A DNA stretch of 64,000 nucleotides, taken from positions 1,674,001-1,738,000 of the forward strand of contig NZ_CP029187.1 of assembly GCF_003097535.1 (NCBI RefSeq). The letters are read 5' to 3'. Position 1 is the stretch's first letter, and each line of letters starts with the position of its first letter. Below the pieces are notes generated by a model. That model did not search any database. It was not told the DNA's origin and worked only from the letters and a program-made list of their open reading frames with translations. This DNA is from Flavobacterium pallidum (lineage in GTDB: Bacteria; Bacteroidota; Bacteroidia; Flavobacteriales; Flavobacteriaceae). The position numbers and the translations under genes are program-made. Below, piece by piece: positions 1 to 64,000 of this stretch.

Positions 1-150
1 TACAATTTTTTCGGTAGGAACCAAAACCTGAGAAATATAATCTCCCATACCCAACCTGTTGATTTCAGTCTCGATATAGTTCTTTACTTTATTCTCCTGG
101 CCGCTTACCGCTCTGACAACGTACCATTTTTTCACATTATTTTCTGACAT
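1..150 (-). CDS. nusG: Transcription termination/antitermination factor NusG (5' part only)
   Basis: Only the first 50 codons are inside the window; the rest lies beyond the left edge. The translated start reads MSENNVKKWYVVRAVSGQEN, and the WYVVRA(V)SGQE block is the hallmark of the NusG N-terminal (NGN) domain, which binds RNA polymerase and promotes processive elongation. It starts 15 bp downstream of secE on the same strand, the near-universal secE-nusG pairing, and would be followed by ribosomal protein and rpoBC genes outside the window. The start is taken at the ATG whose complement is at 148-150, directly after the short gap from secE. Identification is very secure despite truncation by the window edge. 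Confidence 0.95.
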   Translation of the reverse strand, partial: MSENNVKKWYVVRAVSGQENKVKNYIETEINRLGMGDYISQVLVPTEKIV

Positions 151-165
151 CGCCAAAATATTTAT

Positions 166-357
166 TTATTTAACGACGCTGAAAAAAGCGCTTAGTAATT
201 TCGTGAAACCTTGGTCAACTCCCCATGTGGCGAGTGAACACAAAACTGAAAAAACAGCAACTACAATTGTAAGGCGTTGTACTTCTGCCCATTCCGGCCA
301 GGTTACATTCGTTCTTAACTCTTCAAACGCCTCTGATATATAATTAGTAACTTTCAT
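166..357 (-). CDS. secE: Preprotein translocase subunit SecE
   Basis: This 63-residue protein has one C-terminal membrane segment (about residues 28-58, rich in V, L, F and A) after an amphipathic N-terminal part containing the conserved EELRTNVTWPEW motif. That is the single-TM short SecE typical of most bacteria outside the enterics. SecE clamps the SecY channel in the inner membrane. The gene lies between tRNA-Trp and nusG, the standard position in Bacteroidetes and many other bacteria. It is probably co-transcribed with tRNA-Trp and nusG, because the terminator after tuf separates this unit from the tuf transcript. Confidence 0.95.
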   Translation of the reverse strand: MKVTNYISEAFEELRTNVTWPEWAEVQRLTIVVAVFSVLCSLATWGVDQGFTKLLSAFFSVVK

Positions 358-373
358 TATATTTTGTTTTTTG

Positions 374-444
374 CACGGGCGGAGGGATTCGAACCCCCAT
401 CAACGGTTTTGGAGACCGCTATTCTACCCTTGAACTACGCCCGT
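374..444 (-). tRNA. tRNA-Trp (anticodon CCA)
   Basis: Read on the minus strand, the 71-nt sequence folds as a full cloverleaf. The acceptor ACGGGCG pairs with CGCCCGT, the T-loop reads GGTTCGAATCC and the anticodon loop is CTCCAAA with anticodon CCA. The discriminator is G, as expected for Trp, and the 3' CCA is not encoded. It lies between tuf and secE, its usual place in this phylum. Confidence 0.97.
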
Positions 445-448
445 TTAT

Positions 449-480
449 TAAAAACCAGTGTCGTTATTTTACGACACTGG
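449..480 (-). terminator. Rho-independent terminator after tuf
   Basis: A perfect 10-bp stem (CCAGTGTCGT with ACGACACTGG) encloses a 6-nt loop and is followed on the minus strand by a T run. It lies 24 bp past the tuf stop codon, so it separates tuf from the tRNA-Trp/secE/nusG unit, perhaps only partially. Confidence 0.85.
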
Positions 481-503
481 CTTTTTAAGTATTATGAATA
501 AAA

Positions 504-1697
504 TTATTCTACGATTTCAGTTACCTGACCAGCACCTACTGTTCTACCACCTTCACGGATAGCAAAACGTAAACCAACGCTCATCGCGATTGGGCTTAAC
601 AAAGCTACATCGATAGTCAAGTTATCACCTGGCATAACCATCTCTACACCAGCTGGAAGAGAAATAACACCTGTTACGTCAGTTGTACGTACGTAGAACT
701 GTGGACGGTAGTTATTGTGGAATGGCGTGTGACGTCCACCTTCTTCTTTTTTAAGGATATAAACCTCAGCTTTGAATTTAGCGTGTGGCTTAACAGATCC
801 TGGCTTAACGATTACCATTCCTCTTTTGATGTCTTCTTTAGCAACACCTCTCAAAAGGATACCAGCGTTATCTCCAGCCTCACCTCTGTCAAGGATCTGA
901 CGGAACATCTCGATACCAGTAATAGTAGAAGTCAATTTCTCAGCACCCATACCGATGATTTCAACAGGATCACCTGTGTTACAAACTCCAGTTTCGATAC
1001 GACCTGTAGCAACAGTTCCACGACCTGTGATTGTAAATACGTCCTCGATTGGCATAAGGAATGGCTTCTCTGTATCACGGATTGGCTCCTCGATCCAGTT
1101 GTCAACAGCTTCCATCAATTCCATGATTTTAGGAACCCAGTTTGGATCAGCATTCAATCCACCCAAAGCAGAACCCTGGATAACCGGTCCATTATCTCCA
1201 TCATACTCGTAGAATGACAAAAGGTCACGGATTTCCATTTCAACAAGCTCTAAAAGCTCAGCATCATCAACCATATCCACTTTGTTCATGAATACAACGA
1301 TTCTTGGAATACCTACCTGACGACCCAAAAGGATGTGCTCACGTGTTTGTGGCATTGGTCCGTCTGTAGCAGCAACCACAAGGATAGCACCGTCCATCTG
1401 GGCAGCACCTGTAACCATGTTCTTTACGTAATCCGCGTGACCTGGACAGTCTACGTGAGCGTAGTGACGGTTAGCTGTTTCATATTCTACGTGTGAAGTA
1501 TTAATGGTAATACCTCTTTCTTTTTCTTCAGGTGCGTTATCAATCTGGTCGAAAGATTTAGCAGCGGTTTTAGAGAAACCAGCTTCAGCCATTACCTTTG
1601 TGATAGCAGCAGTCAAGGTAGTTTTTCCGTGATCTACGTGTCCAATAGTACCGATATTCAAGTGCGGTTTGGAACGATTAAAATTCTCTTTTGCCAT
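504..1697 (-). CDS. tuf: Elongation factor Tu
   Basis: EF-Tu is the cytosolic GTPase that delivers aminoacyl-tRNA to the ribosome. The 397-residue protein shows all G motifs: the P-loop GHVDHGKTT (about residues 19-27), the switch [14 protein letters not shown], the NKVD base-recognition motif and the SAL-type motif (GSALGG). Domains 2 and 3 follow, ending with the conserved GAGQVTEI. Length and sequence are entirely typical. The start [20 protein letters not shown] is the usual one. It lies directly downstream of tRNA-Thr, the ancient thrU-tyrU-glyT-thrT-tufB arrangement, and a strong hairpin follows the stop codon. Confidence 0.99.
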
Positions 1698-1752
1698 TTT
1701 ACTTAATTTTTAATCTTAGTTATATAATAATATTAGTGTTCTTACTAAATTG

Positions 1753-1824
1753 AGCCAACTACGGGAATTGAACCCGTGACCTCTTCCTTACCAAGGAAGC
1801 ACTCTACCCCTGAGCTAAGTCGGC
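1753..1824 (-). tRNA. tRNA-Thr (anticodon GGT)
   Basis: On the minus strand the 72-nt sequence gives an acceptor GCCGACT pairing with AGTTGGC, a D-arm with AGCTCAGGGGTAGAG, an anticodon loop with GGT and a T-loop GGTTCAATTCC. It is immediately upstream of tuf, the classical location of this isoacceptor. CCA is not encoded. Confidence 0.96.
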
Positions 1825-1888
1825 AAGGATGAAAAGAAATTCCAATATTGAAATTCCAAATCCAATATCTTATCAGAAGCGTTCACAT

Positions 1889-1916
1889 CGACCTTCGGGT
1901 TATGAGCCCGACGAGC
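1889..1916 (-). pseudogene. Fragment of an initiator tRNA (anticodon arm of tRNA-fMet)
   Basis: On the minus strand 28 nt match the anticodon arm and variable loop of bacterial initiator tRNA: a stem of three G-C pairs (CGGG and CCCG) around CTCATAA with anticodon CAT, followed by GAAGGTCG. By memory it is identical to the same part of E. coli tRNA-fMet. Neither the acceptor stem, D-arm nor T-arm can be found around it, so it cannot be a working tRNA. It sits in the gap where other genomes have tRNA-Gly. Confidence 0.75.
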
Positions 1917-1940
1917 AGAAAACATATTCCTGAGGCGACA

Positions 1941-1986
1941 GGATTACCGAGCGTAGCGAGGTAATCCGTGAAGGTGAAGCTTCACC
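1941..1986. repeat. Hairpin-forming intergenic element between tRNA-Thr and tRNA-Tyr
   Basis: Two adjacent dyads are visible: GGATTACC (1941-1948) with GGTAATCC (1960-1967) around an 11-nt loop, and a perfect 14-base palindrome GGTGAAGCTTCACC at 1973-1986, followed by a run of nine to ten T. Together with the tRNA fragment they fill the 225-bp gap 1825-2049, in which no gene is seen. It may be a decayed mobile or interspersed element. Confidence 0.55.
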
Positions 1987-2049
1987 AAATTTTTTTTTTC
2001 GCCAGCTTACGAAAGCAAAGCTTCGACGCTGTCTCAATCAAAAATTTTG

Positions 2050-2130
2050 TGGGGAGAGCAGGATTCGAACCTGCGAAGTTCTCACAGCAGATTTACAGTC
2101 TGCCCTCGTTGGCCGCTTGAGTATCTCCCC
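2050..2130 (-). tRNA. tRNA-Tyr (anticodon GTA)
   Basis: An 81-nt class II tRNA on the minus strand: the acceptor GGGGAGA pairs with TCTCCCC, a long variable arm follows the anticodon stem, the anticodon loop contains GTA, and the T-loop is GGTTCGAATCC. The discriminator is A. It keeps its usual position second in the tRNA string upstream of tuf. Confidence 0.96.
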
Positions 2131-2182
2131 GTTTTTAACCAATATTTAAATGAACAAATCCCGAATTTATCTGGGAAAATGG

Positions 2183-2256
2183 AGCCGATAGAGGGACTCG
2201 AACCCACGACCTGCTGATTACAAATCAGCTGCTCTAGCCAACTGAGCTACACCGGC
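2183..2256 (-). tRNA. tRNA-Thr (anticodon TGT)
   Basis: On the minus strand the 74-nt sequence has an acceptor GCCGGTG pairing with TATCGGC (with G-U pairs), D-arm AGCTCAGTTGGCTAGAGC, anticodon TGT and T-loop GGTTCGAGTCC. It is the first tRNA of the cluster leading into tuf. Confidence 0.96.
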
Positions 2257-2265
2257 ATTAACAAT

Positions 2266-2293
2266 AAAAAAAGTCCGCTATTTCTAACGGACT
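2266..2293 (-). terminator. Terminator after hpf
   Basis: On the minus strand the sequence AGTCCG, a short loop, CGGACT and a run of seven T forms a compact rho-independent terminator. It lies 56 bp past the hpf stop codon and just ahead of the tRNA string, so it separates the two transcripts. Confidence 0.8.
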
Positions 2294-2348
2294 GCAAATG
2301 TATATGTTTTTGTTTGTTAATCAAAACATTTTTCAAAAAAAATTCAGA

Positions 2349-2651
2349 TTAACTAAACGTTCGGATTTTCTCCTTCCTTTTAACTAATAATCGCTCTGCT
2401 GCTTCTATGGAAAGGTCTACTGCCTCTTCAAATGTTTTACATTGTTTCTTCACGAGGAATTCGTCTCCGGGAACATGTATTTTCAATTCTGCTACCTTGT
2501 TTTCCTTGTCGCTTGTTTTCTCTACTTTGAGGAAAACATCGGATGAAACCACCTTGTCATAATACTTTTCCAATTTATTCATTCGCTCCTGAATGAAATC
2601 TACCAGCTTTCTGTCAACAGTAAAGTTAACTGCATGAACATTTACCTTCAT
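2349..2651 (-). CDS. hpf: Ribosome hibernation-promoting factor, short form (HPF/RaiA family)
   Basis: This 100-residue protein has the S30AE/HPF fold signature: an N-terminal beta strand (VNVHAVNFTVD), an amphipathic helix (LVDFIQERMNKLEKYYDKV), a beta hairpin with KVAELKIHVPGDEFLVKKQCKTFEEAVDLSIEAAERLL, and a basic tail KRKEKIR. The C-terminal dimerisation domain of long HPF is absent, so it is the short type. It binds the 30S decoding site during stationary phase and inactivates ribosomes. It lies 28 bp downstream of xerC on the same strand and is followed by a terminator, so the two are probably co-transcribed. Confidence 0.93.
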   Translation of the reverse strand: MKVNVHAVNFTVDRKLVDFIQERMNKLEKYYDKVVSSDVFLKVEKTSDKENKVAELKIHVPGDEFLVKKQCKTFEEAVDLSIEAAERLLVKRKEKIRTFS

Positions 2652-2679
2652 AAATCTAAAATTTAATAGTTAAACATTG

Positions 2680-3582
2680 TCAGGATTGCCGTTGGTTCCT
2701 CGGATGGGCTTCCCCATATACTTTTTTCAGTTCTGCCAAACTGTTGTGGGTGTATACCTGCGTTGAGGCAAGACTCGAATGACCGAGCAATTCCTTGACC
2801 GAATTTAAATCCGCCCCGTTGTTCAGCAAGTGAGTCGCAAACGTATGTCGTAGGATATGCGGGCTCTTTTTTACCTTTTCGGAGACATTACTAAAGTAGT
2901 TATTTATTAATCGATACACAAGCGAATCGCTCATTTTAATACCTTTTAACGTTAGGAAGAAAAAATCGGAATCCTTAATTTGTTCTAAACAAGCACGTTC
3001 CTTTATATAGGTTTGAAGTTGTTGGGAAATAATTGGCAAAATCGGGATGATGCGCTCCTTGTTTCTTTTTCCTAAAACCTTCAGCGTCTGGTTCGAAAAG
3101 TCAACATTATAAGTTTTTAACGTGATTAATTCCGCACGCCGGATGCCTGTGGTGTAAAACAAATCAATAATCAACCGATCGCGAATACCTTCATAACCTT
3201 CGGGATATTGGATCTGGTTCAGCACCGCATCGAGCTCTTTTTCCGAAAAAGGGATCTGGAGCTTTTTTGGTGTTTTCAAAGCTTTGTGCTTCAGCAACGG
3301 ACTCGTCTCGATCTGTCGTGTTTTCAGCAGGAATTTATAAAAAGCTTTCAGTGAGGATATTTTTCTGTTCACGGAATTATTGGAGACCCCGGAATCTACT
3401 AATGAAACAATCCAGCTGCGTATCTGGCTGTAATTGACATCAACTAAATCATCCTGTTCAAAATGGGCCAGCAGGAAATCGCTGAAAGCCTGCAGGTCGC
3501 GGTCATACGCTAATAATGTATGTGGCGAGTAATTCCGTTCCTTCGACAAATAATCCGTAAAAGCCTCCCTGATTTGTGGCAT
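2680..3582 (-). CDS. xerC: Tyrosine recombinase XerC-like
   Basis: Site-specific recombinase of the XerC/XerD type, which resolves chromosome dimers at dif. The N-terminal SAM-like core-binding domain (FTDYLSKERNYSPHTLLAYDRDL) is followed by the catalytic domain with the complete active site: Arg in TTGIRRAELI, Lys in GKRNKE, His-x-x-Arg in PHILRHTFATHLL, His in ELLGHSSLASTQ and the nucleophile Tyr in QVYTH. The length of 300 residues is normal. An upstream ATG at 3603 exists but lies inside the arm of the rpsU terminator, so the start is placed at the MPQIREAF methionine at 3582, directly after its T run. It appears co-transcribed with hpf. Confidence 0.93.
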   Translation of the reverse strand: MPQIREAFTDYLSKERNYSPHTLLAYDRDLQAFSDFLLAHFEQDDLVDVNYSQIRSWIVSLVDSGVSNNSVNRKISSLKAFYKFLLKTRQIETSPLLKHKALKTPKKLQIPFSEKELDAVLNQIQYPEGYEGIRDRLIIDLFYTTGIRRAELITLKTYNVDFSNQTLKVLGKRNKERIIPILPIISQQLQTYIKERACLEQIKDSDFFFLTLKGIKMSDSLVYRLINNYFSNVSEKVKKSPHILRHTFATHLLNNGADLNSVKELLGHSSLASTQVYTHNSLAELKKVYGEAHPRNQRQS

Positions 3583-3630
3583 AAAAAAAACCGTTAGCCT
3601 CAAAAGTATTAAACTTTGATGACTAACGGT
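3583..3630 (-). terminator. Terminator after rpsU
   Basis: On the minus strand ACCGTTAG pairs with CTAACGGT around a roughly 24-nt loop, followed by a run of eight T that directly abuts the xerC start codon. It ends the short rpsU transcript and, by read-through, may set the level of xerC and hpf. Its position decides between two possible xerC starts. Confidence 0.85.
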
Positions 3631-3653
3631 AATATATTTTCAGAATCGGGATA

Positions 3654-3848
3654 TTAACTCTCTAAGTTATCTCTCATGTTCTGGATGTAAGCTGCTTTCT
3701 GGATTTTCATCCTATGCGTTACAGAAGGTTTAATGAATGCTTGTCTTGCGCGCAACTGGCGTACAGTTCCGGTCTTGTCAAACTTTCTTTTATAGCGCTT
3801 TAATGCTCTATCGATATTTTCTCCGTCTTTAATTGGTATAATTAACAT
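3654..3848 (-). CDS. rpsU: Small ribosomal subunit protein bS21
   Basis: This 64-residue basic protein has the bS21 pattern: IPIKDGENIDRALKRYKRKF followed by the arginine-rich VRQLRARQAFIKPS. In Flavobacteriia, bS21 together with other proteins holds the 3' end of 16S rRNA so that the anti-Shine-Dalgarno sequence is hidden; this is established from ribosome structures. Consistent with the proposed autoregulation, this gene alone in the window is preceded by a perfect Shine-Dalgarno sequence. A good promoter -7 box lies upstream and a terminator downstream, so it forms its own short transcript with possible read-through into xerC-hpf. Confidence 0.97.
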   Translation of the reverse strand: MLIIPIKDGENIDRALKRYKRKFDKTGTVRQLRARQAFIKPSVTHRMKIQKAAYIQNMRDNLES

Positions 3849-3856
3849 AATATAGA

Positions 3857-3864
3857 CACCTCCT
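3857..3864 (-). promoter_or_regulatory. Perfect Shine-Dalgarno sequence of rpsU
   Basis: The minus strand reads AGGAGGTG eight nucleotides before the rpsU ATG, fully complementary to the anti-Shine-Dalgarno CACCTCCT. Strong SD sequences are rare in Bacteroidetes. At rpsU one is thought to allow translation only by ribosomes lacking bS21, giving feedback control. The sequence is seen; the mechanism is known for the group and inferred here. Confidence 0.9.
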
Positions 3865-3877
3865 CTCGTTAAGGCTG

Positions 3878-3885
3878 CAAAGGTA
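3878..3885 (-). promoter_or_regulatory. Promoter -7 box of rpsU
   Basis: TACCTTTG on the minus strand matches the Bacteroidetes -7 consensus TAnnTTTG exactly and stands 30 bp before the start codon, leaving room for the Shine-Dalgarno sequence in a short leader. No convincing -33 TTG is seen. Confidence 0.65.
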
Positions 3886-3929
3886 AAAATTATTTTGAAT
3901 TATGAATTATGAATTTTGAATTATTTTTT

Positions 3930-4065
3930 GGGCGTGCCGGCGGCAGGAACGTTTGCAGTAAGCCGTGGCAGTTTGACCGTGCCGCCGTCGGGCTGTACAC
4001 TGCAATTCCTCGCTCGTTCCTCGCTGCGGGATTTCCGCTGCCATCCCTCACGCGCACAAAACTTC
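3930..4065. repeat. GC-rich intergenic element, probably an interspersed repeat
   Basis: About 135 bp of strongly GC-rich sequence interrupts otherwise AT-rich intergenic DNA. It contains CGGCGGCA (3938-3945) pairing with TGCCGCCG (3980-3987) and the phrases CGGGCTGTACACTGCAAT and CATCCCTCACGCGCAC. From memory, such phrases recur in intergenic regions of many Flavobacteriaceae genomes. Short overlapping ORFs here are not convincing genes. The 300-bp gap 3849-4148 otherwise holds the rpsU promoter and a hairpin near the dehydrogenase gene. Confidence 0.5.
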
Positions 4066-4071
4066 AAAATC

Positions 4072-4104
4072 AAAATTCCAATCAACATGCATCAATTGGA
4101 ATTT
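4072..4104 (-). terminator. Hairpin downstream of the acyl-CoA dehydrogenase gene
   Basis: AAATTCCAAT pairs with ATTGGAATTT around a 12-nt loop. It lies 45 bp past the stop codon of the minus-strand gene and is followed by a T-rich stretch. It belongs to a family of AATTCCAA-type hairpins also seen near 1850 and 9090. Confidence 0.5.
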
Positions 4105-4148
4105 GGAGTTTTGTTAATTCACTGCTTACTGTGAACCGCGACTGACTG

Positions 4149-5318
4149 CTATTTCACTGCCGGCTCATACTTCCGTTTATCAAAAATCATTTTCGATAAA
4201 ATCTCCCTCATGATTTCTGAAGTACCGCCACCAATAGGTCCCAGGCGGCTGTCACGCATCAGGCGTGCCAATGGGTATTCTTCCATATAGCCGTAACCGC
4301 CAAGCATTTGCAGGCAGCTGTAAATCGTGTCATCCGCTACTTTGGTGGATTTTAATTTGGCCATGCTGGCTTCCATGACGACATATTCTTTTTTGTCCAA
4401 TCGGGCGACCGTGGCATAATTAAATAATTTGCAGTGTGCGGTTTCCGTGGCATGGTCTACAATGGTGTGCCTTAATGCCTGGAATTTGTCGATCGTGGTG
4501 CCAAATGCTTCACGGCTCGACATATAATCTATCGTATAATCAATCGCATATTCGGCACGAGCATGCGCATTTATAGCCATGATCAATCGTTCCAGGGCAA
4601 AATGCTGCATCATGTAAGCAAAACCTTTTCCTTCCTCACCCATCAGGTTTTCTTCCGGGATTTCCACATTGTCAAAAGCAATTTCTGCCGTGTCCGATGC
4701 CCTCCAGCCTAATTTATCGAGCTTGGTCGCCGAAATCCCTTTCAGGCTGGTGTCCATCACAAAAATGCTAATCCCTTTATTTCCGAGTTCAGGGCTTGTT
4801 TTTGCGGCAACGACATAATAATCAGCATAAACGCCATTGGTAATAAACGTTTTCGATCCGTTCAGGATGTAAGTATTGCCTTTTTTTGTCGCTGTTGTTT
4901 TCATGCCTGCCACATCGCTTCCCCCGAAAGGCTCGGTAATGCACAGTGCTCCGATCTTGTCGCCCGAAATGCTTGGTGCCAGGTATTCCTGCTTGATCCT
5001 TTCGTCTCCTTCGGCATTCAGGTGTGTCATGGCCAGATAAGCGTGGGCCCACATGGCAGCGGCAAAACCTGATGACCTTATTTTCTGGAGTTCTTCGAGT
5101 AAGATCACGGTATAAAATAAATCTAGGTCCATGCCGCCATAAGCTTCAGGATAATGGATGCCAAAGAAGCCCATTTCGCCAAATTTCTTCCAGATAAAAC
5201 GTTCAATTGTTCCTGTCGCTTCCCATTTTTCAATATGTGGCACGACTTCCTTTTGTAAAAAGTCCTGTAAACTTTTCCTAAATAGGTCATGCTCTTCTGA
5301 AAAGTACATCGAATTCAT
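4149..5318 (-). CDS. Acyl-CoA dehydrogenase
   Basis: FAD-dependent dehydrogenase of fatty-acyl-CoA or branched-chain acyl-CoA breakdown, 389 residues, the full family length. The three-part fold is visible: N-terminal helical domain (residues 1-125), middle beta domain with LCITEPFGGSDVAGMKTTATKKG and FITNG (about 125-235), and C-terminal helical domain with AYIDYTIDYMSSREAFGTTIDKFQALRH-like FAD-binding segments and the final GGGTSEIMREILSK. The conserved YxxxREAFG and LGGYGYMEEYPLARLMRD motifs are present. Substrate chain length cannot be told from sequence alone. It is transcribed as a separate unit; the gene upstream (5349) starts a different product 30 bp away on the same strand and could share a transcript. 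Confidence 0.93.
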   Translation of the reverse strand: MNSMYFSEEHDLFRKSLQDFLQKEVVPHIEKWEATGTIERFIWKKFGEMGFFGIHYPEAYGGMDLDLFYTVILLEELQKIRSSGFAAAMWAHAYLAMTHLNAEGDERIKQEYLAPSISGDKIGALCITEPFGGSDVAGMKTTATKKGNTYILNGSKTFITNGVYADYYVVAAKTSPELGNKGISIFVMDTSLKGISATKLDKLGWRASDTAEIAFDNVEIPEENLMGEEGKGFAYMMQHFALERLIMAINAHARAEYAIDYTIDYMSSREAFGTTIDKFQALRHTIVDHATETAHCKLFNYATVARLDKKEYVVMEASMAKLKSTKVADDTIYSCLQMLGGYGYMEEYPLARLMRDSRLGPIGGGTSEIMREILSKMIFDKRKYEPAVK

Positions 5319-5348
5319 ATATAATACTATGTTTTTTAGGTGATTTTT

Positions 5349-6233
5349 TTAGAATCCCAAATATAGGGCAATTATTTTGAATTTTTCAACCGGAAAATCT
5401 TTGATTTTTGTCAAATCCTCAGCGTTGCGGATTTCGCCATTCATACTCCTGAAAGTTACAATGGCTTTTGCGCTGTAATAATTCAGGTACGGTACTTTCG
5501 ACAATTCCTTAATGGTGGCGGTATTGACCGGAATCTTTTTGATCGCAGGCAAACTTTCAATGCGGAACGATTGTTTCAGCTTCTCGATCACATCCGGGGA
5601 AAGTCCCCAGATGAAATCCATTTGTTCCATCGAGACGAATCCACCGAGCTTCTCTTTTTCCTTCAAAATCCTTTCAGAAAGCGCAGGCCCGATGCCATAA
5701 ACATCCATCAGATCCTGCTGTGTTGCCAGGTTGATATCTTTTATGACAGCTGGTTTCTTCTTTTCTGCAGAAGCGAAAGAAAAATTTTGCCGGCTGAAAT
5801 CCTTTTTGTTTTTTACCCAATCCGGGAATTTGAAGTAAGGTGAAATCTTTGCCAGCAGCGAATCGGAAATTTTAGTAACCTGCTGGAATTCCTCCGCCGA
5901 GTTAACATATCGGTTTGTTTTGCGGAACGCCAGCAAACGGTCAATTTCGGCTATCGACATGCCAAGTTTGTACCCTTTGAAATCCGTAATGAAATTCGGG
6001 TTGAACGGATAGATTTTCGGTTTGGTGTTTTTAGAAACCGCTTTGAGCGAATCGATTTTGCCCTGCAGGGCGAGCCATTGTTTTTGTTCTGCAGGATTGA
6101 TTTCCGTTGGTGTGAAATCCATAAAAACGTAAAACAGCTGCAGCAATATAACCAGCGTAAGCAGCAGGATCAGTGAAAAACGTTGGGCGGCATTGAATTG
6201 GAAAAATGATTTGATTGGCGTAGATAACATCAT
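5349..6233 (-). CDS. Helix-hairpin-helix (ComEA-like) membrane-anchored protein
   Basis: This 294-residue protein has one N-terminal membrane segment (residues about 19-39, FSLILLLTLVILLQLFYVFM) and then a soluble part with at least two or three helix-hairpin-helix elements: DINLATQQDLMDVYGIGPALSERILKEKEKLGGF and PVNTATIKELSKVPYLNYYSAKAIVTFRSMNGE-type blocks, plus a more diverged copy (GYKLGMSIAEIDRLLAFRKTN). Such motifs bind DNA nonspecifically in ComEA-type competence proteins, but many Bacteroidetes members have unknown roles. It is likely displayed on the periplasmic side. It overlaps no neighbour and may be transcribed with the PspC-like gene just upstream. Confidence 0.8.
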   Translation of the reverse strand: MMLSTPIKSFFQFNAAQRFSLILLLTLVILLQLFYVFMDFTPTEINPAEQKQWLALQGKIDSLKAVSKNTKPKIYPFNPNFITDFKGYKLGMSIAEIDRLLAFRKTNRYVNSAEEFQQVTKISDSLLAKISPYFKFPDWVKNKKDFSRQNFSFASAEKKKPAVIKDINLATQQDLMDVYGIGPALSERILKEKEKLGGFVSMEQMDFIWGLSPDVIEKLKQSFRIESLPAIKKIPVNTATIKELSKVPYLNYYSAKAIVTFRSMNGEIRNAEDLTKIKDFPVEKFKIIALYLGF

Positions 6234-6250
6234 ATTTGGCGTTTAAAGTT

Positions 6251-6478
6251 TCAGAGGTCGAAGACAGACGTGCGCTTTGCCCGGATCAGGTCCTTGAGCC
6301 GGATCCAGAAAGCGAGTGTCAGGTATACGCCGAACCAAAGCCCGGCGGTCACAAACGAAATGTAAATGAAAAACAGGCGTACGCTGCTTGCGCGCATCCC
6401 CAGTTTGTCGGCGAGGCGTGACGCGGCATTGAAGCCGTGCTTTTCGAAAAAATATTTAAGCCTGATAACGATTGACAT
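6251..6478 (-). CDS. PspC-domain small membrane protein
   Basis: About 75 residues. The N-terminal half (RLKYFFEKHGFNAASRLADKLGMRASSVRLFFIYIS) resembles the PspC domain, in which a short helical part precedes one membrane segment (FIYISFVTAGLWFGVYLTLAF). PspC proteins take part in envelope stress sensing in proteobacteria; many Bacteroidetes PspC-domain proteins are uncharacterised. A longer reading frame starts at 6532, but the ATG at 6478 fits better because a perfect -7 box lies just upstream of it and inside the longer frame. It is probably transcribed toward the helix-hairpin-helix gene, 17 bp further on. Confidence 0.7.
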   Translation of the reverse strand: MSIVIRLKYFFEKHGFNAASRLADKLGMRASSVRLFFIYISFVTAGLWFGVYLTLAFWIRLKDLIRAKRTSVFDL

Positions 6479-6495
6479 TCCGATTGGTTTGAAAA

Positions 6496-6503
6496 CAAAA
6501 ATA
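6496..6503 (-). promoter_or_regulatory. Promoter -7 box for the PspC-like gene
   Basis: TATTTTTG on the minus strand matches TAnnTTTG exactly, 18 bp before the chosen ATG. It supports the shorter start of the PspC-like protein. Confidence 0.55.
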
Positions 6504-6569
6504 AGGTTTTTTCGATACCCCCGATAAATCACCGATTAAGATATTTCATAAAAAGCTACATTTACAGCC

Positions 6570-7757
6570 ATGAAGAAAATCCTGCTGCTTTTCATTTTGT
6601 CTTCAGCGCTTTTTAGCTGCGTGGACAAAGATGCAGAATATTTCGATCCGCGCGGTACTGATTATGCCGGGTCGCAAAGCTGCATACAATGCCACAAGGC
6701 GACCTATGAATCGGAACTGGCGCATGCCCATTACAGCGCGACGGCTCCGGGTACGCCCGAAAATGTGCTGGGCAATTTCTCCGAGGGGCACAATGCATTT
6801 GCGTATGAAAACGGGGCGAAAATCGTCATGGAAAAACGCGGTGACAGTATTTACCATGTATTGTATAAAGATGGAAAGGAACAGAAAGCTTTCAACGTGG
6901 GGATTGTTTTCGGGTCCAGGAATGCGCAGACATCGGTGTATTGGGAAAATCACAACACCTATGAATTGCCGGTTTCCTATTATACTTCGGCGCGAAATTG
7001 GGGCACCAGCCCGGGATTTTCGTCAACAGAACCCCTTTTCAGCCGGAAGGTCATCAAGGATTGTTATGCCTGCCATAGTTCGAATGCGAGCAGCAACGTG
7101 ATGAAGGTTTCTTCTGAAAAGACCAATTTTATGACTGTAGATGTTGAAGATATTATCGACCCGAAAACCATCGTATTCGGAATCGATTGCGAAAGATGCC
7201 ACGGCCCGGCCAAAAAACATGTGACCCATCATTTGAAGTTTCCGGAAGAAAAAGCTGCTTTTGCGATGGTAAAATACGCTTCATTAAATAATCAGCAGAA
7301 ACTGGATGCGTGTGCGATCTGCCATTCAGGTGTAAGTGGTATTAAGGTGAAATCCATTTTTACGTTTAAACCCGGGGATCAGTTTTCTGATTATTGGCTT
7401 AAGCCACAATCCGGCCATTACGATGTGCATGGGAACCAATATGGGTTGTTGTCGCAAAGCCAGTGTTTCATCAAAAGTGACAACCTGAATTGCGTGAGCT
7501 GCCACAAACCACATGACGGGAAGAAACAAAATCCGGAATATTTTACGCCAGTGTGCGTGGATTGCCATAAGACAATGTCGCATACACCGGCAACATCCAA
7601 AAACATTTCGCTGAAACACCTTGAAAAGAATTGTGTCGATTGTCACATGCCGAAACAGGCATCAGGTGCGATTATTTTCCAGCAATATAAAAATTCGGAA
7701 TTCTCAAAATACTTACTGCATACACATAAAATTGGGGTTTATCCGTCAACACCTTAA
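6570..7757 (+). CDS. Seven-haem c-type cytochrome lipoprotein
   Basis: The 395-residue protein starts with a lipoprotein signal (MKKILLLFILSSALFSC, lipobox cysteine at residue 17). It contains seven CxxCH haem-attachment motifs in the order CIQCH, CYACH, CERCH, CAICH, CVSCH, CVDCH and CVDCH. Additional histidines (ARNW/HGPAKKHVTHH regions) could be distal ligands. The layout resembles the cytochrome c554-like multihaem family that passes electrons in the periplasm or on the outer membrane. The partner or electron acceptor is unknown, and no other respiratory gene is near. A box TACATTTA (6557-6564) ends only 5 nt before the ATG, so a leaderless or very short-leader transcript is possible. Transcribed divergently from the PspC-like gene and convergently with the DUF2851 gene, 5 bp apart. 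Confidence 0.88.
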   Translation: MKKILLLFILSSALFSCVDKDAEYFDPRGTDYAGSQSCIQCHKATYESELAHAHYSATAPGTPENVLGNFSEGHNAFAYENGAKIVMEKRGDSIYHVLYKDGKEQKAFNVGIVFGSRNAQTSVYWENHNTYELPVSYYTSARNWGTSPGFSSTEPLFSRKVIKDCYACHSSNASSNVMKVSSEKTNFMTVDVEDIIDPKTIVFGIDCERCHGPAKKHVTHHLKFPEEKAAFAMVKYASLNNQQKLDACAICHSGVSGIKVKSIFTFKPGDQFSDYWLKPQSGHYDVHGNQYGLLSQSQCFIKSDNLNCVSCHKPHDGKKQNPEYFTPVCVDCHKTMSHTPATSKNISLKHLEKNCVDCHMPKQASGAIIFQQYKNSEFSKYLLHTHKIGVYPSTP

Positions 7758-7762
7758 CTTCA

Positions 7763-9031
7763 TTAGTATTTGAGTAATGTTGTTCCAATGGCACATTCCA
7801 GGCAACGGCCCTTGTTGCAGTAATCGTTTTTCAATTCTAAAAGAGCCTGTGATTCAAACGCATTTTTCGGTTTGATCCCGAAACTGGTGAAATGATCCAG
7901 GATGCTGTTACTTTCTGCCGGAATGGATTGCAAAAGCGACATCAGGTTTTCGATGGTCTCTTTTCCCTGGTTTTTGACATAAGCAAACCGGAAAGGAATA
8001 ATCGTATTAATAATCACCAAATCAATAAAGGAATGTGTCAGCGTTCGTTTTTTCAACTGATTTTCACGGTCAAACTGATAATGTCCCTGCCAATAGGATG
8101 AAACGGATACATTGAACAGGTTGTAGATCTCATTAGTGCTTTCAGAATGTATGATAGACGTAAAAAGATTTTCCTTCTGATGGTACAGCATGGCGAGTTG
8201 TGCAAGCCGTATAGTAGGAAAGTTATCGGGGCGCAGCCTGAAGAATTGCAGTGGCGTAATTTCAGGTTTTTCGAATCGGTACTTCTCCGCAAGGTAGTGG
8301 TAAGCGGATTTTAATTCCACAAAATATTGATCTTGTTTTTCGCCTTCCAACAAACCGCAACTGCCGAAAAACAGGGCTTCGAGGTTGGTGATTTCGAAAT
8401 GTTCCTTACGGATGATCGAAAAGGGCAGGCATCGAGCCATTTCCATAAACGACATCCCGTTCGTATTCAATCCGAAATTTTTGGCCAATAAGCAAAACAA
8501 TACTGCTTCCCAATCGCCGGTTTGATGCTGCAGTAAGGTGAGTATGGCCTCTGACTTTCTTTCGAGCCGTTCCAGGAAAAGCCGTTCCAGCCAGTTTTGT
8601 AGGGTAAAACTGTCGATTGAAGCCAATTGCTTTTCGCAATAAATCCAGGATTTCGGACGTATTAAGGCTTCGTAATTTTGTATTAAACCTGGAGAAATGA
8701 AATGGTGTAGTTCCAGCGTATGAATTTCGGTATTGTCTTTTCGGAAAATAGGGGCATCATGGTTCCAGACCACGTGCAGCACGACATTGTCATAAGCCGG
8801 ATCGTGCTGGTGGTTGTGGATATACCAGTCCGTAGAACTTAAATGAATTTCGATATTTCCGGCCCATTTTTGGTTGCCGATGACAATTTGTGCGTTGAAA
8901 AAATCGGGGCCGGAGCGCTGCAGGTATTGTCCTGTGTGCAGGATTTGAAGGTTTTCACCGGAAGTGGTCGTAAGACCGGTCAATGGAAATTTCTTGAATC
9001 TCCACACATAATGCAGGAAATCTTCTTTCAT
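7763..9031 (-). CDS. DUF2851 family protein
   Basis: The 422-residue protein matches the Bacteroidetes/Chlorobi DUF2851 family: a start of the type MKEDFLHYVWRFKKF, then QRSGPDFFNAQIVIGNQKWAGNIEIHLSSTDWYIHNHQHDPAYDNVVLHVVWNHD with repeated histidines and aspartates, a helical middle and a C-terminal cysteine cluster (YCNKGRCLECAIG). The first part, with GNIEIH and HHDPAYDNVVLHVV, looks nuclease-like in that acidic and histidine residues are clustered, but no function is established. The cytosolic location is inferred from the lack of a signal peptide. It ends 5 bp from the convergent cytochrome gene. Confidence 0.85.
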   Translation of the reverse strand: MKEDFLHYVWRFKKFPLTGLTTTSGENLQILHTGQYLQRSGPDFFNAQIVIGNQKWAGNIEIHLSSTDWYIHNHQHDPAYDNVVLHVVWNHDAPIFRKDNTEIHTLELHHFISPGLIQNYEALIRPKSWIYCEKQLASIDSFTLQNWLERLFLERLERKSEAILTLLQHQTGDWEAVLFCLLAKNFGLNTNGMSFMEMARCLPFSIIRKEHFEITNLEALFFGSCGLLEGEKQDQYFVELKSAYHYLAEKYRFEKPEITPLQFFRLRPDNFPTIRLAQLAMLYHQKENLFTSIIHSESTNEIYNLFNVSVSSYWQGHYQFDRENQLKKRTLTHSFIDLVIINTIIPFRFAYVKNQGKETIENLMSLLQSIPAESNSILDHFTSFGIKPKNAFESQALLELKNDYCNKGRCLECAIGTTLLKY

Positions 9032-9086
9032 CTGGATGGCGGATAAGTTTGTAATTGGCTTTAGATAGCTAATTTACAATAAAAAA

Positions 9087-9125
9087 ATTCCAAATTCCAA
9101 ACTTGAGCGGTTAGGAATTTGGAAT
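9087..9125 (-). terminator. Terminator after the CBS/cysteine synthase gene
   Basis: ATTCCAAATTCC pairs perfectly with GGAATTTGGAAT around a 15-nt loop, with seven T at the minus-strand 3' side. It lies 24 bp past the stop codon. The stem belongs to the AATTCCAA hairpin family seen elsewhere in this window. Confidence 0.75.
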
Positions 9126-9149
9126 CTGGAATTTGAAATTTTGGGTTTA

Positions 9150-10511
9150 TTATTTTATCGACCCGATGATATCGTATTTTGTAATGATATGGTGCTTGCC
9201 ATTTCCAAGTTCAAGTAAAACCGCCTGGTTTTCCTTATTGATCAGTTTGGAAACTTCTTCAATTGGGGTGCCTGCTTTTACAATCGGGTAAGGTTTGCCC
9301 ATGACCTCCTTAATTGGTTTTTCAGCAACGTTCTTATCGGCGATGTAACTTTGGAACAAATCCGTTTCATCGACTGAGCCCACAAATCCATTGATGTCGA
9401 TTACAGGGATTTGCGAGATTTTGTATTTACGCATCCTTTCGATGGCATGCGAAACGAGTTCTTCAGTACGCACGATCACCAGCGGTTTGTCGATGTGGTC
9501 TTTGATCACGTCTTCGGCTTTGGTGATTTCCTCGTCAAGGAAACCTCTTTCGCGCATCCAATCGTCATTGAACATCTTGCCGACGTAACGGCTTCCGGAA
9601 TCGTGGAAAAGCACTACGACTACATCGTCCGGCTTAAAATGTTCTTTCAATTGCAATAAGCCTTTGATGGCTGAACCGGCAGAGTTTCCTACGAATATTC
9701 CCTCTTCCAGTGCCAGTTTGCGTTGATATACGGCCGCATCCTTATCCGTCACTTTTGTAAAACCATCGATAAGCGAAAAGTCGACATTCTTTGGTAAAAT
9801 GTCTTCGCCAATACCTTCAGTGATGTATGAATACACTTCATTTTCGTCAAAAATGCCGGTTTCATGGTATTTTTTGAAAACCGAACCATAGGTGTCGATT
9901 CCCCAGCATTTGATGTTTGGATTTTTTTCCTTTAAATATTTTGCAACACCCGAAATTGTTCCTCCGGTACCCACACCCACCACAAAATGCGTCACTTTAC
10001 CACCGGTCTGTTCCCAGATTTCCGGACCGGTCGATTCATAATGCGCGAGTGAATTCGATAAATTGTCATATTGGTTTACGTACCAGGAATTCGGGGTTTC
10101 TTCGCCGAGCCTTTTGGACACCGAGTAGTAAGAACGCGGATCCGATGGCTCTACATCAGTGGGGCACACAATCACTTTTGCGCCAACCGCACGCAGGATA
10201 TCCATTTTTTCTTTCGATTGCTTGTCGGTGATGACACAAATTAGTTTATAGCCTTTTATGATGGCTGCCAACGCCAGACCCATTCCGGTATTTCCGGAAG
10301 TTCCTTCGATAATGGTGCCGCCTGGCTTGAGCCTTCCGTCGGCTTCAGCATCTTCGACCATTTTCACGGCCATACGGTCTTTTACCGAATTGCCCGGGTT
10401 GAAGGTTTCCACTTTGGCCAACACCAGCGCATCGATTTCAGCGGTTACTTTATTGATTTTTACCAAAGGCGTATTCCCGATTGTGCCCAGTATATTTTCT
10501 GCGTAATTCAT
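9150..10511 (-). CDS. PLP-dependent cystathionine beta-synthase / cysteine synthase with CBS domain pair
   Basis: The 453-residue protein has a fold-type II PLP catalytic domain (about residues 1-320) with the Schiff-base lysine in NPGNSVKDRMA, the substrate loop EGTSGNTG, and the phosphate-binding GVGTGGTISG. A regulatory pair of CBS domains follows (about 335-453: PLVIVRTEELVSHAIERM and IVKAGTPIEEVSKLI). This architecture is that of cystathionine beta-synthase (serine plus homocysteine to cystathionine), while many bacterial members also act as cysteine synthases. Which substrate is used cannot be decided here. The haem-binding N-terminal part of animal CBS is absent. CBS domains suggest control by adenosyl ligands. 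The gene forms a single unit ended by a strong hairpin. Confidence 0.88.
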   Translation of the reverse strand: MNYAENILGTIGNTPLVKINKVTAEIDALVLAKVETFNPGNSVKDRMAVKMVEDAEADGRLKPGGTIIEGTSGNTGMGLALAAIIKGYKLICVITDKQSKEKMDILRAVGAKVIVCPTDVEPSDPRSYYSVSKRLGEETPNSWYVNQYDNLSNSLAHYESTGPEIWEQTGGKVTHFVVGVGTGGTISGVAKYLKEKNPNIKCWGIDTYGSVFKKYHETGIFDENEVYSYITEGIGEDILPKNVDFSLIDGFTKVTDKDAAVYQRKLALEEGIFVGNSAGSAIKGLLQLKEHFKPDDVVVVLFHDSGSRYVGKMFNDDWMRERGFLDEEITKAEDVIKDHIDKPLVIVRTEELVSHAIERMRKYKISQIPVIDINGFVGSVDETDLFQSYIADKNVAEKPIKEVMGKPYPIVKAGTPIEEVSKLINKENQAVLLELGNGKHHIITKYDIIGSIK

Positions 10512-10619
10512 AATGATCGTGTGTTTATCCGAATTTATATTTGGCGATAAGCCAAAAAACGGATGTAAAGATATTGATTATATAAATGTCTGCAAGGGAG
10601 GAAGGCATTATTTGGAATT

Positions 10620-10660
10620 AAAAAAAACCATCAGCAGGCAATGTCCTCTTGATGGTTTCT
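10620..10660 (-). terminator. Terminator after the small two-TM protein gene
   Basis: On the minus strand AAACCATCA pairs with TGATGGTTT around a loop containing GAGGACATTGCC, followed by a T run. It lies just downstream of the stop codon at 10683. Confidence 0.75.
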
Positions 10661-10682
10661 CTGGTCCGGGCATAACGGTAAG

Positions 10683-10877
10683 TTATGATTCGTCTTTTGT
10701 GGTTTTTACCAGCCCGATGCCGGCAATGAAAAAAACGATTCCCAGAATGCCGTAAATTGTAAGTGCCTTAATATCGCGCACGCCGCCGCCAGTATTGGCA
10801 AAGACAACCGCCGCATAAATAAGCCCGATTATCCCCAGGATGGTCAGGATGGTTCCGAAGAGTCTTTTAACATTCAT
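10683..10877 (-). CDS. Small membrane protein with two membrane segments
   Basis: A 64-residue protein with two predicted membrane helices (ILTILGIIGLIYAAVVFA and LTIYGILGIVFFIAGIGLV) joined by a short loop GGGVRDIKA, and a charged tail KTTKDES. This pattern is common in Flavobacteriia as an uncharacterised small inner-membrane protein. It has its own terminator, and the upstream surface-protein gene ends 83 bp away on the same strand, so it may be a separate short transcript. No function can be assigned. Confidence 0.7.
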   Translation of the reverse strand: MNVKRLFGTILTILGIIGLIYAAVVFANTGGGVRDIKALTIYGILGIVFFIAGIGLVKTTKDES

Positions 10878-10959
10878 AATATTTGGATTTTAGGTTTGGT
10901 AAAATTCCGTTTTTTTTATAAAGTCTGCGTTACAGCTTTCAGGTTTATAGTTGTAAGAT

Positions 10960-12723
10960 TTACTGAACAGAGGAGGTGACCATAATTTTCTGTGTTTGCA
11001 CAGCCTGACGGGAATTGAGGATTTTCACAATGTAAATGCCATCGCTTAAACCTTCCGTAGATAGTATGAAATACGCCGCGCCTGTACCTGAGGTATTTAT
11101 AATAAGCCTGCCGCTGATGTCGTAAAGATTTACGGCATCATAAGGTATCATTTCCGGATTCGCAATACGCAATACATGCGATTTATTGTCCTGCGTGATT
11201 AAAAAGTTGTCTGTATCCTGGTTCTTAATGCCGAGGTTGGTGCTGGCAAATGTAACCTCGAACCTTTCAGCGGATACTCCCGCGGTCAGGTTTGCTTCAT
11301 AAAAATCATTCCTGATGTCATGGTACGACTGGTCCAAAGCATCGTAAATGTAAACCGGCTGTTCCGGGTCGAAATTATAAATTTCAGGAATATAAAACTT
11401 TATAGCGCTTAACGCGGAAGATTTCACGCCGACCTTGACCCTTTTATTGATATTAAAATCGATGCCTTCAATCGCATAGGGGTTATCGTTAATCAGGAAA
11501 TAGGCATCGTCAGGAAGATCGGCGGCTAATGGAGCATCAATTCCCCAATCCACGCCATCCGTGGCTTCAGGAATAAAAGCGAGCGCTAACTGCCTTGATG
11601 AACCATTCTCCAGCATGATGTTTAATTTGAAGTGCGATACGGGCTGCAATGCAGTGCTGTCCTGCACCGCCAACGCCATTCTTTCGAAATCCGACAAGCT
11701 TCCGCTTTCTTTATAATAAGTTCTGTGCGTATTTTTGAGTGTTACGGTGCCATTGCTGTTCCCCTGGATCATGAAACCCTGGCCCACCGGAGCATATTTC
11801 CTGGGGTATGTCTGCCCCGAGGAAGTTCCCGTGGTGTTCAGGCTCCCGTCGGGATTGTAAGTGTTGAAAGTAGCCGATACATATATTCCTGATGACCCAA
11901 GCGAAACGGGAGAATAGGTACCGTAACCACCCCGATATTGCCCGATATTGTGTGTGTTTAGTGTTTTGTCCTGTTCCCAATAATAAGCAATTCCGGTGCA
12001 GGCCGTATTGGATGCATCAAGCAGGAAAGCATTGACGTGCAATGCGGAAGGGTATGGGTTTCCGGTGAGCGTAAATTTTCCTGTGTCCACCGCAACCGAA
12101 ATATTTCCGTCATTCGGTTTTCCCGAAAAATCATAACGCTGTGCGCTTCCAGGATTGTTTTGTATGCCGTTTCCTTCTACAATATTGGTGTCGCTGCCTG
12201 AAGTTCCTTTCATTGTAAAACCTTCTCCCGGGCCTATTGTGGAAGCGCTTCCCGCAGTAATCCAGGATGATGATACCGTTGGAAGGTACTTGTAAATCCA
12301 ATATGTCGAAATGGTTAAGGGATTTGCAAATCCATCGGAGTCAGTGGTCAGCATGCTGGCCGGCGTACTCGAAATATTGTTGACAGGACGGCCCAGCATC
12401 GTAATGCCGAAGTTTTCATTTCCAACAGTATTGCTGGCATTCCCTACCGGAGAACACCAGTAATTGAATTCGTAATTGTCAGAAGTGCCTTCCTGGTACA
12501 GTGATAGTTTTCCGGGCCCTTTATTTGCGGAACCTCCCGTTGTACCCTGTACCAGTTGTGCTTCATTTCGAAGGTAGATGTTGCCGCTTGACTGCAGGTT
12601 TACATCCTGTTTTACAAAGAGCACTTCACCTTTGACATACATATAATAGTTCGGGCTTACATATATTTGGGCCAAGGCCGGCATGGTGGCCAGAATTAAT
12701 ACTATGGTGGCAAGTTGTTTCAT
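10960..12723 (-). CDS. T9SS-secreted surface protein with type A sorting domain
   Basis: The 587-residue protein has a signal peptide (MKQLATIVLILATMPALAQ) and a long extracellular part. The C-terminal about 75 residues form a type A T9SS sorting domain (AVNLYDISGRLIINTSG...LSDGIYIVKILNSRQAVQTQKIMV), which sends the protein across the outer membrane and to the cell surface. The middle (YWCSPVGN, GEGFTMKG, LTGNPYPSALHVNAFLLD, GQGFMIQG) is the same module found at the ends of the two giant proteins at 36-59 kb, although the sorting signal differs. It starts 8 bp after the stop of the upstream gene (12731), so the two are co-transcribed. Confidence 0.88.
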   Translation of the reverse strand: MKQLATIVLILATMPALAQIYVSPNYYMYVKGEVLFVKQDVNLQSSGNIYLRNEAQLVQGTTGGSANKGPGKLSLYQEGTSDNYEFNYWCSPVGNASNTVGNENFGITMLGRPVNNISSTPASMLTTDSDGFANPLTISTYWIYKYLPTVSSSWITAGSASTIGPGEGFTMKGTSGSDTNIVEGNGIQNNPGSAQRYDFSGKPNDGNISVAVDTGKFTLTGNPYPSALHVNAFLLDASNTACTGIAYYWEQDKTLNTHNIGQYRGGYGTYSPVSLGSSGIYVSATFNTYNPDGSLNTTGTSSGQTYPRKYAPVGQGFMIQGNSNGTVTLKNTHRTYYKESGSLSDFERMALAVQDSTALQPVSHFKLNIMLENGSSRQLALAFIPEATDGVDWGIDAPLAADLPDDAYFLINDNPYAIEGIDFNINKRVKVGVKSSALSAIKFYIPEIYNFDPEQPVYIYDALDQSYHDIRNDFYEANLTAGVSAERFEVTFASTNLGIKNQDTDNFLITQDNKSHVLRIANPEMIPYDAVNLYDISGRLIINTSGTGAAYFILSTEGLSDGIYIVKILNSRQAVQTQKIMVTSSVQ

Positions 12724-12730
12724 AATGATA

Positions 12731-14233
12731 CTATTTCATTGTCATACTGAAAGTACGCACCTTAAAAGTCTGCGAGTTAGCATTCACACGCCTGATCCAT
12801 ATCTCGATGGAATCTCCGGAGTTCAGGTAAACGGCACCCTGTATCGGGAATGCCTGGATATAACCTGCATTGGTATCTATGATGGTTTCACTAGGGACCT
12901 GCGGATCTGTTCCGCCGGCCGCCGGGATCCGCATTACGAAAAACGCGTATTCGGTATTTCCGGTGCCGGAAACATAATCAAACGCTACGGCACAATTCAC
13001 CTGGAAAATCCTTCCCTTTTTTCCAACATAAGTAATCCTGTTATTGGTTGTAGCTGTGGTGCGGAATAAATTGGCCGTCAAACCGGCTGTAATGTTCAGT
13101 TTCGTATTCACGCCCTGTGTTCCGAGCGGCGTGGCTGCCTGTGCCGTTCCGGATTGATTCAGGTAAACGGTTCCTGTGGACTGTGCATCGCCTTCGGTGG
13201 GGATACCTGGGGAGTTTACATACCAGTTGTTGTTGAAGTTAAATCCGGTATAAACCGCCGGATTGTAGCCATTAACATATTTCCCTGTAGTTACTGTTCC
13301 TGTAAAAACGACCCCGTCAAGCACCGCATCACCGTTGATGACCGGGTTTGAGGATACATCAAATCCGATTTTTGTACCAATGACTTCACTGAATCCGCCT
13401 TGTTTTTGTACCAATCCGAACGTACCCTGCAGGGTTTCATAAGTCCCGGAATTGTTGCCAAACCAGGCAGCGTTGCTTAAAAGCAATTTGTTGATGTCTT
13501 TGTAAATAATTCCGGTGGTATTCCCGATGTATTGTACAATGCTTGCAAAAACGAGCGCGAAATTCTCCAGCTTTCCCACATTTGCGGAAGCGTTTATGAT
13601 ACAATCCCGTACAATAAAGCTCTGTGTTTGTGTTCCCGCGCCAATTGACCCCGTTCCCATTACATTGAATACATTTCCCGTAGTTGCGGTTAAAGTTAAT
13701 ATTTTGATCGAGCCGCCAGTGGATCCCGTAAATAAGTCCCCGGTAGCCCTGATTAATTTGTCTTCACCGGCATCCTGCCCAATAATGTAGCAATTGTTCA
13801 GCTCGATGGGTAAGTCAACATTGATCGTCCCATTGATCTCATAAAGGGTATTGACATCCATCATATACTTTGTATTGCTTCCCGCGGTTTTTTCGGCTGC
13901 CAAAACTGTAGCCAGTACATCGGTCGATTTGATGAGTTTGTACTTGATGCGGCCTTCCTTTTCACCACTGATTTTAATCCACGACGTGGTCAGTAAATCG
14001 TAATGGTATAAAGAGCCAAGTGTTGTGTCAAAAACGACAAGGCCATTTGCCGGTGATGCGATGGCTGTCCTTTGTGACGTAGTCATCCGTGGCGGAAGCA
14101 ATCCCTGGGTGCTAGACTGGATGTCTAATATTGACGAAGCATCCGGGGTAGTGGTTCCGATGCCAATTTGCGCAAAACCTATGGCGCAGGTCATCGTCAA
14201 AACCCAAAATAAGGTAATCTTCAAAAGTTTCAT
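12731..14233 (-). CDS. Secreted repeat-region protein of the IGIGTTTPDASSILDI family
   Basis: About 500 residues. The signal peptide MKLLKITLFWVLTMTCAIGFAQ is followed at once by IGIGTTTPDASSILDIQS and GLLPPRMTTSQRTAI, a very common start of Bacteroidetes surface proteins related to phage-tail-like structural parts. The body is beta-rich, low in charge, and has many T, S, G and N residues, probably a beta-helix/sandwich. A longer frame begins at 14278, but the ATG at 14233 directly before the signal peptide is preferred. There is no T9SS sorting domain, so its route to the surface is unclear; it may be assembled with the downstream T9SS protein with which it shares a transcript. Confidence 0.75.
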   Translation of the reverse strand: MKLLKITLFWVLTMTCAIGFAQIGIGTTTPDASSILDIQSSTQGLLPPRMTTSQRTAIASPANGLVVFDTTLGSLYHYDLLTTSWIKISGEKEGRIKYKLIKSTDVLATVLAAEKTAGSNTKYMMDVNTLYEINGTINVDLPIELNNCYIIGQDAGEDKLIRATGDLFTGSTGGSIKILTLTATTGNVFNVMGTGSIGAGTQTQSFIVRDCIINASANVGKLENFALVFASIVQYIGNTTGIIYKDINKLLLSNAAWFGNNSGTYETLQGTFGLVQKQGGFSEVIGTKIGFDVSSNPVINGDAVLDGVVFTGTVTTGKYVNGYNPAVYTGFNFNNNWYVNSPGIPTEGDAQSTGTVYLNQSGTAQAATPLGTQGVNTKLNITAGLTANLFRTTATTNNRITYVGKKGRIFQVNCAVAFDYVSGTGNTEYAFFVMRIPAAGGTDPQVPSETIIDTNAGYIQAFPIQGAVYLNSGDSIEIWIRRVNANSQTFKVRTFSMTMK

Positions 14234-14382
14234 GATAATAGATTTAAGGTATGTAAATATCTGCAAAAAATTACGCAAAATGTTATATGATGCTTTTAAA
14301 AAGTATCATTTTGTCAATTTTAAATCTAATTAAAAATGAAATAATGAGAATTATTAATCTATTTCTTATGTTTTTAAAAAAA

Positions 14383-15606
14383 CTACTCTATATTCAACGA
14401 ATGTTCCCTATCCACAAAGTCCCCTTCGTTTTTGGAAATAGCAATGGTGGCTACCGCATTTCCCATGAAGTTGGTCACAGCTCGCGCCTCGCTCATAAAT
14501 TTGTCAATCCCGATAATAAATCCCAAACCTTCCATTGGGATGCTGTGTATGGCTGTCATGGTCGAAGCCAATATCACAAAACCGCTGCCGGTAACGCCTG
14601 CCGCACCTTTCGAAGTTATCATTAACAACCCTACGATGGTAAGGATTTGCGTAAACGACAGGTGTACGTCATACAATTGCGCCAGAAAAATCACGCTCAT
14701 CGAAAGGTATATCGAAGTGCCGTCCAGATTGAACGAATAACCTGTAGGGACTACCAGCCCGACCACAGGTTTGCTGCATCCCATACGTTCGAGTTTATGT
14801 ATTAAATTCGGTAATGCGGGTTCTGATGACGAAGTGCCAAGTACAATCAGCAGTTCCGGCTTCAGGTATCGGATCAGGTCCATTATCCTGATTTTGTAAA
14901 ATCGCAAAATGGCTCCCAGAATTAAAAAAATGAAAATAGCCATTGTCAGGTACATCGTCAGCATCAGTTTGCCTAAAGGCAATAATGATTGCAAACCGAA
15001 TTTCCCGACCGTATATGCCATGCCGCCAAAGGCCCCCACCGGCGCGAGCCACATGATGAGTTTTAGCAATTTGAAGACAAATCCGGAAATTTTATACAGC
15101 GTAGCAACGATGCGCTCCCTTTGGCTGAAATAATTCAGTGCAATCCCGACAATAATAGCAAGTATCAAGGCCTGTAAGGTAATGTTCGTTTTAAAGAATT
15201 CCCACCAGTCGAAGGCCTGTTGCGCTTTGGAAGTATAATCTGATGCATCGTTGATGTCTAGACCTGCACGGCTGATGTGCCCCGGTCTGATGATGATGGC
15301 CGCCGCAACCCCGATACCAAGCGCGAAAGTCGTCACGACTTCAAAATACAGCAATGCCTTAAGGCCGATGCGGCCAACCTTGCGTAAATCGCCCATGCCG
15401 CCAATACCGAGAACGATGGTCAGGAAAATAATCGGGGCGATGAAAACCTTTACGATACTGATGAAAATATCCCCCACGACCTTCATTCCCTTGCCTGTTT
15501 CGGGAGTAAAATGCCCCACTAAAACACCGCTGATGATGGCAATCAGCACCCAGAAAGTGAGGTTCTTGAAAACGGCTGGAATGAATGCGGTTGATCTTAC
15601 GGACAT
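14383..15606 (-). CDS. Dicarboxylate/amino-acid:cation symporter (DAACS family)
   Basis: Inner-membrane transporter of 407 residues that takes up C4-dicarboxylates or glutamate/aspartate with protons or sodium. Eight hydrophobic segments and two hairpins are apparent. The family motifs are TSSSEPALPNLIHKLERMG (HP1 serine-rich tip) and GYSFNLDGTSIYLSMSVIFLAQ (TM7/HP2 region NLDGT), plus SKGAAGVTGSGFVILASTM (HP2). The NMDGT position reads NLDGT. Substrate cannot be decided. The gene begins 28 bp after the stop of the helical-repeat gene at 15635, so it could be part of the phytochrome operon. Confidence 0.9.
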   Translation of the reverse strand: MSVRSTAFIPAVFKNLTFWVLIAIISGVLVGHFTPETGKGMKVVGDIFISIVKVFIAPIIFLTIVLGIGGMGDLRKVGRIGLKALLYFEVVTTFALGIGVAAAIIIRPGHISRAGLDINDASDYTSKAQQAFDWWEFFKTNITLQALILAIIVGIALNYFSQRERIVATLYKISGFVFKLLKLIMWLAPVGAFGGMAYTVGKFGLQSLLPLGKLMLTMYLTMAIFIFLILGAILRFYKIRIMDLIRYLKPELLIVLGTSSSEPALPNLIHKLERMGCSKPVVGLVVPTGYSFNLDGTSIYLSMSVIFLAQLYDVHLSFTQILTIVGLLMITSKGAAGVTGSGFVILASTMTAIHSIPMEGLGFIIGIDKFMSEARAVTNFMGNAVATIAISKNEGDFVDREHSLNIE

Positions 15607-15634
15607 ACAACTGGCTTTGCGCTAAAGTACCATT

Positions 15635-16195
15635 TTAATCTTTGCCGATTTTTTTCAATATATCTCTTGCTGCGCCCTGGTATGCCGGAGAATGCTTGTG
15701 GAAATCGTCACTTAAAATCGTTTTGAGGTCACCATAAATCCATGCTTCCGATTTGCCCAACTCAAATAGTGCACGCATGGCATAAGCTTTCGTAGCGACC
15801 TTTGCGTGTCCGATAAGCCAGTCAAAACAGGTTTCAGACATTATTTTAATGTGTTTTTCTGATAGGAAATGATCTTTATTTTTTGCTTTCCGCGTATGTT
15901 CCTGCGCCGCCATCATGCTTATTTTCGCAGCAGAACGTACCGCACCATCAGCATGCCATTGCGGAAGATATATACAAAAATTATCGAGATGCATGGTAAG
16001 CAGATTGATGTCTTCTTCAATAATCAATTCCAGTATCCAACAGGCTTTATGGTGGTTTTTGTCGGAAATGCGGTAAGCAATGCTGAACAATTCAGGCAAT
16101 AATTGTAAATCAAGCCGGACCAGCCGCGCATGGTCCTCACGGCTTTGCCTGTGTGCGGTACTTTTTGCAACAGTGTTGTAGAACGCGCTACTCAC
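15635..16195 (-). CDS. Small HEAT-like helical protein downstream of the phytochrome kinase
   Basis: The reading frame extends up to 16384 but its first part overlaps the kinase gene. The likely start is a GTG at 16195, overlapping the kinase stop codon, which gives 186 residues and translational coupling. The protein is all helical, with repeated units (AYRISDKNHHKACWILELIIEEDI; VATKAYAMRALFELGKSEAWI) like HEAT/ARM repeats. Similar roughly 190-residue Flavobacteriaceae proteins are sometimes labelled adenylosuccinate lyase, apparently in error, since no lyase signature is present. The function is unknown; the position suggests it is made with the light-sensing kinase. Confidence 0.65.
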   Translation of the reverse strand: MSSAFYNTVAKSTAHRQSREDHARLVRLDLQLLPELFSIAYRISDKNHHKACWILELIIEEDINLLTMHLDNFCIYLPQWHADGAVRSAAKISMMAAQEHTRKAKNKDHFLSEKHIKIMSETCFDWLIGHAKVATKAYAMRALFELGKSEAWIYGDLKTILSDDFHKHSPAYQGAARDILKKIGKD

Positions 16196-18458
16196 TCGGG
16201 CCAACAGGAAAATACAATGTAAAAGTGCTGCCTTCGCCCGGCGTGCCTGTTGCGGTAATGTTTCCGCCATGCGTCTGCATGATTTTCTTACATAGGGCCA
16301 GTCCCACACCAGAACCTTTATACTCTGACACGCTGTGAAGCCTTGTGAAAATATTGAATATAGAATCGGCATATTGCGGTTCAAACCCGATGCCGTTATC
16401 TGTAAAGCTTACTGCGTAAGACAACCTGTTTTTTGAAGCGGCATTTTTTACCGGTTTATCGGAAGCTGAAATCACAATCTGAGGGTTCCGTGCTTCATCT
16501 GAATATTTCAGTGAATTCAGGATGATGTTTGAAAAAAGCTGCTTGATCAGGAAAGGCACACCGTATACCGTGGGTAATGACGAAGCGGTAATTGTTCCAT
16601 TTTTTTCATGGAATGCTTCACGTGCTTCATCTGCGATTTCATTCACTATTTCGTTCAGGCTGACGGGTTCAAAACTGTCTTCGGAGTTTTTAATCCGCGT
16701 GTATTTCAGGATGTCTACCAACAATGTTTGCATACGATCTGCGGAAACATTCATCCGTTTGAGCGAATCCATCACGTTTTGAGGAATCTGTTCTTCGTGT
16801 TCGCTATACATCAATTTTGAAGAAATCAATTGTATTTTGCGCAGCGGTTCCTGCAAATCATGCGTACTGATCCAGTTGATGTTTTCCAGCTCCGCATTGG
16901 CCTCCTTCAAGGTCTCGTTCAGGTTGCGGTATTTTTCCTCTTCCTGGCTCAGGAGCAGCATACTGATCTGCTTTTGCAGCGCATGCGCATAATTCGCAGC
17001 GGCATTGAGCTCGGGCTGCAGCCATTCATTGCTGCGGCATTTGATGATCTGTTTCCAGAGGTTGAAGGAATTTCTTGGATGTAAACCCTTACTGTCCTTT
17101 ACGATGGCTTTGTCCGGATTTCCAGCCCAGTGCACTTCCGACAGCGTCTCGGGACGGTACCAGATGATACTGTTGTTATTGCCAAGGGAATGGTAAATGA
17201 CGCCAGAGATATTTTCGCAAAGCTCCTTGAGGTCGCCCACGAAATTGATGAGCTTGTCTGTGTAAAAAGTGCTGTCATTGCTGTAATCGCGCAACAATTC
17301 AGATAGTATTCTCACATTTTCATCGGATGGTGATAGTCCGTTTTTGAAAACCTGTCCGCTGATTAATAATGACACCCCTGTGGCATTGCAAAGTTTCAGC
17401 AGTTCCGGATTTACGCTGATGATTTTAAATGATTCTATTAAAGGCGGCAGTTCACTGGAGTTGAGTTTTTCCAGAGCAATGTTCGTGCGCCGTGCCAGAT
17501 CGTATTCTTCGTTCGATTGCCTTACATCAATCTGAGAGGTGATGAATTGCCCTTGTAATTGTGAGGCCAGCCTGATTTCGGGAGTAAGGTTTTTGTAAGA
17601 ATAGTGATGGCAGGCAATCAATCCCCAAAGCCTTCCGCGATGGATCAATGAAATCGTCATTGTAGCACCCACGCCCATATTCTGTAAATATTCCACATGG
17701 ATAGGGGAGGTGCTTCGCAGTATGGACAGGCTCAGGTCGAGATTCTTATCGGTACCATCATCGATCGTGAAAATCGGAACTGGCTTGTAGTTGATATCTA
17801 CGATAAGGCGCAATAAATTCTTCAGGTACAGTTCCCTTGCCTGCACCGGTATGTCAGTATGCGGGTAATGCAATCCAAGGAAGGGCTCAATGTTATCGGC
17901 ACAGGCTTCCGCAAAAACTTCACCGTTGTATTCCTTATCAAACCGATATACCATCACGCGGTCATATCCCGTAATGTCGCGTGTGCCCTGTGCAATCAAC
18001 TGGCAAAGCTCCTGGAGCGTGGAGGTATTGTTCATATACGACAGGAACGATGCTGTCTGGTTGTACACATCAGTAATGTCTTTGACGCTGTTGGTGTCCG
18101 GTTCGGCTTCCAGCACGTAATTATCTCCGCTGAGGTGGAGTGTGCACTGGAATGGTTGCCCCTGTAAATTTAGCTTCAGGATCGAAGTGTTTGTTGACGC
18201 AAATGATCTGATATATTCCTGTAGTATGCCGTCTGCCAAATCTCCGAAAACGGCCTTAAATTCCTTTCCGAGTAGCTGTTCGTGTGATAATTCAATAAAT
18301 TCATGGGAATTGGCGCTGCAGAAATTAATCTTAAAATCTTCCTTGCCCAAAGCAATCATAAATCCATGTGGCTGAATGCTGCCGGGAATATGTATCGGCT
18401 CATGCTCGCAATTCGTAAGATTGACGATGTCGCGATTGACAATATCCTTAATCTTCAT
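16188..18458 (-). CDS. bphP: Bacteriophytochrome sensor histidine kinase
   Basis: Red/far-red photoreceptor kinase of about 756 residues. The PAS domain carries the biliverdin-attachment cysteine (Cys17, NCEHEPIHIPGSIQPHG). The GAF domain has the chromophore pocket motif TDIPVQARELY and the conserved HVEYLQNMGVGATM region, followed by LWGLIACHHYS. A PHY domain and long linker lead to HisKA with the phosphoacceptor H-box STHDLQEPLRKI, then HATPase with the N-box NIILNSLKYSDEA and G-boxes DNGIGFE and GSGVGLALCKKIM. The annotated longer frame starts upstream at 18551; the ATG at 18458 (MKIKDIVNRDI), overlapping the end of the haem oxygenase by 11 bp, fits family length and coupling. All photochemical and kinase residues appear intact, so it should be active. 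Confidence 0.93.
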   Translation of the reverse strand: MKIKDIVNRDIVNLTNCEHEPIHIPGSIQPHGFMIALGKEDFKINFCSANSHEFIELSHEQLLGKEFKAVFGDLADGILQEYIRSFASTNTSILKLNLQGQPFQCTLHLSGDNYVLEAEPDTNSVKDITDVYNQTASFLSYMNNTSTLQELCQLIAQGTRDITGYDRVMVYRFDKEYNGEVFAEACADNIEPFLGLHYPHTDIPVQARELYLKNLLRLIVDINYKPVPIFTIDDGTDKNLDLSLSILRSTSPIHVEYLQNMGVGATMTISLIHRGRLWGLIACHHYSYKNLTPEIRLASQLQGQFITSQIDVRQSNEEYDLARRTNIALEKLNSSELPPLIESFKIISVNPELLKLCNATGVSLLISGQVFKNGLSPSDENVRILSELLRDYSNDSTFYTDKLINFVGDLKELCENISGVIYHSLGNNNSIIWYRPETLSEVHWAGNPDKAIVKDSKGLHPRNSFNLWKQIIKCRSNEWLQPELNAAANYAHALQKQISMLLLSQEEEKYRNLNETLKEANAELENINWISTHDLQEPLRKIQLISSKLMYSEHEEQIPQNVMDSLKRMNVSADRMQTLLVDILKYTRIKNSEDSFEPVSLNEIVNEIADEAREAFHEKNGTITASSLPTVYGVPFLIKQLFSNIILNSLKYSDEARNPQIVISASDKPVKNAASKNRLSYAVSFTDNGIGFEPQYADSIFNIFTRLHSVSEYKGSGVGLALCKKIMQTHGGNITATGTPGEGSTFTLYFPVGPSE

Positions 18459-19068
18459 GTCCTGAATGGCTTTTAAGGTGGTCATAAATGGCTGTGAATG
18501 CATAATCGGCACCTTTAATGATCTCTTCCATATGGCCATTTTTGGCTTCATAAGAGGTCAATGCATCAAGGAAATGTTTCCAGGAACTGCCCGTTTTGTT
18601 GCCGTAGCCTGAAAAATATTGCGTGCCTTCCTGCTCGAAACCCAACGCCTGCTGAATGTTCTTCAGTATGAAGCGGCCGCCTAGAGTAGAACCTTCAACG
18701 ACATACATGATTCCAAGCGCAAAAGCTTCAGAATCAATATTCTTTGTGAAAGGAGGTGGGAATGATTTTAAATCGTAGCCCATAAACTTTAAATCAGCTA
18801 TAATCGATTTTGATTTATGCCTGTTGTCAATATCGGGAACGGCATGTGCCAGTTTCGGAAATATTGCAGATTCCGTTTGATGTATCACGGCGCCCATCAA
18901 CTGCAGATAATGCGCATACGAAGCCTTTGTAATATTAGGGGAAGTAATTGACGTGGAGACGGGAAGTTCCTCAAGCCGTTTGTGGGAATCGGCGGTCCTG
19001 CTGCGCAACTGATGTAAAAAGTGATCGGCGTGCGTGTGTTCCTGCACGTTTAAATCGTTTTGGGTCAT
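18448..19068 (-). CDS. Biliverdin-producing haem oxygenase of the phytochrome operon
   Basis: Haem oxygenase of 206 residues that opens haem to biliverdin, the chromophore of the downstream phytochrome. The proximal histidine motif (RTADSHKRLEE) is near the start, and the distal helix carries MYVVEGSTLGGRFI with flexible glycines. The length fits bacterial BphO-type enzymes. It overlaps the phytochrome gene start by 11 bp and follows the response regulator by 8 bp, so it is the middle of a light-sensing operon. Confidence 0.93.
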   Translation of the reverse strand: MTQNDLNVQEHTHADHFLHQLRSRTADSHKRLEELPVSTSITSPNITKASYAHYLQLMGAVIHQTESAIFPKLAHAVPDIDNRHKSKSIIADLKFMGYDLKSFPPPFTKNIDSEAFALGIMYVVEGSTLGGRFILKNIQQALGFEQEGTQYFSGYGNKTGSSWKHFLDALTSYEAKNGHMEEIIKGADYAFTAIYDHLKSHSGHED

Positions 19069-19076
19069 TGTAAAAA

Positions 19077-19511
19077 TTAATTTTGGTATTTAAAACCGGA
19101 AATTGTCGGGTTGAAAGTTTTCCAGTTTATGGTCAGCGTATATTCAATCGATTTTTTAAAATCGTCGTAAGAACTCAGTTTCGGGAGGTAAAAATTGGCA
19201 CCGAGTTCATGGCTTTTCGCTACATTCTTATCGTCATTTGAGGTGGAAAACATCACAATAGGAACATTTTTATAATCCATATTATTCCTGATCTCCGTAA
19301 GCAAATCGAAACCGTTTTTTCCAGGCATGTTCAAATCAAGGAAAATAATTTGTGGCGATGGCGGCGGGTTTTTTAAATCTGAAAGTAATTTTTCCGGTTT
19401 GTCCTGCATCACTACGTCGATCGGACGGCCAAATGATTTAACAACATCCCTGAAAAGTTCCAAATCGTCCTGGTCATCATCGGTGTAAAATATAGTAAGT
19501 GGACTGTTCAT
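19077..19511 (-). CDS. Single-domain response regulator
   Basis: A 144-residue CheY-like receiver with no output domain. The acidic pair (YTDDDQDD, residues about 10-16), phosphoacceptor Asp in IIFLDLNMPGKNG, Thr/Ser in MFSTSND and Lys in YLPKLSS are all present. Standalone receivers of this kind, with the DLNMPGKNG motif, are typical partners of bacteriophytochrome kinases (Rcp-like). It is the first gene of the operon RR-haem oxygenase-phytochrome, behind a good promoter at 19540-19573. It likely relays the light signal to an unlinked target. Confidence 0.9.
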   Translation of the reverse strand: MNSPLTIFYTDDDQDDLELFRDVVKSFGRPIDVVMQDKPEKLLSDLKNPPPSPQIIFLDLNMPGKNGFDLLTEIRNNMDYKNVPIVMFSTSNDDKNVAKSHELGANFYLPKLSSYDDFKKSIEYTLTINWKTFNPTISGFKYQN

Positions 19512-19539
19512 AGCTGTTGAAATTTTAAGAAGTCATTAT

Positions 19540-19573
19540 CAAAGTTACGGAGATTATGCTTTACGAAAAACAA
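19540..19573 (-). promoter_or_regulatory. Promoter of the phytochrome operon
   Basis: The minus strand reads TTG, 23 nt, TAACTTTG. Both boxes match the Bacteroidetes consensus TTG and TAnnTTTG, and the spacing is at the upper end of the usual range. The start codon follows 29 bp later. Confidence 0.7.
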
Positions 19574-19652
19574 ATTTTAGCCTAAAAGTATCCTAAAAAA
19601 CACTTTTGAAAGAAAAATCCCAACAACTTATTGATGGCATTTCGCTATGATA

Positions 19653-20921
19653 TCAGTCATTGGCGCTTATCCTCCAAATGGTGTTTCCGGAATCATCATT
19701 AACCAACAGCGAACCGTCATGCATCACCGTTACATCCACGGGCCGGCCATAAACTTCGGCTTTGCCTGCATTCGCAATAAAGCCCGTCAGGAAATCCTGC
19801 GGCGGCCCCGATGGTTTGCCATCGTTAAACGGAATGAAAATCACTTTGTACCCCACAATCTTTGAACGGTTCCACGAGCCATGCTGTCCTGCAAAGATGC
19901 CATTTCGATATTTGGCAGGAAAATTCCATTTATTGTAAAATGCCATGCCGAGTGTGGCTGTGTGCGCGCCGACAGGGACATCAGGAACGAGCGTTTTGTC
20001 ATTCCTGCCCGATGTTTTTCCTTTTAAACGCGGGTCCGGAATGTCTCCGAAATAGGTGTAAGGCCAGCCGTAAAATCCGTTTTCGGTAACACTTGTAACG
20101 AAGTCCGGAACCAGGTCATCACCCAGTTCGTCACGCTCATTCACCGCAGTCCATAGTTTCCCATTTACCGGATTCCAATCCATCCCGACCGGATTCCTTA
20201 AACCTGAAGCATAAACCTTTTCTCCCGTACCGTCAGGATTCACCTCCAGAATGTTAGCGCGTCTGGTCTCCTGTTCGATGCCATGTTCTGCAACATTGCT
20301 TCCTGACCCGACAGAGATGTAAATTTTCGTGCCGTCAGCATTTGCCAGTATATTACGCGTCCAGTGGTTGTTGTAGCCGCCTGCAGGCAGGTCGACGATT
20401 TTTTCAGGTTTTGATTTCAGTTCCATTTCCCCGGTTTTATAGGGGTATCGATACAAGCCGTCGGTATTGGCGACATAAAAATAATTATTCAGGACCAGCA
20501 TGCCGTATGGACGGTTGAGGCCTTCAAGAAATATTTTGCGCGTTTCAAATTTGCCGTCATTGTCCGTATCGCGAAATACAGTGATTCGGTCGGCGCTGCT
20601 CCTTGTGCCGCTTTCCGCAACAAATATGTCATTGTTCGGCCCGATGTAAGTATTGCGCGGATTTTCAAGTTTGTCGGCAAATGCGGTTACTGTAAACCCT
20701 TCAGGTGCCACAGGCGTTTGCCCTTTTGGCCAATCCACCATTTTACTTTGTACCGCTTTTGATGCTGTCGCATAAGGTGGCGGTAAAATAATGTCGCCGA
20801 TAGCCGTTTTTACAGTATGATCCGGCGTTTTTGCCAAAGCTTCTTTTTCTGATTTTTTGACCTGGCCTTGGCACGAAATCATCAGAAAGGCAAAAAATGG
20901 AAGAAAGTATGTTGTTTTCAT
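19653..20921 (-). CDS. PQQ-type sugar dehydrogenase / L-sorbosone dehydrogenase-like lipoprotein
   Basis: The protein is about 422 residues from the ATG at 20921, with a lipoprotein signal ending in FLMISCQGQ. The rest is a six-bladed beta-propeller of the glucose/sorbosone dehydrogenase superfamily: GFTVTAFADKLENPRNTYIGPNNDIFVAESG, LNRPYGMLVLNNYFYVANTDGLYRY, NHWTRNILANADGTKIYISVGSGSN, GLRNPVGMDWNP, ENGFYGWPYTYFG, and GQHGSWNRS. Histidine and arginine positions typical of PQQ binding are present (NHWTRN, GQHGSWNRS). It should act in the periplasm on a sugar or aldehyde; the substrate is unknown. A perfect -7 box TAATTTTG (20955-20962 on the plus strand) precedes the start. Confidence 0.85.
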   Translation of the reverse strand: MKTTYFLPFFAFLMISCQGQVKKSEKEALAKTPDHTVKTAIGDIILPPPYATASKAVQSKMVDWPKGQTPVAPEGFTVTAFADKLENPRNTYIGPNNDIFVAESGTRSSADRITVFRDTDNDGKFETRKIFLEGLNRPYGMLVLNNYFYVANTDGLYRYPYKTGEMELKSKPEKIVDLPAGGYNNHWTRNILANADGTKIYISVGSGSNVAEHGIEQETRRANILEVNPDGTGEKVYASGLRNPVGMDWNPVNGKLWTAVNERDELGDDLVPDFVTSVTENGFYGWPYTYFGDIPDPRLKGKTSGRNDKTLVPDVPVGAHTATLGMAFYNKWNFPAKYRNGIFAGQHGSWNRSKIVGYKVIFIPFNDGKPSGPPQDFLTGFIANAGKAEVYGRPVDVTVMHDGSLLVNDDSGNTIWRISAND

Positions 20922-20954
20922 AACCATGATTTTCAGTTTAGTAAACAATTTAGG

Positions 20955-20962
20955 CAAAATTA
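20955..20962 (-). promoter_or_regulatory. Promoter -7 box of the sorbosone dehydrogenase-like gene
   Basis: TAATTTTG on the minus strand matches TAnnTTTG exactly, 33 bp before the start codon. It overlaps the extended reading frame, supporting the later start at 20921. No -33 TTG at proper distance is seen. Confidence 0.5.
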
Positions 20963-21044
20963 AAACAGCCAGGAAATCACGGGTGGAATATTATATGATT
21001 TTTAACAACCCGTACTGTACTCTTTTTAATCAACGGCGTCAGTA

Positions 21045-21150
21045 GGGTTTTGGTCATGTTTTGTTCGGGAGCGCTTCGGGCACTCCCGAACAAAGGGGTG
21101 CATTTCCCGAACGAAACCCGAACGAAACCATACCAAAACCCGAACGAAGG
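21045..21150. repeat. Nested inverted repeats built on CCCGAAC units
   Basis: A perfect 12-bp stem (21060-21071 with 21083-21094) encloses CGCTTCGGGCA. A larger imperfect inverted repeat pairs 21045-21069 with 21117-21141. The right side carries four CCCGAAC copies (about 21085, 21106, 21117 and 21139), so the single left arm TTGTTCGGG can pair with any of them. This fills most of the 360-bp gap between the divergent genes at 20921 and 21285; no ORF is seen. Function unknown. Confidence 0.7.
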
Positions 21151-21252
21151 TTTAGTAAGTGGCCGCAGCCGAAGGTTTCAGTTCGGGGATGTCAAACTGC
21201 ATGCTAAGACTGCCGGTTGCGACTAAAAAAATAAACTTCCAACAGAAATAAG

Positions 21253-21260
21253 TATATTTG
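21253..21260 (+). promoter_or_regulatory. Promoter -7 box of hpt
   Basis: TATATTTG matches TAnnTTTG exactly and lies 24 bp before the hpt start codon, giving a short leader. No -33 TTG at normal spacing is seen. Confidence 0.6.
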
Positions 21261-21284
21261 CAACTTATTTAAAATCCTAAAAAA

Positions 21285-21815
21285 GTGTTACAACTCCACG
21301 ATAAACAATTCGAACCGTTCATTTCGGCAGAAGAGATCGACTTTGCTATCGCTTCCATGGCAGCTCAGGTTGAAGCCGATTTTGCAGAAGAAACCCCAAT
21401 CTTTGTAGGCGTGCTCAACGGTGCGTTCATGGTGGTTTCGGATTTTATGAAGCACTATAAGTCACCTTGTGAAGTGAGTTTCATCAAAATGGCTTCGTAT
21501 GAGGGTACCGAATCCACGAATGAAGTGAAACAACTCATTGGGATCAACCAGGATCTTACCGGAAGGACCGTTGTCGTGATCGAGGATATCGTGGATACGG
21601 GCAACACTTTAGCCGAGCTTAAAGCGCTTTTCAAGCAACAGGACGTGGCGCATTTCAAGATTGCTACGCTGTTTTTCAAGCCTGAAGCGTATAAGAAAGA
21701 CATCAAGATTGACTACGTCGGCATCCGCATCCCGAACAAATTTATCGTCGGTTTTGGCCTCGACTACGATGGCCTGGGCAGGAACCTGCCTGAAGTATAT
21801 CAATTGAAAGAATAA
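21285..21815 (+). CDS. hpt: Hypoxanthine phosphoribosyltransferase
   Basis: Purine salvage enzyme of 176 residues that joins hypoxanthine or guanine to PRPP. The PRPP-binding loop reads VVVIEDIVDTGNTL, the flexible loop and base-binding VGIRIPNKFIVGFGLDYDG segment are present, and the length is typical. The start is a GTG (21285); MLQLHDKQFEPFI resembles other flavobacterial Hpt starts, so this non-ATG start looks right. It leads the hpt-adk-obgE group. Confidence 0.93.
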   Translation: MLQLHDKQFEPFISAEEIDFAIASMAAQVEADFAEETPIFVGVLNGAFMVVSDFMKHYKSPCEVSFIKMASYEGTESTNEVKQLIGINQDLTGRTVVVIEDIVDTGNTLAELKALFKQQDVAHFKIATLFFKPEAYKKDIKIDYVGIRIPNKFIVGFGLDYDGLGRNLPEVYQLKE

Positions 21816-21884
21816 GTCAAAAGTCGAAAGTTGAAAGGCCGGCGGCTAATATTTAATATCTAATATCTCAATTCTAAATCTCCA

Positions 21885-22457
21885 ATGATTAACATCGTTT
21901 TATTCGGAAAACCCGGAGCCGGCAAAGGAACGCAGGCTGAATTCCTCAAAGAAAAATACAGCCTGACGCACATTTCAACCGGCGATTTATTCCGCTATAA
22001 CATTAAAAATAATACGCCGCTGGGGCTTGAAGCCAAATCATACATAGACCGCGGGTCTTTGGTGCCTGATGCCGTGACCATTAAGATGCTTGAAGATGAA
22101 GCAGCCAAACATCCGGACACGAAAGGCTTTTTATTTGACGGTTTCCCGAGGAATATTGCCCAGGCCGATGCTTTGGAGCAGTTCCTTGAATCCAAAGGCT
22201 GGTCGACAACAGCAACGATAGCGCTCGAAGCTGACGATGAGGTACTGGTGCAGCGCATCCTCGAACGCGGAAAAACTTCAGGGCGGGCTGATGATAATGA
22301 TGAAAGCGCCATCAGGAACCGTTATGTGGTTTATGGCAATGAAACCGCACCATTGATTGATTATTACAAACAGAAAGGAAAGTTCCATCCGGTAGATGGA
22401 ATTGGTTCCATCGCTGAAATAACGACGCGTTTAAGTAACGTGATCGACAGTTTATAA
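21885..22457 (+). CDS. adk: Adenylate kinase
   Basis: Cytosolic kinase of 190 residues that interconverts AMP, ADP and ATP. The P-loop is GKPGAGKGTQ, the AMP-binding part contains STGDLFRYNI, the DGFPRN motif is present, and the LID region is short (RGKTSGRADDNDESAIRNR), so it is a short-LID, zinc-free form. It lies 69 bp after hpt. Confidence 0.96.
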   Translation: MINIVLFGKPGAGKGTQAEFLKEKYSLTHISTGDLFRYNIKNNTPLGLEAKSYIDRGSLVPDAVTIKMLEDEAAKHPDTKGFLFDGFPRNIAQADALEQFLESKGWSTTATIALEADDEVLVQRILERGKTSGRADDNDESAIRNRYVVYGNETAPLIDYYKQKGKFHPVDGIGSIAEITTRLSNVIDSL

Positions 22458-22486
22458 AAATACTTCGGCTTTGGCCGTAAAACATT

Positions 22487-23764
22487 ATGGAGATATTGAT
22501 CATCCTTTTCCTGATTATCCTGAACGGCGTATTTTCAATGTCGGAAATCGCATTGATTTCAGCACGGAAAAGCCGTTTGGAGAATGCGGCGAAGAAGGGA
22601 AATAATAGTGCGAAAGTAGCTTTGGATTTAGCCAATTCGCCAAATAAATTCCTTTCCACCGTACAGATCGGGATTACCCTGATCGGGATTTTAACGGGTA
22701 TATTTTCAGGCGACAAGATTACGACTGACGTGCGCCTGTTTTTCGAAGGCTACCCCATGCTGAAGCCTTATGCAGACTCTATTGCTGTAGGGGTTGTGGT
22801 GGTGGTTCTGACATTCTTTTCGCTGGTCTTGGGTGAATTGCTCCCGAAGCGTATCGGACTGAATTATCCTGAAAAGATTGCCAAATCGGTTGCCATCCCG
22901 ATGAAGTTTGTGTCCGTCGTAACGGCACCATTCATCTGGTTGCTGACCATTTCTACAGAAGCTTTGCTAAAGGTGCTCATGATAAAACCATCTACCGACG
23001 GCAAGGTGACCGAGGAAGAGATCAAAGCCATTATCAAGGAAGGAACCGAGGGCGGAGAGGTACAGGAAATCGAGCATGACATTATGGAGCGCGTGTTCCA
23101 TATCGGCGACAGGAAAGTGAATTCGCTGATGACACACCGAAAGTCCGTCGTGTTCCTGCCTGCCAATTCTGATAAGCAGAAAGTCAAGGAGTTGATGCTT
23201 AAGGAGCTGCATTCGATTTATCCGGTATATGGTGAAAATCACGATGATATCGTCGGGGTGGTGGATTTGAAAACTATCTTCGCGCATTTTGAGGATGACA
23301 GCTTCAATCTGGAAAGCATCATGACCGATCCGCCATACATCATGGAGCAGACTACGGCTTACAAAGCTTTGGAAAACTTTAAGAAGAGCGGCGTGCATTA
23401 TGCGTTCGTGTCTGATGAATACGGTGTTTTCCAGGGGATTATTACGCTGAACGACATTCTTGAAGCGCTGGTCGGAGATGCGTCGGATTTTTATAAAGAC
23501 GATTTCAAGCTGATTGCAAGGGAAGACGGTTCCTGGATGGTCGACGGTTTATACCCGCTGCATGATTTCCTGACGTATTTCGAATTGGACGAGTTGACGA
23601 CAGATTACGAAGTGAATACCGTCAGCGGATTGATCATGACCGAATTGTCATACATCCCAAAAGAAGGCGAAAAACTGATCTGGCACCATTATGAACTGGA
23701 AGTAATGGATATGGATGGCGTGAAGATTGATAAGGTGCTTGTGAAGGAGAGGAAGGAGAAGTAG
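22487..23764 (+). CDS. CNNM/CorC-type membrane protein with CBS domains (HlyC/CorC family)
   Basis: 425 residues. The N-terminal DUF21/CNNM domain (about 1-190) has several membrane segments and the motifs NGVFSMSEIALISARKSRLE and LVLGELLPKRIGLNYPEKIA. A CBS pair follows (about 205-330: LMTHRKSVVFLPANSD and YIMEQTTAYKALENFKKSGVHYAFVSDEYG). The C-terminal transporter-associated CorC_HlyC domain is at about 345-420 (EDGSWMVDGLYPLHDFLTYF). The family is linked to magnesium/cobalt export and is often called hemolysin, although haemolysis is not its known role here. It separates adk from obgE, which are usually closer together in related genomes. Confidence 0.9.
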   Translation: MEILIILFLIILNGVFSMSEIALISARKSRLENAAKKGNNSAKVALDLANSPNKFLSTVQIGITLIGILTGIFSGDKITTDVRLFFEGYPMLKPYADSIAVGVVVVVLTFFSLVLGELLPKRIGLNYPEKIAKSVAIPMKFVSVVTAPFIWLLTISTEALLKVLMIKPSTDGKVTEEEIKAIIKEGTEGGEVQEIEHDIMERVFHIGDRKVNSLMTHRKSVVFLPANSDKQKVKELMLKELHSIYPVYGENHDDIVGVVDLKTIFAHFEDDSFNLESIMTDPPYIMEQTTAYKALENFKKSGVHYAFVSDEYGVFQGIITLNDILEALVGDASDFYKDDFKLIAREDGSWMVDGLYPLHDFLTYFELDELTTDYEVNTVSGLIMTELSYIPKEGEKLIWHHYELEVMDMDGVKIDKVLVKERKEK

Positions 23765-23768
23765 TTTG

Positions 23769-23966
23769 CAGTCGCAGTCGCAGTCGCAGTCGCGGTCGCG
23801 GTCGCGGTCGCGGTCGCGGTCGCGGTCGCAGTCGCAGTCGCAGTCGCAGTCGCAGTCGCAGTCGCAGTCGCAGTCGCAGTCGCAGTCGCAGTCGCAGTCG
23901 CAGTCGCAGTCGCAGTCGCAGTCGCAGTCGCAGTCGCAGTCGCAGTCGCAGTCGCAGTCGCAGTCG
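23769..23966. repeat. Hexanucleotide tandem repeat, 33 units
   Basis: A perfect block of 33 six-base units: four CAGTCG, then six CGGTCG, then 23 CAGTCG, 198 bp in total, starting 4 bp after the CNNM/CorC-like stop codon. Being a multiple of three it opens QS or CD repeat frames on both strands, but these are artefacts. It should be unstable in length by strand slippage. Confidence 0.97.
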
Positions 23967-24012
23967 ATATAAAATAAAAAGATATAAATATACGCCAAAA
24001 TGATCAAATATT

Positions 24013-24417
24013 ATGGATTTCAGGAACTTATACGCCTATCAAAAATCGTTTGAGCTAGCAATGGAAATATTTGAACTTTCTAAAATATTTCCGAAAGAAG
24101 AGAAGTATTCGCTCACCGATCAGGTTCGGCGATCTTCAAGAAGTGTCTGTGGCAATATTGCGGAAGCTTACAGGAAGAGAATTTATCCGAACCATTTTAT
24201 CAGTAAATTAACTGACAGTGATGCTGAAAATTCGGAAACCAATGTTTGGCTTGAATTTGCTTTAAAATGCGACTATATCAGTAAAGATTCATACGATGCA
24301 TTGTTGCTGAAAAATATAGAAATAGGAAAACTAATTAATTATATGGTTTCTAATCCTCAGAAGTTCGGGTGCGTGGTGGGTCACTCACCGAAAACTGAGA
24401 CTGAGACTGAAAACTAA
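24013..24417 (+). CDS. Four-helix bundle protein of the S23/IVP (23S rRNA intervening sequence) family
   Basis: 134 residues with the family pattern [55 protein letters not shown], followed by helices with [29 protein letters not shown]. Members form four-helix bundles. Some are encoded inside 23S rRNA intervening sequences, others (Avd) in diversity-generating retroelements. No reverse transcriptase or variable repeat is near, so this is a free-standing copy of unknown function. Its C-terminus runs into a short hexanucleotide repeat (codons TETETEN, DNA GAGACT units), echoing the long hexanucleotide repeat just upstream. It ends 2 bp before obgE. Confidence 0.85.
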
Positions 24418-24419
24418 AA

Positions 24420-25421
24420 ATGACAGAGGGAAATTTCGTAGACTACGTAAAAATATACGTCTCATCCGGAAAAGGTGGGCGGGGCTCGACGCATTTGCAT
24501 CGTGAGAAATTCATTGAAAAAGGAGGACCGGACGGCGGTGACGGCGGCCGTGGCGGCCACGTGTACCTCGTCGGGAATAAAAGCCTTTGGACGCTTTTCC
24601 ACCTGAAATTCGCAAGGCACATCAAAGCAGGACATGGCGGCGATGGCGGTAGCGACAGAAGTACCGGTGCTGATGGCGATGATAAATATATTGAAGTGCC
24701 CCTGGGGACGGTGGTGCGCGATAAGGACTCGAATGAAATCCTTTTTGAAATCACGGAAGACGGCGAAAAAAAGATTGTGGCACAGGGAGGCAAGGGCGGA
24801 TTGGGCAACTGGCATTTCCGCAGTTCTACCAACCAGACACCTCGATATGCACAACCCGGATTGCCATCGGTTGAGGCGGACATCGTACTGGAACTGAAAG
24901 TTCTGGCGGATGTCGGGCTGGTAGGTTTCCCGAATGCAGGGAAATCAACACTTTTATCCGTGTTGACATCTGCGAAGCCAAAAATTGCGGATTATCCTTT
25001 TACGACCTTAAAACCCAACCTCGGGATTGTGGCTTACCGCGATTACCAGTCGTTTGTAATTGCCGATATTCCGGGAATTATTGAGGGTGCTGCAGAAGGG
25101 AAGGGGCTTGGGCATTATTTCCTGAGGCATATAGAACGCAATTCGACCTTGCTGTTTCTCGTCCCTGTGGATACGCCGGACATCAAGGCAGAATATGATA
25201 TCCTCGTCAATGAATTGACCAAATACAATCCTGAAATGCTTGATAAGGAACGCATCGTAGTGATTTCGAAATGCGATATGCTCGACGAAGAACTCAAAGC
25301 GGAACTGAAAACACAATTGGATAAGGATTTCGGGGACACGCCGTATATGCTGATTTCATCAGTGGCACAGCAGGGATTGACGGAGCTGAAGGATAAACTT
25401 TGGCAGATGCTCAATACATAA
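24420..25421 (+). CDS. obgE: GTPase ObgE/CgtA
   Basis: Ribosome-associated GTPase of 333 residues for 50S maturation and stress control. The N-terminal glycine-rich Obg domain (about 1-158: [23 protein letters not shown] repeats with [10 protein letters not shown]) precedes the G domain with P-loop [15 protein letters not shown], switch [26 protein letters not shown] and the SKCDMLD motif. The variable C-terminal OCT domain is absent, as usual in this phylum. The ATG follows 2 bp after the four-helix gene stop. Confidence 0.96.
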
Positions 25422-25571
25422 TGGCCATGGCATAATTCTGTTCCGGTACATTCAGTTACTTTACAGACGGGCTTGCCTATAATCGGTAATATCCTTATTT
25501 ATAACCTATTTGCGCAATTTTGTAAACATTCGTTTGCAGGCTGGTGTATTTTTATCAAAAATAAATTAGTT

Positions 25572-25838
25572 ATGATACACCAGCTTAAACCTTCCATACT
25601 TGTTGAAACGCCTCTAGGAACCGGGCAGGCTATTTTCCTGATAGATTACGGCATGCACCAGAATACGTGCTGGGTCGTAGCGCTGCAAAAAGATGGCGTC
25701 ATCAAACATTTCGACTGTAACGATGTGATCCTTTCTACAAATTACACTTATGGCATGAACTTGCGAAAAAACAAGTTTGTCGAAAAGCAAAAGCAAGCGC
25801 CGGAAAGTGAAAGCAACCTGAGCGTAATTGCAGATTAA
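25572..25838 (+). CDS. Conserved small protein of unknown function
   Basis: The open frame begins at 25473, but the ATG at 25572 (MIHQLKPSILVETPLGTGQAIFLIDYGMHQN) is more likely, giving 88 residues. The compact sequence with GTGQAIFLIDYG, CWVVALQKDG and FDCNDVILSTNYTYGMN looks like a small beta-barrel fold; the protein has no signal peptide or membrane segment. I recall similar short hypothetical proteins in other Flavobacteriaceae, but no function is known. It is transcribed toward, and stops 7 bp before, the convergent gene at 25846. Confidence 0.6.
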   Translation: MIHQLKPSILVETPLGTGQAIFLIDYGMHQNTCWVVALQKDGVIKHFDCNDVILSTNYTYGMNLRKNKFVEKQKQAPESESNLSVIAD

Positions 25839-25845
25839 ATTCGGG

Positions 25846-27030
25846 CTATGGACTCCCCGGCGATTTCCCCGACACCGAATCGAAATTATACGAGATATTC
25901 AAAAAACCCAGGAAACTCGATTTCTCCACGTCATATTTAATCGTAAGGGGCAGCCAGAGGGCGTCAGTAATCCGCAGGCGAAGGTCGCCATTGGCCAGGA
26001 ATGTATTGCGCTTTTCATCGGGAAGCAAATCCTTGAAGACATTGTCATATTCAGCATAAGCCTTAAACTCCACGAGGCTTTTACTCTCGGTTTTTGATTT
26101 CAGCAAAACAAAGTTGAAACCGAGGGTGCTTTTAAGCGTAGTGCGTCGCAGTGTTGCGGTAACAAGCGTATCGCCGTAAGCAAAAGTGCTCCTGATATCC
26201 AGTTCGGACGGGGCGCGCTTCCCGAAAAGGTTGCCTTTTAAGAATACCAGCCCCAAACGCCCGCTGCTGATATTTCCTTTGTCATCGGCCACGCCGTTCG
26301 CCGAGAACGTGAGCAATGGCGCCTTGGCAATCTCGTCGTAAGCCTCGTCCATCAACCTTTTAAATGCCACCATCGAAGAATCGAGCCGCGTATTTAGTTT
26401 TGGCATGAAGCCGGCCGGGAACTTATTGGTTTTCCCATATCGGTGTAACGTGTCCAGGCCTTCCTGTATCTGAAGCAAAATTGTGGGCAGATTGCCGTTG
26501 GGATTCCGGGTAATGGAGTCAATGTATTTATTGGCATCAGCATCTATATCGGCATTGAGTTTCTTATAGGCATTGAGCAAGGTGACGTCATGGAATTTCA
26601 CTGCTTTATTGTCGCGTCCATTAATTATGGCATAAGTAAACCCGCCTGTGAAACCGGTATATTTATAATCTTCGTTGAGGTTCAGGTCGAAATTGAACTC
26701 GAAATTCCTGGAGAATTTTTCCTTTATGAAATTCCTGTCGATGCGTAAATCCGGATCGGCTTCGGCTTTGATGGCAAAAAGCGTCCCGTTGAATGCAATG
26801 CTTTTCTGTGCGCCGGTCAGGTTATGGGTCGTCATTTGGTAAAGCCGGCTCAATACATCGAGGTAATTGCCGGTTTTGGTATTTTCAAGTTTTTTATAAA
26901 GTGCGCCTGTAATGTCACTGATGGCCGTGTTGATGTCATCGACCTTTGCAATGGCGGGATTTGCAGGGGCCTGGCTAAAACCCAAGTGGAAACAAAGTAA
27001 AATGAATATACTGGTGTAAAATTTCTTCAT
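25846..27030 (-). CDS. Secreted hypothetical protein with beta-rich C-terminus
   Basis: The protein has 394 residues and a signal peptide MKKFYTSIFILLCFHLGFSQ. The first half is helical and charged (AKVDDINTAISDITGALYKKLENTKTG; DIDADANKYIDSITRNP). The second half alternates polar and hydrophobic residues (LRRTTLKSTLGFNFVLLKS; SLVEFKAYAEYDNVF; LRLRITDALWLPLTIKYDVE; FLGFLNISYNFDS), as in outer-membrane beta-barrels or beta-sandwiches. No known family is recognised. It is the second gene of a unit with the small protein at 27331, separated by 7 bp. Confidence 0.65.
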   Translation of the reverse strand: MKKFYTSIFILLCFHLGFSQAPANPAIAKVDDINTAISDITGALYKKLENTKTGNYLDVLSRLYQMTTHNLTGAQKSIAFNGTLFAIKAEADPDLRIDRNFIKEKFSRNFEFNFDLNLNEDYKYTGFTGGFTYAIINGRDNKAVKFHDVTLLNAYKKLNADIDADANKYIDSITRNPNGNLPTILLQIQEGLDTLHRYGKTNKFPAGFMPKLNTRLDSSMVAFKRLMDEAYDEIAKAPLLTFSANGVADDKGNISSGRLGLVFLKGNLFGKRAPSELDIRSTFAYGDTLVTATLRRTTLKSTLGFNFVLLKSKTESKSLVEFKAYAEYDNVFKDLLPDEKRNTFLANGDLRLRITDALWLPLTIKYDVEKSSFLGFLNISYNFDSVSGKSPGSP

Positions 27031-27037
27031 GTTGCGC

Positions 27038-27331
27038 TTAGATTACGAAATAAAACAATGCGGTGTATATTGAAATCGCTGAAGTGTATTGTGCTTTGGG
27101 CACCGGACCGGTCTGGAAGGTACCTGTGAGGGTCACTTCCGAATTTCCGCCCGGCGCGTTACTGCCATGAACAATCAATGTATATCGCCCCGGTGCCAGG
27201 TCGAAATCTTTAGTGAATCCAAGGTCGCTTTGATAATTCTGGTTGTTGGCAGCGTTGTCAAGGCAGGTGATGTCTACAGAAAGCGGCAATGGCGGGATGC
27301 CATCTTGTACGGTTACGTCAAGGGTGATCAT
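27038..27331 (-). CDS. Small beta-sandwich-like hypothetical protein
   Basis: 97 residues from MITLDVTVQDGIPPLPLSVDITCLDNAANNQNYQ. Short beta strands and a GRYTLIVHGSNAPGGNSEVTLTGTF block suggest an Ig-like or C2-like fold. There is no signal peptide; the C-terminus is hydrophobic (AISIYTALFYFVI). Nothing similar is recognised. It probably shares a transcript with the secreted protein 7 bp downstream, and a long inverted repeat sits between it and the divergent membrane protein gene at 27549. Confidence 0.55.
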   Translation of the reverse strand: MITLDVTVQDGIPPLPLSVDITCLDNAANNQNYQSDLGFTKDFDLAPGRYTLIVHGSNAPGGNSEVTLTGTFQTGPVPKAQYTSAISIYTALFYFVI

Positions 27332-27409
27332 GTTATTTTCGGTTTTTGCGGTTCTTGGTTTATGTGGTAATAATAGAATTCAAACTTAACGATTTCAGGC
27401 GTTTGGTCA

Positions 27410-27488
27410 ATGCGTATATTTACCTGATTTGTATTCAGCGTCAGAATGTTGATGCCTTATATAATGAAAAACAGGTAAATATACGCAT
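27410..27488. repeat. Long perfect inverted repeat in a divergent intergenic region
   Basis: ATGCGTATATTTACCTG at 27410-27426 pairs with CAGGTAAATATACGCAT at 27472-27488, a 17-bp perfect match, around a 45-nt loop that itself contains a weak hairpin. The arms lie 79 bp from the start of the minus-strand small gene and 60 bp from the plus-strand membrane protein gene. The dyad could bind a regulator, form an RNA structure in either transcript, or be part of a divergent promoter. Confidence 0.85.
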
Positions 27489-27548
27489 AGGCAAATGGTG
27501 TTTTGTTTTTAGTTTTACCATGCTACTAACCAAAAAAAACAGCTCATT

Positions 27549-28244
27549 ATGCAGGCAGACGAAACCACTAATGTTATTGGCATCATACTTGCCATTGTTT
27601 CATTCTTATTGATTTCCGGGATTGGATTGATGTCGGACGTATTGAAAGAAACCCCTCATCCCGATAATCCGGGCCTTCCGCCATACAGCCTTTCGAGGCT
27701 GCAATTGTTCCTCTGGACACTGATTATTGCTCCGATTTTTGCATTGCACTGGGGATCTACCGGAGCAGTCACCCTGAATGATACTGGATTGATCCTGCTT
27801 GGGATTTCAGCGGCCGTGATGGTGACCGCGTCGGCGATCGGCGGGGCACAGCAAAGTACACAAACCGCTGCGCCGGTAACCACGACTACAATAGTTACGC
27901 CGGCTCCTGACGCAGTGCCCGCAGTGGGTGATGATGGCACAGTCGCTGCAGCTCCGGTTCAGGTGGCAACCACAACCACAACTACGGTTACGCCACCTGT
28001 TACATGCCTGAAGGCAAAATTGCCGAGCAAACGTTTTTGGGTCGATATCATCATGGATGACAATGGGCAGCTCTCGCTGGCACGGTTGCAGCAATTGGTG
28101 TTTACGGTGATTTATGCGACGGTGTACATCACGACATTCTTCGGGGATGCGATGAAAGTTTATCCTGATTTCCAGGCGAATGCTTACATCCTGATGGGGA
28201 TTTCCAGCGGATCGTATTTGTTGGGAAAATCGTTGAATAAGTAA
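27549..28244 (+). CDS. Multi-spanning membrane protein with duplicated two-helix module
   Basis: 231 residues with five predicted membrane segments. After the first (VIGIILAIVSFLLISGIGLM), two related halves are visible: SLSRLQLFLWTLIIAPIFALHW followed by GLILLGISAAVMVTASAIGG, and LSLARLQQLVFTVIYATVYI followed by AYILMGISSGSYLLGKSL. They are joined by a threonine/alanine/valine-rich linker of about 60 residues (TTTTIVTPAPD, VATTTTTTVTPP). The SLxRLQ and LLGIS motifs occur in uncharacterised membrane proteins of other bacteria by memory. The function is unknown. It is divergent from the 27331-25846 unit across the inverted repeat. Confidence 0.7.
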   Translation: MQADETTNVIGIILAIVSFLLISGIGLMSDVLKETPHPDNPGLPPYSLSRLQLFLWTLIIAPIFALHWGSTGAVTLNDTGLILLGISAAVMVTASAIGGAQQSTQTAAPVTTTTIVTPAPDAVPAVGDDGTVAAAPVQVATTTTTTVTPPVTCLKAKLPSKRFWVDIIMDDNGQLSLARLQQLVFTVIYATVYITTFFGDAMKVYPDFQANAYILMGISSGSYLLGKSLNK

Positions 28245-28298
28245 TTTTATTGATTGTCAGAAACTTTGCGCCAAATTTGATGAACCCTTTTTTTTCTT

Positions 28299-28336
28299 CT
28301 TCTTTTGTCTTGAAACAAAAGAAGCAAAAATTCAAG
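28299..28336 (+). repeat. Hairpin with alternative pairing in a long intergenic region
   Basis: CTTCTTTTGT (28299-28308) pairs with ACAAAAGAAG (28315-28324) in a perfect 10-bp stem. Its 6-nt loop CTTGAA is itself complementary to TTCAAG at 28331-28336, so a pseudoknot or a switch between two stems is possible. The gap 28245-28756 (512 bp) holds no convincing gene; similar sequences recur in flavobacterial genomes from memory. Confidence 0.55.
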
Positions 28337-28536
28337 CATGCCTCTTCTCGGCGACCTGCTATCTCTCAATTCCTAAATTAAACAAACTCGCCTACGGCTC
28401 AAACAGTGTTTAATTTTACGGAATCTTCGGAATGCAGGTGCCCGCCTGCGAAGCGGAATGCGGAGTGACATACTTAAGAACCACTTGATATAAAGTTCCC
28501 AATGTTTACCACTTCATAATATAACATCATACAATA

Positions 28537-28581
28537 ATGCCGCACCAAACCGCGACAGGGATGGGAGCGGCATCCTTTTTT
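28537..28581 (+). terminator. Terminator-like hairpin in the intergenic region
   Basis: ATGCCGC pairs with GCGGCAT around a 23-nt loop (containing CGCGACAGGGATGGG) and is followed by eight T on the plus strand. From memory the GCGACAGGGATGG block is found downstream of many flavobacterial genes. It lies 290 bp past the membrane protein gene, and may end that transcript or an unrecognised small RNA. Confidence 0.6.
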
Positions 28582-28662
28582 TAACCTGCTAAGGTAAAAA
28601 AAGATAGAGCAGACAGCCCGGCCGTTCGCCCAAATCAATCAGCCATGACTGCAGATTGCCAT

Positions 28663-28691
28663 TTGCCAACCCAAACTTTATCGTATCTTCG
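28663..28691 (+). promoter_or_regulatory. Promoter of the S46 peptidase gene
   Basis: TTG at 28663-28665, an 18-nt spacer, then TATCTTCG at 28684-28691 fits the Bacteroidetes -33/-7 pattern with one mismatch (TAnnTTCG). The start codon follows 65 bp later. Confidence 0.6.
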
Positions 28692-28756
28692 CAAACGGTG
28701 TAACAAACACAACCAAAATAAGACTACTAGTCACTAACTTTTCAAAATTTACCAAA

Positions 28757-30901
28757 ATGAAAAAAATTATTTTATTCTTTTTGCTGGCCTTATCGGCATT
28801 CCCGATGCGCGCCGACGAAGGGATGTGGTTCCTGATGTTTATCGAGCGGCTGAACCACCGCGACATGGAGAAGATGGGCCTCCAGCTTACCGCCGATGAG
28901 ATTTACAGCATCAACCACCACAGCCTCAAGGACGCCATTGTCCAGTTTAATGGTGGCTGTACGGCTGAAATCGTTTCGAAGGATGGTTTGGTTTTGACGA
29001 ACCACCACTGCGGATATGATGCGATTGCAGAGCTTTCCACTGCCGAGCAGAATTACCTTAAAAACGGTTTCTGGGCAAAAGACCGCAAGTCGGAAATGAA
29101 GCCAAGCTCCCTGTTCGTGCGTTTCTTCGTGCGAATGGATGATGTTTCGAAAAGGATTTTGTCCAAACTGAACGACAAAATGACTGAAGCCGAGCGCGAC
29201 AAAGCCATCGCCGCTGAAATCGCTTTGATTGAGAAAGAAAACAACGAAGGTGGGAAATACACCGTTTCCGTACGTTCGTTTTTCCAGGGCAACGAGTTTT
29301 ACTATTTCGTGTACCAGGATTATAAAGATGTGCGTTTGGTGGGTACTCCGCCGGAAAGCGTGGGTAAATTCGGAGGAGACACAGACAACTGGGAATGGCC
29401 TCGCCACACCGGGGATTTCTCTATGTTCCGCGTTTATGCTGACAAGGATGGAAATCCGGCCGACTATTCTGATAAGAATGTTCCATTGCAGCCAAAACAT
29501 TACCTGCCTGTAAGCCTGAAAGGGGTTCAGGAAAATGATTTTGCGATGATCTTAGGATATCCGGGCCGTACAAACCGCTGGATGCCTGCGGGCGGAATCG
29601 AGCAGAACGTGAAATTTGCTTACCCAGCCTGGGTTGAAGGAGCTAAAACCGGAATGGACAATATGAAGAAATACATGGACCAGGATGCCACCATCCGTTT
29701 GATGTACGCGTCTAAATATGCTTCGACCGCGAACTACTGGAAAAACCGCCAGGGAATGATCGATGCATTGTCGAAATTCGGGACTGCAAAGACCAAAGCG
29801 GCGCAGGAAGCGAAGTTTGACAAGTGGGCAAACAAACCGGAAAACAAAGCGAAATACGGTAACGTAATCACAAACATCAACAAGTTTTATGGCATGACGA
29901 ATGAAAAAGCACGCCATGACAATTACTTGCAGCAGTTGCTTCGTACGAGTTCTTACGGTACGATTGCAAGAGGAATAGGAAAACAGTTCGAGGCTTACGC
30001 CAAAGCCGATGCCAAAGACCGCGCCGAGATGAAGCCGGATATGGTCCTGATGATCGATGAGTTCTTCAAGGAAGTTTATATCCCTGCAGAAAAGGACATC
30101 CTTGCGGCACAATTGCATTTGTATGCTACAAAATCAACGGGTTATAAAATCGCGCCTATGGTGGAAACGCTTGGCGCTGCAAATAACAATGATTTCAAGA
30201 CTTATGTCACCAGCGCTTTTGAGCTGAGCATGTTCTCTTCGCCTGAAAGGATGAAAGCGTTCCTTGAAGTGCCAAATGCGGCGATGGTTACTGGCGATCC
30301 GCTTTATACCTTGTCCAATGATTTATTGACACACCTTGCGGCAAAATCGGATGATATCGCCAAGGCACAGAATGATTACGGTGCAGCATTCCGAAACCTG
30401 GTTGACGGATTACGGGTTTCCAAAATGGCTCCGATCAAATATCCGGATGCGAACTCTACTTTGAGGCTGACTTACGGAAAAGTACGCGCGCTTCCTGCGG
30501 ACAAACGCAATGATGCGAAAATCAACAATTATACCACAATGGAAGGTATGATCAAGAAGTATAAGGCTGGTGACGAAGAGTTTGACCTTCCGGCACGGCT
30601 TATGGAACTGAACAAGAAGAAAGACTACGGTCAGTATGCTGACAAAGCAGGCTATATGCCGATAAACTTCCTGACGGACAACGATATTACAGGTGGTAAC
30701 TCAGGTTCACCGGTATTGAACGGTAAAGGTGAACTTATCGGGATAGCGTTCGATGGAAACATCGAGGCCATGGCCGGCGATGTGATCTTCGACCCGAAAC
30801 TGCAAAGGACCATCAACGTGGATATCCGTTATGTGCTTTGGATCATCGACAAATATGCCGGTGCAAAACATATTGTAGATGAGATGACGATTGTGAAATA
30901 A
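28757..30901 (+). CDS. S46 family dipeptidyl peptidase, DPP7 type
   Basis: Periplasmic serine exopeptidase of 714 residues that releases dipeptides from oligopeptides. A signal peptide (MKKIILFFLLALSAFPMRA) precedes the chymotrypsin-like fold split by a helical domain. The catalytic triad is His in LTNHHCGYDAI (about residue 84), Asp in DTDNWEWPRHTGDF and Ser in ITGGNSGSPVLNGKGELIG near the C-terminus. The residue after FD in IAFDGN is glycine, which from memory is the DPP7 type (hydrophobic residues at P1) as opposed to arginine in acidic-specific DPP11. It is monocistronic, between its own promoter and a terminator. Confidence 0.93.
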   Translation: MKKIILFFLLALSAFPMRADEGMWFLMFIERLNHRDMEKMGLQLTADEIYSINHHSLKDAIVQFNGGCTAEIVSKDGLVLTNHHCGYDAIAELSTAEQNYLKNGFWAKDRKSEMKPSSLFVRFFVRMDDVSKRILSKLNDKMTEAERDKAIAAEIALIEKENNEGGKYTVSVRSFFQGNEFYYFVYQDYKDVRLVGTPPESVGKFGGDTDNWEWPRHTGDFSMFRVYADKDGNPADYSDKNVPLQPKHYLPVSLKGVQENDFAMILGYPGRTNRWMPAGGIEQNVKFAYPAWVEGAKTGMDNMKKYMDQDATIRLMYASKYASTANYWKNRQGMIDALSKFGTAKTKAAQEAKFDKWANKPENKAKYGNVITNINKFYGMTNEKARHDNYLQQLLRTSSYGTIARGIGKQFEAYAKADAKDRAEMKPDMVLMIDEFFKEVYIPAEKDILAAQLHLYATKSTGYKIAPMVETLGAANNNDFKTYVTSAFELSMFSSPERMKAFLEVPNAAMVTGDPLYTLSNDLLTHLAAKSDDIAKAQNDYGAAFRNLVDGLRVSKMAPIKYPDANSTLRLTYGKVRALPADKRNDAKINNYTTMEGMIKKYKAGDEEFDLPARLMELNKKKDYGQYADKAGYMPINFLTDNDITGGNSGSPVLNGKGELIGIAFDGNIEAMAGDVIFDPKLQRTINVDIRYVLWIIDKYAGAKHIVDEMTIVK

Positions 30902-30923
30902 CAACAGGCAACAGTCAAAATAT

Positions 30924-30953
30924 AAACCGCTTCAGTAATGGGGCGGTTTTTTT
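30924..30953 (+). terminator. Terminator after the S46 peptidase gene
   Basis: AAACCGC pairs with GCGGTTT around a 12-nt loop, extended by G-U pairs and followed by a T run, 23 bp past the stop codon. Confidence 0.8.
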
Positions 30954-30983
30954 ATTTGCTCCAAATTGAGCGCGAAACGCAGT

Positions 30984-31172
30984 GTTGTATATTAGAAATA
31001 TTGTTTTGTATATTAAAAGTACACGATTATGCATTAGAAGTACACGGTTGTACATTAGAAGTGCAGGGTTGTACATTAGAAGTACAGCACTGTCCATTAG
31101 AAGTATACCGTTATCCATTAGAAGTACACGGTTGTATATTAGAAGTACATGGTTGTATATTAGAAGTACATT
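30984..31172. repeat. Nine-copy 21-bp tandem repeat between two terminators
   Basis: ATTAGAAGTAC-containing units occur at a strict 21-bp spacing (ATTAGA at 30991, 31012, 31033, 31054, 31075, 31096, 31117, 31138 and 31159). Typical unit: GTTGTACATTAGAAGTACAC. Each unit contains the dyad TGTAC-ATTAGAA-GTACA. Because 21 is divisible by three, ORFs with seven-residue repeats appear in several frames on both strands, but none has a believable start or composition. The repeat lies in the 394-bp gap 30902-31295, between convergent genes. Confidence 0.95.
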
Positions 31173-31230
31173 TTGCGCTATAAAACATGAAATCCACGAG
31201 CCGGCAATCGTAGACCATGTCAGGATAATA

Positions 31231-31264
31231 AAAAAAACCGCCCAATACCATGGGCGGTTTTTTT
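31231..31264. terminator. Bidirectional terminator between convergent genes
   Basis: A 14-bp perfect stem (AAAAAAACCGCCCA with TGGGCGGTTTTTTT) and a 6-nt loop give T runs on both strands. It ends the minus-strand surface protein gene (stop at 31296) and could stop read-through on the plus strand. The stem resembles that of the terminator at 30924. Confidence 0.9.
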
Positions 31265-31295
31265 ATTTGTTAAGTTAAGCGGCAGGCCGCTAAAA

Positions 31296-33089
31296 TTATT
31301 CCTTCACAATCTTTACGGTCTTAACCCTATTTCCTGCACCGACCTTCATCAAGTAAGTCCCTGCAGCAAGAGAAGAAAGGTTGATTTGTGCCTGAGGTGT
31401 GTTTGGCGACGCATTTAAGACGCGTTGGCCGATTAAATTGTAAACCTCCAGCGAGTAGATGCTTTGTGGTGCATTTACGCTTAAAATGTCTTTAACCGGG
31501 TTTGGCGCAACGGAGAATTTACTGCCTGTCCACTCAGGAGTGCCCAGGGCAATTTGTGTAACGGTTACGGCAAGCCTTTCGGCAGCCATCCTGTTCTCTG
31601 TATTCGGACAGCCATTCTCGTTTTCTGACTCTGCGTAGTAAGTCGTGCCATCAACAAGTGGCGTGGTTGCAGGCAGCTCATTTCCTGCTTGCGGAGCATC
31701 CCACCAGCTTACGTTCTCGCCATCGACTTCAAGGTCCTCCAGGGTATCTCCTGCTTCAAAATCCTGCTCGGTATCGCCTTCGGGAGTTACGGTGAAAGGT
31801 TCGATTTCCAGGGTGAAAGACTTAACTACGGCACAGCCCGGACCGGTAATATCTGAAATCCTTACGTATATCTCTTCGCCGTCAGTGCCCATATAGGATG
31901 CCAGCGCACTGTTGCTGATATTACTGTTGTTCCAATCCAGGGCGTCCTGATAGGAGTTATAGTAATTTACTTCATAGTTCATAGGGTCAACAGCTCCCAA
32001 TATTATAGCAGTATTCGAGCTAAGGTCAAATATCGCCGTTTCTACATCAGTACATATTGACAAATCCACAGGCTCCGCGAGGGCTTCCAATACGACACTG
32101 TCGTCTTGAATCGAACTCGTAGCGGTTACACTTCCGGCGATACCGGCGCAATCCGTATAGGTTATGGTAACATCGTAGGTGCCCGGAACATCTTCACATA
32201 CCGTAAGCGAATTTTCGATTGCACTGTCAATTACTACCCCATTTTTGCTCCATTGGAATGCCGTAGCGCTCAGGTCGTTTCCATTAGGGAGAAATCTCCA
32301 TGCCTCATTTGTGATACTCCACGCGCCAGTGTTTCTGTTTGTTGGGACTGATGCCAATGTACCCTCAGCATTCTGTATGCCGATAAGGCCATTTCCCTGG
32401 TTCCAATTATCGCAACTGACGCGGCTTTTAACATATACATCAATGATGTTCGAAGATTCATGCAGGACGATCTGGCTGGTCTGCAGGTTTGCGATACCAC
32501 AACTATATTGGGGTAACTTATTGAAATTCACTACCAGGTAACGGTTTGGTGCTGTGCCTCCCGTATAATAATTTACGTTTTGCGTATTGGTATCGATCGT
32601 ATAACTACCGTTAATACCGTCGCCCGAAGGAAGGATATAAGTGTCCTGGTACACACCGTAAATCGCATTCCGGATTGGGAAGGCCGCATCGGGAATGGCC
32701 GTGTTAAACTGCCATGGGCAGAAATTGCCCGTAGCAGGCGCATTGAAGCTGATGACACCATTGGTTCCGATGTATACCGAAGAATAGGTATTGCCGTAAA
32801 AGCAGAAATTAAATCCCAATGGGAATGCCGGCCCGAATACATCATCGTCCACTGGCGGAATGACGGTCCCGCCATCATATGGGTATAGGTTTTGATAAGT
32901 GATCTGATTTACATCATATCCGGTCGTTTCCTTAATATTTTCCAGGGATGCCGTCAGCGTGATACAGGCCTCAGGGTCGCACACACCGTAAGGGGAATCG
33001 ACATTTGCGTGTACCAAAGGCGCGTCCTGGGAAAATGCTTTGGCGCTTATTGCCACCAGGGCAATAGACAATAGGTATTTTTTCATCAT
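31296..33089 (-). CDS. T9SS-secreted surface protein with type A sorting domain
   Basis: 597 residues with a signal peptide (MMKKYLLSIALVAISAKAFSQ). Residues about 60-275 form a beta-sandwich module (FGPAFPLGFNFCFYGNTYSSVYIGTNGVISFN; GIYGVYQDTY; RYLVVNFNKLPQY) that also occurs three times in the giant protein at 36354. Later Ig-like parts with paired cysteines follow. The C-terminal about 80 residues are a type A T9SS sorting domain (SVAPNPVKDILSVNAPQ, LEVYNLIGQRVLNA, LAAGTYLMKV). A perfect -7 box lies 15 bp upstream. The role is probably adhesion or matrix binding; no enzyme motif is seen. Confidence 0.88.
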   Translation of the reverse strand: MMKKYLLSIALVAISAKAFSQDAPLVHANVDSPYGVCDPEACITLTASLENIKETTGYDVNQITYQNLYPYDGGTVIPPVDDDVFGPAFPLGFNFCFYGNTYSSVYIGTNGVISFNAPATGNFCPWQFNTAIPDAAFPIRNAIYGVYQDTYILPSGDGINGSYTIDTNTQNVNYYTGGTAPNRYLVVNFNKLPQYSCGIANLQTSQIVLHESSNIIDVYVKSRVSCDNWNQGNGLIGIQNAEGTLASVPTNRNTGAWSITNEAWRFLPNGNDLSATAFQWSKNGVVIDSAIENSLTVCEDVPGTYDVTITYTDCAGIAGSVTATSSIQDDSVVLEALAEPVDLSICTDVETAIFDLSSNTAIILGAVDPMNYEVNYYNSYQDALDWNNSNISNSALASYMGTDGEEIYVRISDITGPGCAVVKSFTLEIEPFTVTPEGDTEQDFEAGDTLEDLEVDGENVSWWDAPQAGNELPATTPLVDGTTYYAESENENGCPNTENRMAAERLAVTVTQIALGTPEWTGSKFSVAPNPVKDILSVNAPQSIYSLEVYNLIGQRVLNASPNTPQAQINLSSLAAGTYLMKVGAGNRVKTVKIVKE

Positions 33090-33103
33090 GGTTTTATTTT
33101 TGG

Positions 33104-33111
33104 CAAATATA
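33104..33111 (-). promoter_or_regulatory. Promoter -7 box of the surface protein gene
   Basis: TATATTTG on the minus strand matches TAnnTTTG exactly and stands 15 bp before the start codon, leaving a very short leader. Confidence 0.6.
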
Positions 33112-33233
33112 TAAATAACAGCCTGACTGTTAACGTTACGGGATATTATTTCTCGTGCGCTATTTTTGCCCCGGACGGTTTCCGTTAGGTATATTGCGGC
33201 TGTATTTTAAGTTTTTTTTCTGTTTAAAAATGC

Positions 33234-33241
33234 TACCTTTG
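33234..33241 (+). promoter_or_regulatory. Promoter -7 box of the putative porin gene
   Basis: TACCTTTG matches TAnnTTTG exactly, 20 bp before the ATG at 33262. It is divergent from the promoter of the surface protein gene, 123 bp away. Confidence 0.6.
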
Positions 33242-33261
33242 CGCCATATCCGGCTAGTGCA

Positions 33262-35211
33262 ATGACAAAGAAGCTTTTCGTTTTTTTAATTTTTATGATG
33301 GGCATTTCTGTTTTTGCGCAGAAGACGCTGAATAAAACCGACCAGAAATTGCAGCCGCTTCCGACCGGGAACACTGCCGACACTTCTTCAAAAAATTCTA
33401 AGAGTACTGCTGATAATGGACCGAAGGCGACCATCGATATGTATAAGGTCATTACGCTCGAACGTGATACGACAGCAATCGATACTTCGCTGACGATTTA
33501 CAAGGATTACATCTTCAATTATTTAAGAAAAGACAATTTCGGATTGTTGCCCTTTGCTAATGATGGGCAGACTTATAATACCTTGCAATACAGTCTGAAG
33601 GCGTATTCACCATACCCGGAATTCGGTTTCAGGGCGAAGCATTTCAATTATCTAGAGGTGAATGACATCCGTTATTTTTCGGTCCCTACACCGCTCACCG
33701 AACTTTATTTTAAAACGGTGCAGGAGCAGGGGCAGTCGCTCGATGCATTCATTACGCTGAACACGCATGAGCGCCTGAATTTTTCGATTGCTTATAAAGG
33801 CTTGCGTTCCCTGGGCAAATATGTTAACCAGCTAGCCAGTACGGGGAATTTCAGGTTTACTGCGAATTATGTCACTAAAAGCGGTCGATATGTGTTGAAC
33901 GCCCATTTCACGGGGCAGGACTTGCTAAACCAGGAAAACGGGGGAATCATCAATACGCAGGATTTTGAAAGCGGGAATGATGACTTTAAGGACCGTGCCA
34001 GGCTCGAGGTGTATTTGAAGGATGCTGAATCATTCCTGAAAGGCAACCGTTATTTTATCGACCACGCTTTCAGGATCAATCAGAATGACAATGAGAATAA
34101 CTTATACCTCACGCATCAGTTTAATTTTGAAAACAAGATATTTGAGTTCAGGGAGCCTACCGTCAGCGACCGTTTTGGAGATTCTTATGTTGCCACCGGC
34201 ATCAATGATAAGACAAGTTATAGCAGGCTATATAATAAGGTAGGTGCCATTTATGAAAATAAGACGCTGGGGCAGATCGGATTTTACCTTGATGATTTCA
34301 ATTACAACTACCATTACAACACCATTATCGTAAACAGTGCCGGGATTGTGCCGTCGCAAATAAAAGATGGGATCAATACCTTTGGCGCGCAATATGCATA
34401 TCGCAAAAAAAGCTGGAAAGGGAAAGCGCTGTATTCAAATTCCATTACAAACCAGGGACTTTCCAATATCGATATTTCCCTGAGCTGGCAGCCTGATGAT
34501 TACAACACCGTTTCGTTCCGGGTACAGAAAATGAACAAGCTGCCGGATGTGAATTATAATTTGTACCAAAGCAGTTACGTTGCTTACAATTGGAGCAACG
34601 ATTTTAAAAATGAGAAAATCAACAACCTTATTGTAAAAGCCGATACGCAATGGGCTGCTGCCGAACTGCAGCTTTCGGTTTTCAAGGACCAATTGTATTA
34701 TAGTAATGACAGTGCGGATCCGAAAGTGCTGCTCGTGTCGCCGAAGCAGTATGGCAATACGATCAACTATCTTTCATTGAAGGTTTCCAAAGAAATACAA
34801 TATGGTCGTTTTGCGCTGGATAATACTTTACTATACCAGAAAACCGCGCAGGATGATGACGTCCTGAATGTGCCGCAGTTGGTTACCCGCAATACCTTAT
34901 ATTATAGCGGTTATTTTTTCAAAAAGGCGATGTTCGTGCAGACCGGTTTTACCTTCAGTTATTTCACGAAATATTTTGCCAATGATTACAATCCTGTTCT
35001 TGGCGAATTTTACGTACAGAACCAGAAAGAGATCGGCAATTTCCCGATGGTGGATTTCTTCGTGAATGCCCGCGTGAGGCAAACGAGGATTTACCTCAAA
35101 GCGGAGCACTTCAATTCGGCCATGACGGGAAATGATTTTTATTCGGCGCCCAACTATCCTTACCGCGACTTCGTGATCCGTTTTGGATTGGTCTGGAATT
35201 TCTTCCAATAG
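33262..35211 (+). CDS. Putative porin (Porin_10-like outer-membrane beta-barrel)
   Basis: 649 residues with a signal peptide (MTKKLFVFLIFMMGISVFAQ). After a low-complexity linker rich in T, S, K and D, the protein has many amphipathic strands (FRAKHFNYLEVNDIRYFSVPTPLTELYFKTVQEQGQSLDAFITLN; LNFSIAYKGLRSLGKYVN; YPYRDFVIRFGLVWNFFQ), ending in an aromatic residue pattern of beta-barrels. It matches the large Bacteroidetes family annotated as putative porin. The transported substance is unknown. The gene ends 68 bp before the LytTR regulator on the same strand. Confidence 0.8.
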   Translation: MTKKLFVFLIFMMGISVFAQKTLNKTDQKLQPLPTGNTADTSSKNSKSTADNGPKATIDMYKVITLERDTTAIDTSLTIYKDYIFNYLRKDNFGLLPFANDGQTYNTLQYSLKAYSPYPEFGFRAKHFNYLEVNDIRYFSVPTPLTELYFKTVQEQGQSLDAFITLNTHERLNFSIAYKGLRSLGKYVNQLASTGNFRFTANYVTKSGRYVLNAHFTGQDLLNQENGGIINTQDFESGNDDFKDRARLEVYLKDAESFLKGNRYFIDHAFRINQNDNENNLYLTHQFNFENKIFEFREPTVSDRFGDSYVATGINDKTSYSRLYNKVGAIYENKTLGQIGFYLDDFNYNYHYNTIIVNSAGIVPSQIKDGINTFGAQYAYRKKSWKGKALYSNSITNQGLSNIDISLSWQPDDYNTVSFRVQKMNKLPDVNYNLYQSSYVAYNWSNDFKNEKINNLIVKADTQWAAAELQLSVFKDQLYYSNDSADPKVLLVSPKQYGNTINYLSLKVSKEIQYGRFALDNTLLYQKTAQDDDVLNVPQLVTRNTLYYSGYFFKKAMFVQTGFTFSYFTKYFANDYNPVLGEFYVQNQKEIGNFPMVDFFVNARVRQTRIYLKAEHFNSAMTGNDFYSAPNYPYRDFVIRFGLVWNFFQ

Positions 35212-35254
35212 TCTTTCAATTAATTTGCATTTCGCCTGTTCATTCAAATTGTAT

Positions 35255-35262
35255 TATATTTG
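35255..35262 (+). promoter_or_regulatory. Promoter -7 box of the LytTR regulator gene
   Basis: TATATTTG matches TAnnTTTG exactly and lies 17 bp before the start codon. A TTG at 35225 has a spacing of 27, longer than usual. Confidence 0.55.
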
Positions 35263-35279
35263 AACAAGACTTGTAAGCT

Positions 35280-36008
35280 ATGGTGCGCATCCTGATTGTT
35301 GAAGACGAGCTGATCATATCTCAGGATATGTGTAATATGCTGTCCAATATGGGCTATCACGTTATTGGCGACGCTATGGATTATGACGAGGCGGTCGATT
35401 TGCTCAATAAGGAAACCCCGGACCTTATTTTGCTTGACGTAAACCTGAACGGTCGCAGGGACGGGATTGATCTGGCGATTGAAATCAATAATACTTATAA
35501 AGTCCCGTTTATTTTTACCACCTCCTATTCGGATGCTAAAACGCTGGAAAGAGCCAAAAAAACCAATCCGGTGAATTATCTCGTGAAGCCGTTTAAATCG
35601 GAGCAGCTTTTTACGGCTATTGAAATGGCGCTGCATAAGCTGGCCAACACTTCGGCGACTGTAAGTACACCCCAGCAGGAAGATACGCTGCTGATCAAAG
35701 ATGCCATTTTTATAAAGGACAAATTCAAATATTCCAAAATTGTCATTGCTGATATCCTCTGGATCAAATCTGAAGGGAACTACCTTGAAGTGCATACGGT
35801 AAATCGTGATGAGGTGATCCGTGCTTCGATGAATAACTTTATAGAACGGCTGGATCATAAGGATTTTTTCAGGACGCACAAATCTTATATAGTGAACCTG
35901 AACTATGTTACACATTTTGAAACCTCGAATGTCACGATCATCGATACGAAAATCCCCATCTCGAAAACGTACATTGATGGCCTTGTGAGGCGTCTTAATA
36001 TCATATAA
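35280..36008 (+). CDS. LytTR-family response regulator
   Basis: 242 residues. The receiver domain (about 1-120) has the acidic pair EDE, the phosphoacceptor Asp in LILLDVNLNGRRDG, Thr in FTTSYSD and Lys in YLVKPFKS. The LytTR DNA-binding domain (about 140-240) carries WIKSEGNYLEVHT and FIERLDHKDFFRTHKSYIVNLNYV. No partner kinase is adjacent; such regulators commonly work with a LytS/YehU-like sensor encoded elsewhere. It lies directly upstream of the giant adhesin at 36354, so it may regulate it, but this is only inference from position. Confidence 0.92.
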   Translation: MVRILIVEDELIISQDMCNMLSNMGYHVIGDAMDYDEAVDLLNKETPDLILLDVNLNGRRDGIDLAIEINNTYKVPFIFTTSYSDAKTLERAKKTNPVNYLVKPFKSEQLFTAIEMALHKLANTSATVSTPQQEDTLLIKDAIFIKDKFKYSKIVIADILWIKSEGNYLEVHTVNRDEVIRASMNNFIERLDHKDFFRTHKSYIVNLNYVTHFETSNVTIIDTKIPISKTYIDGLVRRLNII

Positions 36009-36173
36009 TATATTAAGGAATGTTTTTACTTTTTCTTAACGCAATGTTTCAATTGCCGTAACAGGTATTTGATTATTGAGAAAAACGCGGCCTGGCTATG
36101 AAAAATCTTATTAAACCTGTGTTAACTGCATTTTTAGGAAATTGGAAATGACGCTTTTTGCTTACAAAATGCT

Positions 36174-36214
36174 TTGAATTTGTCAAAATATTATTAAAAA
36201 AGCAACAAATTCAA
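36174..36214. promoter_or_regulatory. Inverted repeat upstream of the first giant gene
   Basis: TTGAATTTGT (36174-36183) and ACAAATTCAA (36205-36214) form a perfect 10-bp dyad around 21 nt. It lies in the 345-bp gene-free gap 36009-36353 and about 140 bp before the ATG. A weak -7-like box TAACTTTA is at 36322-36329. The dyad could be a regulator-binding site or the terminator of the LytTR transcript (no T run). Confidence 0.5.
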
Positions 36215-36353
36215 CCTTTGGGAGAGGTGTGTTTTATCGGTGAAATGCGCCTTTTTAACTGTTTTTTTCAAATTTAGAATCAATTTAATGTAATTATTAG
36301 GATATAGTTAACTTTATTTTATAACTTTAGACGTTATTAATTAATTATAAACT

Positions 36354-39300
36354 ATGTATAAAAATTACGATTCTTTGAGATCGGGTAGGGATACTTGGCT
36401 CAAAAATGACGTAGGGGATTCAATCGGATCTCCACCTACTGCGTCGACGAAGAAAGCTTTTCGTTATTTGATGACTGCGTTTGCAATGTTGTCCTTCTTA
36501 TTTTTAGGTGGGGCTGCATTTGCACAAACGACGGTTATCAGTGCGTCCGGAAGCGGAAGTTTTGAAGGTGCAAACTTTGCAGCGGACGGCTGGACCCTGG
36601 TTCAGGGAACTGCGGCTGCAAACAACAATTTTCTTACCGGGAATGCCGGTGCTGTAGGATTTACGCCTACGCACGGTACGAAAGGGGTTTTCGTGACCAC
36701 TAACGGTACTTCCAGGGGATACAACACCGGGGCAGGGTCTTGGATATGGATGTACAGGGATGTTACGCTCAATGCCGGAGAAACGGTAGCGAGTGTGACT
36801 ATGGACATGTTTGGAAATCCTGGCGATACCGGTTTTGACGGAATCGTGGTTGGATTAACAGATCAGACATTCACGGCAAGCATCGCTACTGGTGCAACGG
36901 GTACGATGTCGGGCACGGTTGTTCCGGGGATGACGTTTGCTACAACGGCAACCAGTAACGGATTTATTGAAGATGGTAGCTATGCTGTTGCAACGAACCG
37001 TACTTTTACGGTAAGTGCAGTGGCAATGGGTAATACGCTGAGTTCATCAGCGAAAAGGCTTTGGATTGGATGGAGATGTGATGGTTCGGTAGGAAACCCT
37101 GCTACCCCAATGTCTTTTGACAGGGTGAATTTTGTCACTGCAGCTCCTGCTAACTTCACTGCTGTTCAAAGCGGTCTTTTCTCTTCACCTGCGACATGGG
37201 GAGGCGCAGTGCCAGCTCCGGGAAATAATATTGTTATTCCGGCAGGAACTACAGTGACGGTAGATCAGGCGTTAAACTATAGTAGTCTAACCATTGATGG
37301 AACTTTGCAGTGGGGAAGCTCAAGTAATACTGTTACTTTAGGGGGTAATGTGCTTATTGGTTCAACCGGTAGGCTATTGGCATATACTGCAGCTACAACG
37401 CCTGTGGGTATCACATTAACTATTGGTGGTAATTATACCAATAATGGTTATGCAAATCATGCGGTTGGAACGGGTACATTAGCTACGCTGACCTTTAATG
37501 GTAGTGGCTCGACGCTGGGAGGTACCGGTACTTTTGCTGGTGATGGAACGCGCGGTATTATCCGTCAGTTGTTTTTCCAGAATAACGGATCAAATACCAT
37601 TAATACGACTCAAAATCTTACTACTTATAGTTTAGGCCATACAGGAGCAGGTAATTTGAATACTAATGGCAAGCTTATGGTGGATAACACTGCTCAATAT
37701 TATGGCCTGGCTGAAAATATTCAGGTGGCTAACGTGGCGGTGACCAATATGGGTTCAGGATATACTTCGGCTCCAATTCCTTCTTGCTCGGGAGCTTCAC
37801 TGTGGACAGCGGCAGCTGCGCTGAGTGTTGGTAATGTCAGGATTACTGCCAGTGACATTTATGTAGTAAGTGTAGCGGGTACTTCAGGAACCACTGCTCC
37901 AGCTCATACAAGCGGGGCTGCCACTGCTACCGGAGGTACTGCTGAATTCCTTTGGGTAGGGCCAGCAGGTACTATTGGTACACCTTATACCCCTGCGGCT
38001 TTGACTGTGGGTACTCAATATTTTTACGGAGGGAACCTTTATACGGCTGTTGCAACTACTGCAATGGGTGTTGCTGGTGCTCCGGTACATACCAGTGGAA
38101 CTGTAGGCAGCCTTCGTTATGTTGGTACGCCTGCAAAAGTTTCTGCAAGCTGGGATGCAATAACTTCTACTTTGAGGAGTTTAAATCTGGTTACTGCGGG
38201 AACTGGTTATGCTTCCTCAACGGCTCCTGCAATTACTATTATTGCTAATGCTGCCGGTACAGGAGCTTCAGCTTCTGCTGTAGTGTTGTATACTCAAAAT
38301 GGGCCTACAAGCAGTTTGTTTCAAAAGAGTGGTGGTGCCGCTACCATTTCTGGAGGTTTGACAATTAACAGTGATGCGGGTGCAGGTTTGCTTACCGGTG
38401 ATGTTCAGGCATCTTCAGGGGTAGCTACGCTTTCCACTACAAATGGTGGTAACAACTATACTGTGGCGCCTACTGTAGGTTTTGCAGGACCAACGCAACT
38501 CAACCTTGTCACGAATGCCGGTACAGGATTTACCTCTGCACCAACAATTACCGTAACAGGTGGTAATTTGGTTACAGGTACTGCATTGACGAGTTCAAAC
38601 TTTACGATTACTGTGGATAATGGTAACGTAGCGTCTGTTTACCTTAATACTGGTACTACAGCAACTTATAGCACTCCGCCGACGCTTTCCTTTACAGGAG
38701 GTGGTGGTTCAGGCGCTACGCTGGCTTTCCCTTCGGGTTCATGGCCAACAGCAACTGCTAACATAGGAACCAACGGACAGTTGACTAGTTTTACAATGAC
38801 AAATTCAGGATATGGTTATGCTGCTGCTCCTACAGTGGGAGTTGGTACAACTACTGGAACGGCTAATGGTGGTACATTTACAAGCGTAGCTGCAGCTCCT
38901 GTTGCAAGAGTCGCTTTGTATAACCTTACGCTGAATTTCTTCGCTCCGGCTACATCAGCTATTGTGAATGCTGATGACGCTTCAATACCAACAAACCGTA
39001 AAATCAATACTTTATCTTTAAATGGTAATGGTAATGGTTTGAACCTGGCTAGTAACCTTGTTTTGTATGGTACTACGCCATTGGCTCTGGTAGCAAGTGG
39101 AAATACTCCGGGCAACATCCTTAATATGGGTGGAAATACAGTGACCTGTACAACCAATGGTTTCGGAGGTCTGGCAGGTACGATAGGTGCAACAAACTCA
39201 TTTGTTAAAAATGGCTCTTTCGTACTTACAGGCCGTGGAGGTGGAAGTACCTTTAACTTCCCATTTGGCGGAACTTTTACCTGGTTTGCGGGTAGTGGCA

Positions 39301-42300
39301 GTAATGCAACGGGTTCTAATACCTTAACAGTTAAAGTAACAGATACTGCTGCTCCAACCAACGCTGTTACAGGCGGCACAGGATTGGCTATGGGTACACG
39401 TGCTTACAGGGTGCAGACAGCTACTACCTTAGGTGCTGCTGCGACTGCTGGTACAAACCCAACCATCTTGATGAGTTTCAATGGTGTTGATGGCTTGACT
39501 ACAACTCAGGACCAGACTTTCCTTTCTGATGGTACTTCCCTGACAGGTCCATGGACTACCAGGAGTACTGCATTTGGTGCTTCAGGAGCTTTACCTGCAA
39601 CGGGTACAAAGACTACTGCAACTGTAGCTCCGGGACCAATTGTAATCACAGGAGATAATTACTATGCGTGGTCGACACCGGCTTCAACAATTGTAGACTT
39701 TTCTCCTTTGACAGTTTGTGCCAGTTCAGGAACATTTACAATTACTGGAACTAACTTTACAGGGGTAACCGCGGTTTCTATCGGAGGCACTCCTGTTACT
39801 TCATTTACGGTTGTAAATGCTACTACTATTACAGGTGTTGCAGGAAGCGGTACTACAGGATTTGCTTCTGTTACTAAAAACGGTGCAACAATATCTGGCG
39901 TGCAAACTGTTACTGTTACAGGTTCAGCAGCTGCACCTGGCGTAGCTCCTGCTTCAGCCAATATTATTCCTGGTGGTGCTGTGTCATTTACAGCTACTGG
40001 TGCTGGTGGAACTATGAAATGGTATGATGCTGCTACTGGTGGTACATTATTATTTACAGGTAACACTTACAATGCGAACATATGTACTTCAAGATCAATA
40101 TATGTTGCTGAAGACAACGGTTCCTGTGAGGGAGCAAGAGCTGCAGTACCAATTACTGTTCAGCCAATTGTTATCACACCTACTGTTGCCAGTTTCTGTG
40201 GTACAGGAGGAACTACAACACTTAACGTGACACCAACAGATCCATCTATTACTTATACATGGACTGCTTTGACACCAACAGCATCTTTTGTAAGCTCAAA
40301 TGTCGGAAACTCTGTTGATGTGAATTTGACTGAAACATCAGACTTTAAAGTTACAGCTACAACTGCTTTAGGAGGCTGTAGCATCGATGCATTTATTTCG
40401 GTTGGGGTTTATCCTCTGCCAACAGCTACAGTTACTACAACTGCGAGTGGCGTTTGCCCTGGCACAAGTGCTACAATCAACTCTGGTTTGAGTGCCGGTA
40501 ACTTTACAAGTTCATCGATTACTTTTGCACCACATACTGCTCCTGGTACTGCGACTACACTTGTAACAGGTGGAGCTGCTGTTGTACCTGTTTCAGGAGG
40601 TACTTCTTTACCGCTTGATGATGTGGGTTGGGGAGGTCTTCCAATCGGATTCAACTTTAACTTCTTCGGAACCAATTATTCAACGATCAATGTTGGATCT
40701 AACGGAACTGTTCAGTTTGGTGCGCTTAACCTGACAAATACTACAGGTTTGGCTGACTTTAGCTTTACAACTTTGCCAAGTGCTTCTGAGCCTTTCAATA
40801 TGGTTGCTATCTTGGCAATGGATAATGATCTATCTACTTCCGGAGCCTTTAACGGTGCTATTAAGTACTGGACTGAAGGTTATGCTCCAAACAGGAAGTT
40901 TATTGTAAGCTATGAAAACGTACGCGAATTTGGTGATACCAAAATAAGTACTGCTCAAGGTATCTTCTACGAAACAACAGGTGTAATTGAAGTACATGTT
41001 ACTTCGTCTACAAACGTTGACCGTGTTAAACTTGTTGGGGTAAACAACGGTAATGGTACAATTGGTGTTTTGGCTTATGCATCAGGAACTTCGGCATCTG
41101 CCAGTCCTCAAAACCCTATTTCAACTTCTTTTGCTTTCAGATTCTCACCTCCATCAAACTATACTACAACATGGTTTGCTAACGGTGTTCAGTTTGCAAC
41201 AGGAACAAATCTTTTCAGCCAAGTAGTCTCTCCGGCTGTGACAACTACTTACTCTATTACTTATACGAACCAGACTACTTTATGTACTAATGCTCCGGGT
41301 TCTGCACAAGTTGTAATGTCAGTATTAGGTAATACAGCACCAACGGGTGTAAATACTTTATCGAGTTCTCCGTCAGTATGTGCTGGCTTCACTGCAACGT
41401 TAAGTACTGATTATGCTGGTTCTACAGCGGGTCTTACTTACCAGTGGCAATCTTCGCCTGCTGGTATGGGAACCTGGTCAGATGTTTCTGGTGCAACAGC
41501 TGATACCATGATTTCAAGCCCAATAAATGCGCCAACGGATTTCAGGCTTGGTATTGCATCTTGTGGAGGAACAGTGGGGTATACAAACCCAGTTACTGTT
41601 AATCTTACAAACAGCATTTCTTCAACAAGTGGCGCTACGCGCTGCGGTGTGGGTACTGTAAGCCTTACTGCTTCAGGTACACCGGGAGCTAGTATCAATT
41701 GGTATGCTGCTTCATCTGGTGGAACAGCCATATTTACAGGCTCTCCGTATACACCGTCAGTATCAAGCACAGTTACTTATTATGTGGCCGCTGAAACTCC
41801 AGGTTGTACAAGTCCTAGGGTAGCGGTAACTGCGACAGTTAATCCCGCGCCTGCTTTGACTTTGAGCAGTTCGTCTGCGAACCTTTGTGTAGGCCAGACA
41901 AGCGGTACTGTTACAATCACTTCTAATGTAGCTGATTATAATAGCTACATATGGAATCCTTCTACTGGAGTTTCCGGTAGTGAAATAACAGGATGGACAT
42001 TTACTCCTTCTACTACAACAGTGTATACGCTTACGGCTACTGAACCGGGAGGTTGTACCAACCAAGCCACTTTTACGGCTAACGTTGATGTACTTCCTGT
42101 CGATGCAACAGCGGATTTTACTACAGTTTGTGCGGGATCTCCAGTTTCTCTGTCAGCTTCTACAATCGTTCTTTCACCTGGCCCGGCTGTATTGCCGACT
42201 GGATATTGTTCTCCTGATAGTAGCGGCGGAGCCGGTTCAAACCCGATCACTTCAGTAGCATTCAATACTTTATCTAATACTGGTATTGTGCAAACAACAC

Positions 42301-45300
42301 CGTTTTATGATACCTATCCTGCTACAGGAACTACGACGACTACAGTAACAGCCGGTCAAACGTACAACCTTACAGTAAGTGCTGCTACCAGTATATTATC
42401 TGTATGGATTGACTGGAACAGGAATGGCGATTTAGAAGATTCTGAATGGCAACAAGTCTGGACGAGTGCTTCTTCAGGTACATTGCCTATTTTAGTTCCT
42501 TCCAATGCAGTTGGTGGTTACACGAAAATGAGACTTCGTAGTCGTGGAACCGGTAACACTAATGGTGCTTCAGATGATTGTACTGCCTTCTTTAGCGGTA
42601 CTTCACAAGACTATACGATTAATGTAATTGGAGCGGTTGAAAAAACAGGCCTGAATTATAGCTGGTCACCGGGTGGCGCTACAACTCAGAATGTTATCGT
42701 CAATCCAACTTCGACTACAACGTATACTGTAACGGCAACCAACCCACTTACAGGTTGTTCCAATACTGATAGTATATTAATTAATGTTAATCCTTCCCCG
42801 ATTGCTCCTACAGGTGTTGATTCTTCACAATGTGGAAATCAAATACCAACAGCTTCGGTATCGGATAATAATGCGTTTGCTACACCAACATTCAAATGGT
42901 ATGCTGATAACGTAACGACTACAACTTTACAAAGCAGTACTTCTACAACTTACACCACTGCCATCAATACTACAACAACATTCTATGTATCTGTAGTAAA
43001 TCCAGGCACTGGTTGTGAAAGTAGCAGGACTCCGGTTACAGTTACTGTAAGTACAGCTGATGCTATTATGGCATCTCCAAGTTCTTCGACTATTTGTCCT
43101 GGAACCAGTGTTTCTGTAAGTGTATCAAGTATAAACACTAATTATGTGTACACCTGGACCGCATTGCCTTCAACAGGTAGTGGTATTACAGGTTCACTTT
43201 CAGGAACAAGCAATAGTATTACACCAACTCTTCCTGGTACATATACTTATACAGTAAATGCTGTAGATGGACCATGTTCTACATTTACAACATTCACCAT
43301 TACAGCAAGCAATAATCCATTGCTGACTGTCGGCGCTTCACCTACGACTGTATGTAACGGTGGTATCAGTACACTTACTGCAAGCCATCCGGCTTATATT
43401 TTCTCTACATCTACAGGAGCTGCTTTAGATCCTATGGTAGGAGCTACGGATGCATTGACTACTGGTAATGATGACACTCCTAGTGATAACCCTACACCAA
43501 TAGGGTTTACATTCAACTTTGATGGTGTTAACTTTACAGATTTCTCTGTATCACCTGATGGATGGATTTTACTGGGTACAGATTTTGGTATTGATGAGTT
43601 CACAAACACAACTGTTGCTACTGATAATATTCCTAAATTATATCCTTTCTGGGATGATTTGGCTACAGGTACAAATGGAAGTGTGAAAACATTAGTTACC
43701 GGGTCAGCTCCAAACAGGATTTTCATCGTTGAATGGAATGTAACTGTGCCTAGAAATACAACAGGTGCTGTAAACTCTAAATTCCAGGCTTGGTTATACG
43801 AGACCAGCAATAAGATTGAATATCGCTATGGCGCTATGGGTACACCAACCAGCGGAAGCATTTCTGCAGGTTATACAGTAGATGCGACTCACTTCAGCAG
43901 CATTACTTTCAGCAATAATACTGAAAGCAAAACGACTGCAAATGACTCTAACAGTACTAAACCAGCAAGTGGAAGAATGTTCACTTATACTCCGGTTACA
44001 TCAACTGTTACCTGGTCTCCATTTACAGACCTATACACCGATGCTGGTGCAACGATTCCTTATGCAGGTCAGCAACTTGATGTAGTGTTCTCTAAGCCAG
44101 CCGCTACTACAGTTTATACGGCGACAGCTACTACGGCTGCAAGCTGTACAACTACTCAGAATGTTACGGTTACCAACAACTCAATCAATATTGCTGCTAT
44201 TACTGGCGGTGCTAATGATTATTGTATTGGTTCTCCTGCGCTTGATTTTGATACTGCAACGCCAGGCGTTACCTGGACTTCATCTAATCCTTCAGTTGCC
44301 ACTGTGAATTCTAGTGGGGTGATGACTGCTTTGACTGCAGGAACAACAATCATCAGCGCTACAATTACAAACGCTGGTTGTACTACTGTGGCTCCAAACC
44401 CACAGACAGTTGTAATCAACGACCAGGTACAGATTGTATCTTACACTGCTTCACAAACTGTTGTAACTAATGGAAATACTTCATTCACAGTTAATGCAAC
44501 AGGTACTGGTTTGACTTACCAATGGCAAGTTAACGAAGCGCCTGCATTTGCAGGTTTCGTAAACGTTGTTGATGGTGGTGTTTACAGCGGTGCTCAAACA
44601 AGCACGCTGAACCTTACTACAGTGCCGGATTCAATGAATGGAAACTTGTACCATGTAATTGTATCAGGTCAGGGCGTTTGTACTTCGAAAACTACTAATC
44701 CTGATTCACCATTGACTGTAGGTAGCACCGGTATCGGTTCTCACCCTGCTGATGTAATAATCTGTGAGACTACAACAGTAGCTTCATTCAGTGTTGTTGC
44801 AACTGGTGATGATACAGGTGGTTATCAATGGCAAGAGCAGGTAGGTGGAACGGGACCATGGTCTAATATCACTGATGGTGGTATATATTCGGGTGCTACT
44901 ACTCCTACTTTATCGCTTTCAGGTTTGACTTTGGCTCAAAGTACTAATAAGTACAGGGCTGTGGTTACAGGCGCTGTAACTTCGGCTACTTCAAATCCTG
45001 CTACACTTACAATCAACCAATCTGTTACTGTAACTGCAAACCCGGCTAACGCCAATGTTTGTTTCTCAGGTGGAGCTGCAAGTTTTACCTCAACAGCTAC
45101 AGGTTTGATTACTTCACGTCAGTGGCAGTATTCTACCAATGGTGTAAGCGGATGGGCTAGTGTTGTAAACGGAACTCCTACTGGTGCTACGTATACAGGT
45201 AATACTACAGGAACATTGAGCGTTACTACAACTGCTGCTACCCCTGCTACAGGCCACTATTACAGGTTGTTCTATGATGCTCCTCTTTGTACTGATGTTG

Positions 45301-48230
45301 CTTCATCAGCAGGACAAATGATCATCTTTACACCTAATGCTACATCTCCTGGAACACAGAATTTCTGTGCAGGTGTTGCTACTTCGGCTATTCCTATTAC
45401 AGGAACTGGTACGACTTACAACATCAGTGGTGGTGCAGCGATTGGTTTAGCTAATCAAACTGGCGTGACTTCAATCCCGTCATTTACTCCAATAGCCGGA
45501 ACAGCAACTATTACGTTGACTCCGATTGCAAGTGGTTGTACAGGTCCTAACACTACATTTACGATCAACGTGAATGGATTGCCAGGTACACCAACAACAG
45601 GACCATCTTCTCCTATTTGTGAGGGATCTCCTTTGAACCTTACTTCGTCAACGATTACTATTCCTGGATATACTATGAATGGTAACAGTGGTGTAAGTTT
45701 TATTAATATCGCTGCAACAGGTACATCTGTTCCTGGAGCACTTGATGATGATAGTGAGCACAATATCACAATCCCATCATTTGTTTTCAACGGTACTACA
45801 TTTACTACCGCGAGAGTAGGTATGAATGGTGCCATTGTACTAGGATCCACAACAGGAGAAGTTTCCTTCTCTAATGCTGCGCTTCCAAGTACGGCTCATT
45901 CTGCAGGTAACGTATTCCTGGCTCCTTTCTGGGATGACCTTGATATACAAAGTGCTCCTACTATTAAGACACAGACTGTTGGTAACAACTTCATTATCCA
46001 GTATACTTCAGCGGATCACAATGATGTAGGTTTGGCAGATGGTATTACTTTCCAGGTACAGTTGAACTTAACGTCAGGTGCTATTACGTATGTTTATCAG
46101 GATGTTAGTTTTGGAGCTGGAGCTACAGGTCAGAATGCTGGTGCATCTGCAACTATAGGTATCCAAATGAGCAGCTCAAGTGCTGTCCAGTTCTCTAACA
46201 ATACTGCTAGCCTTACAAATGGCCAAAGTATTACGTTCACTCCAAACAGTGCTTCTTACAGCTGGACTGGTCCTAACGGATTCAGCTCTAGCCAACAGAA
46301 TCCAACTGTTACTGCAACAGCATCAGCTGCAAATGCAGGAACATATACTTTAACAGTAACCAATGTGGCTACAGGTTGTCAAAAAGTTGTTACACAGAAT
46401 GTAACAGTTACTCCTGCTCCTGCCGGAGGAACACTTGGCAGCCAAACGGCTTGTTACAATTCTACTCCTGACGACATCCTGCTTTCAGGAAGTGTTGGAA
46501 GTGTAGTGAAATGGCAAAAAGCATCTGACATGGCTTTCACCAGCCCTCAGGATATTGCCAACACAACCACTACATTGACAGGTGCTCAGGTGGGTAACAT
46601 TACTACAACTACTTACGTAAGGGCTGTTGTCCAAAGCGGAAGCTGTGGAACTGTTAATTCTACTGTTGCTACAATCACTCCAGGAAACCAGACTACATGG
46701 ACTGTAGCTGGCGGATGGAGCAATGGAGCTCCTACTTCAACAAGTGCTGCTACCATCAACGGTAACTTCACCGCTGTAGCAGATCTTAACGCTTGTTCAT
46801 TGACGATCCAGAGCGGAACAGTTTCTGTTGCGTCAGGATTTGATTTCTACGTAAGCGGTAAAGTAACCGTAAGCGGAGGTACTGTTACCTTCGAAGATGG
46901 TTCAGACCTTGTACAAACACGTAATGATGCCAACACAGGTAACATCAAATACAAGAGGACGGCGAACCTGATCCGTCAGGATTATGTTTACTGGTCTTCC
47001 CCGGTATCAGGACAGTTGCTGCAACCGTTCTCACCGAACACGCTTAACACGCGTTTCTACAACCTTGACGAGCCAACGAACGCTTTTGTTCAGATCGCTT
47101 CGCCATCAACCACTTCGTTTGATGCTGCCAAAGGTTACATGATCCGTTCTGCGAACAACCACCCAACGACACTTACCCCATGGACAGGAACGTTCACCGG
47201 AGTGCCTCGCAACGGTGAGTACACGATCCCGGTAACGGTGAGCGGCCAGGGCTACAACATGATCGGTAACCCTTACCCGTCTACTGTTGATGCTGACCTT
47301 TTCCTTGCCGAGCCAGGAAACGCAGGTACGCTTTACTTCTGGACGCACATCAGCCAGGCTGCTGCTTCAGGAGCGAACTATGCTACCTACAACACTTTGG
47401 GAGGAACTGCTGCACAATCAGGAGGTACTGCGCCTACAGGCGCCATCCGCGGAGGACAAGGTTTCATCCTGCTGAAATCTTCAGCAAGTACGGCTAAGTT
47501 CACCAATGCGATGAGGACTGCTGAAGGTGGTGCTTTCTACAGAAGTGCACAGACGGCTGAGAAACACCGTATGTGGTTCAACCTGAACACACCGGCACAC
47601 GCGATGAACCAGATCCTTGTAGGTTACGCCGAAGGCGCTACGATGGGTGAGGATGTCGCTATGGACGGTAGGTCTATCGAAGGCGGTTCGTCGATCTCGA
47701 GTTTGATCGGTAATGACAATTATGTCATCCAGGCCCGTCCGCTTCCATTCGTGGATACCGACGTGGTGCCATTAGGCTTCAATGCTGCTACGGCCGGAAC
47801 TTACATCATCGAGCTGGATCACATGGACGGTTTGTTCTCAGGGGACCAGAATGTTTACCTTAAGGATAACCTTCTCGGGGTAACACACAACATCAAGCAG
47901 GGGGCTTACAGCTTCGCTTCAGCTGAAGGCTCATTTGCCAACAGGTTCGAAGTGGTGTACCAGTCTTCACCGCTTGGGGTTGACACGCCAACATTTGATG
48001 CGAACAGCGTAGTGGTTTACAAAGACCAGGGCATGCTTCACATCAATTCAGGTAAAGTCGTGATGTCAGGGGTTAAGATCTTCGACATCCGCGGCAGGCT
48101 GATTTATGAGCGTGGTGCGATCAATGCTTCAGAGGCCGTGTTGAACGACCTTAGGGCAGAGGAGCAGGTATTGCTTGTTCAGATCACTTCGGTTGACAAT
48201 GAGGTGGTGACCAGGAAGGTCGCTTACTAA
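36354..48230 (+). CDS. Giant T9SS-secreted adhesin-like protein, 3958 residues
   Basis: A long N-terminal extension precedes a signal peptide (membrane segment about residues 36-56, cleavage near AFAQ at 55-58). The body is threonine-, serine-, glycine- and asparagine-rich beta structure. Recognisable parts in order: three copies of a beta-sandwich module (about residues 1386-1599, 2346-2550 and 3100-3296; e.g. PIGFNFNFFGTNYSTINVGS and PIGFTFNFDGVNFTDFSVSP), a GEVED-like domain (about 1950-2096, LSVWIDWNRNGDLEDSEW), a Big_2-like segment (2618-2690, GVTWTSSNPSVATVNSSGVM), and Ig-like units with QWQ motifs (about 2696-2950). The last 433 residues (3526-3958) are shared identically with the protein at 48566 and end in a T9SS sorting signal that resembles type C (VKIFDIRGRLIYERG, VLLVQITSVDNEVVTRKV). 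Probably a surface adhesin or matrix protein; no catalytic motif was seen. Confidence 0.88.
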   Translation: MYKNYDSLRSGRDTWLKNDVGDSIGSPPTASTKKAFRYLMTAFAMLSFLFLGGAAFAQTTVISASGSGSFEGANFAADGWTLVQGTAAANNNFLTGNAGAVGFTPTHGTKGVFVTTNGTSRGYNTGAGSWIWMYRDVTLNAGETVASVTMDMFGNPGDTGFDGIVVGLTDQTFTASIATGATGTMSGTVVPGMTFATTATSNGFIEDGSYAVATNRTFTVSAVAMGNTLSSSAKRLWIGWRCDGSVGNPATPMSFDRVNFVTAAPANFTAVQSGLFSSPATWGGAVPAPGNNIVIPAGTTVTVDQALNYSSLTIDGTLQWGSSSNTVTLGGNVLIGSTGRLLAYTAATTPVGITLTIGGNYTNNGYANHAVGTGTLATLTFNGSGSTLGGTGTFAGDGTRGIIRQLFFQNNGSNTINTTQNLTTYSLGHTGAGNLNTNGKLMVDNTAQYYGLAENIQVANVAVTNMGSGYTSAPIPSCSGASLWTAAAALSVGNVRITASDIYVVSVAGTSGTTAPAHTSGAATATGGTAEFLWVGPAGTIGTPYTPAALTVGTQYFYGGNLYTAVATTAMGVAGAPVHTSGTVGSLRYVGTPAKVSASWDAITSTLRSLNLVTAGTGYASSTAPAITIIANAAGTGASASAVVLYTQNGPTSSLFQKSGGAATISGGLTINSDAGAGLLTGDVQASSGVATLSTTNGGNNYTVAPTVGFAGPTQLNLVTNAGTGFTSAPTITVTGGNLVTGTALTSSNFTITVDNGNVASVYLNTGTTATYSTPPTLSFTGGGGSGATLAFPSGSWPTATANIGTNGQLTSFTMTNSGYGYAAAPTVGVGTTTGTANGGTFTSVAAAPVARVALYNLTLNFFAPATSAIVNADDASIPTNRKINTLSLNGNGNGLNLASNLVLYGTTPLALVASGNTPGNILNMGGNTVTCTTNGFGGLAGTIGATNSFVKNGSFVLTGRGGGSTFNFPFGGTFTWFAGSGSNATGSNTLTVKVTDTAAPTNAVTGGTGLAMGTRAYRVQTATTLGAAATAGTNPTILMSFNGVDGLTTTQDQTFLSDGTSLTGPWTTRSTAFGASGALPATGTKTTATVAPGPIVITGDNYYAWSTPASTIVDFSPLTVCASSGTFTITGTNFTGVTAVSIGGTPVTSFTVVNATTITGVAGSGTTGFASVTKNGATISGVQTVTVTGSAAAPGVAPASANIIPGGAVSFTATGAGGTMKWYDAATGGTLLFTGNTYNANICTSRSIYVAEDNGSCEGARAAVPITVQPIVITPTVASFCGTGGTTTLNVTPTDPSITYTWTALTPTASFVSSNVGNSVDVNLTETSDFKVTATTALGGCSIDAFISVGVYPLPTATVTTTASGVCPGTSATINSGLSAGNFTSSSITFAPHTAPGTATTLVTGGAAVVPVSGGTSLPLDDVGWGGLPIGFNFNFFGTNYSTINVGSNGTVQFGALNLTNTTGLADFSFTTLPSASEPFNMVAILAMDNDLSTSGAFNGAIKYWTEGYAPNRKFIVSYENVREFGDTKISTAQGIFYETTGVIEVHVTSSTNVDRVKLVGVNNGNGTIGVLAYASGTSASASPQNPISTSFAFRFSPPSNYTTTWFANGVQFATGTNLFSQVVSPAVTTTYSITYTNQTTLCTNAPGSAQVVMSVLGNTAPTGVNTLSSSPSVCAGFTATLSTDYAGSTAGLTYQWQSSPAGMGTWSDVSGATADTMISSPINAPTDFRLGIASCGGTVGYTNPVTVNLTNSISSTSGATRCGVGTVSLTASGTPGASINWYAASSGGTAIFTGSPYTPSVSSTVTYYVAAETPGCTSPRVAVTATVNPAPALTLSSSSANLCVGQTSGTVTITSNVADYNSYIWNPSTGVSGSEITGWTFTPSTTTVYTLTATEPGGCTNQATFTANVDVLPVDATADFTTVCAGSPVSLSASTIVLSPGPAVLPTGYCSPDSSGGAGSNPITSVAFNTLSNTGIVQTTPFYDTYPATGTTTTTVTAGQTYNLTVSAATSILSVWIDWNRNGDLEDSEWQQVWTSASSGTLPILVPSNAVGGYTKMRLRSRGTGNTNGASDDCTAFFSGTSQDYTINVIGAVEKTGLNYSWSPGGATTQNVIVNPTSTTTYTVTATNPLTGCSNTDSILINVNPSPIAPTGVDSSQCGNQIPTASVSDNNAFATPTFKWYADNVTTTTLQSSTSTTYTTAINTTTTFYVSVVNPGTGCESSRTPVTVTVSTADAIMASPSSSTICPGTSVSVSVSSINTNYVYTWTALPSTGSGITGSLSGTSNSITPTLPGTYTYTVNAVDGPCSTFTTFTITASNNPLLTVGASPTTVCNGGISTLTASHPAYIFSTSTGAALDPMVGATDALTTGNDDTPSDNPTPIGFTFNFDGVNFTDFSVSPDGWILLGTDFGIDEFTNTTVATDNIPKLYPFWDDLATGTNGSVKTLVTGSAPNRIFIVEWNVTVPRNTTGAVNSKFQAWLYETSNKIEYRYGAMGTPTSGSISAGYTVDATHFSSITFSNNTESKTTANDSNSTKPASGRMFTYTPVTSTVTWSPFTDLYTDAGATIPYAGQQLDVVFSKPAATTVYTATATTAASCTTTQNVTVTNNSINIAAITGGANDYCIGSPALDFDTATPGVTWTSSNPSVATVNSSGVMTALTAGTTIISATITNAGCTTVAPNPQTVVINDQVQIVSYTASQTVVTNGNTSFTVNATGTGLTYQWQVNEAPAFAGFVNVVDGGVYSGAQTSTLNLTTVPDSMNGNLYHVIVSGQGVCTSKTTNPDSPLTVGSTGIGSHPADVIICETTTVASFSVVATGDDTGGYQWQEQVGGTGPWSNITDGGIYSGATTPTLSLSGLTLAQSTNKYRAVVTGAVTSATSNPATLTINQSVTVTANPANANVCFSGGAASFTSTATGLITSRQWQYSTNGVSGWASVVNGTPTGATYTGNTTGTLSVTTTAATPATGHYYRLFYDAPLCTDVASSAGQMIIFTPNATSPGTQNFCAGVATSAIPITGTGTTYNISGGAAIGLANQTGVTSIPSFTPIAGTATITLTPIASGCTGPNTTFTINVNGLPGTPTTGPSSPICEGSPLNLTSSTITIPGYTMNGNSGVSFINIAATGTSVPGALDDDSEHNITIPSFVFNGTTFTTARVGMNGAIVLGSTTGEVSFSNAALPSTAHSAGNVFLAPFWDDLDIQSAPTIKTQTVGNNFIIQYTSADHNDVGLADGITFQVQLNLTSGAITYVYQDVSFGAGATGQNAGASATIGIQMSSSSAVQFSNNTASLTNGQSITFTPNSASYSWTGPNGFSSSQQNPTVTATASAANAGTYTLTVTNVATGCQKVVTQNVTVTPAPAGGTLGSQTACYNSTPDDILLSGSVGSVVKWQKASDMAFTSPQDIANTTTTLTGAQVGNITTTTYVRAVVQSGSCGTVNSTVATITPGNQTTWTVAGGWSNGAPTSTSAATINGNFTAVADLNACSLTIQSGTVSVASGFDFYVSGKVTVSGGTVTFEDGSDLVQTRNDANTGNIKYKRTANLIRQDYVYWSSPVSGQLLQPFSPNTLNTRFYNLDEPTNAFVQIASPSTTSFDAAKGYMIRSANNHPTTLTPWTGTFTGVPRNGEYTIPVTVSGQGYNMIGNPYPSTVDADLFLAEPGNAGTLYFWTHISQAAASGANYATYNTLGGTAAQSGGTAPTGAIRGGQGFILLKSSASTAKFTNAMRTAEGGAFYRSAQTAEKHRMWFNLNTPAHAMNQILVGYAEGATMGEDVAMDGRSIEGGSSISSLIGNDNYVIQARPLPFVDTDVVPLGFNAATAGTYIIELDHMDGLFSGDQNVYLKDNLLGVTHNIKQGAYSFASAEGSFANRFEVVYQSSPLGVDTPTFDANSVVVYKDQGMLHINSGKVVMSGVKIFDIRGRLIYERGAINASEAVLNDLRAEEQVLLVQITSVDNEVVTRKVAY

Positions 48231-48291
48231 GTTTCACTGAAACATCAATAAAAGAAACCTCCTGAGCAATCAGGAGGTTTTTTGTTTTTGT
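46929..48291 (+). repeat. 1363-bp duplicated 3' end, copy 1 (partner 57437-58799)
   Basis: From the codon for A in ANTGNIKYKR through the stop codon and the terminator to the TTTTTGT tail, this segment matches 57437-58799 (offset 10508) with 12 base differences, all synonymous third-position changes between about 47205 and 47936. The last 355 bp, including the non-coding part, are identical. Similarity continues at lower level further upstream. Confidence 0.97.
48255..48286 (+). terminator. Terminator of the first giant gene
   Basis: An 11-bp perfect stem (AAACCTCCTGA with TCAGGAGGTTT) with a GCAA tetraloop and a T run follows 24 bp after the stop codon. An identical copy terminates the second giant gene at 58763. 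Confidence 0.93.
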
Positions 48292-48393
48292 TACTGATCA
48301 CAATTTCTTTTACGCAACCAAATCTAACTTGTTAATCTTCTCAAAACCAGTATTACAAATATTTCGTTAATACTTTAAGTGCATTTGGTCGAT

Positions 48394-48401
48394 TATATTT
48401 G
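48394..48401 (+). promoter_or_regulatory. Possible promoter -7 box of the second giant gene
   Basis: TATATTTG matches TAnnTTTG exactly. It lies 164 bp before the ATG at 48566, giving an unusually long AT-rich leader. The remainder of the 335-bp gap 48231-48565 contains the terminator of the first gene and nothing else recognised. Confidence 0.5.
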
Positions 48402-48565
48402 CATGTGTTGGTTGATAAATACTATTTTGTTAACACGAAAACGTTGTAGTTAAGTAAATATAACACGAATGTTAAATTATGTTAAAAAACATTATACATT
48501 TACATGCTTACGAATTGATGGATTTTTTTAATAATTCCCCTTATTAATTCAAATTAAATGACGTT

Positions 48566-51500
48566 ATGAAAAAAGAACTACAAAATTTAACAGAAAAAGC
48601 GGCGCATTTCTTAAGTGTCGCATTGATGATTGTCATGTTGGCGGGATTCAGTACCCCCTTATTTGCACAACCGGCCTCGATGTCCGTCAACCAGGACGTA
48701 AGTGGTACTTACACGAACACAACCATGACGCTTAAAGGTGGTGTGTTTCAGGCACGTTTCCAAGAAAACGGATCAGGGACTTCAGCCGGGACAAGAAACT
48801 GGCAATTCAACACCGACGGTTATTTTAATACCTGGGGTGTGAAATCTACCAACGGCGCTTCAACCGTAAATCTTTCCGCTTACAATACCACAATCCAGCC
48901 GAATGCCGCTACAGCATCGGGAAACTTTGAAGGCGGTCCAGGTTATAACAACAAAGGAAGGCTTCCGGCAACGCAGGCCAATTATTATTACACTTATAAC
49001 TTAATGAAGGGGTCATCTTATGCTGACCAACTCATGAGTGTATTGGAAACCAGCTACAACCCTGTAACACTTTCCTCAGTCGCGCAAAGCGGTGGGACGT
49101 TTGGGGGCAGGACGGTAACGATTACTACAAGCGGTACGCCGAATGCTTCGGAAAATATTTATGTAAGGTACTCGACCAACAATTTTTCGACTTCAGCATT
49201 GGTATTGGCAACAGGTTCAGGAACAACCTGGACAGCAACTATTCCATGGCAGTCTGCCGCGGTAAGTTTCTATGTGTATTCAAGTCCGAGAACTTTATCT
49301 GCAATTAATGCCGATGTAACTGCTAATGGACAACAGGTGCATGATACTTCAATGCTTAACCTAAACAATAATAGTGGTTCCAATTATTCCTGGACACCTG
49401 CAACAGGAGCCATCATTGTTTCGAGTACCGGTGGTACGGGATCAGCAGGAACAGGATATTCCACTTTTACGACAACGACAACCGGCGTATTTGCAGCATT
49501 GAACGGCGGTGCAGTGCATACCGGGACAGTAACGGTACTCATTACTGCTGATGTGACAACAGAGCCGGGATCTGTAGCTTTAAATAATTCAGCGGCATGG
49601 ACTGCCATGACGGTTAATCCCAGTGGTGCGAGAACTGTCAGCGGAACTTTAGTCGGCGCGCCACTCTTTGATTTTAACGGTGCGGATAATGTTACGGTAA
49701 ATGGCTTGAATTCGGGTGGGAATTCACTTACAATATCCAACCTCAGTACGTCTTCAACTTCGGGAACATCGACGATACGTTTCCAGGCAGATGCTACAAG
49801 CAACACCATTACCAACTGTTCCGTACTTGGATCATCGACTATGCCAGTGGGTACAAATGGAGGAAATATCTGGTTTGGCTCGGGAGCAACGACTACAGGT
49901 AATGATACCAACACGATTTCGAGTTGTAACATCGGCCCGGCGGGAGGTAATCTTCCATCTAAAGGAATTTACTTCTCAGGTACGACCACAACTACGACAT
50001 TAAACAATAGCGGAAATACGATCACAAGCAACAATATCTTCGATATTTTCAATGGAGGTGTGGAAAGTGCTGGAATTTATTCGACAACGGGTGCGACAGC
50101 CAACATTTTTACGAACAATAAGTTTTACCAGACTGCTACAAGAACGTTTACAACAACAGTGCTTCACAGTGCGATTAAAGTGACCAATACCACGAGTGCT
50201 GCAGGGTTTACCATAACAGGCAACACCATCGGATTTGCAAGTAATACCGGAACAGGTGTTTACACGCTAACCGGCTCTACAGGAAGGTTCGCAGGAATTG
50301 TATTCAACGGATTAAACGGTGGTACTGTATCGAACATTGACAGCAATACCATAGCCGGAATAAGCATGACCGGAGTGACTTCCAGTGGGACGACCACTTC
50401 AAGTCCGTTTACAGGGATTTTGATTAATGAAGGTGTTACGACATGTAATACCAATATAATTGGCAGCCAATCGACAACCGGCTCAATCGTGTTTTCAACC
50501 AATACAACTACAGGAACTGATATTTACGGAATATTGAATTTTGGAAGCAATTTATGGACTTCAAACAGCAACCAGATTGGTAGTATGACCATTACAAATG
50601 CTGGGGCAAGTGGTGCTTTCATTGTTTACGGAATAAGATGCTGGACTGGTTCAGGTGTTACGTGGATAGCCAGTTCAAACCTTGTCGGGGGGACTGTGGC
50701 CAATTCGATTCAAAACAATTGTACGTCCACTACCGCACAGTTAATCGGAATGAATGGCAATGCACCAGCTTCAACACTGACCAACAATACCGTCCGTAAT
50801 TTGGTTGCAACGGGAGGAACGGGTACAAGTACTACCGCTTCGGTTATTGGGATCTCTTCAACCGGAACAAGTGCGTCGCATACTTTAACTTCAAACACTA
50901 TTTATACATTATCAAATACAAATACAACTGCAGCTTCTAACGTGGCTGGTATTCTTTTTGGCGGTTCGACAGCCAACACTGTTGAAAGGAACTTTATGTA
51001 TGATCTTACTGCGACGACCAATAGCGCTTCTGCTGAAATCAGTGGAATCAAGGTGTCAGCAGGAACGACTACTTTTAAGAACAACATGATTGCTATCGGA
51101 GCAGGTGTATCCAACGCAATACAGATTAATGGTATCAGCGAACCGTCATCCACCGGGACGGATAATTTTTATAACAACAGTGTGTACATTGGAGGGACAG
51201 TTACTGCAGGAACGGCGAATTCATTTGCGTTTAACAGTACACAGACCACTGTCACAAGGGCATTCAGGAATAACATCTTTGTAAACGCAAGGAGCAACAG
51301 TGGCGCTACAGGTAAGAACTACATCGTAAGGGTTGGAGGCACTACTGTAAATCCGGGTGGGCTTACCATTAATAACAATATTTATTACGGAACGGGAACC
51401 GGTAGTGTTTTTGGATTTTTCAACTCGTTGGATGTGGCGAACCTCGGTGCGTGGCAGACCGCAGTGGGGCAGGACGCAGCAAGTCTTTATGGCGATCCAA

Positions 51501-54500
51501 AATATATAAGCCCCGCAGGCGGTGCGCCGGATTTACATATCAGTGCTGTATTGGTGACGCCCGCTGAAGGAACTGGTGCTGCCATTGCAGGGGTAACCGA
51601 TGATTATGACGGACAGACCCGTTCAGGCTTAACGCCGACTGATATCGGTGCCGATGCAGGAAACTTTACAACCGGGGATTTCACTGCGCCGACAATTTCC
51701 TATACGACACTGACCAATACGACTTCAACGGCCAACAGGACTTTAGCTACAGTAACCATCGCCGATGCCGTGGGTGTTCCTACTGCGGGTGCCTTACAGC
51801 CAAGGATTTATTTCCGTAAAAATGCCGGAACATGGTTCTCAACACAAGGCACACTGATGACCGGTACAGGAACCAGCGGTACGTGGGATTTCATCATCGA
51901 CAATTCGCTGATGGGTGGTGTAGCTATTTCAGATGTGATACAATATTATGTCATTGCCCAGGATGCAGCAGCTAATATTACAACCAATCCATCAGGAGGC
52001 GCTGCCAGTGATGTGAACACGGTTACATCGGCTCCGACTGCAAATTCATACCTCATTGTTTCCACACCTTTGAGCGGAACGTATACTGTAGGCTCAGGCG
52101 GAAGTTTTGCTACAATCACTGCTGCGGTTGCGCAATTCAATGCAGCAGGCGTGAGCGGACCAGTGGTATTTTCGCTAACCGATGCTTCTTATGGCAGTGA
52201 GACTTTTCCAATTACCATTGGTGCTCCTGCTGGTGTAAGTGCAGTAAATACTTTAACAATCCGTCCGGCTACAGGCGTCAATGTTGCCATTACAGGAAGC
52301 AGTGCTACGGCATTGTTTACAATGAATGGTGCAGATTATGTTATCATCGACGGGTCGAACAATCCGGTAACCAATACGATTTGTCCTGCGGTAACATCAA
52401 GCAGGAACCTGACACTGACCAATACCAATACCGGTACGACAAGTGCAGTAGTCTGGCTTCAGACCAATGCTGCGGATGGTGCTACAAATAATATCGTTCG
52501 CAATGCCAACATTCTTGGTAGTGGCAATACGCAAACGCTGTTTGGAATTGGATCGGGCAGCAGCACAATCAGCACCACTTCTTTAGGAACAGGAAACAAC
52601 AATAACACGATTGAGAATAACAATATCTCAAAAACACAATACGGTATTTATTCAGCTGGAGCAAGTGCTGCAAGCAAAAACAGCGGCACGGTGATTAACC
52701 AAAACCTGATCAATACGGCTTCTCCGGATAACGTTTTGAAAACAGGGATTACGGCAGCTTTTGAGAATAACCTTACCATTTCCGGAAATAATGTGGCCAA
52801 TATGAATTTTACAAGTGGCGATACTGCAGGAATTAGTGTGGGATATGTAATTGCATCTGCTTTTTCGACCACAAGCTTCGGGACACAGGAAGCCTCAAAT
52901 GTGACTATTGCCAATAACGTTGTCAATAACGTTGTCAATACAGGTGCGTTTTCGGCAGTTGCGATTGCAGTAGGGCAATCAGCAACAGGAACTACAAATA
53001 TCAATAATAATGCTGTGTTGGCCATTAATTCTAATGGTACCAGTGGTGATTTCGGCGCGGGTATCTTCATTAACAGTGCTGCGGGATCTACATTGAATGT
53101 GTATTTTAACTCAGTATACATGTCGGGAGGAACAACTGCGTCAGTGGTTACGGCAGGAGGAAATTATGCCATGGCTATTGGAGGAAGCGGAGCAGGTACA
53201 GCGACGAATGTCAGGAATAATATTTTTGAGAACACAACAACAACCAATATGAATGGTTATACTGTGGGTATTGCCTATTCCACCTTTACAGGGCTTACTT
53301 TAGGAAACAATAACTATTTCAAGCCTGCAACAGGAAATTTCATTTATGGAAGGACCGGAGGTTTGAATAGCGGAACGAATGTTACTACGGTGCCAATTAT
53401 TGCAGGGGAGACGGGATCGATTACTACAGATCCGCTTTACAACAGTACTACTAATTTAGTGCTACAGATAGGTTCTCCGGCCGTAGGTGCAGGAGCATCA
53501 GGTTTGGGGATCACAACGGATATTGTTTGCGCTGCAAGAGCTGGTTCACCTTCATTGGGTGCTTATGAAACACCCTCTGATTTAAGTGGACCAACCATAA
53601 ATTACACCCCATTGGCATCAGCCTGTACTGGCGGGGCCAGAACCCTTACCGCAACTATCAGTGATCCAAGCAATGTAGGTACGGGTGCCGGTTTGCCGGT
53701 GGCTTACTATAAGATTAATAATGGTACATATACTGCGGCAACAGGAACATTTGTTTCGGGGAATACTTATAATTTTTCTATCGGTACCGGAAGTGTTTCA
53801 GGCGATGTTGTGTCTTATTATATAGTGGCACAGGATCAGAATGGTACGATAAATGTGAGTGCTTTCCCGGCGGCGGGCGCAACAGGATTTACAGCCAATC
53901 CGCCAGCAGCTTCAACACCACCGACTACGCCGAGCAGCTATACTGTAAATTATACGCTTAACGGAACCTACACTGTAGGAACAGGCGGCACCTTTGTTAC
54001 TTTGACAGCGGCAGTTGCTGCTTATAACGGCGGGTGCAGTATTACAGGGCCGGTGGTATTCAGCCTGACTGACGCTACTTATGCTTCGGAAACTTATCCG
54101 ATAACAATCAATTCAAACGCTGGTGCCAATGCTACAAATACACTGACGATTAAGCCGACACAAGCCAATACAGTCTTTACGGGAACAAGTTCCTCAGCAT
54201 TGGTTGTCATCAACGGTGCTGATTATGTTACGATTGACGGATCAACTTCGGCAACTGCAAATACGGTTTGCCCGGCTTCTGCGGCAAGCAGGAATATTAC
54301 TTTTACAAATAACAGTACAAGTACAACAAGTGCCGTAATCTGGCTGCAGACTGCAACCGGTGATGGTGCGACAAACAATACCGTGAAAAACTGTAACCTG
54401 ACTGGCAGCGGAAATACACAAACATTGTTTGGTGTCGGATCAGGATCGTCAAGCATCAGTGCTTCATCGAGTGGAACAGGAAATAACTCCAATAGTTTTG

Positions 54501-57500
54501 TAAATAATAACATCAGCAAAACTAAAAATGGAATCTATTCTAAAGGCTTAAGTGCTGCCAATAAAAATACCGGAACGATCATCAACCAAAACGTTATTAC
54601 TGCTGCTTCACCAAATAACATAGCGACAGCGGGTATCCTGGTGGGTTTCGAAAACGGCATTACAGTGTCGGGAAATAATATCGGCAACGTCCAGAGCCCG
54701 GACGATGATGCGTTTGGTATCGCTTTGGGTGGAACAGCAATTTCAACGACAACGTTTACCGGTAATGAAGTGATTAACGCAACAGTGACCAACAATACGA
54801 TAGGCATTATCAGGGGAGCCGATACCTTCTCTTCTATCGGTGTGTATATTCCTACTACGACCAATACAGGAACTACACTGATCGCTAATAATATGATTAG
54901 CGGTGCCAATTCAAATGGTACCAGCCCGGATCTGGGTGCCGGTATTTTCCTTGGAAATGTTGTTGGGACAGTGAATGTATTTTACAACACCATTACCGTG
55001 ACCGGCTCTGTTTGGACGAGTACTGCAACATGGCCATCACTTGGATTGGCTTCGACAAGCGCTGCAACTGTGCTTAACATCAGGAACAACATTTTTACGT
55101 CAACCGGATCAACAGGTGCCAACCTGAACAGGGCGATGGGATTTGCATACAATACATTTACAAACCTGACTTCCGATAATAACGACTTATTTGCCAATGG
55201 CACCGGTGCTGCTGTTGTGCAGACAGTAACATTGACCAATGCCGGAGCAACTTCCTATACTAATTTAAGCGGTGCCGGAAGCTGGAATGCTTTTAGTGGT
55301 AAAGACGGGAATTCAGTGAGTTATCTTCCGACATTTACTTCTGCAACCGACCTGCATATTAATAATACCGTGGCTGCGAACAGTACGAGTTTGAACGCAA
55401 AAGCGGCTGTGGTTTCAGTAACTACAGATTTTGATTGTGCAACACGCGATGCGGCTACACCGGATATCGGTGCAGATGAATTTGTAGGCTGTACGGTACC
55501 TACTTCTTTCAGCTATACAACGAGTACTGTTGTGGCTTGTACCAATAATGCCATTGCGGCCAATAATCCGTCATTTACGGGAAGTGCAGCAACGTCTTAT
55601 TCCATACTTCCTGCATTGCCATCAGGATTGTCCCTCAATACCAGTACAGGTGTAATTTCGGGAACACCGACGGTAGCTGCCGCTGCTGCAAATTATACGA
55701 TTACGGTAAACAACACCTGCGGAAGTACTACTGCCGTGGTCAACCTCACTGTAAACAGTCCTGTCGATTATGCGAATTTACAGTATCCTGCTACAGGCCA
55801 TATTTGCACTTCGGGTAATTTTGATGCTTATGGACAAGTGTATAAGTCAGGTGTAACCGAAGCTGCGGGACAAGGCGCAGGTATTATTGCCGAACTGGGT
55901 TACAGCACTTCAAATACAGATCCTGCAACATGGACGAATTGGATTGCGGCGACTTTCAATACGCAGTCAGGCAATAATGATGAGTATATAGCCAACCTTT
56001 CAGGATTATCTTCAGGAACTTACTATTATACTTTCCGTTATCATACTAATTCTTGCAATTACCAATACGGCGGTTACAGTGCAGGAGGCGGAAACTTCTG
56101 GGATGGAGTGACTTATGTCAGCGGTGTGCTGACGGTCGATCCGGCATCAGTCGGAGGTGCTGTAACGGGCGGCACAGCAATATGCCAGGGATCTACTAGC
56201 GGTTTATTGACTTTGGGGACGCATACGGGCACTATCGTAAGATGGGAAAGTTCCGTAAGTCCTTTTACGACATGGACACCGATCGCAAATACTGCCAGCA
56301 CCTATACTTCAGGTACGCTTACGCAGACCACTGAATTCAGGGCTGTGGTCCAAAGCGGACTTTGCTCTGAAGCAAATTCCACACCTACCACCGTAACGGT
56401 TGATCCCGCATCAGTTGGCGGAAGCGTAGCAGGCGGCACGACCATCTGCTCCGGCTCAACCAGCGGATTATTGACGTTGTCAGGAAACACTGGCACTATC
56501 GTAAGATGGGAAAGCTCAGTTTCTCCATTTACAACCTGGAGCCCGATTGCTAATATTGCGAGTACTTACACTTCAGGTACGCTTACACAAACCACCCAAT
56601 TCAGGGCTGTGGTTCAAAGCGGCGCTTGCGCAGAAGCAAATTCGACGTCAACTACCGTAACGGTTGATCCTGCATCTAATGGAGGGACTGTCTTAGGCGG
56701 TACAACAATCTGCTCAGGCTCAACCAGTGGATTATTGACGTTGTCAGGTGAAACCGGAACAATCGTAAGATGGGAAAGCTCGGTTTCTCCGTTTACAACA
56801 TGGAGCCCGATTGCAAATATTACCAATACTTACACTTCAGGTGCACTTACCCAGACTACCCAATTCAGGGCTGTGGTACAGAACGGTGCTTGCGGCGAGG
56901 CTAACGCTGCAGCGGCTACCGTAACTGTTTCGCCTGCTTCTGTCGGCGGTACGGTAAGCGGCGGTTCAACTACATGTAATGGTTCAAGCAGCGTATTGAC
57001 ATTGTCAGGTCACACGGGTGCTGTAGTAAGATGGGAAAGTTCAGTTTCCCCATTCACGACGTGGAGCCCGATTGCCCATACGGGCACGACATATATGACA
57101 GGGCCAATTACTGTAGAGACGCATTTCCGTGCGGTTGTACAAAGCGGTCCATGTGCTTCGGCCACTTCTTCTGAAACAATTGTTACGGTAGGAGGTAATA
57201 CAACAACATGGAGTGCAGGAGCATGGAGCAATGGTACGCCTAACTCTCTAAGCGCTGCAATCATCAACGGTAACTTCACCGCTGTAGCCGATCTTAACGC
57301 CTGTACACTGACGATCCAGAGCGGAACCGTAACGGTTTCAGGTGGTTTTGATTTCTACGTAAACGGTAAAGTGACCGTCAGCGGCGGAAGCCTTACTTTC
57401 GAGGACGGTTCTGACCTGGTGCAGTCGCAGGACATCGCCAACACAGGTAACATCAAATACAAGAGGACGGCGAACCTGATCCGTCAGGATTATGTTTACT

Positions 57501-58738
57501 GGTCTTCCCCGGTATCAGGACAGTTGCTGCAACCGTTCTCACCGAACACGCTTAACACGCGTTTCTACAACCTTGACGAGCCAACGAACGCTTTTGTTCA
57601 GATCGCTTCGCCATCAACCACTTCGTTTGATGCTGCCAAAGGTTACATGATCCGTTCTGCGAACAACCACCCAACGACACTTACCCCATGGACAGGAACG
57701 TTCACCGGAGTGCCCCGCAACGGTGAGTACACGATCCCGGTAACGGTGAGTGGCCAGGGCTACAACATGATCGGTAACCCTTACCCGTCTACTGTTGATG
57801 CTGACCTTTTCCTTGCCGAGCCAGGAAACGCAGGTACGCTTTACTTCTGGACGCACATCAGCCAGGCTGCCGCTTCAGGAGCGAACTATGCTACCTACAA
57901 CACTTTGGGAGGAACTGCTGCACAATCAGGAGGTACTGCGCCTACAGGCGCCATCCGCGGAGGACAAGGTTTCATCCTGCTGAAATCTTCAGCAAGTACG
58001 GCTAAGTTCACCAATGCGATGAGGACTGCTGAAGGTGGTGCTTTCTACAGAAGTGCACAGACGGCTGAGAAACACCGTATGTGGTTCAACCTGAACACAC
58101 CGGCACACGCGATGAACCAGATCCTTGTAGGTTACGCCGAAGGCGCTACGATGGGTGAGGATGTCGCTATGGACGGTAGGTCTATCGAAGGCGGTTCATC
58201 GATTTCGAGTTTGATCGGTAATGACAATTATGTCATCCAGGCCCGTCCGCTTCCATTCGTGGATACCGACGTGGTGCCATTAGGCTTCAATGCCGCTACG
58301 GCCGGAACTTACATCATCGAGCTGGATCACATGGACGGCTTGTTCTCAGGGGACCAGAATGTTTACCTTAAGGATAACCTCCTTGGGGTGACGCACAACA
58401 TCAAGCAGGGGGCTTACAGCTTCGCTTCAGCTGAAGGCTCATTCGCCAACAGGTTCGAAGTGGTGTACCAGTCTTCACCGCTTGGGGTTGACACGCCAAC
58501 ATTTGATGCGAACAGCGTAGTGGTTTACAAAGACCAGGGCATGCTTCACATCAATTCAGGTAAAGTCGTGATGTCAGGGGTTAAGATCTTCGACATCCGC
58601 GGCAGGCTGATTTATGAGCGTGGTGCGATCAATGCTTCAGAGGCCGTGTTGAACGACCTTAGGGCAGAGGAGCAGGTATTGCTTGTTCAGATCACTTCGG
58701 TTGACAATGAGGTGGTGACCAGGAAGGTCGCTTACTAA
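48566..58738 (+). CDS. Giant T9SS-secreted adhesin-like protein, 3390 residues
   Basis: The signal peptide lies at residues 14-34 (cleavage near LFAQ). The body is built of right-handed parallel beta-helix stretches (about residues 330-1030, then two related modules at about 1169-1672 and 1795-2309, both opening with GTYTVG(S/T)GG(S/T)F and holding GADYV(I/T)IDGS), with interspersed Ig-like pieces (about 1050-1160, 1680-1790 and 2312-2397). Four tandem 88-residue repeats follow at 2525-2876 (RWESSVSPFTTW each time). The C-terminal 433 residues (2958-3390) are identical to those of the protein at 36354 and carry the type C-like T9SS sorting signal. An extracellular structural or adhesive role is likely; beta-helices could also bind or cut polysaccharide, but no catalytic residues were identified. 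Confidence 0.88.
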   Translation: MKKELQNLTEKAAHFLSVALMIVMLAGFSTPLFAQPASMSVNQDVSGTYTNTTMTLKGGVFQARFQENGSGTSAGTRNWQFNTDGYFNTWGVKSTNGASTVNLSAYNTTIQPNAATASGNFEGGPGYNNKGRLPATQANYYYTYNLMKGSSYADQLMSVLETSYNPVTLSSVAQSGGTFGGRTVTITTSGTPNASENIYVRYSTNNFSTSALVLATGSGTTWTATIPWQSAAVSFYVYSSPRTLSAINADVTANGQQVHDTSMLNLNNNSGSNYSWTPATGAIIVSSTGGTGSAGTGYSTFTTTTTGVFAALNGGAVHTGTVTVLITADVTTEPGSVALNNSAAWTAMTVNPSGARTVSGTLVGAPLFDFNGADNVTVNGLNSGGNSLTISNLSTSSTSGTSTIRFQADATSNTITNCSVLGSSTMPVGTNGGNIWFGSGATTTGNDTNTISSCNIGPAGGNLPSKGIYFSGTTTTTTLNNSGNTITSNNIFDIFNGGVESAGIYSTTGATANIFTNNKFYQTATRTFTTTVLHSAIKVTNTTSAAGFTITGNTIGFASNTGTGVYTLTGSTGRFAGIVFNGLNGGTVSNIDSNTIAGISMTGVTSSGTTTSSPFTGILINEGVTTCNTNIIGSQSTTGSIVFSTNTTTGTDIYGILNFGSNLWTSNSNQIGSMTITNAGASGAFIVYGIRCWTGSGVTWIASSNLVGGTVANSIQNNCTSTTAQLIGMNGNAPASTLTNNTVRNLVATGGTGTSTTASVIGISSTGTSASHTLTSNTIYTLSNTNTTAASNVAGILFGGSTANTVERNFMYDLTATTNSASAEISGIKVSAGTTTFKNNMIAIGAGVSNAIQINGISEPSSTGTDNFYNNSVYIGGTVTAGTANSFAFNSTQTTVTRAFRNNIFVNARSNSGATGKNYIVRVGGTTVNPGGLTINNNIYYGTGTGSVFGFFNSLDVANLGAWQTAVGQDAASLYGDPKYISPAGGAPDLHISAVLVTPAEGTGAAIAGVTDDYDGQTRSGLTPTDIGADAGNFTTGDFTAPTISYTTLTNTTSTANRTLATVTIADAVGVPTAGALQPRIYFRKNAGTWFSTQGTLMTGTGTSGTWDFIIDNSLMGGVAISDVIQYYVIAQDAAANITTNPSGGAASDVNTVTSAPTANSYLIVSTPLSGTYTVGSGGSFATITAAVAQFNAAGVSGPVVFSLTDASYGSETFPITIGAPAGVSAVNTLTIRPATGVNVAITGSSATALFTMNGADYVIIDGSNNPVTNTICPAVTSSRNLTLTNTNTGTTSAVVWLQTNAADGATNNIVRNANILGSGNTQTLFGIGSGSSTISTTSLGTGNNNNTIENNNISKTQYGIYSAGASAASKNSGTVINQNLINTASPDNVLKTGITAAFENNLTISGNNVANMNFTSGDTAGISVGYVIASAFSTTSFGTQEASNVTIANNVVNNVVNTGAFSAVAIAVGQSATGTTNINNNAVLAINSNGTSGDFGAGIFINSAAGSTLNVYFNSVYMSGGTTASVVTAGGNYAMAIGGSGAGTATNVRNNIFENTTTTNMNGYTVGIAYSTFTGLTLGNNNYFKPATGNFIYGRTGGLNSGTNVTTVPIIAGETGSITTDPLYNSTTNLVLQIGSPAVGAGASGLGITTDIVCAARAGSPSLGAYETPSDLSGPTINYTPLASACTGGARTLTATISDPSNVGTGAGLPVAYYKINNGTYTAATGTFVSGNTYNFSIGTGSVSGDVVSYYIVAQDQNGTINVSAFPAAGATGFTANPPAASTPPTTPSSYTVNYTLNGTYTVGTGGTFVTLTAAVAAYNGGCSITGPVVFSLTDATYASETYPITINSNAGANATNTLTIKPTQANTVFTGTSSSALVVINGADYVTIDGSTSATANTVCPASAASRNITFTNNSTSTTSAVIWLQTATGDGATNNTVKNCNLTGSGNTQTLFGVGSGSSSISASSSGTGNNSNSFVNNNISKTKNGIYSKGLSAANKNTGTIINQNVITAASPNNIATAGILVGFENGITVSGNNIGNVQSPDDDAFGIALGGTAISTTTFTGNEVINATVTNNTIGIIRGADTFSSIGVYIPTTTNTGTTLIANNMISGANSNGTSPDLGAGIFLGNVVGTVNVFYNTITVTGSVWTSTATWPSLGLASTSAATVLNIRNNIFTSTGSTGANLNRAMGFAYNTFTNLTSDNNDLFANGTGAAVVQTVTLTNAGATSYTNLSGAGSWNAFSGKDGNSVSYLPTFTSATDLHINNTVAANSTSLNAKAAVVSVTTDFDCATRDAATPDIGADEFVGCTVPTSFSYTTSTVVACTNNAIAANNPSFTGSAATSYSILPALPSGLSLNTSTGVISGTPTVAAAAANYTITVNNTCGSTTAVVNLTVNSPVDYANLQYPATGHICTSGNFDAYGQVYKSGVTEAAGQGAGIIAELGYSTSNTDPATWTNWIAATFNTQSGNNDEYIANLSGLSSGTYYYTFRYHTNSCNYQYGGYSAGGGNFWDGVTYVSGVLTVDPASVGGAVTGGTAICQGSTSGLLTLGTHTGTIVRWESSVSPFTTWTPIANTASTYTSGTLTQTTEFRAVVQSGLCSEANSTPTTVTVDPASVGGSVAGGTTICSGSTSGLLTLSGNTGTIVRWESSVSPFTTWSPIANIASTYTSGTLTQTTQFRAVVQSGACAEANSTSTTVTVDPASNGGTVLGGTTICSGSTSGLLTLSGETGTIVRWESSVSPFTTWSPIANITNTYTSGALTQTTQFRAVVQNGACGEANAAAATVTVSPASVGGTVSGGSTTCNGSSSVLTLSGHTGAVVRWESSVSPFTTWSPIAHTGTTYMTGPITVETHFRAVVQSGPCASATSSETIVTVGGNTTTWSAGAWSNGTPNSLSAAIINGNFTAVADLNACTLTIQSGTVTVSGGFDFYVNGKVTVSGGSLTFEDGSDLVQSQDIANTGNIKYKRTANLIRQDYVYWSSPVSGQLLQPFSPNTLNTRFYNLDEPTNAFVQIASPSTTSFDAAKGYMIRSANNHPTTLTPWTGTFTGVPRNGEYTIPVTVSGQGYNMIGNPYPSTVDADLFLAEPGNAGTLYFWTHISQAAASGANYATYNTLGGTAAQSGGTAPTGAIRGGQGFILLKSSASTAKFTNAMRTAEGGAFYRSAQTAEKHRMWFNLNTPAHAMNQILVGYAEGATMGEDVAMDGRSIEGGSSISSLIGNDNYVIQARPLPFVDTDVVPLGFNAATAGTYIIELDHMDGLFSGDQNVYLKDNLLGVTHNIKQGAYSFASAEGSFANRFEVVYQSSPLGVDTPTFDANSVVVYKDQGMLHINSGKVVMSGVKIFDIRGRLIYERGAINASEAVLNDLRAEEQVLLVQITSVDNEVVTRKVAY
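52071..55490 (+). repeat. Two related beta-helix modules inside the second giant gene
   Basis: Encoded modules from about 52071-53580 and 53950-55490 align along their length: both open with GTYTVG(S/T)GG(S/T)F, contain GPVVFSLTDA, NGADYV and GSGNTQTLFG(I/V)GSGSS, then NNNISKT and INQN(L/V)I. Each is about 500 residues. The order of blocks is the same in both, indicating an internal duplication that has since diverged. Confidence 0.85.
56138..57193 (+). repeat. Four tandem 88-codon repeats in the second giant gene
   Basis: Units start at 56138, 56402, 56666 and 56930, spaced exactly 264 bp. Each encodes a variant of PASVGG...GLLTLSG...IVRWESSVSPFTTWSPIA...FRAVVQSG. The fourth unit has diverged and shortened ends. 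The high DNA similarity between units 2 and 3 suggests recent expansion. Confidence 0.93.
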
Positions 58739-58799
58739 GTTTCACTGAAACATCAATAAAAGAAACCTCCTGAGCAATCAGGAGGTTTTTTGTTTTTGT
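57437..58799 (+). repeat. 1363-bp duplicated 3' end, copy 2 (partner 46929-48291)
   Basis: Second copy of the C-terminal module and terminator, 99.1% identical to copy 1. The differences are 12 synonymous changes. The boundary is sharp at the left end: upstream of 57437 the two genes share only moderate similarity (NGNFTAVADLNAC region). Confidence 0.97.
58763..58794 (+). terminator. Terminator of the second giant gene
   Basis: Exact copy of the terminator at 48255-48286: an 11-bp stem, GCAA loop, T run. It separates the giant gene from the export cluster. Confidence 0.93.
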
Positions 58800-58837
58800 A
58801 ATATTAATTTGTGTATCCGCAATTATCCTTAAATGAC

Positions 58838-58845
58838 TATATTTG
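58838..58845 (+). promoter_or_regulatory. Promoter -7 box of the polysaccharide export cluster
   Basis: TATATTTG matches TAnnTTTG exactly, 21 bp before the ATG at 58867. A TTG at 58809 has a spacer of 26, slightly long. It follows directly after the terminator of the second giant gene, so the cluster has its own start. Confidence 0.65.
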
Positions 58846-58866
58846 GATTCTCGAAAAATAACCTGA

Positions 58867-59730
58867 ATGGATCAAAAAAAGAGTGAAGACTGGCTTTTTG
58901 AAATAACACCTAAAAACAAATTCTTCAGCCTGCACTTAAAAGAAGTCTGGCAGTACAGGGATCTTTTGATGCTTTTTGTCAAGCGGGATATCATTACACT
59001 TTACAAGCAAACTATCTTAGGCCCGCTTTGGTATTTGATACAACCGCTCTTTACATCTGTAATTTTTACCATCATCTTTAATAATGTTGCAGGTATAGAT
59101 ACGGGCACAATACCCCCGTTTCTGTTTAACCTGACGAGTATTACCGCATGGAATTATTTTTCAGCATGCCTTACTTCAACTTCAGATACTTTTAAGGCAA
59201 ATGCAGGACTTTTCGGCAAAGTATATTTTCCCAGGATCATCATGCCGTTATCCATAGTAATTTCTAACCTTTTGAAATTCGGACTGCAACTGGCCATTTT
59301 GATTTCTTTCTACATCTATTATATCTTTATGGGATTTGATATTTGCCCAAACAAAACCATTGTATTTTTCCCGGTATTGATAATTTTAATGGGCGTCCTT
59401 GGTTTGGGATTTGGCATGATGATTTCGTCAATGGTTACTAAATACAGGGATCTCACGTTTCTCGTTACATTCGGAGTACAATTATTAATGTATGTTTCGG
59501 CTGTAAACTATCCGATAGCACTTATAAGAAACAAAATGCCTGCTTTTTCATGGATTGTAGAGTGGAATCCCATGGCATTTATTATCGAGACGACAAGATA
59601 TATGGTGTTGGATACGGGTAGTTTTTCATCGTCAGGATTTATTTATACGATTGCTTTTACTACAATAATATTCATTTTAGGCGTATTTATTTTCAACAGG
59701 GCTGAAAAAAGTTTTATCGACACTGTCTGA
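58867..59730 (+). CDS. wzm: ABC-type polysaccharide export permease (Wzm-like)
   Basis: Inner-membrane permease of the ABC-2 type, 287 residues. The short cytosolic start ends with HLKEVWQYRDLLMLFVKRDIITLYKQTILGPLWYLIQPL, the typical amphipathic entry helix of Wzm/KpsM-type transporters, followed by six membrane segments (e.g. LFTSVIFTIIFNNV, LAILISFYIYYIFM, FPVLIILMGVLGLGFGMMISSMV, TIAFTTIIFILGVFIFN). It exports lipid-linked polysaccharide such as O-antigen. Its ATPase partner is the Wzt-like gene four genes downstream, at the window edge. Confidence 0.92.
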   Translation: MDQKKSEDWLFEITPKNKFFSLHLKEVWQYRDLLMLFVKRDIITLYKQTILGPLWYLIQPLFTSVIFTIIFNNVAGIDTGTIPPFLFNLTSITAWNYFSACLTSTSDTFKANAGLFGKVYFPRIIMPLSIVISNLLKFGLQLAILISFYIYYIFMGFDICPNKTIVFFPVLIILMGVLGLGFGMMISSMVTKYRDLTFLVTFGVQLLMYVSAVNYPIALIRNKMPAFSWIVEWNPMAFIIETTRYMVLDTGSFSSSGFIYTIAFTTIIFILGVFIFNRAEKSFIDTV

Positions 59731-59755
59731 TAAAGCCTATATTTAAAACTAAAAG

Positions 59756-60688
59756 ATGATTGAAAAATCAGCTAAAATATTTATTACCGGACACTCAGGG
59801 ATGTTGGGTTCAAAGACCTTACAGCGCTTCAAAGATACGGGGTATAAATCAATACTTACAGCCACGCACAGCGCGCTGGACTTAAAAGATCAGGCTTCCG
59901 TGAACCGGTTTTTTTTGGACAACAAGCCGGATTATGTGATCCATATTGCAGCTAAAGTGGGAGGTATCAATGCCAATATAAACCATCCGGCTTCCTTTTT
60001 ATACGATAACCTGATGATGCAGGCAAACGTCATCCACGCAGCCTATAGTAACGGTGTGAAAAAGTTCGTATTCATTGCGAGTTCGTGTATCTATCCCAGA
60101 GAGTCACAACAACCCATGCGTGAGGAATACCTTCTTGATGGAAAACCCGAGCCAACGAACGAGGGATATGCCATCGCCAAAATTGCAGGGGTTAAACTAC
60201 TGGAAAGCTATAAGAAACAATATGGCTTTAACGGCTTAAGCCTTATCCCCAGTAACCTCTATGGGCCCAACGATAGTTTTGACCTTGAGCATGCCCATGT
60301 ACTGTCGTCTTTGGTGAAGCGGTTTTCTGATGCAAAAAAGCAAGGACAGAAATCAGTAACTTTATGGGGTTCAGGAATCGCACAAAGGGAATTTCTGCAT
60401 ACCAATGATTTTTCTGAAGCCATTTTGTATTTTTTCGAGAATGAGGTGCCTTATGACTACATCAACATAGGCCCGGGAACAGACATCAGTATAAAGGATC
60501 TTGCCAATCTGATTGCCGCCAAAACTGCGTACGATGGCGAAATTATCTGGGATAAATCAAAACCCGATGGCATGCTGCGCAAATGCATGGATGTGTCCAA
60601 AATGCGGAAGGAAGGATTCAACCCTAAAATCACACTTGAAGATGGTATTGACGAAGTAATTATGAATTATAAAAAGATACAGCCATGA
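59756..60688 (+). CDS. fcl: GDP-L-fucose synthase / ColC-like NAD-dependent epimerase-reductase
   Basis: SDR-family enzyme of 310 residues. The nucleotide-binding glycine motif is TGHSGMLGSK, the catalytic Ser is in VFIASSCIYPRE and Tyr-x-x-x-Lys in EGYAIAK. The fold and motifs (HIAAKVGGINANINHPASFLYDN; LWGSGIAQREFLHTNDF) are those of Fcl/WcaG, which epimerises and reduces GDP-4-keto-6-deoxymannose to GDP-L-fucose. ColC, which performs the same on the 3-deoxy intermediate to give GDP-L-colitose, is a close relative. The neighbour at 60685 makes the second option possible. The stop overlaps the next start by 4 bp (ATGA), indicating coupling. Confidence 0.88.
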   Translation: MIEKSAKIFITGHSGMLGSKTLQRFKDTGYKSILTATHSALDLKDQASVNRFFLDNKPDYVIHIAAKVGGINANINHPASFLYDNLMMQANVIHAAYSNGVKKFVFIASSCIYPRESQQPMREEYLLDGKPEPTNEGYAIAKIAGVKLLESYKKQYGFNGLSLIPSNLYGPNDSFDLEHAHVLSSLVKRFSDAKKQGQKSVTLWGSGIAQREFLHTNDFSEAILYFFENEVPYDYINIGPGTDISIKDLANLIAAKTAYDGEIIWDKSKPDGMLRKCMDVSKMRKEGFNPKITLEDGIDEVIMNYKKIQP

Positions 60689-61863
60689 GGATTCCATTAA
60701 TGCGAAATGCCTTCATCAACGAAGCTGAAACAAAAAAGGCACTTGCAGCATTCATCCTGAATGCAGGACGTTTAAGCATGGATGTGGAATGTATGAAGTT
60801 TGAGGAAAAATTTGCTAACCATCAGCAATGCAGACACGCCATCCTTTTCAATAGCGGCGGCAGCGCGAACCTCGCATTAATGCAGGCATTAAAGAATCTG
60901 GGGAGATTAAAGGACAATGATAAAGTGGCTTTTTCAGCATTAACCTGGTCTACGAATACCATGCCGATTATCCAGATGGGCATGGTGCCGATCGCTTTGG
61001 ATTGTGAACCGAAAACGCTCAACACGATGTCCAATCATCTTTTGGAACGGTTGGAAACAGATGATATCAAAGCTTTTTTTGCAACCAACATCCTTGGCTT
61101 TACCGGTGATATGGAGGAGATTAAGCGTATTTGTGAAGCACGGGACATCATCCTGATCGAAGACAACTGCGAATCCTTGGGAAGTGAAAGCTATGGGGTT
61201 AAAGCGGGGAATTTCGGGGTCGGAAGTACTTTTTCGTTTTTTGTGGCACACCATATGTCTACGATTGAAGGCGGTATGGTATGCACATCTGATGACGACC
61301 TGTCTGAAATGCTTCGAATCGTCAGGGCAAATGGATGGGACAGGAATCTTTCTGCAGAACAGCAACAAAAATGGCGGTCAAAATTCAATATTGAATCTGA
61401 ATTTCAGGCAAAATACACCTTTTATGATCTTGGATTTAATTTTCGCCCCACCGAGATTACCGGCTTTTTAGGGCAATATCAAATGGAATTCCTCGAAGAA
61501 AATATCAATAGGCGGGAAATGAATTACCTGCGTATTGAGAAAGTGGTACAAAGGAACCCTGATTTTATTCCATTGGATCACAGTCATATTGAAAGACTTT
61601 CGACATTCGCATTTCCATTTGTATGCAAAACGCCTGAACTTCGGGATTTTTACCTTGAAAAGTTCAGCGAGGGCGGCGTGGAGATAAGGCCGATGATTGC
61701 AGGAAATATGCAGGAGCAGCCCTTCTATAAAAAATATACGGATAGGCTTTTTGAATTGCCCGGAGCAGATATGATGCATTCAAATGGTTTCTATTGCGGA
61801 AATTATCCCGAACTTACCGACGAAGATTTAGAATTTATAGAAAGCCTTCTTGCCAACCGATAA
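60685..61863 (+). CDS. DegT/AHBA-fold PLP enzyme, ColD-like 3-dehydratase candidate
   Basis: 392 residues of the sugar aminotransferase fold. The phosphate-binding part reads FNSGGSANLALMQA, the pyridine-binding Asp is in LIEDNCESLGS, and the region that normally carries the Schiff-base lysine reads SFFVAHHMSTIEGGMV: histidine 189 stands where aminotransferases have lysine. Replacement of lysine by histidine is the mark of the PLP-dependent 3-dehydratases ColD (GDP-4-keto-6-deoxymannose to its 3,6-dideoxy form) and E1/RfbH (CDP-sugars). With Gmd and Fcl-like genes around it, ColD is the natural reading. Iron-sulfur cysteines of E1 are not seen. A true aminotransferase is unlikely without the lysine. 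Confidence 0.8.
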   Translation: MRIPLMRNAFINEAETKKALAAFILNAGRLSMDVECMKFEEKFANHQQCRHAILFNSGGSANLALMQALKNLGRLKDNDKVAFSALTWSTNTMPIIQMGMVPIALDCEPKTLNTMSNHLLERLETDDIKAFFATNILGFTGDMEEIKRICEARDIILIEDNCESLGSESYGVKAGNFGVGSTFSFFVAHHMSTIEGGMVCTSDDDLSEMLRIVRANGWDRNLSAEQQQKWRSKFNIESEFQAKYTFYDLGFNFRPTEITGFLGQYQMEFLEENINRREMNYLRIEKVVQRNPDFIPLDHSHIERLSTFAFPFVCKTPELRDFYLEKFSEGGVEIRPMIAGNMQEQPFYKKYTDRLFELPGADMMHSNGFYCGNYPELTDEDLEFIESLLANR

Positions 61864-61899
61864 CATAAAAAGCAAGTAAAAAATCAAATCATCTGCAAA

Positions 61900-62967
61900 A
61901 TGAAAAAAGCCTTGATCACAGGAATTACCGGACAGGACGGAGCATATCTGGCCGAACTATTATTGGCCAAAGGCTATGAAGTACACGGAATCAAAAGGCG
62001 GGCATCGTCATTTAACACACAACGGATTGATCACCTGTTTCAGGATCTTCACGAAGACAATGTAAAGTTCATACTGCATTATGGTGACTTATCAGATGCT
62101 ACCAATTTAATACGAATCATACAGGATGTCCAGCCGGACGAGATTTATAACCTCGGCGCGATGTCGCACGTTAAGGTGAGTTTCGATACTCCGGAATATG
62201 TCGCAAATGTTGATGGCACCGGTGCGTTGAGGCTTTTGGAAGCGGTCCGGATTTTAGGTTTGACAAAGAAAACGAAAGTCTATCAGGCATCAACATCTGA
62301 ATTATACGGGAAAGTACAGGAAGTGCCTCAAAATGAAAACACCCCTTTTTATCCGAGATCTCCCTACGGTGTTGCAAAACTTTATGCTTACTGGATTACG
62401 GTAAACTACAGGGAGGCTTATGGTATGTTTGCCTGCAACGGCATTTTATTCAATCATGAATCTCCCCTGAGGGGCGAAACTTTTGTCACCAGGAAAATTA
62501 CCATGGCTACCGCAAAAATCGCTTTGGGCAAGCAGGATATCTTATATGTTGGCAACCTCAATGCACAAAGGGACTGGGGCCATGCAAAAGATTACGTTGA
62601 AGCAATGTGGCGTATGCTGCAACAGGAAAAGCCACAGGATTTTGTAATCGCAACAGGGATCACGACTCCGGTCAGGGAATTCGTCAAGATGTCTTTTGAG
62701 CAATGTGGCATCACATTGGAATTTGAAGGCGAAAATGAAAATGAAACCGGTATAGTGGCGTCATGCCATAATCCGTTGTATCAATTGGAAACAGGAAAAA
62801 CCGTCGTGAAAATTGATCCGGATTATTTCCGCCCAACCGAAGTAGACCTGCTGATTGGAGATGCCTCAAAAGCAAAAGCGGTTCTGGATTGGACACCAAA
62901 GTACAATCTGAATCAAATTATTACTGAAATGGTCGCATCAGATTTAAAATTGTTCTCAGATGATTAA
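61900..62967 (+). CDS. gmd: GDP-mannose 4,6-dehydratase
   Basis: Converts GDP-mannose to GDP-4-keto-6-deoxymannose, the first step to fucose, colitose and related sugars. The 355 residues carry the NAD(P) motif [15 protein letters not shown], the Gmd signature [15 protein letters not shown], the catalytic residues in [16 protein letters not shown] and [10 protein letters not shown], and [16 protein letters not shown]. It overlaps the start of the Wzt-like gene by 8 bp. Confidence 0.96.
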
Positions 62968-64000
62968 AGATCAAATTTCAAAGCCCTCAGAAACCCAAAC
63001 CATCCTTAAAGTTGAAGACGTATCCAAGCAATACAGGTTAGGTGAGGTTGGAACCGGTACGATCAGCCATGACCTCAACCGCTGGTGGCATAAAGTCAGG
63101 GGCAAAGAAGACCCGTTTTTGAAAATCGGTGACGTCAATGACAGGAGCAGTATGGGCGGAAGCGATTATGTGTGGGCATTGAAAGACATCAATTTTGAAG
63201 TCAATAAGGGGGAAGTACTCGGGATCATCGGGAAAAACGGCGCGGGAAAATCAACCCTTTTAAAGATTTTATCCAAAGTGACTTCACCCACCACGGGAAC
63301 TATAAAATTTAATGGCAGGATTGCTTCCTTATTGGAAGTGGGCACAGGGTTTCATCCCGAACTTACCGGCCGGGAAAATATATTCCTGAACGGTGCCATT
63401 TTAGGAATGACGAAAAAGGAGATCAAATCTAAAATCAGTGAAATCGTAGCGTTCAGCGGGTGCCAAAGATACGTCGACACTCCCGTAAAACGCTACAGCA
63501 GCGGTATGACGGTGCGGTTGGCTTTCGCAGTGGCGGCTTTTCTGGAACCTGACATCCTGATCATTGATGAGGTCCTTGCGGTAGGCGATGCCGAATTTCA
63601 GAAAAAAGCGCTCGGCAAGATGCAGGATATTTCTAGAGGCGAAGGCAGGACGGTTTTATTTGTAAGCCACAATATGGCGGCAGTCAAGAGCCTTTGCAAC
63701 AGGGGAATTGTAATCGAAAATGGCAAAATAGTGTTTAATGCCCCGATTGATAATGCGATAAGTTATTATCTGAAAGGGAACAGTGCGGTAATCAACAGCA
63801 AACAGTTTGGTGCCAAATATTCAAACGCTGTTTTTGCACTCCATGAAATCAGCCTGAAAAATGCAGGAATGTCGGTGCTGGACCCGATTGACGAAAGCCT
63901 GCCAATAGAGCTGCTTACAAATATTGATATACACGACGCTGAACCACATCGCTATATCGTGACTTACCATCTTTATAATGAAATAGGCGAAGCGATGTTT
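62960..64000 (+). CDS. wzt: ABC-type polysaccharide export ATPase (Wzt-like), cut by the window edge
   Basis: 347 codons are inside the window and continue in frame past the right edge, so the C-terminus is missing. The ATPase core has Walker [10 protein letters not shown], the signature YSSGM, Walker [16 protein letters not shown] and the H-loop histidine in [14 protein letters not shown]. About residue 270 begins a beta-rich region ([12 protein letters not shown]) that fits the carbohydrate-recognising C-terminal domain of Wzt, which reads the end cap of the O-antigen. It pairs with the Wzm-like permease at 58867 for ATP-driven glycan export. The start codon ATG at 62960 overlaps the end of gmd, so translation is coupled. 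Confidence 0.92.

Follow-up and report, generated by a model that had tools for sequence, protein, structure and literature searches.

The analysed window is a 64,000-nt stretch of the Flavobacterium pallidum genome (NZ_CP029187.1, positions 1,674,001 to 1,738,000, forward strand). It contains two genes for giant proteins, termed A and B, which are listed with their internal features and flanking genes in Table 1. A Porin_10 gene forms the left edge of the locus and an ABC2_membrane gene the right edge, both here and in F. magnum and Flavobacterium sp. BFFFF1. Counterparts in F. magnum are referred to as A', B' and C', and the BFFFF1 genes as D and A''. The latter is the BFFFF1 relative of A and is directly preceded by a homologue of the LytTR regulator. 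Gene A encodes G8, Ig_7, GEVED and Big_2 domains, and its stretch 2347-2562 is similar to RemA 24-242; the Ig-like array of B is similar to RemZ 120-418. RemA is a mobile gliding adhesin at the cell surface.

Table 1. Features of the A/B locus and the third tract copy in gene C.
Feature	Position	Strand	Basis or remark
Porin_10 gene, flanking	33262..35211	+	domain scan
LytTR response regulator	35280..36008	+	345 bp upstream of A
Gene A, 3958 aa giant protein	36354..48230	+	ORF
Left transition of A	46692..46928	+	A-type: 200/240 to F. magnum A'
Homogenised tract in A, module + terminator	46929..48291	+	alignment with B
Conserved 353-aa domain preceding sorting domain (A)	46932..47990	+	AF2, alignment
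T9SS type C sorting signal NF033708 of A	48069..48224	+	38.0 bits full protein, cut-off 40
Intrinsic terminator hairpin of A	48252..48283	+	sequence same as in B and C
Gene B, 3390 aa giant protein	48566..58738	+	ORF
Array of 264-bp Ig-like units in B	56162..57199	+	4 units by motif WESSVSPF
Left transition of B	57200..57436	+	240/240 to gene C, 178/240 to A
Homogenised tract in B, module + terminator	57437..58799	+	alignment with A
T9SS type C sorting signal NF033708 of B	58577..58732	+	36.6 bits full protein, cut-off 40
Intrinsic terminator hairpin of B	58760..58791	+	folding prediction
ABC2_membrane gene, flanking	58867..59730	+	domain scan
Homogenised tract in gene C	G000:C1:290119-291477	-	genome search

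The 3' ends of A and B were aligned over 1363 ungapped positions (offset 10508). Differences were found at 12 of these, all third-position and synonymous, and the final 433 residues are the same in both proteins. The tract is free of differences over 278 bp at its left and 355 bp at its right end. Elsewhere A and B are largely unrelated: outside the last ~630 residues two short protein matches were obtained (E 1e-9 and 5e-4), and when the window was compared with itself at a word size of 28 bases, a 6-bp array at 23768-23966 was the sole other match. The original observation is confirmed. The expected synonymous share of random changes is ~26% (transitions weighted twofold), and 12/12 would arise by chance at ~1e-7, which indicates that the tail protein has been under selection from the time its copies became alike. 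For the terminator, B's copy was the one folded, with a predicted -24 kcal/mol for a 62-nt region (z -5.7).

Judged by similarity, the shared segment corresponds to the C-terminal part of RemA/RemZ-family proteins, comprising a type IX secretion domain and a conserved ~350-residue domain. Homology to RemA and RemZ spans the whole C-terminal region (~535 residues), with E values of 6.6e-184 (RemZ) and 7.6e-171 (RemA) in profile search and 1.9e-87 (RemZ) and 3.3e-73 (RemA) in single-sequence search. The 353-aa domain was predicted with an AF2 pTM of 0.88, its sequence counterpart being the same part of RemA/RemZ, and a sorting-domain fold is present at the tail C-terminus. On the 512-aa C-terminus of A the NF033708 model scored 40.9 bits (curated cut-off 40). 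It was matched by 37/37 aligned members (E 0.001), seven of which also matched the type A model TIGR04183 and one Pfam Por_Secre_tail; L028 was excluded from structure alignments due to a stop codon in its extended frame. The NCBIfam label of the A/B/C tail is type C (signal reference: PMC10202324), and RemZ is given as a Type A substrate in PMC10994853. A common secretion cassette on differing bodies, as had been proposed, is thus borne out as a RemA/RemZ-type tail with a type IX secretion domain, and A, B and C are presumably secreted and located at the surface.

When the genome was searched for further copies of the tract, a third was found in gene C, which raises the count from two to three. 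Gene C lies ~1.43 Mb from the A/B locus on the opposite strand. Any two of the A, B and C tail copies are separated by 12 to 18 differences in 1296 module positions, which shows that the assembler did not paste one sequence three times. A full tail module occurs in at least 16 genes of this genome; the 16 modules examined were those in stretches fetched for the matches listed. Among them the A/B/C tails alone are near-identical (98.6-99.1%), the next best pair reaching 67.3% and the median 56%.

In the comparison with F. magnum, A and A' are alike end to end (85% over 3971 columns), and C and C' share 77-97% per 150-residue block from residue ~1200 to 4500, the N-terminal 1200 residues of C differing between the two species. 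In F. magnum, A and C still lie on opposite strands and at similar positions. The A'/C' tails are 99.7% alike over 1296 nt, within a total match of 1864 bp at 99.0%, and 88% alike to the tails here; the B' tail is non-homogenised, at 74% to A'/C'. Paralogous tails are therefore closer within a genome (98.6-99.7%) than orthologous tails between genomes (88%), while the rest of the gene goes with the locus, for A end to end and for C outside the N-terminal 1200 residues; for B there is only a relative of 54-55%. Between the tails of A and A', 106 synonymous and 31 other codon differences were counted. The non-coding stretch past the stop exists in one version in A/B/C and another in A'/C', and the B' hairpin is different again. 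In the tail tree, calculated from 15 rows of a 45-row set, {A,B,C} received a support of 99/100 and {A',C'} of 100/99. The set was confined to rows spanning query positions <=12 to >=425, and partial modules, including the cut-off copies of BFFFF1, were left out. AU tests rejected {A,A'} (p 3e-49), {C,C'} (p 1e-54) and {B,B'} (p 1e-4). The 22 variable tract sites were polarised with F. magnum, giving 5 AB, 3 AC and 2 BC shared-derived sites, 8 single-copy changes, 3 unclear and 1 three-way site; they provide no order of conversions, as at this distance one expects synonymous changes to arise in parallel.

The relatedness of A and B starts upstream of the tract, at 46692/57203 in the left transitions, at about 74%, and identity rises in a sharp step at 46928/46929 within homologous sequence. 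In the 240 columns left of the step B agrees with B' at 171 and with A' at 175, so its type cannot be told there. WESSVSPF units number four in B, four in gene C and three in B', and are absent from A, D, A' and C'. Gene C carries B's repeat array and, left of the step, 330/330 nt the same as in B; C' is identical to A' at 327/330 nt there and lacks the WESSVSPF unit. Sequence next to the C tail is B-like, with repeats, in this species but A-like in F. magnum; exchange thus extends past the tail, leaving C with a chimeric 3' end.

B was the reciprocal best match of B' and D despite low likeness (51-55%); B' and D share 84% over 2144 columns. An assignment of B as plain orthologue of B'/D with flipped order was dropped for this reason. 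B is likelier, from these sequence comparisons, to be a paralogue than a very diverged orthologue that changed place. With relatives at only 54-55% in its body, it may have arrived already with this tail instead of being converted in place.

Three BFFFF1 contigs start or stop within the tail, with 98-100% identity to the D 3' end over 153-234 bp and unrelated sequence past the terminator, and a fourth contig end is 99% identical to the tail start over 117 bp. The best pair among the 14 full BFFFF1 modules is 62% alike. As this genome is metagenome-assembled and its other tail copies are cut off, the third homogenised set, that of BFFFF1, rests on contig ends of 117-234 bp. In a genus survey (39 modules of nine genomes among the matches listed, the G029 module left out) three of the nine genomes contained a module pair 83-94% alike over >1.1 kb, with bodies unrelated or partly related. 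The further copy and the other homogenised sets in relatives were found in place of a single pair with independently diverged ends.

These data make it very probable that the 3' ends of A, B and C evolve in concert by ectopic gene conversion while their bodies differ; one genome per species was used, and events were deduced from between-species comparison. A, B and the distant C belong to a RemA/RemZ-type family with a type IX secretion signal, whose copies within one genome would repeatedly overwrite each other's 3' ends, that is, the ~350-residue domain, sorting domain and terminator. Promoters and most of each body would remain in place. The right limit of the tract would be the terminator end, where homology stops; the left limit would vary and may reach the Ig-like repeats, so that a gene gains the repeats and tail of another. 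Selection on the tail protein would then leave mostly synonymous changes. The event itself would be conversion without crossover, presumably RecA dependent, and the benefit may be that the tail keeps fitting a single export machine.

The tail might in addition act as a homology handle, by which a giant gene with promoter, body and tail is deleted, inserted or re-tailed exactly by homologous recombination. This is possible but rather unlikely. It would fit the position of B downstream of A, between two tails, with B' and D lying before A or beside the porin gene; the tail-bearing genes after rpoC in BFFFF1 and in another genome (G001), with none there in this species or F. magnum; BFFFF1 contig C34 (LytTR and A''), which starts in a tail and stops just before one; and the exchanged repeat array of C. 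If true, Flavobacterium shuffles surface proteins and repeat arrays via one shared 3' sequence.

Body swapping through the tail as a phase- or antigenic-variation device, as originally suggested, is improbable. In its favour are the identical 1.36 kb repeats, direct in A and B and inverted in C, the N-terminus of C, unlike that of C', and, besides C34, contig C24, which reads D-tail-ABC2. However, the repeats are 3'-terminal, so after crossover each body retains its promoter and start, and neither is joined to another body. Crossover between A and B would delete gene B, and between A and C or B and C it would invert ~1.43 Mb. No recombinase was detected by domain scan in eight flanking proteins. 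No joined gene occurred among 120 of 354 matches (1933 candidates scored; D absent), where only the three own copies and three of F. magnum exceeded 75%. As for the expected 10.5 kb deletion in relatives, C24 is deletion-like, but repeat collapse in assembly explains it and C34 equally well.

Very recent duplication had been offered beside gene conversion as the source of the identical ends; the species comparison strongly favours conversion. Duplication of a whole gene followed by fast divergence of the body is still less probable than body swapping: the synonymous-only differences of A and B leave little time since a common origin, and neighbouring tail-bearing genes are common in the genus among the matches listed, but the F. 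magnum orthologues of A and C have bodies unrelated to each other, so the two were separate genes before their tails became alike, the bodies of A and B have almost nothing in common, and the step from 100% to about 74% lies inside homologous sequence. That the copies stay identical through protein-level selection on the tail, with no conversion, is scarcely credible even with every A/B change synonymous, because synonymous sites and the non-coding stretch past the stop, too, are near-identical inside one genome but not from species to species, and no pair that includes one of the other 13 tails examined here exceeds 67.3%.

For work on type IX secretion and gliding adhesins, the locus is a clear example of concerted evolution, with three species, a non-homogenised B' and chimeric 3' ends. 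It points to a way in which many unrelated giant bodies could retain a tail that fits the same export machine. How fast surface-protein genes convert each other, and whether this depends on RecA, becomes directly testable. The locus is also a warning for Flavobacterium genomes assembled from short reads, which can be broken or misjoined at such tails.

A search whose coverage mostly excluded subscription journals found no paper describing T9SS or RemA-type tails that evolve in concert. The deposited chains of RemA and RemZ from F. johnsoniae (8gl6, 8gl8; PMC10994853) are exceeded in length 2.4- to 4.9-fold by A, B and C, whose bodies are different. A homology-handle tail of giant genes would somewhat resemble gene cassettes with one common site. 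In F. psychrophilum, PMC5808330 describes a 1.9 Mb inversion whose flanks are inverted 10-kb repeats carrying an adhesin and a PorP/SprF gene. Both cases have repeated, inverted T9SS-related adhesin sequences in one Flavobacterium chromosome, but there a three-gene region of 10 kb is repeated and inversion was seen, whereas here only the 3' end is common. For babA/babB and homA/homB of Helicobacter pylori, PMC3960876 and PMC2795765 report a 3' segment more alike within a strain, attributed to intragenomic gene conversion, and 5' (for bab also middle) segments that go with the locus between strains. A, B and C are likewise paralogous surface-protein genes with a concerted 3' segment. Unlike the H. 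pylori pairs, they occupy at least three dispersed loci and share a type IX secretion tail with terminator; the homogenised sets differ in three species, adjoining repeats are carried along, and conversion is deduced from the sequences.

The 3' ends of the adjacent giant surface-protein genes A and B were compared within the window and differed at 12 of 1363 positions. As the original prediction had it, every change was synonymous and the final 433 residues were identical; the bodies were otherwise nearly unrelated in protein comparison. The window occupies positions 1674001-1738000 of its source contig (single, 3,552,756 bp), which was searched for further tract copies; one more was found as the 3' end of the 5439-aa gene C, approximately 1.43 Mb from the window copies and 98.6–98.8% identical to them over the module. 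Among the matches listed, which comprised 16 full-length modules of this genome, A/B/C pairs were 98.6–99.1% identical, with a next best pair of 67.3% and a median of 56%. Synonymous and other codon differences numbered 12 and 0 for A versus B, 14 and 1 for A versus C, and 17 and 1 for B versus C. The terminator was common to all three genes (after the stop codon, 61/61 nt in A versus B and 57/57 in C). The 353-residue domain preceding the sorting domain yielded a confident predicted model (pTM 0.88) and has numerous relatives in Flavobacterium. The window's copy of the domain had no Pfam match, and Foldseek found no solved structural counterpart.

Coordinates of features in the window, on the source contig and in other loci compared
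Feature	Position	Strand	Remark
Gene A	36354-48230		3958 aa
Gene B	48566-58738		3390 aa
Tract, gene A	46929-48291		window
Tract, gene B	57437-58799		window
Tract, gene C	290119-291477	minus	contig; third copy
353-residue domain	46932-47990		window
Ku and LigD genes	L039:217-3593		G000:C1
Hexanucleotide array	23768-23966		between ORFs 22487-23764 and 24013-24417
21-bp repeats	31006-31170		downstream of S46 peptidase gene 28757-30901
rpoC/324-aa-gene region	L177:7293-7849; L178:3882-4260; L179:101-2985; L092:1-234		locus handles

The F. magnum genome (3,464,207 bp) contains the related genes A', B' and C'. A' was 85% alike to A along the whole length, and C' was 77–97% alike to C per 150-residue block from about residue 1200 to 4500. 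The A' and C' tails were 99.7% identical (with the terminator included, 99.0% over 1864 bp) and 88% identical to the tails of this genome; the B' tail was 74% identical to both, and its terminator hairpin differed. In a maximum-likelihood tree of 15 modules, A, B and C formed one group and A' and C' another, with high support. The pairings A/A' (p = 3e-49), C/C' (p = 1e-54) and B/B' (p = 1e-4) were rejected in tree tests. In the metagenome-assembled genome of Flavobacterium sp. BFFFF1, one full tail of this kind was present, in gene D, and three other contigs started or stopped within a tail, 98–100% identical to that of D over 153–234 bp. Past the terminator the three ran into different genes: LytTR plus A'', the Ku-LigD side of the C locus, and, near purK, a 324-aa gene. 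The left-hand contig ends carried the bodies of A'' and C'' and one more body adjoining rpoC; for this last one the assembly gave no open frame running from body to tail. Three species thus carry three distinct sets of homogenised tails, that of BFFFF1 resting on contig ends. Among 39 modules of nine other genomes of the genus, a subset of the modules present, three genomes contained a module pair 83–94% identical over >1.1 kb. The bodies of the G012 and G015 pairs had no detectable match; those of the G030 pair matched at 54% over 279 columns directly before the tail.

B and C shared a stretch longer than the module, 2.6 kb at 95%, rising from 72–80% in the first 300 columns to 95–100% in about the last 1.9 kb. 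Immediately left of the step where A departs (46928/46929), 330/330 nt were identical between B and C. In both genes the leftmost 90 columns before the step were of B' type (72/90 to B', 46 to A'), and the module right of it grouped with A' and C'; the 240 columns between did not discriminate (171 vs 175). In its middle part C is orthologous in this genome and F. magnum; at its 3' end it is not: C runs into four WESSVSPF units, like B (B' has three), and C' has none and continues like A', both departing at the same Ig boundary. At the other end, residues 1–1200 of C were about 30–50% alike to the F. magnum orthologue (P0005), the next 3300 residues being the conserved part, and the C' N-terminus resembled B' (54%). 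From these alignments, the N-terminal ~1200 residues would be the replaced part. The end-joining repair genes Ku and LigD lie ~2.6 kb past the 3' end of C, convergent with it and with small ORFs in between; DNA flanking C in BFFFF1 and in F. magnum matched this region.

Locus order was Porin_10-LytTR-A-B-ABC2 in this genome, Porin_10-B'-A'-ABC2 in F. magnum, and Porin_10-D-ABC2 plus a separate LytTR-A'' contig in BFFFF1. This contig (C34, L094; 11.6 kb) starts inside a tail, stops just before one and shares an end segment at 97% with C''; either collapse of a repeat or excision of a unit may account for it. B' and D, 84% alike, are orthologous, and B is the reciprocal best match of both, yet only 51–55% alike. 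Between rpoC and the 324-aa gene (AP_endonuc_2 family), BFFFF1 has a gene with such a tail, which does not read as a single open frame; the two are neighbours in F. magnum and in this genome, with no tail-bearing gene between. In G001, rpoB and an rpoC-like gene are followed by another tail-bearing gene (3359 aa). Such differences in gene content would be explained if whole units were gained and lost via the tail.

The terminator, beyond which homology is lost, formed the right limit of the tracts; the left limit varied. The probable explanation for these limits is ectopic gene conversion among homologous 3' ends at dispersed loci, with selection preserving the tail protein. Conversion as an event, and its dependence on RecA, are what we infer. 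The tail had also been proposed as a device for swapping bodies, which does not follow from a repeat at the 3' end, because recombination there leaves every body with its own promoter. Between A and B it would remove gene B, and between either of them and C it would invert ~1.43 Mb. It is the repeat array preceding the tail that changes. Elsewhere in the window, a GCAGTC/GCGGTC array (33 copies, 98% matches) is a possible variable-number repeat, and a 21-bp unit is repeated about eight times.

Concerted evolution by intragenomic conversion has been described for 3' segments of babA/babB and homA/homB in H. pylori (PMC3960876, PMC2795765), and in F. psychrophilum a 1.9 Mb inversion is flanked by a repeated T9SS adhesin region (PMC5808330). 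The homogenised 3' ends therefore represent, in the RemA/RemZ-type tail family, for which no report of concerted evolution by conversion was found in the literature searched, a known kind of evolution.
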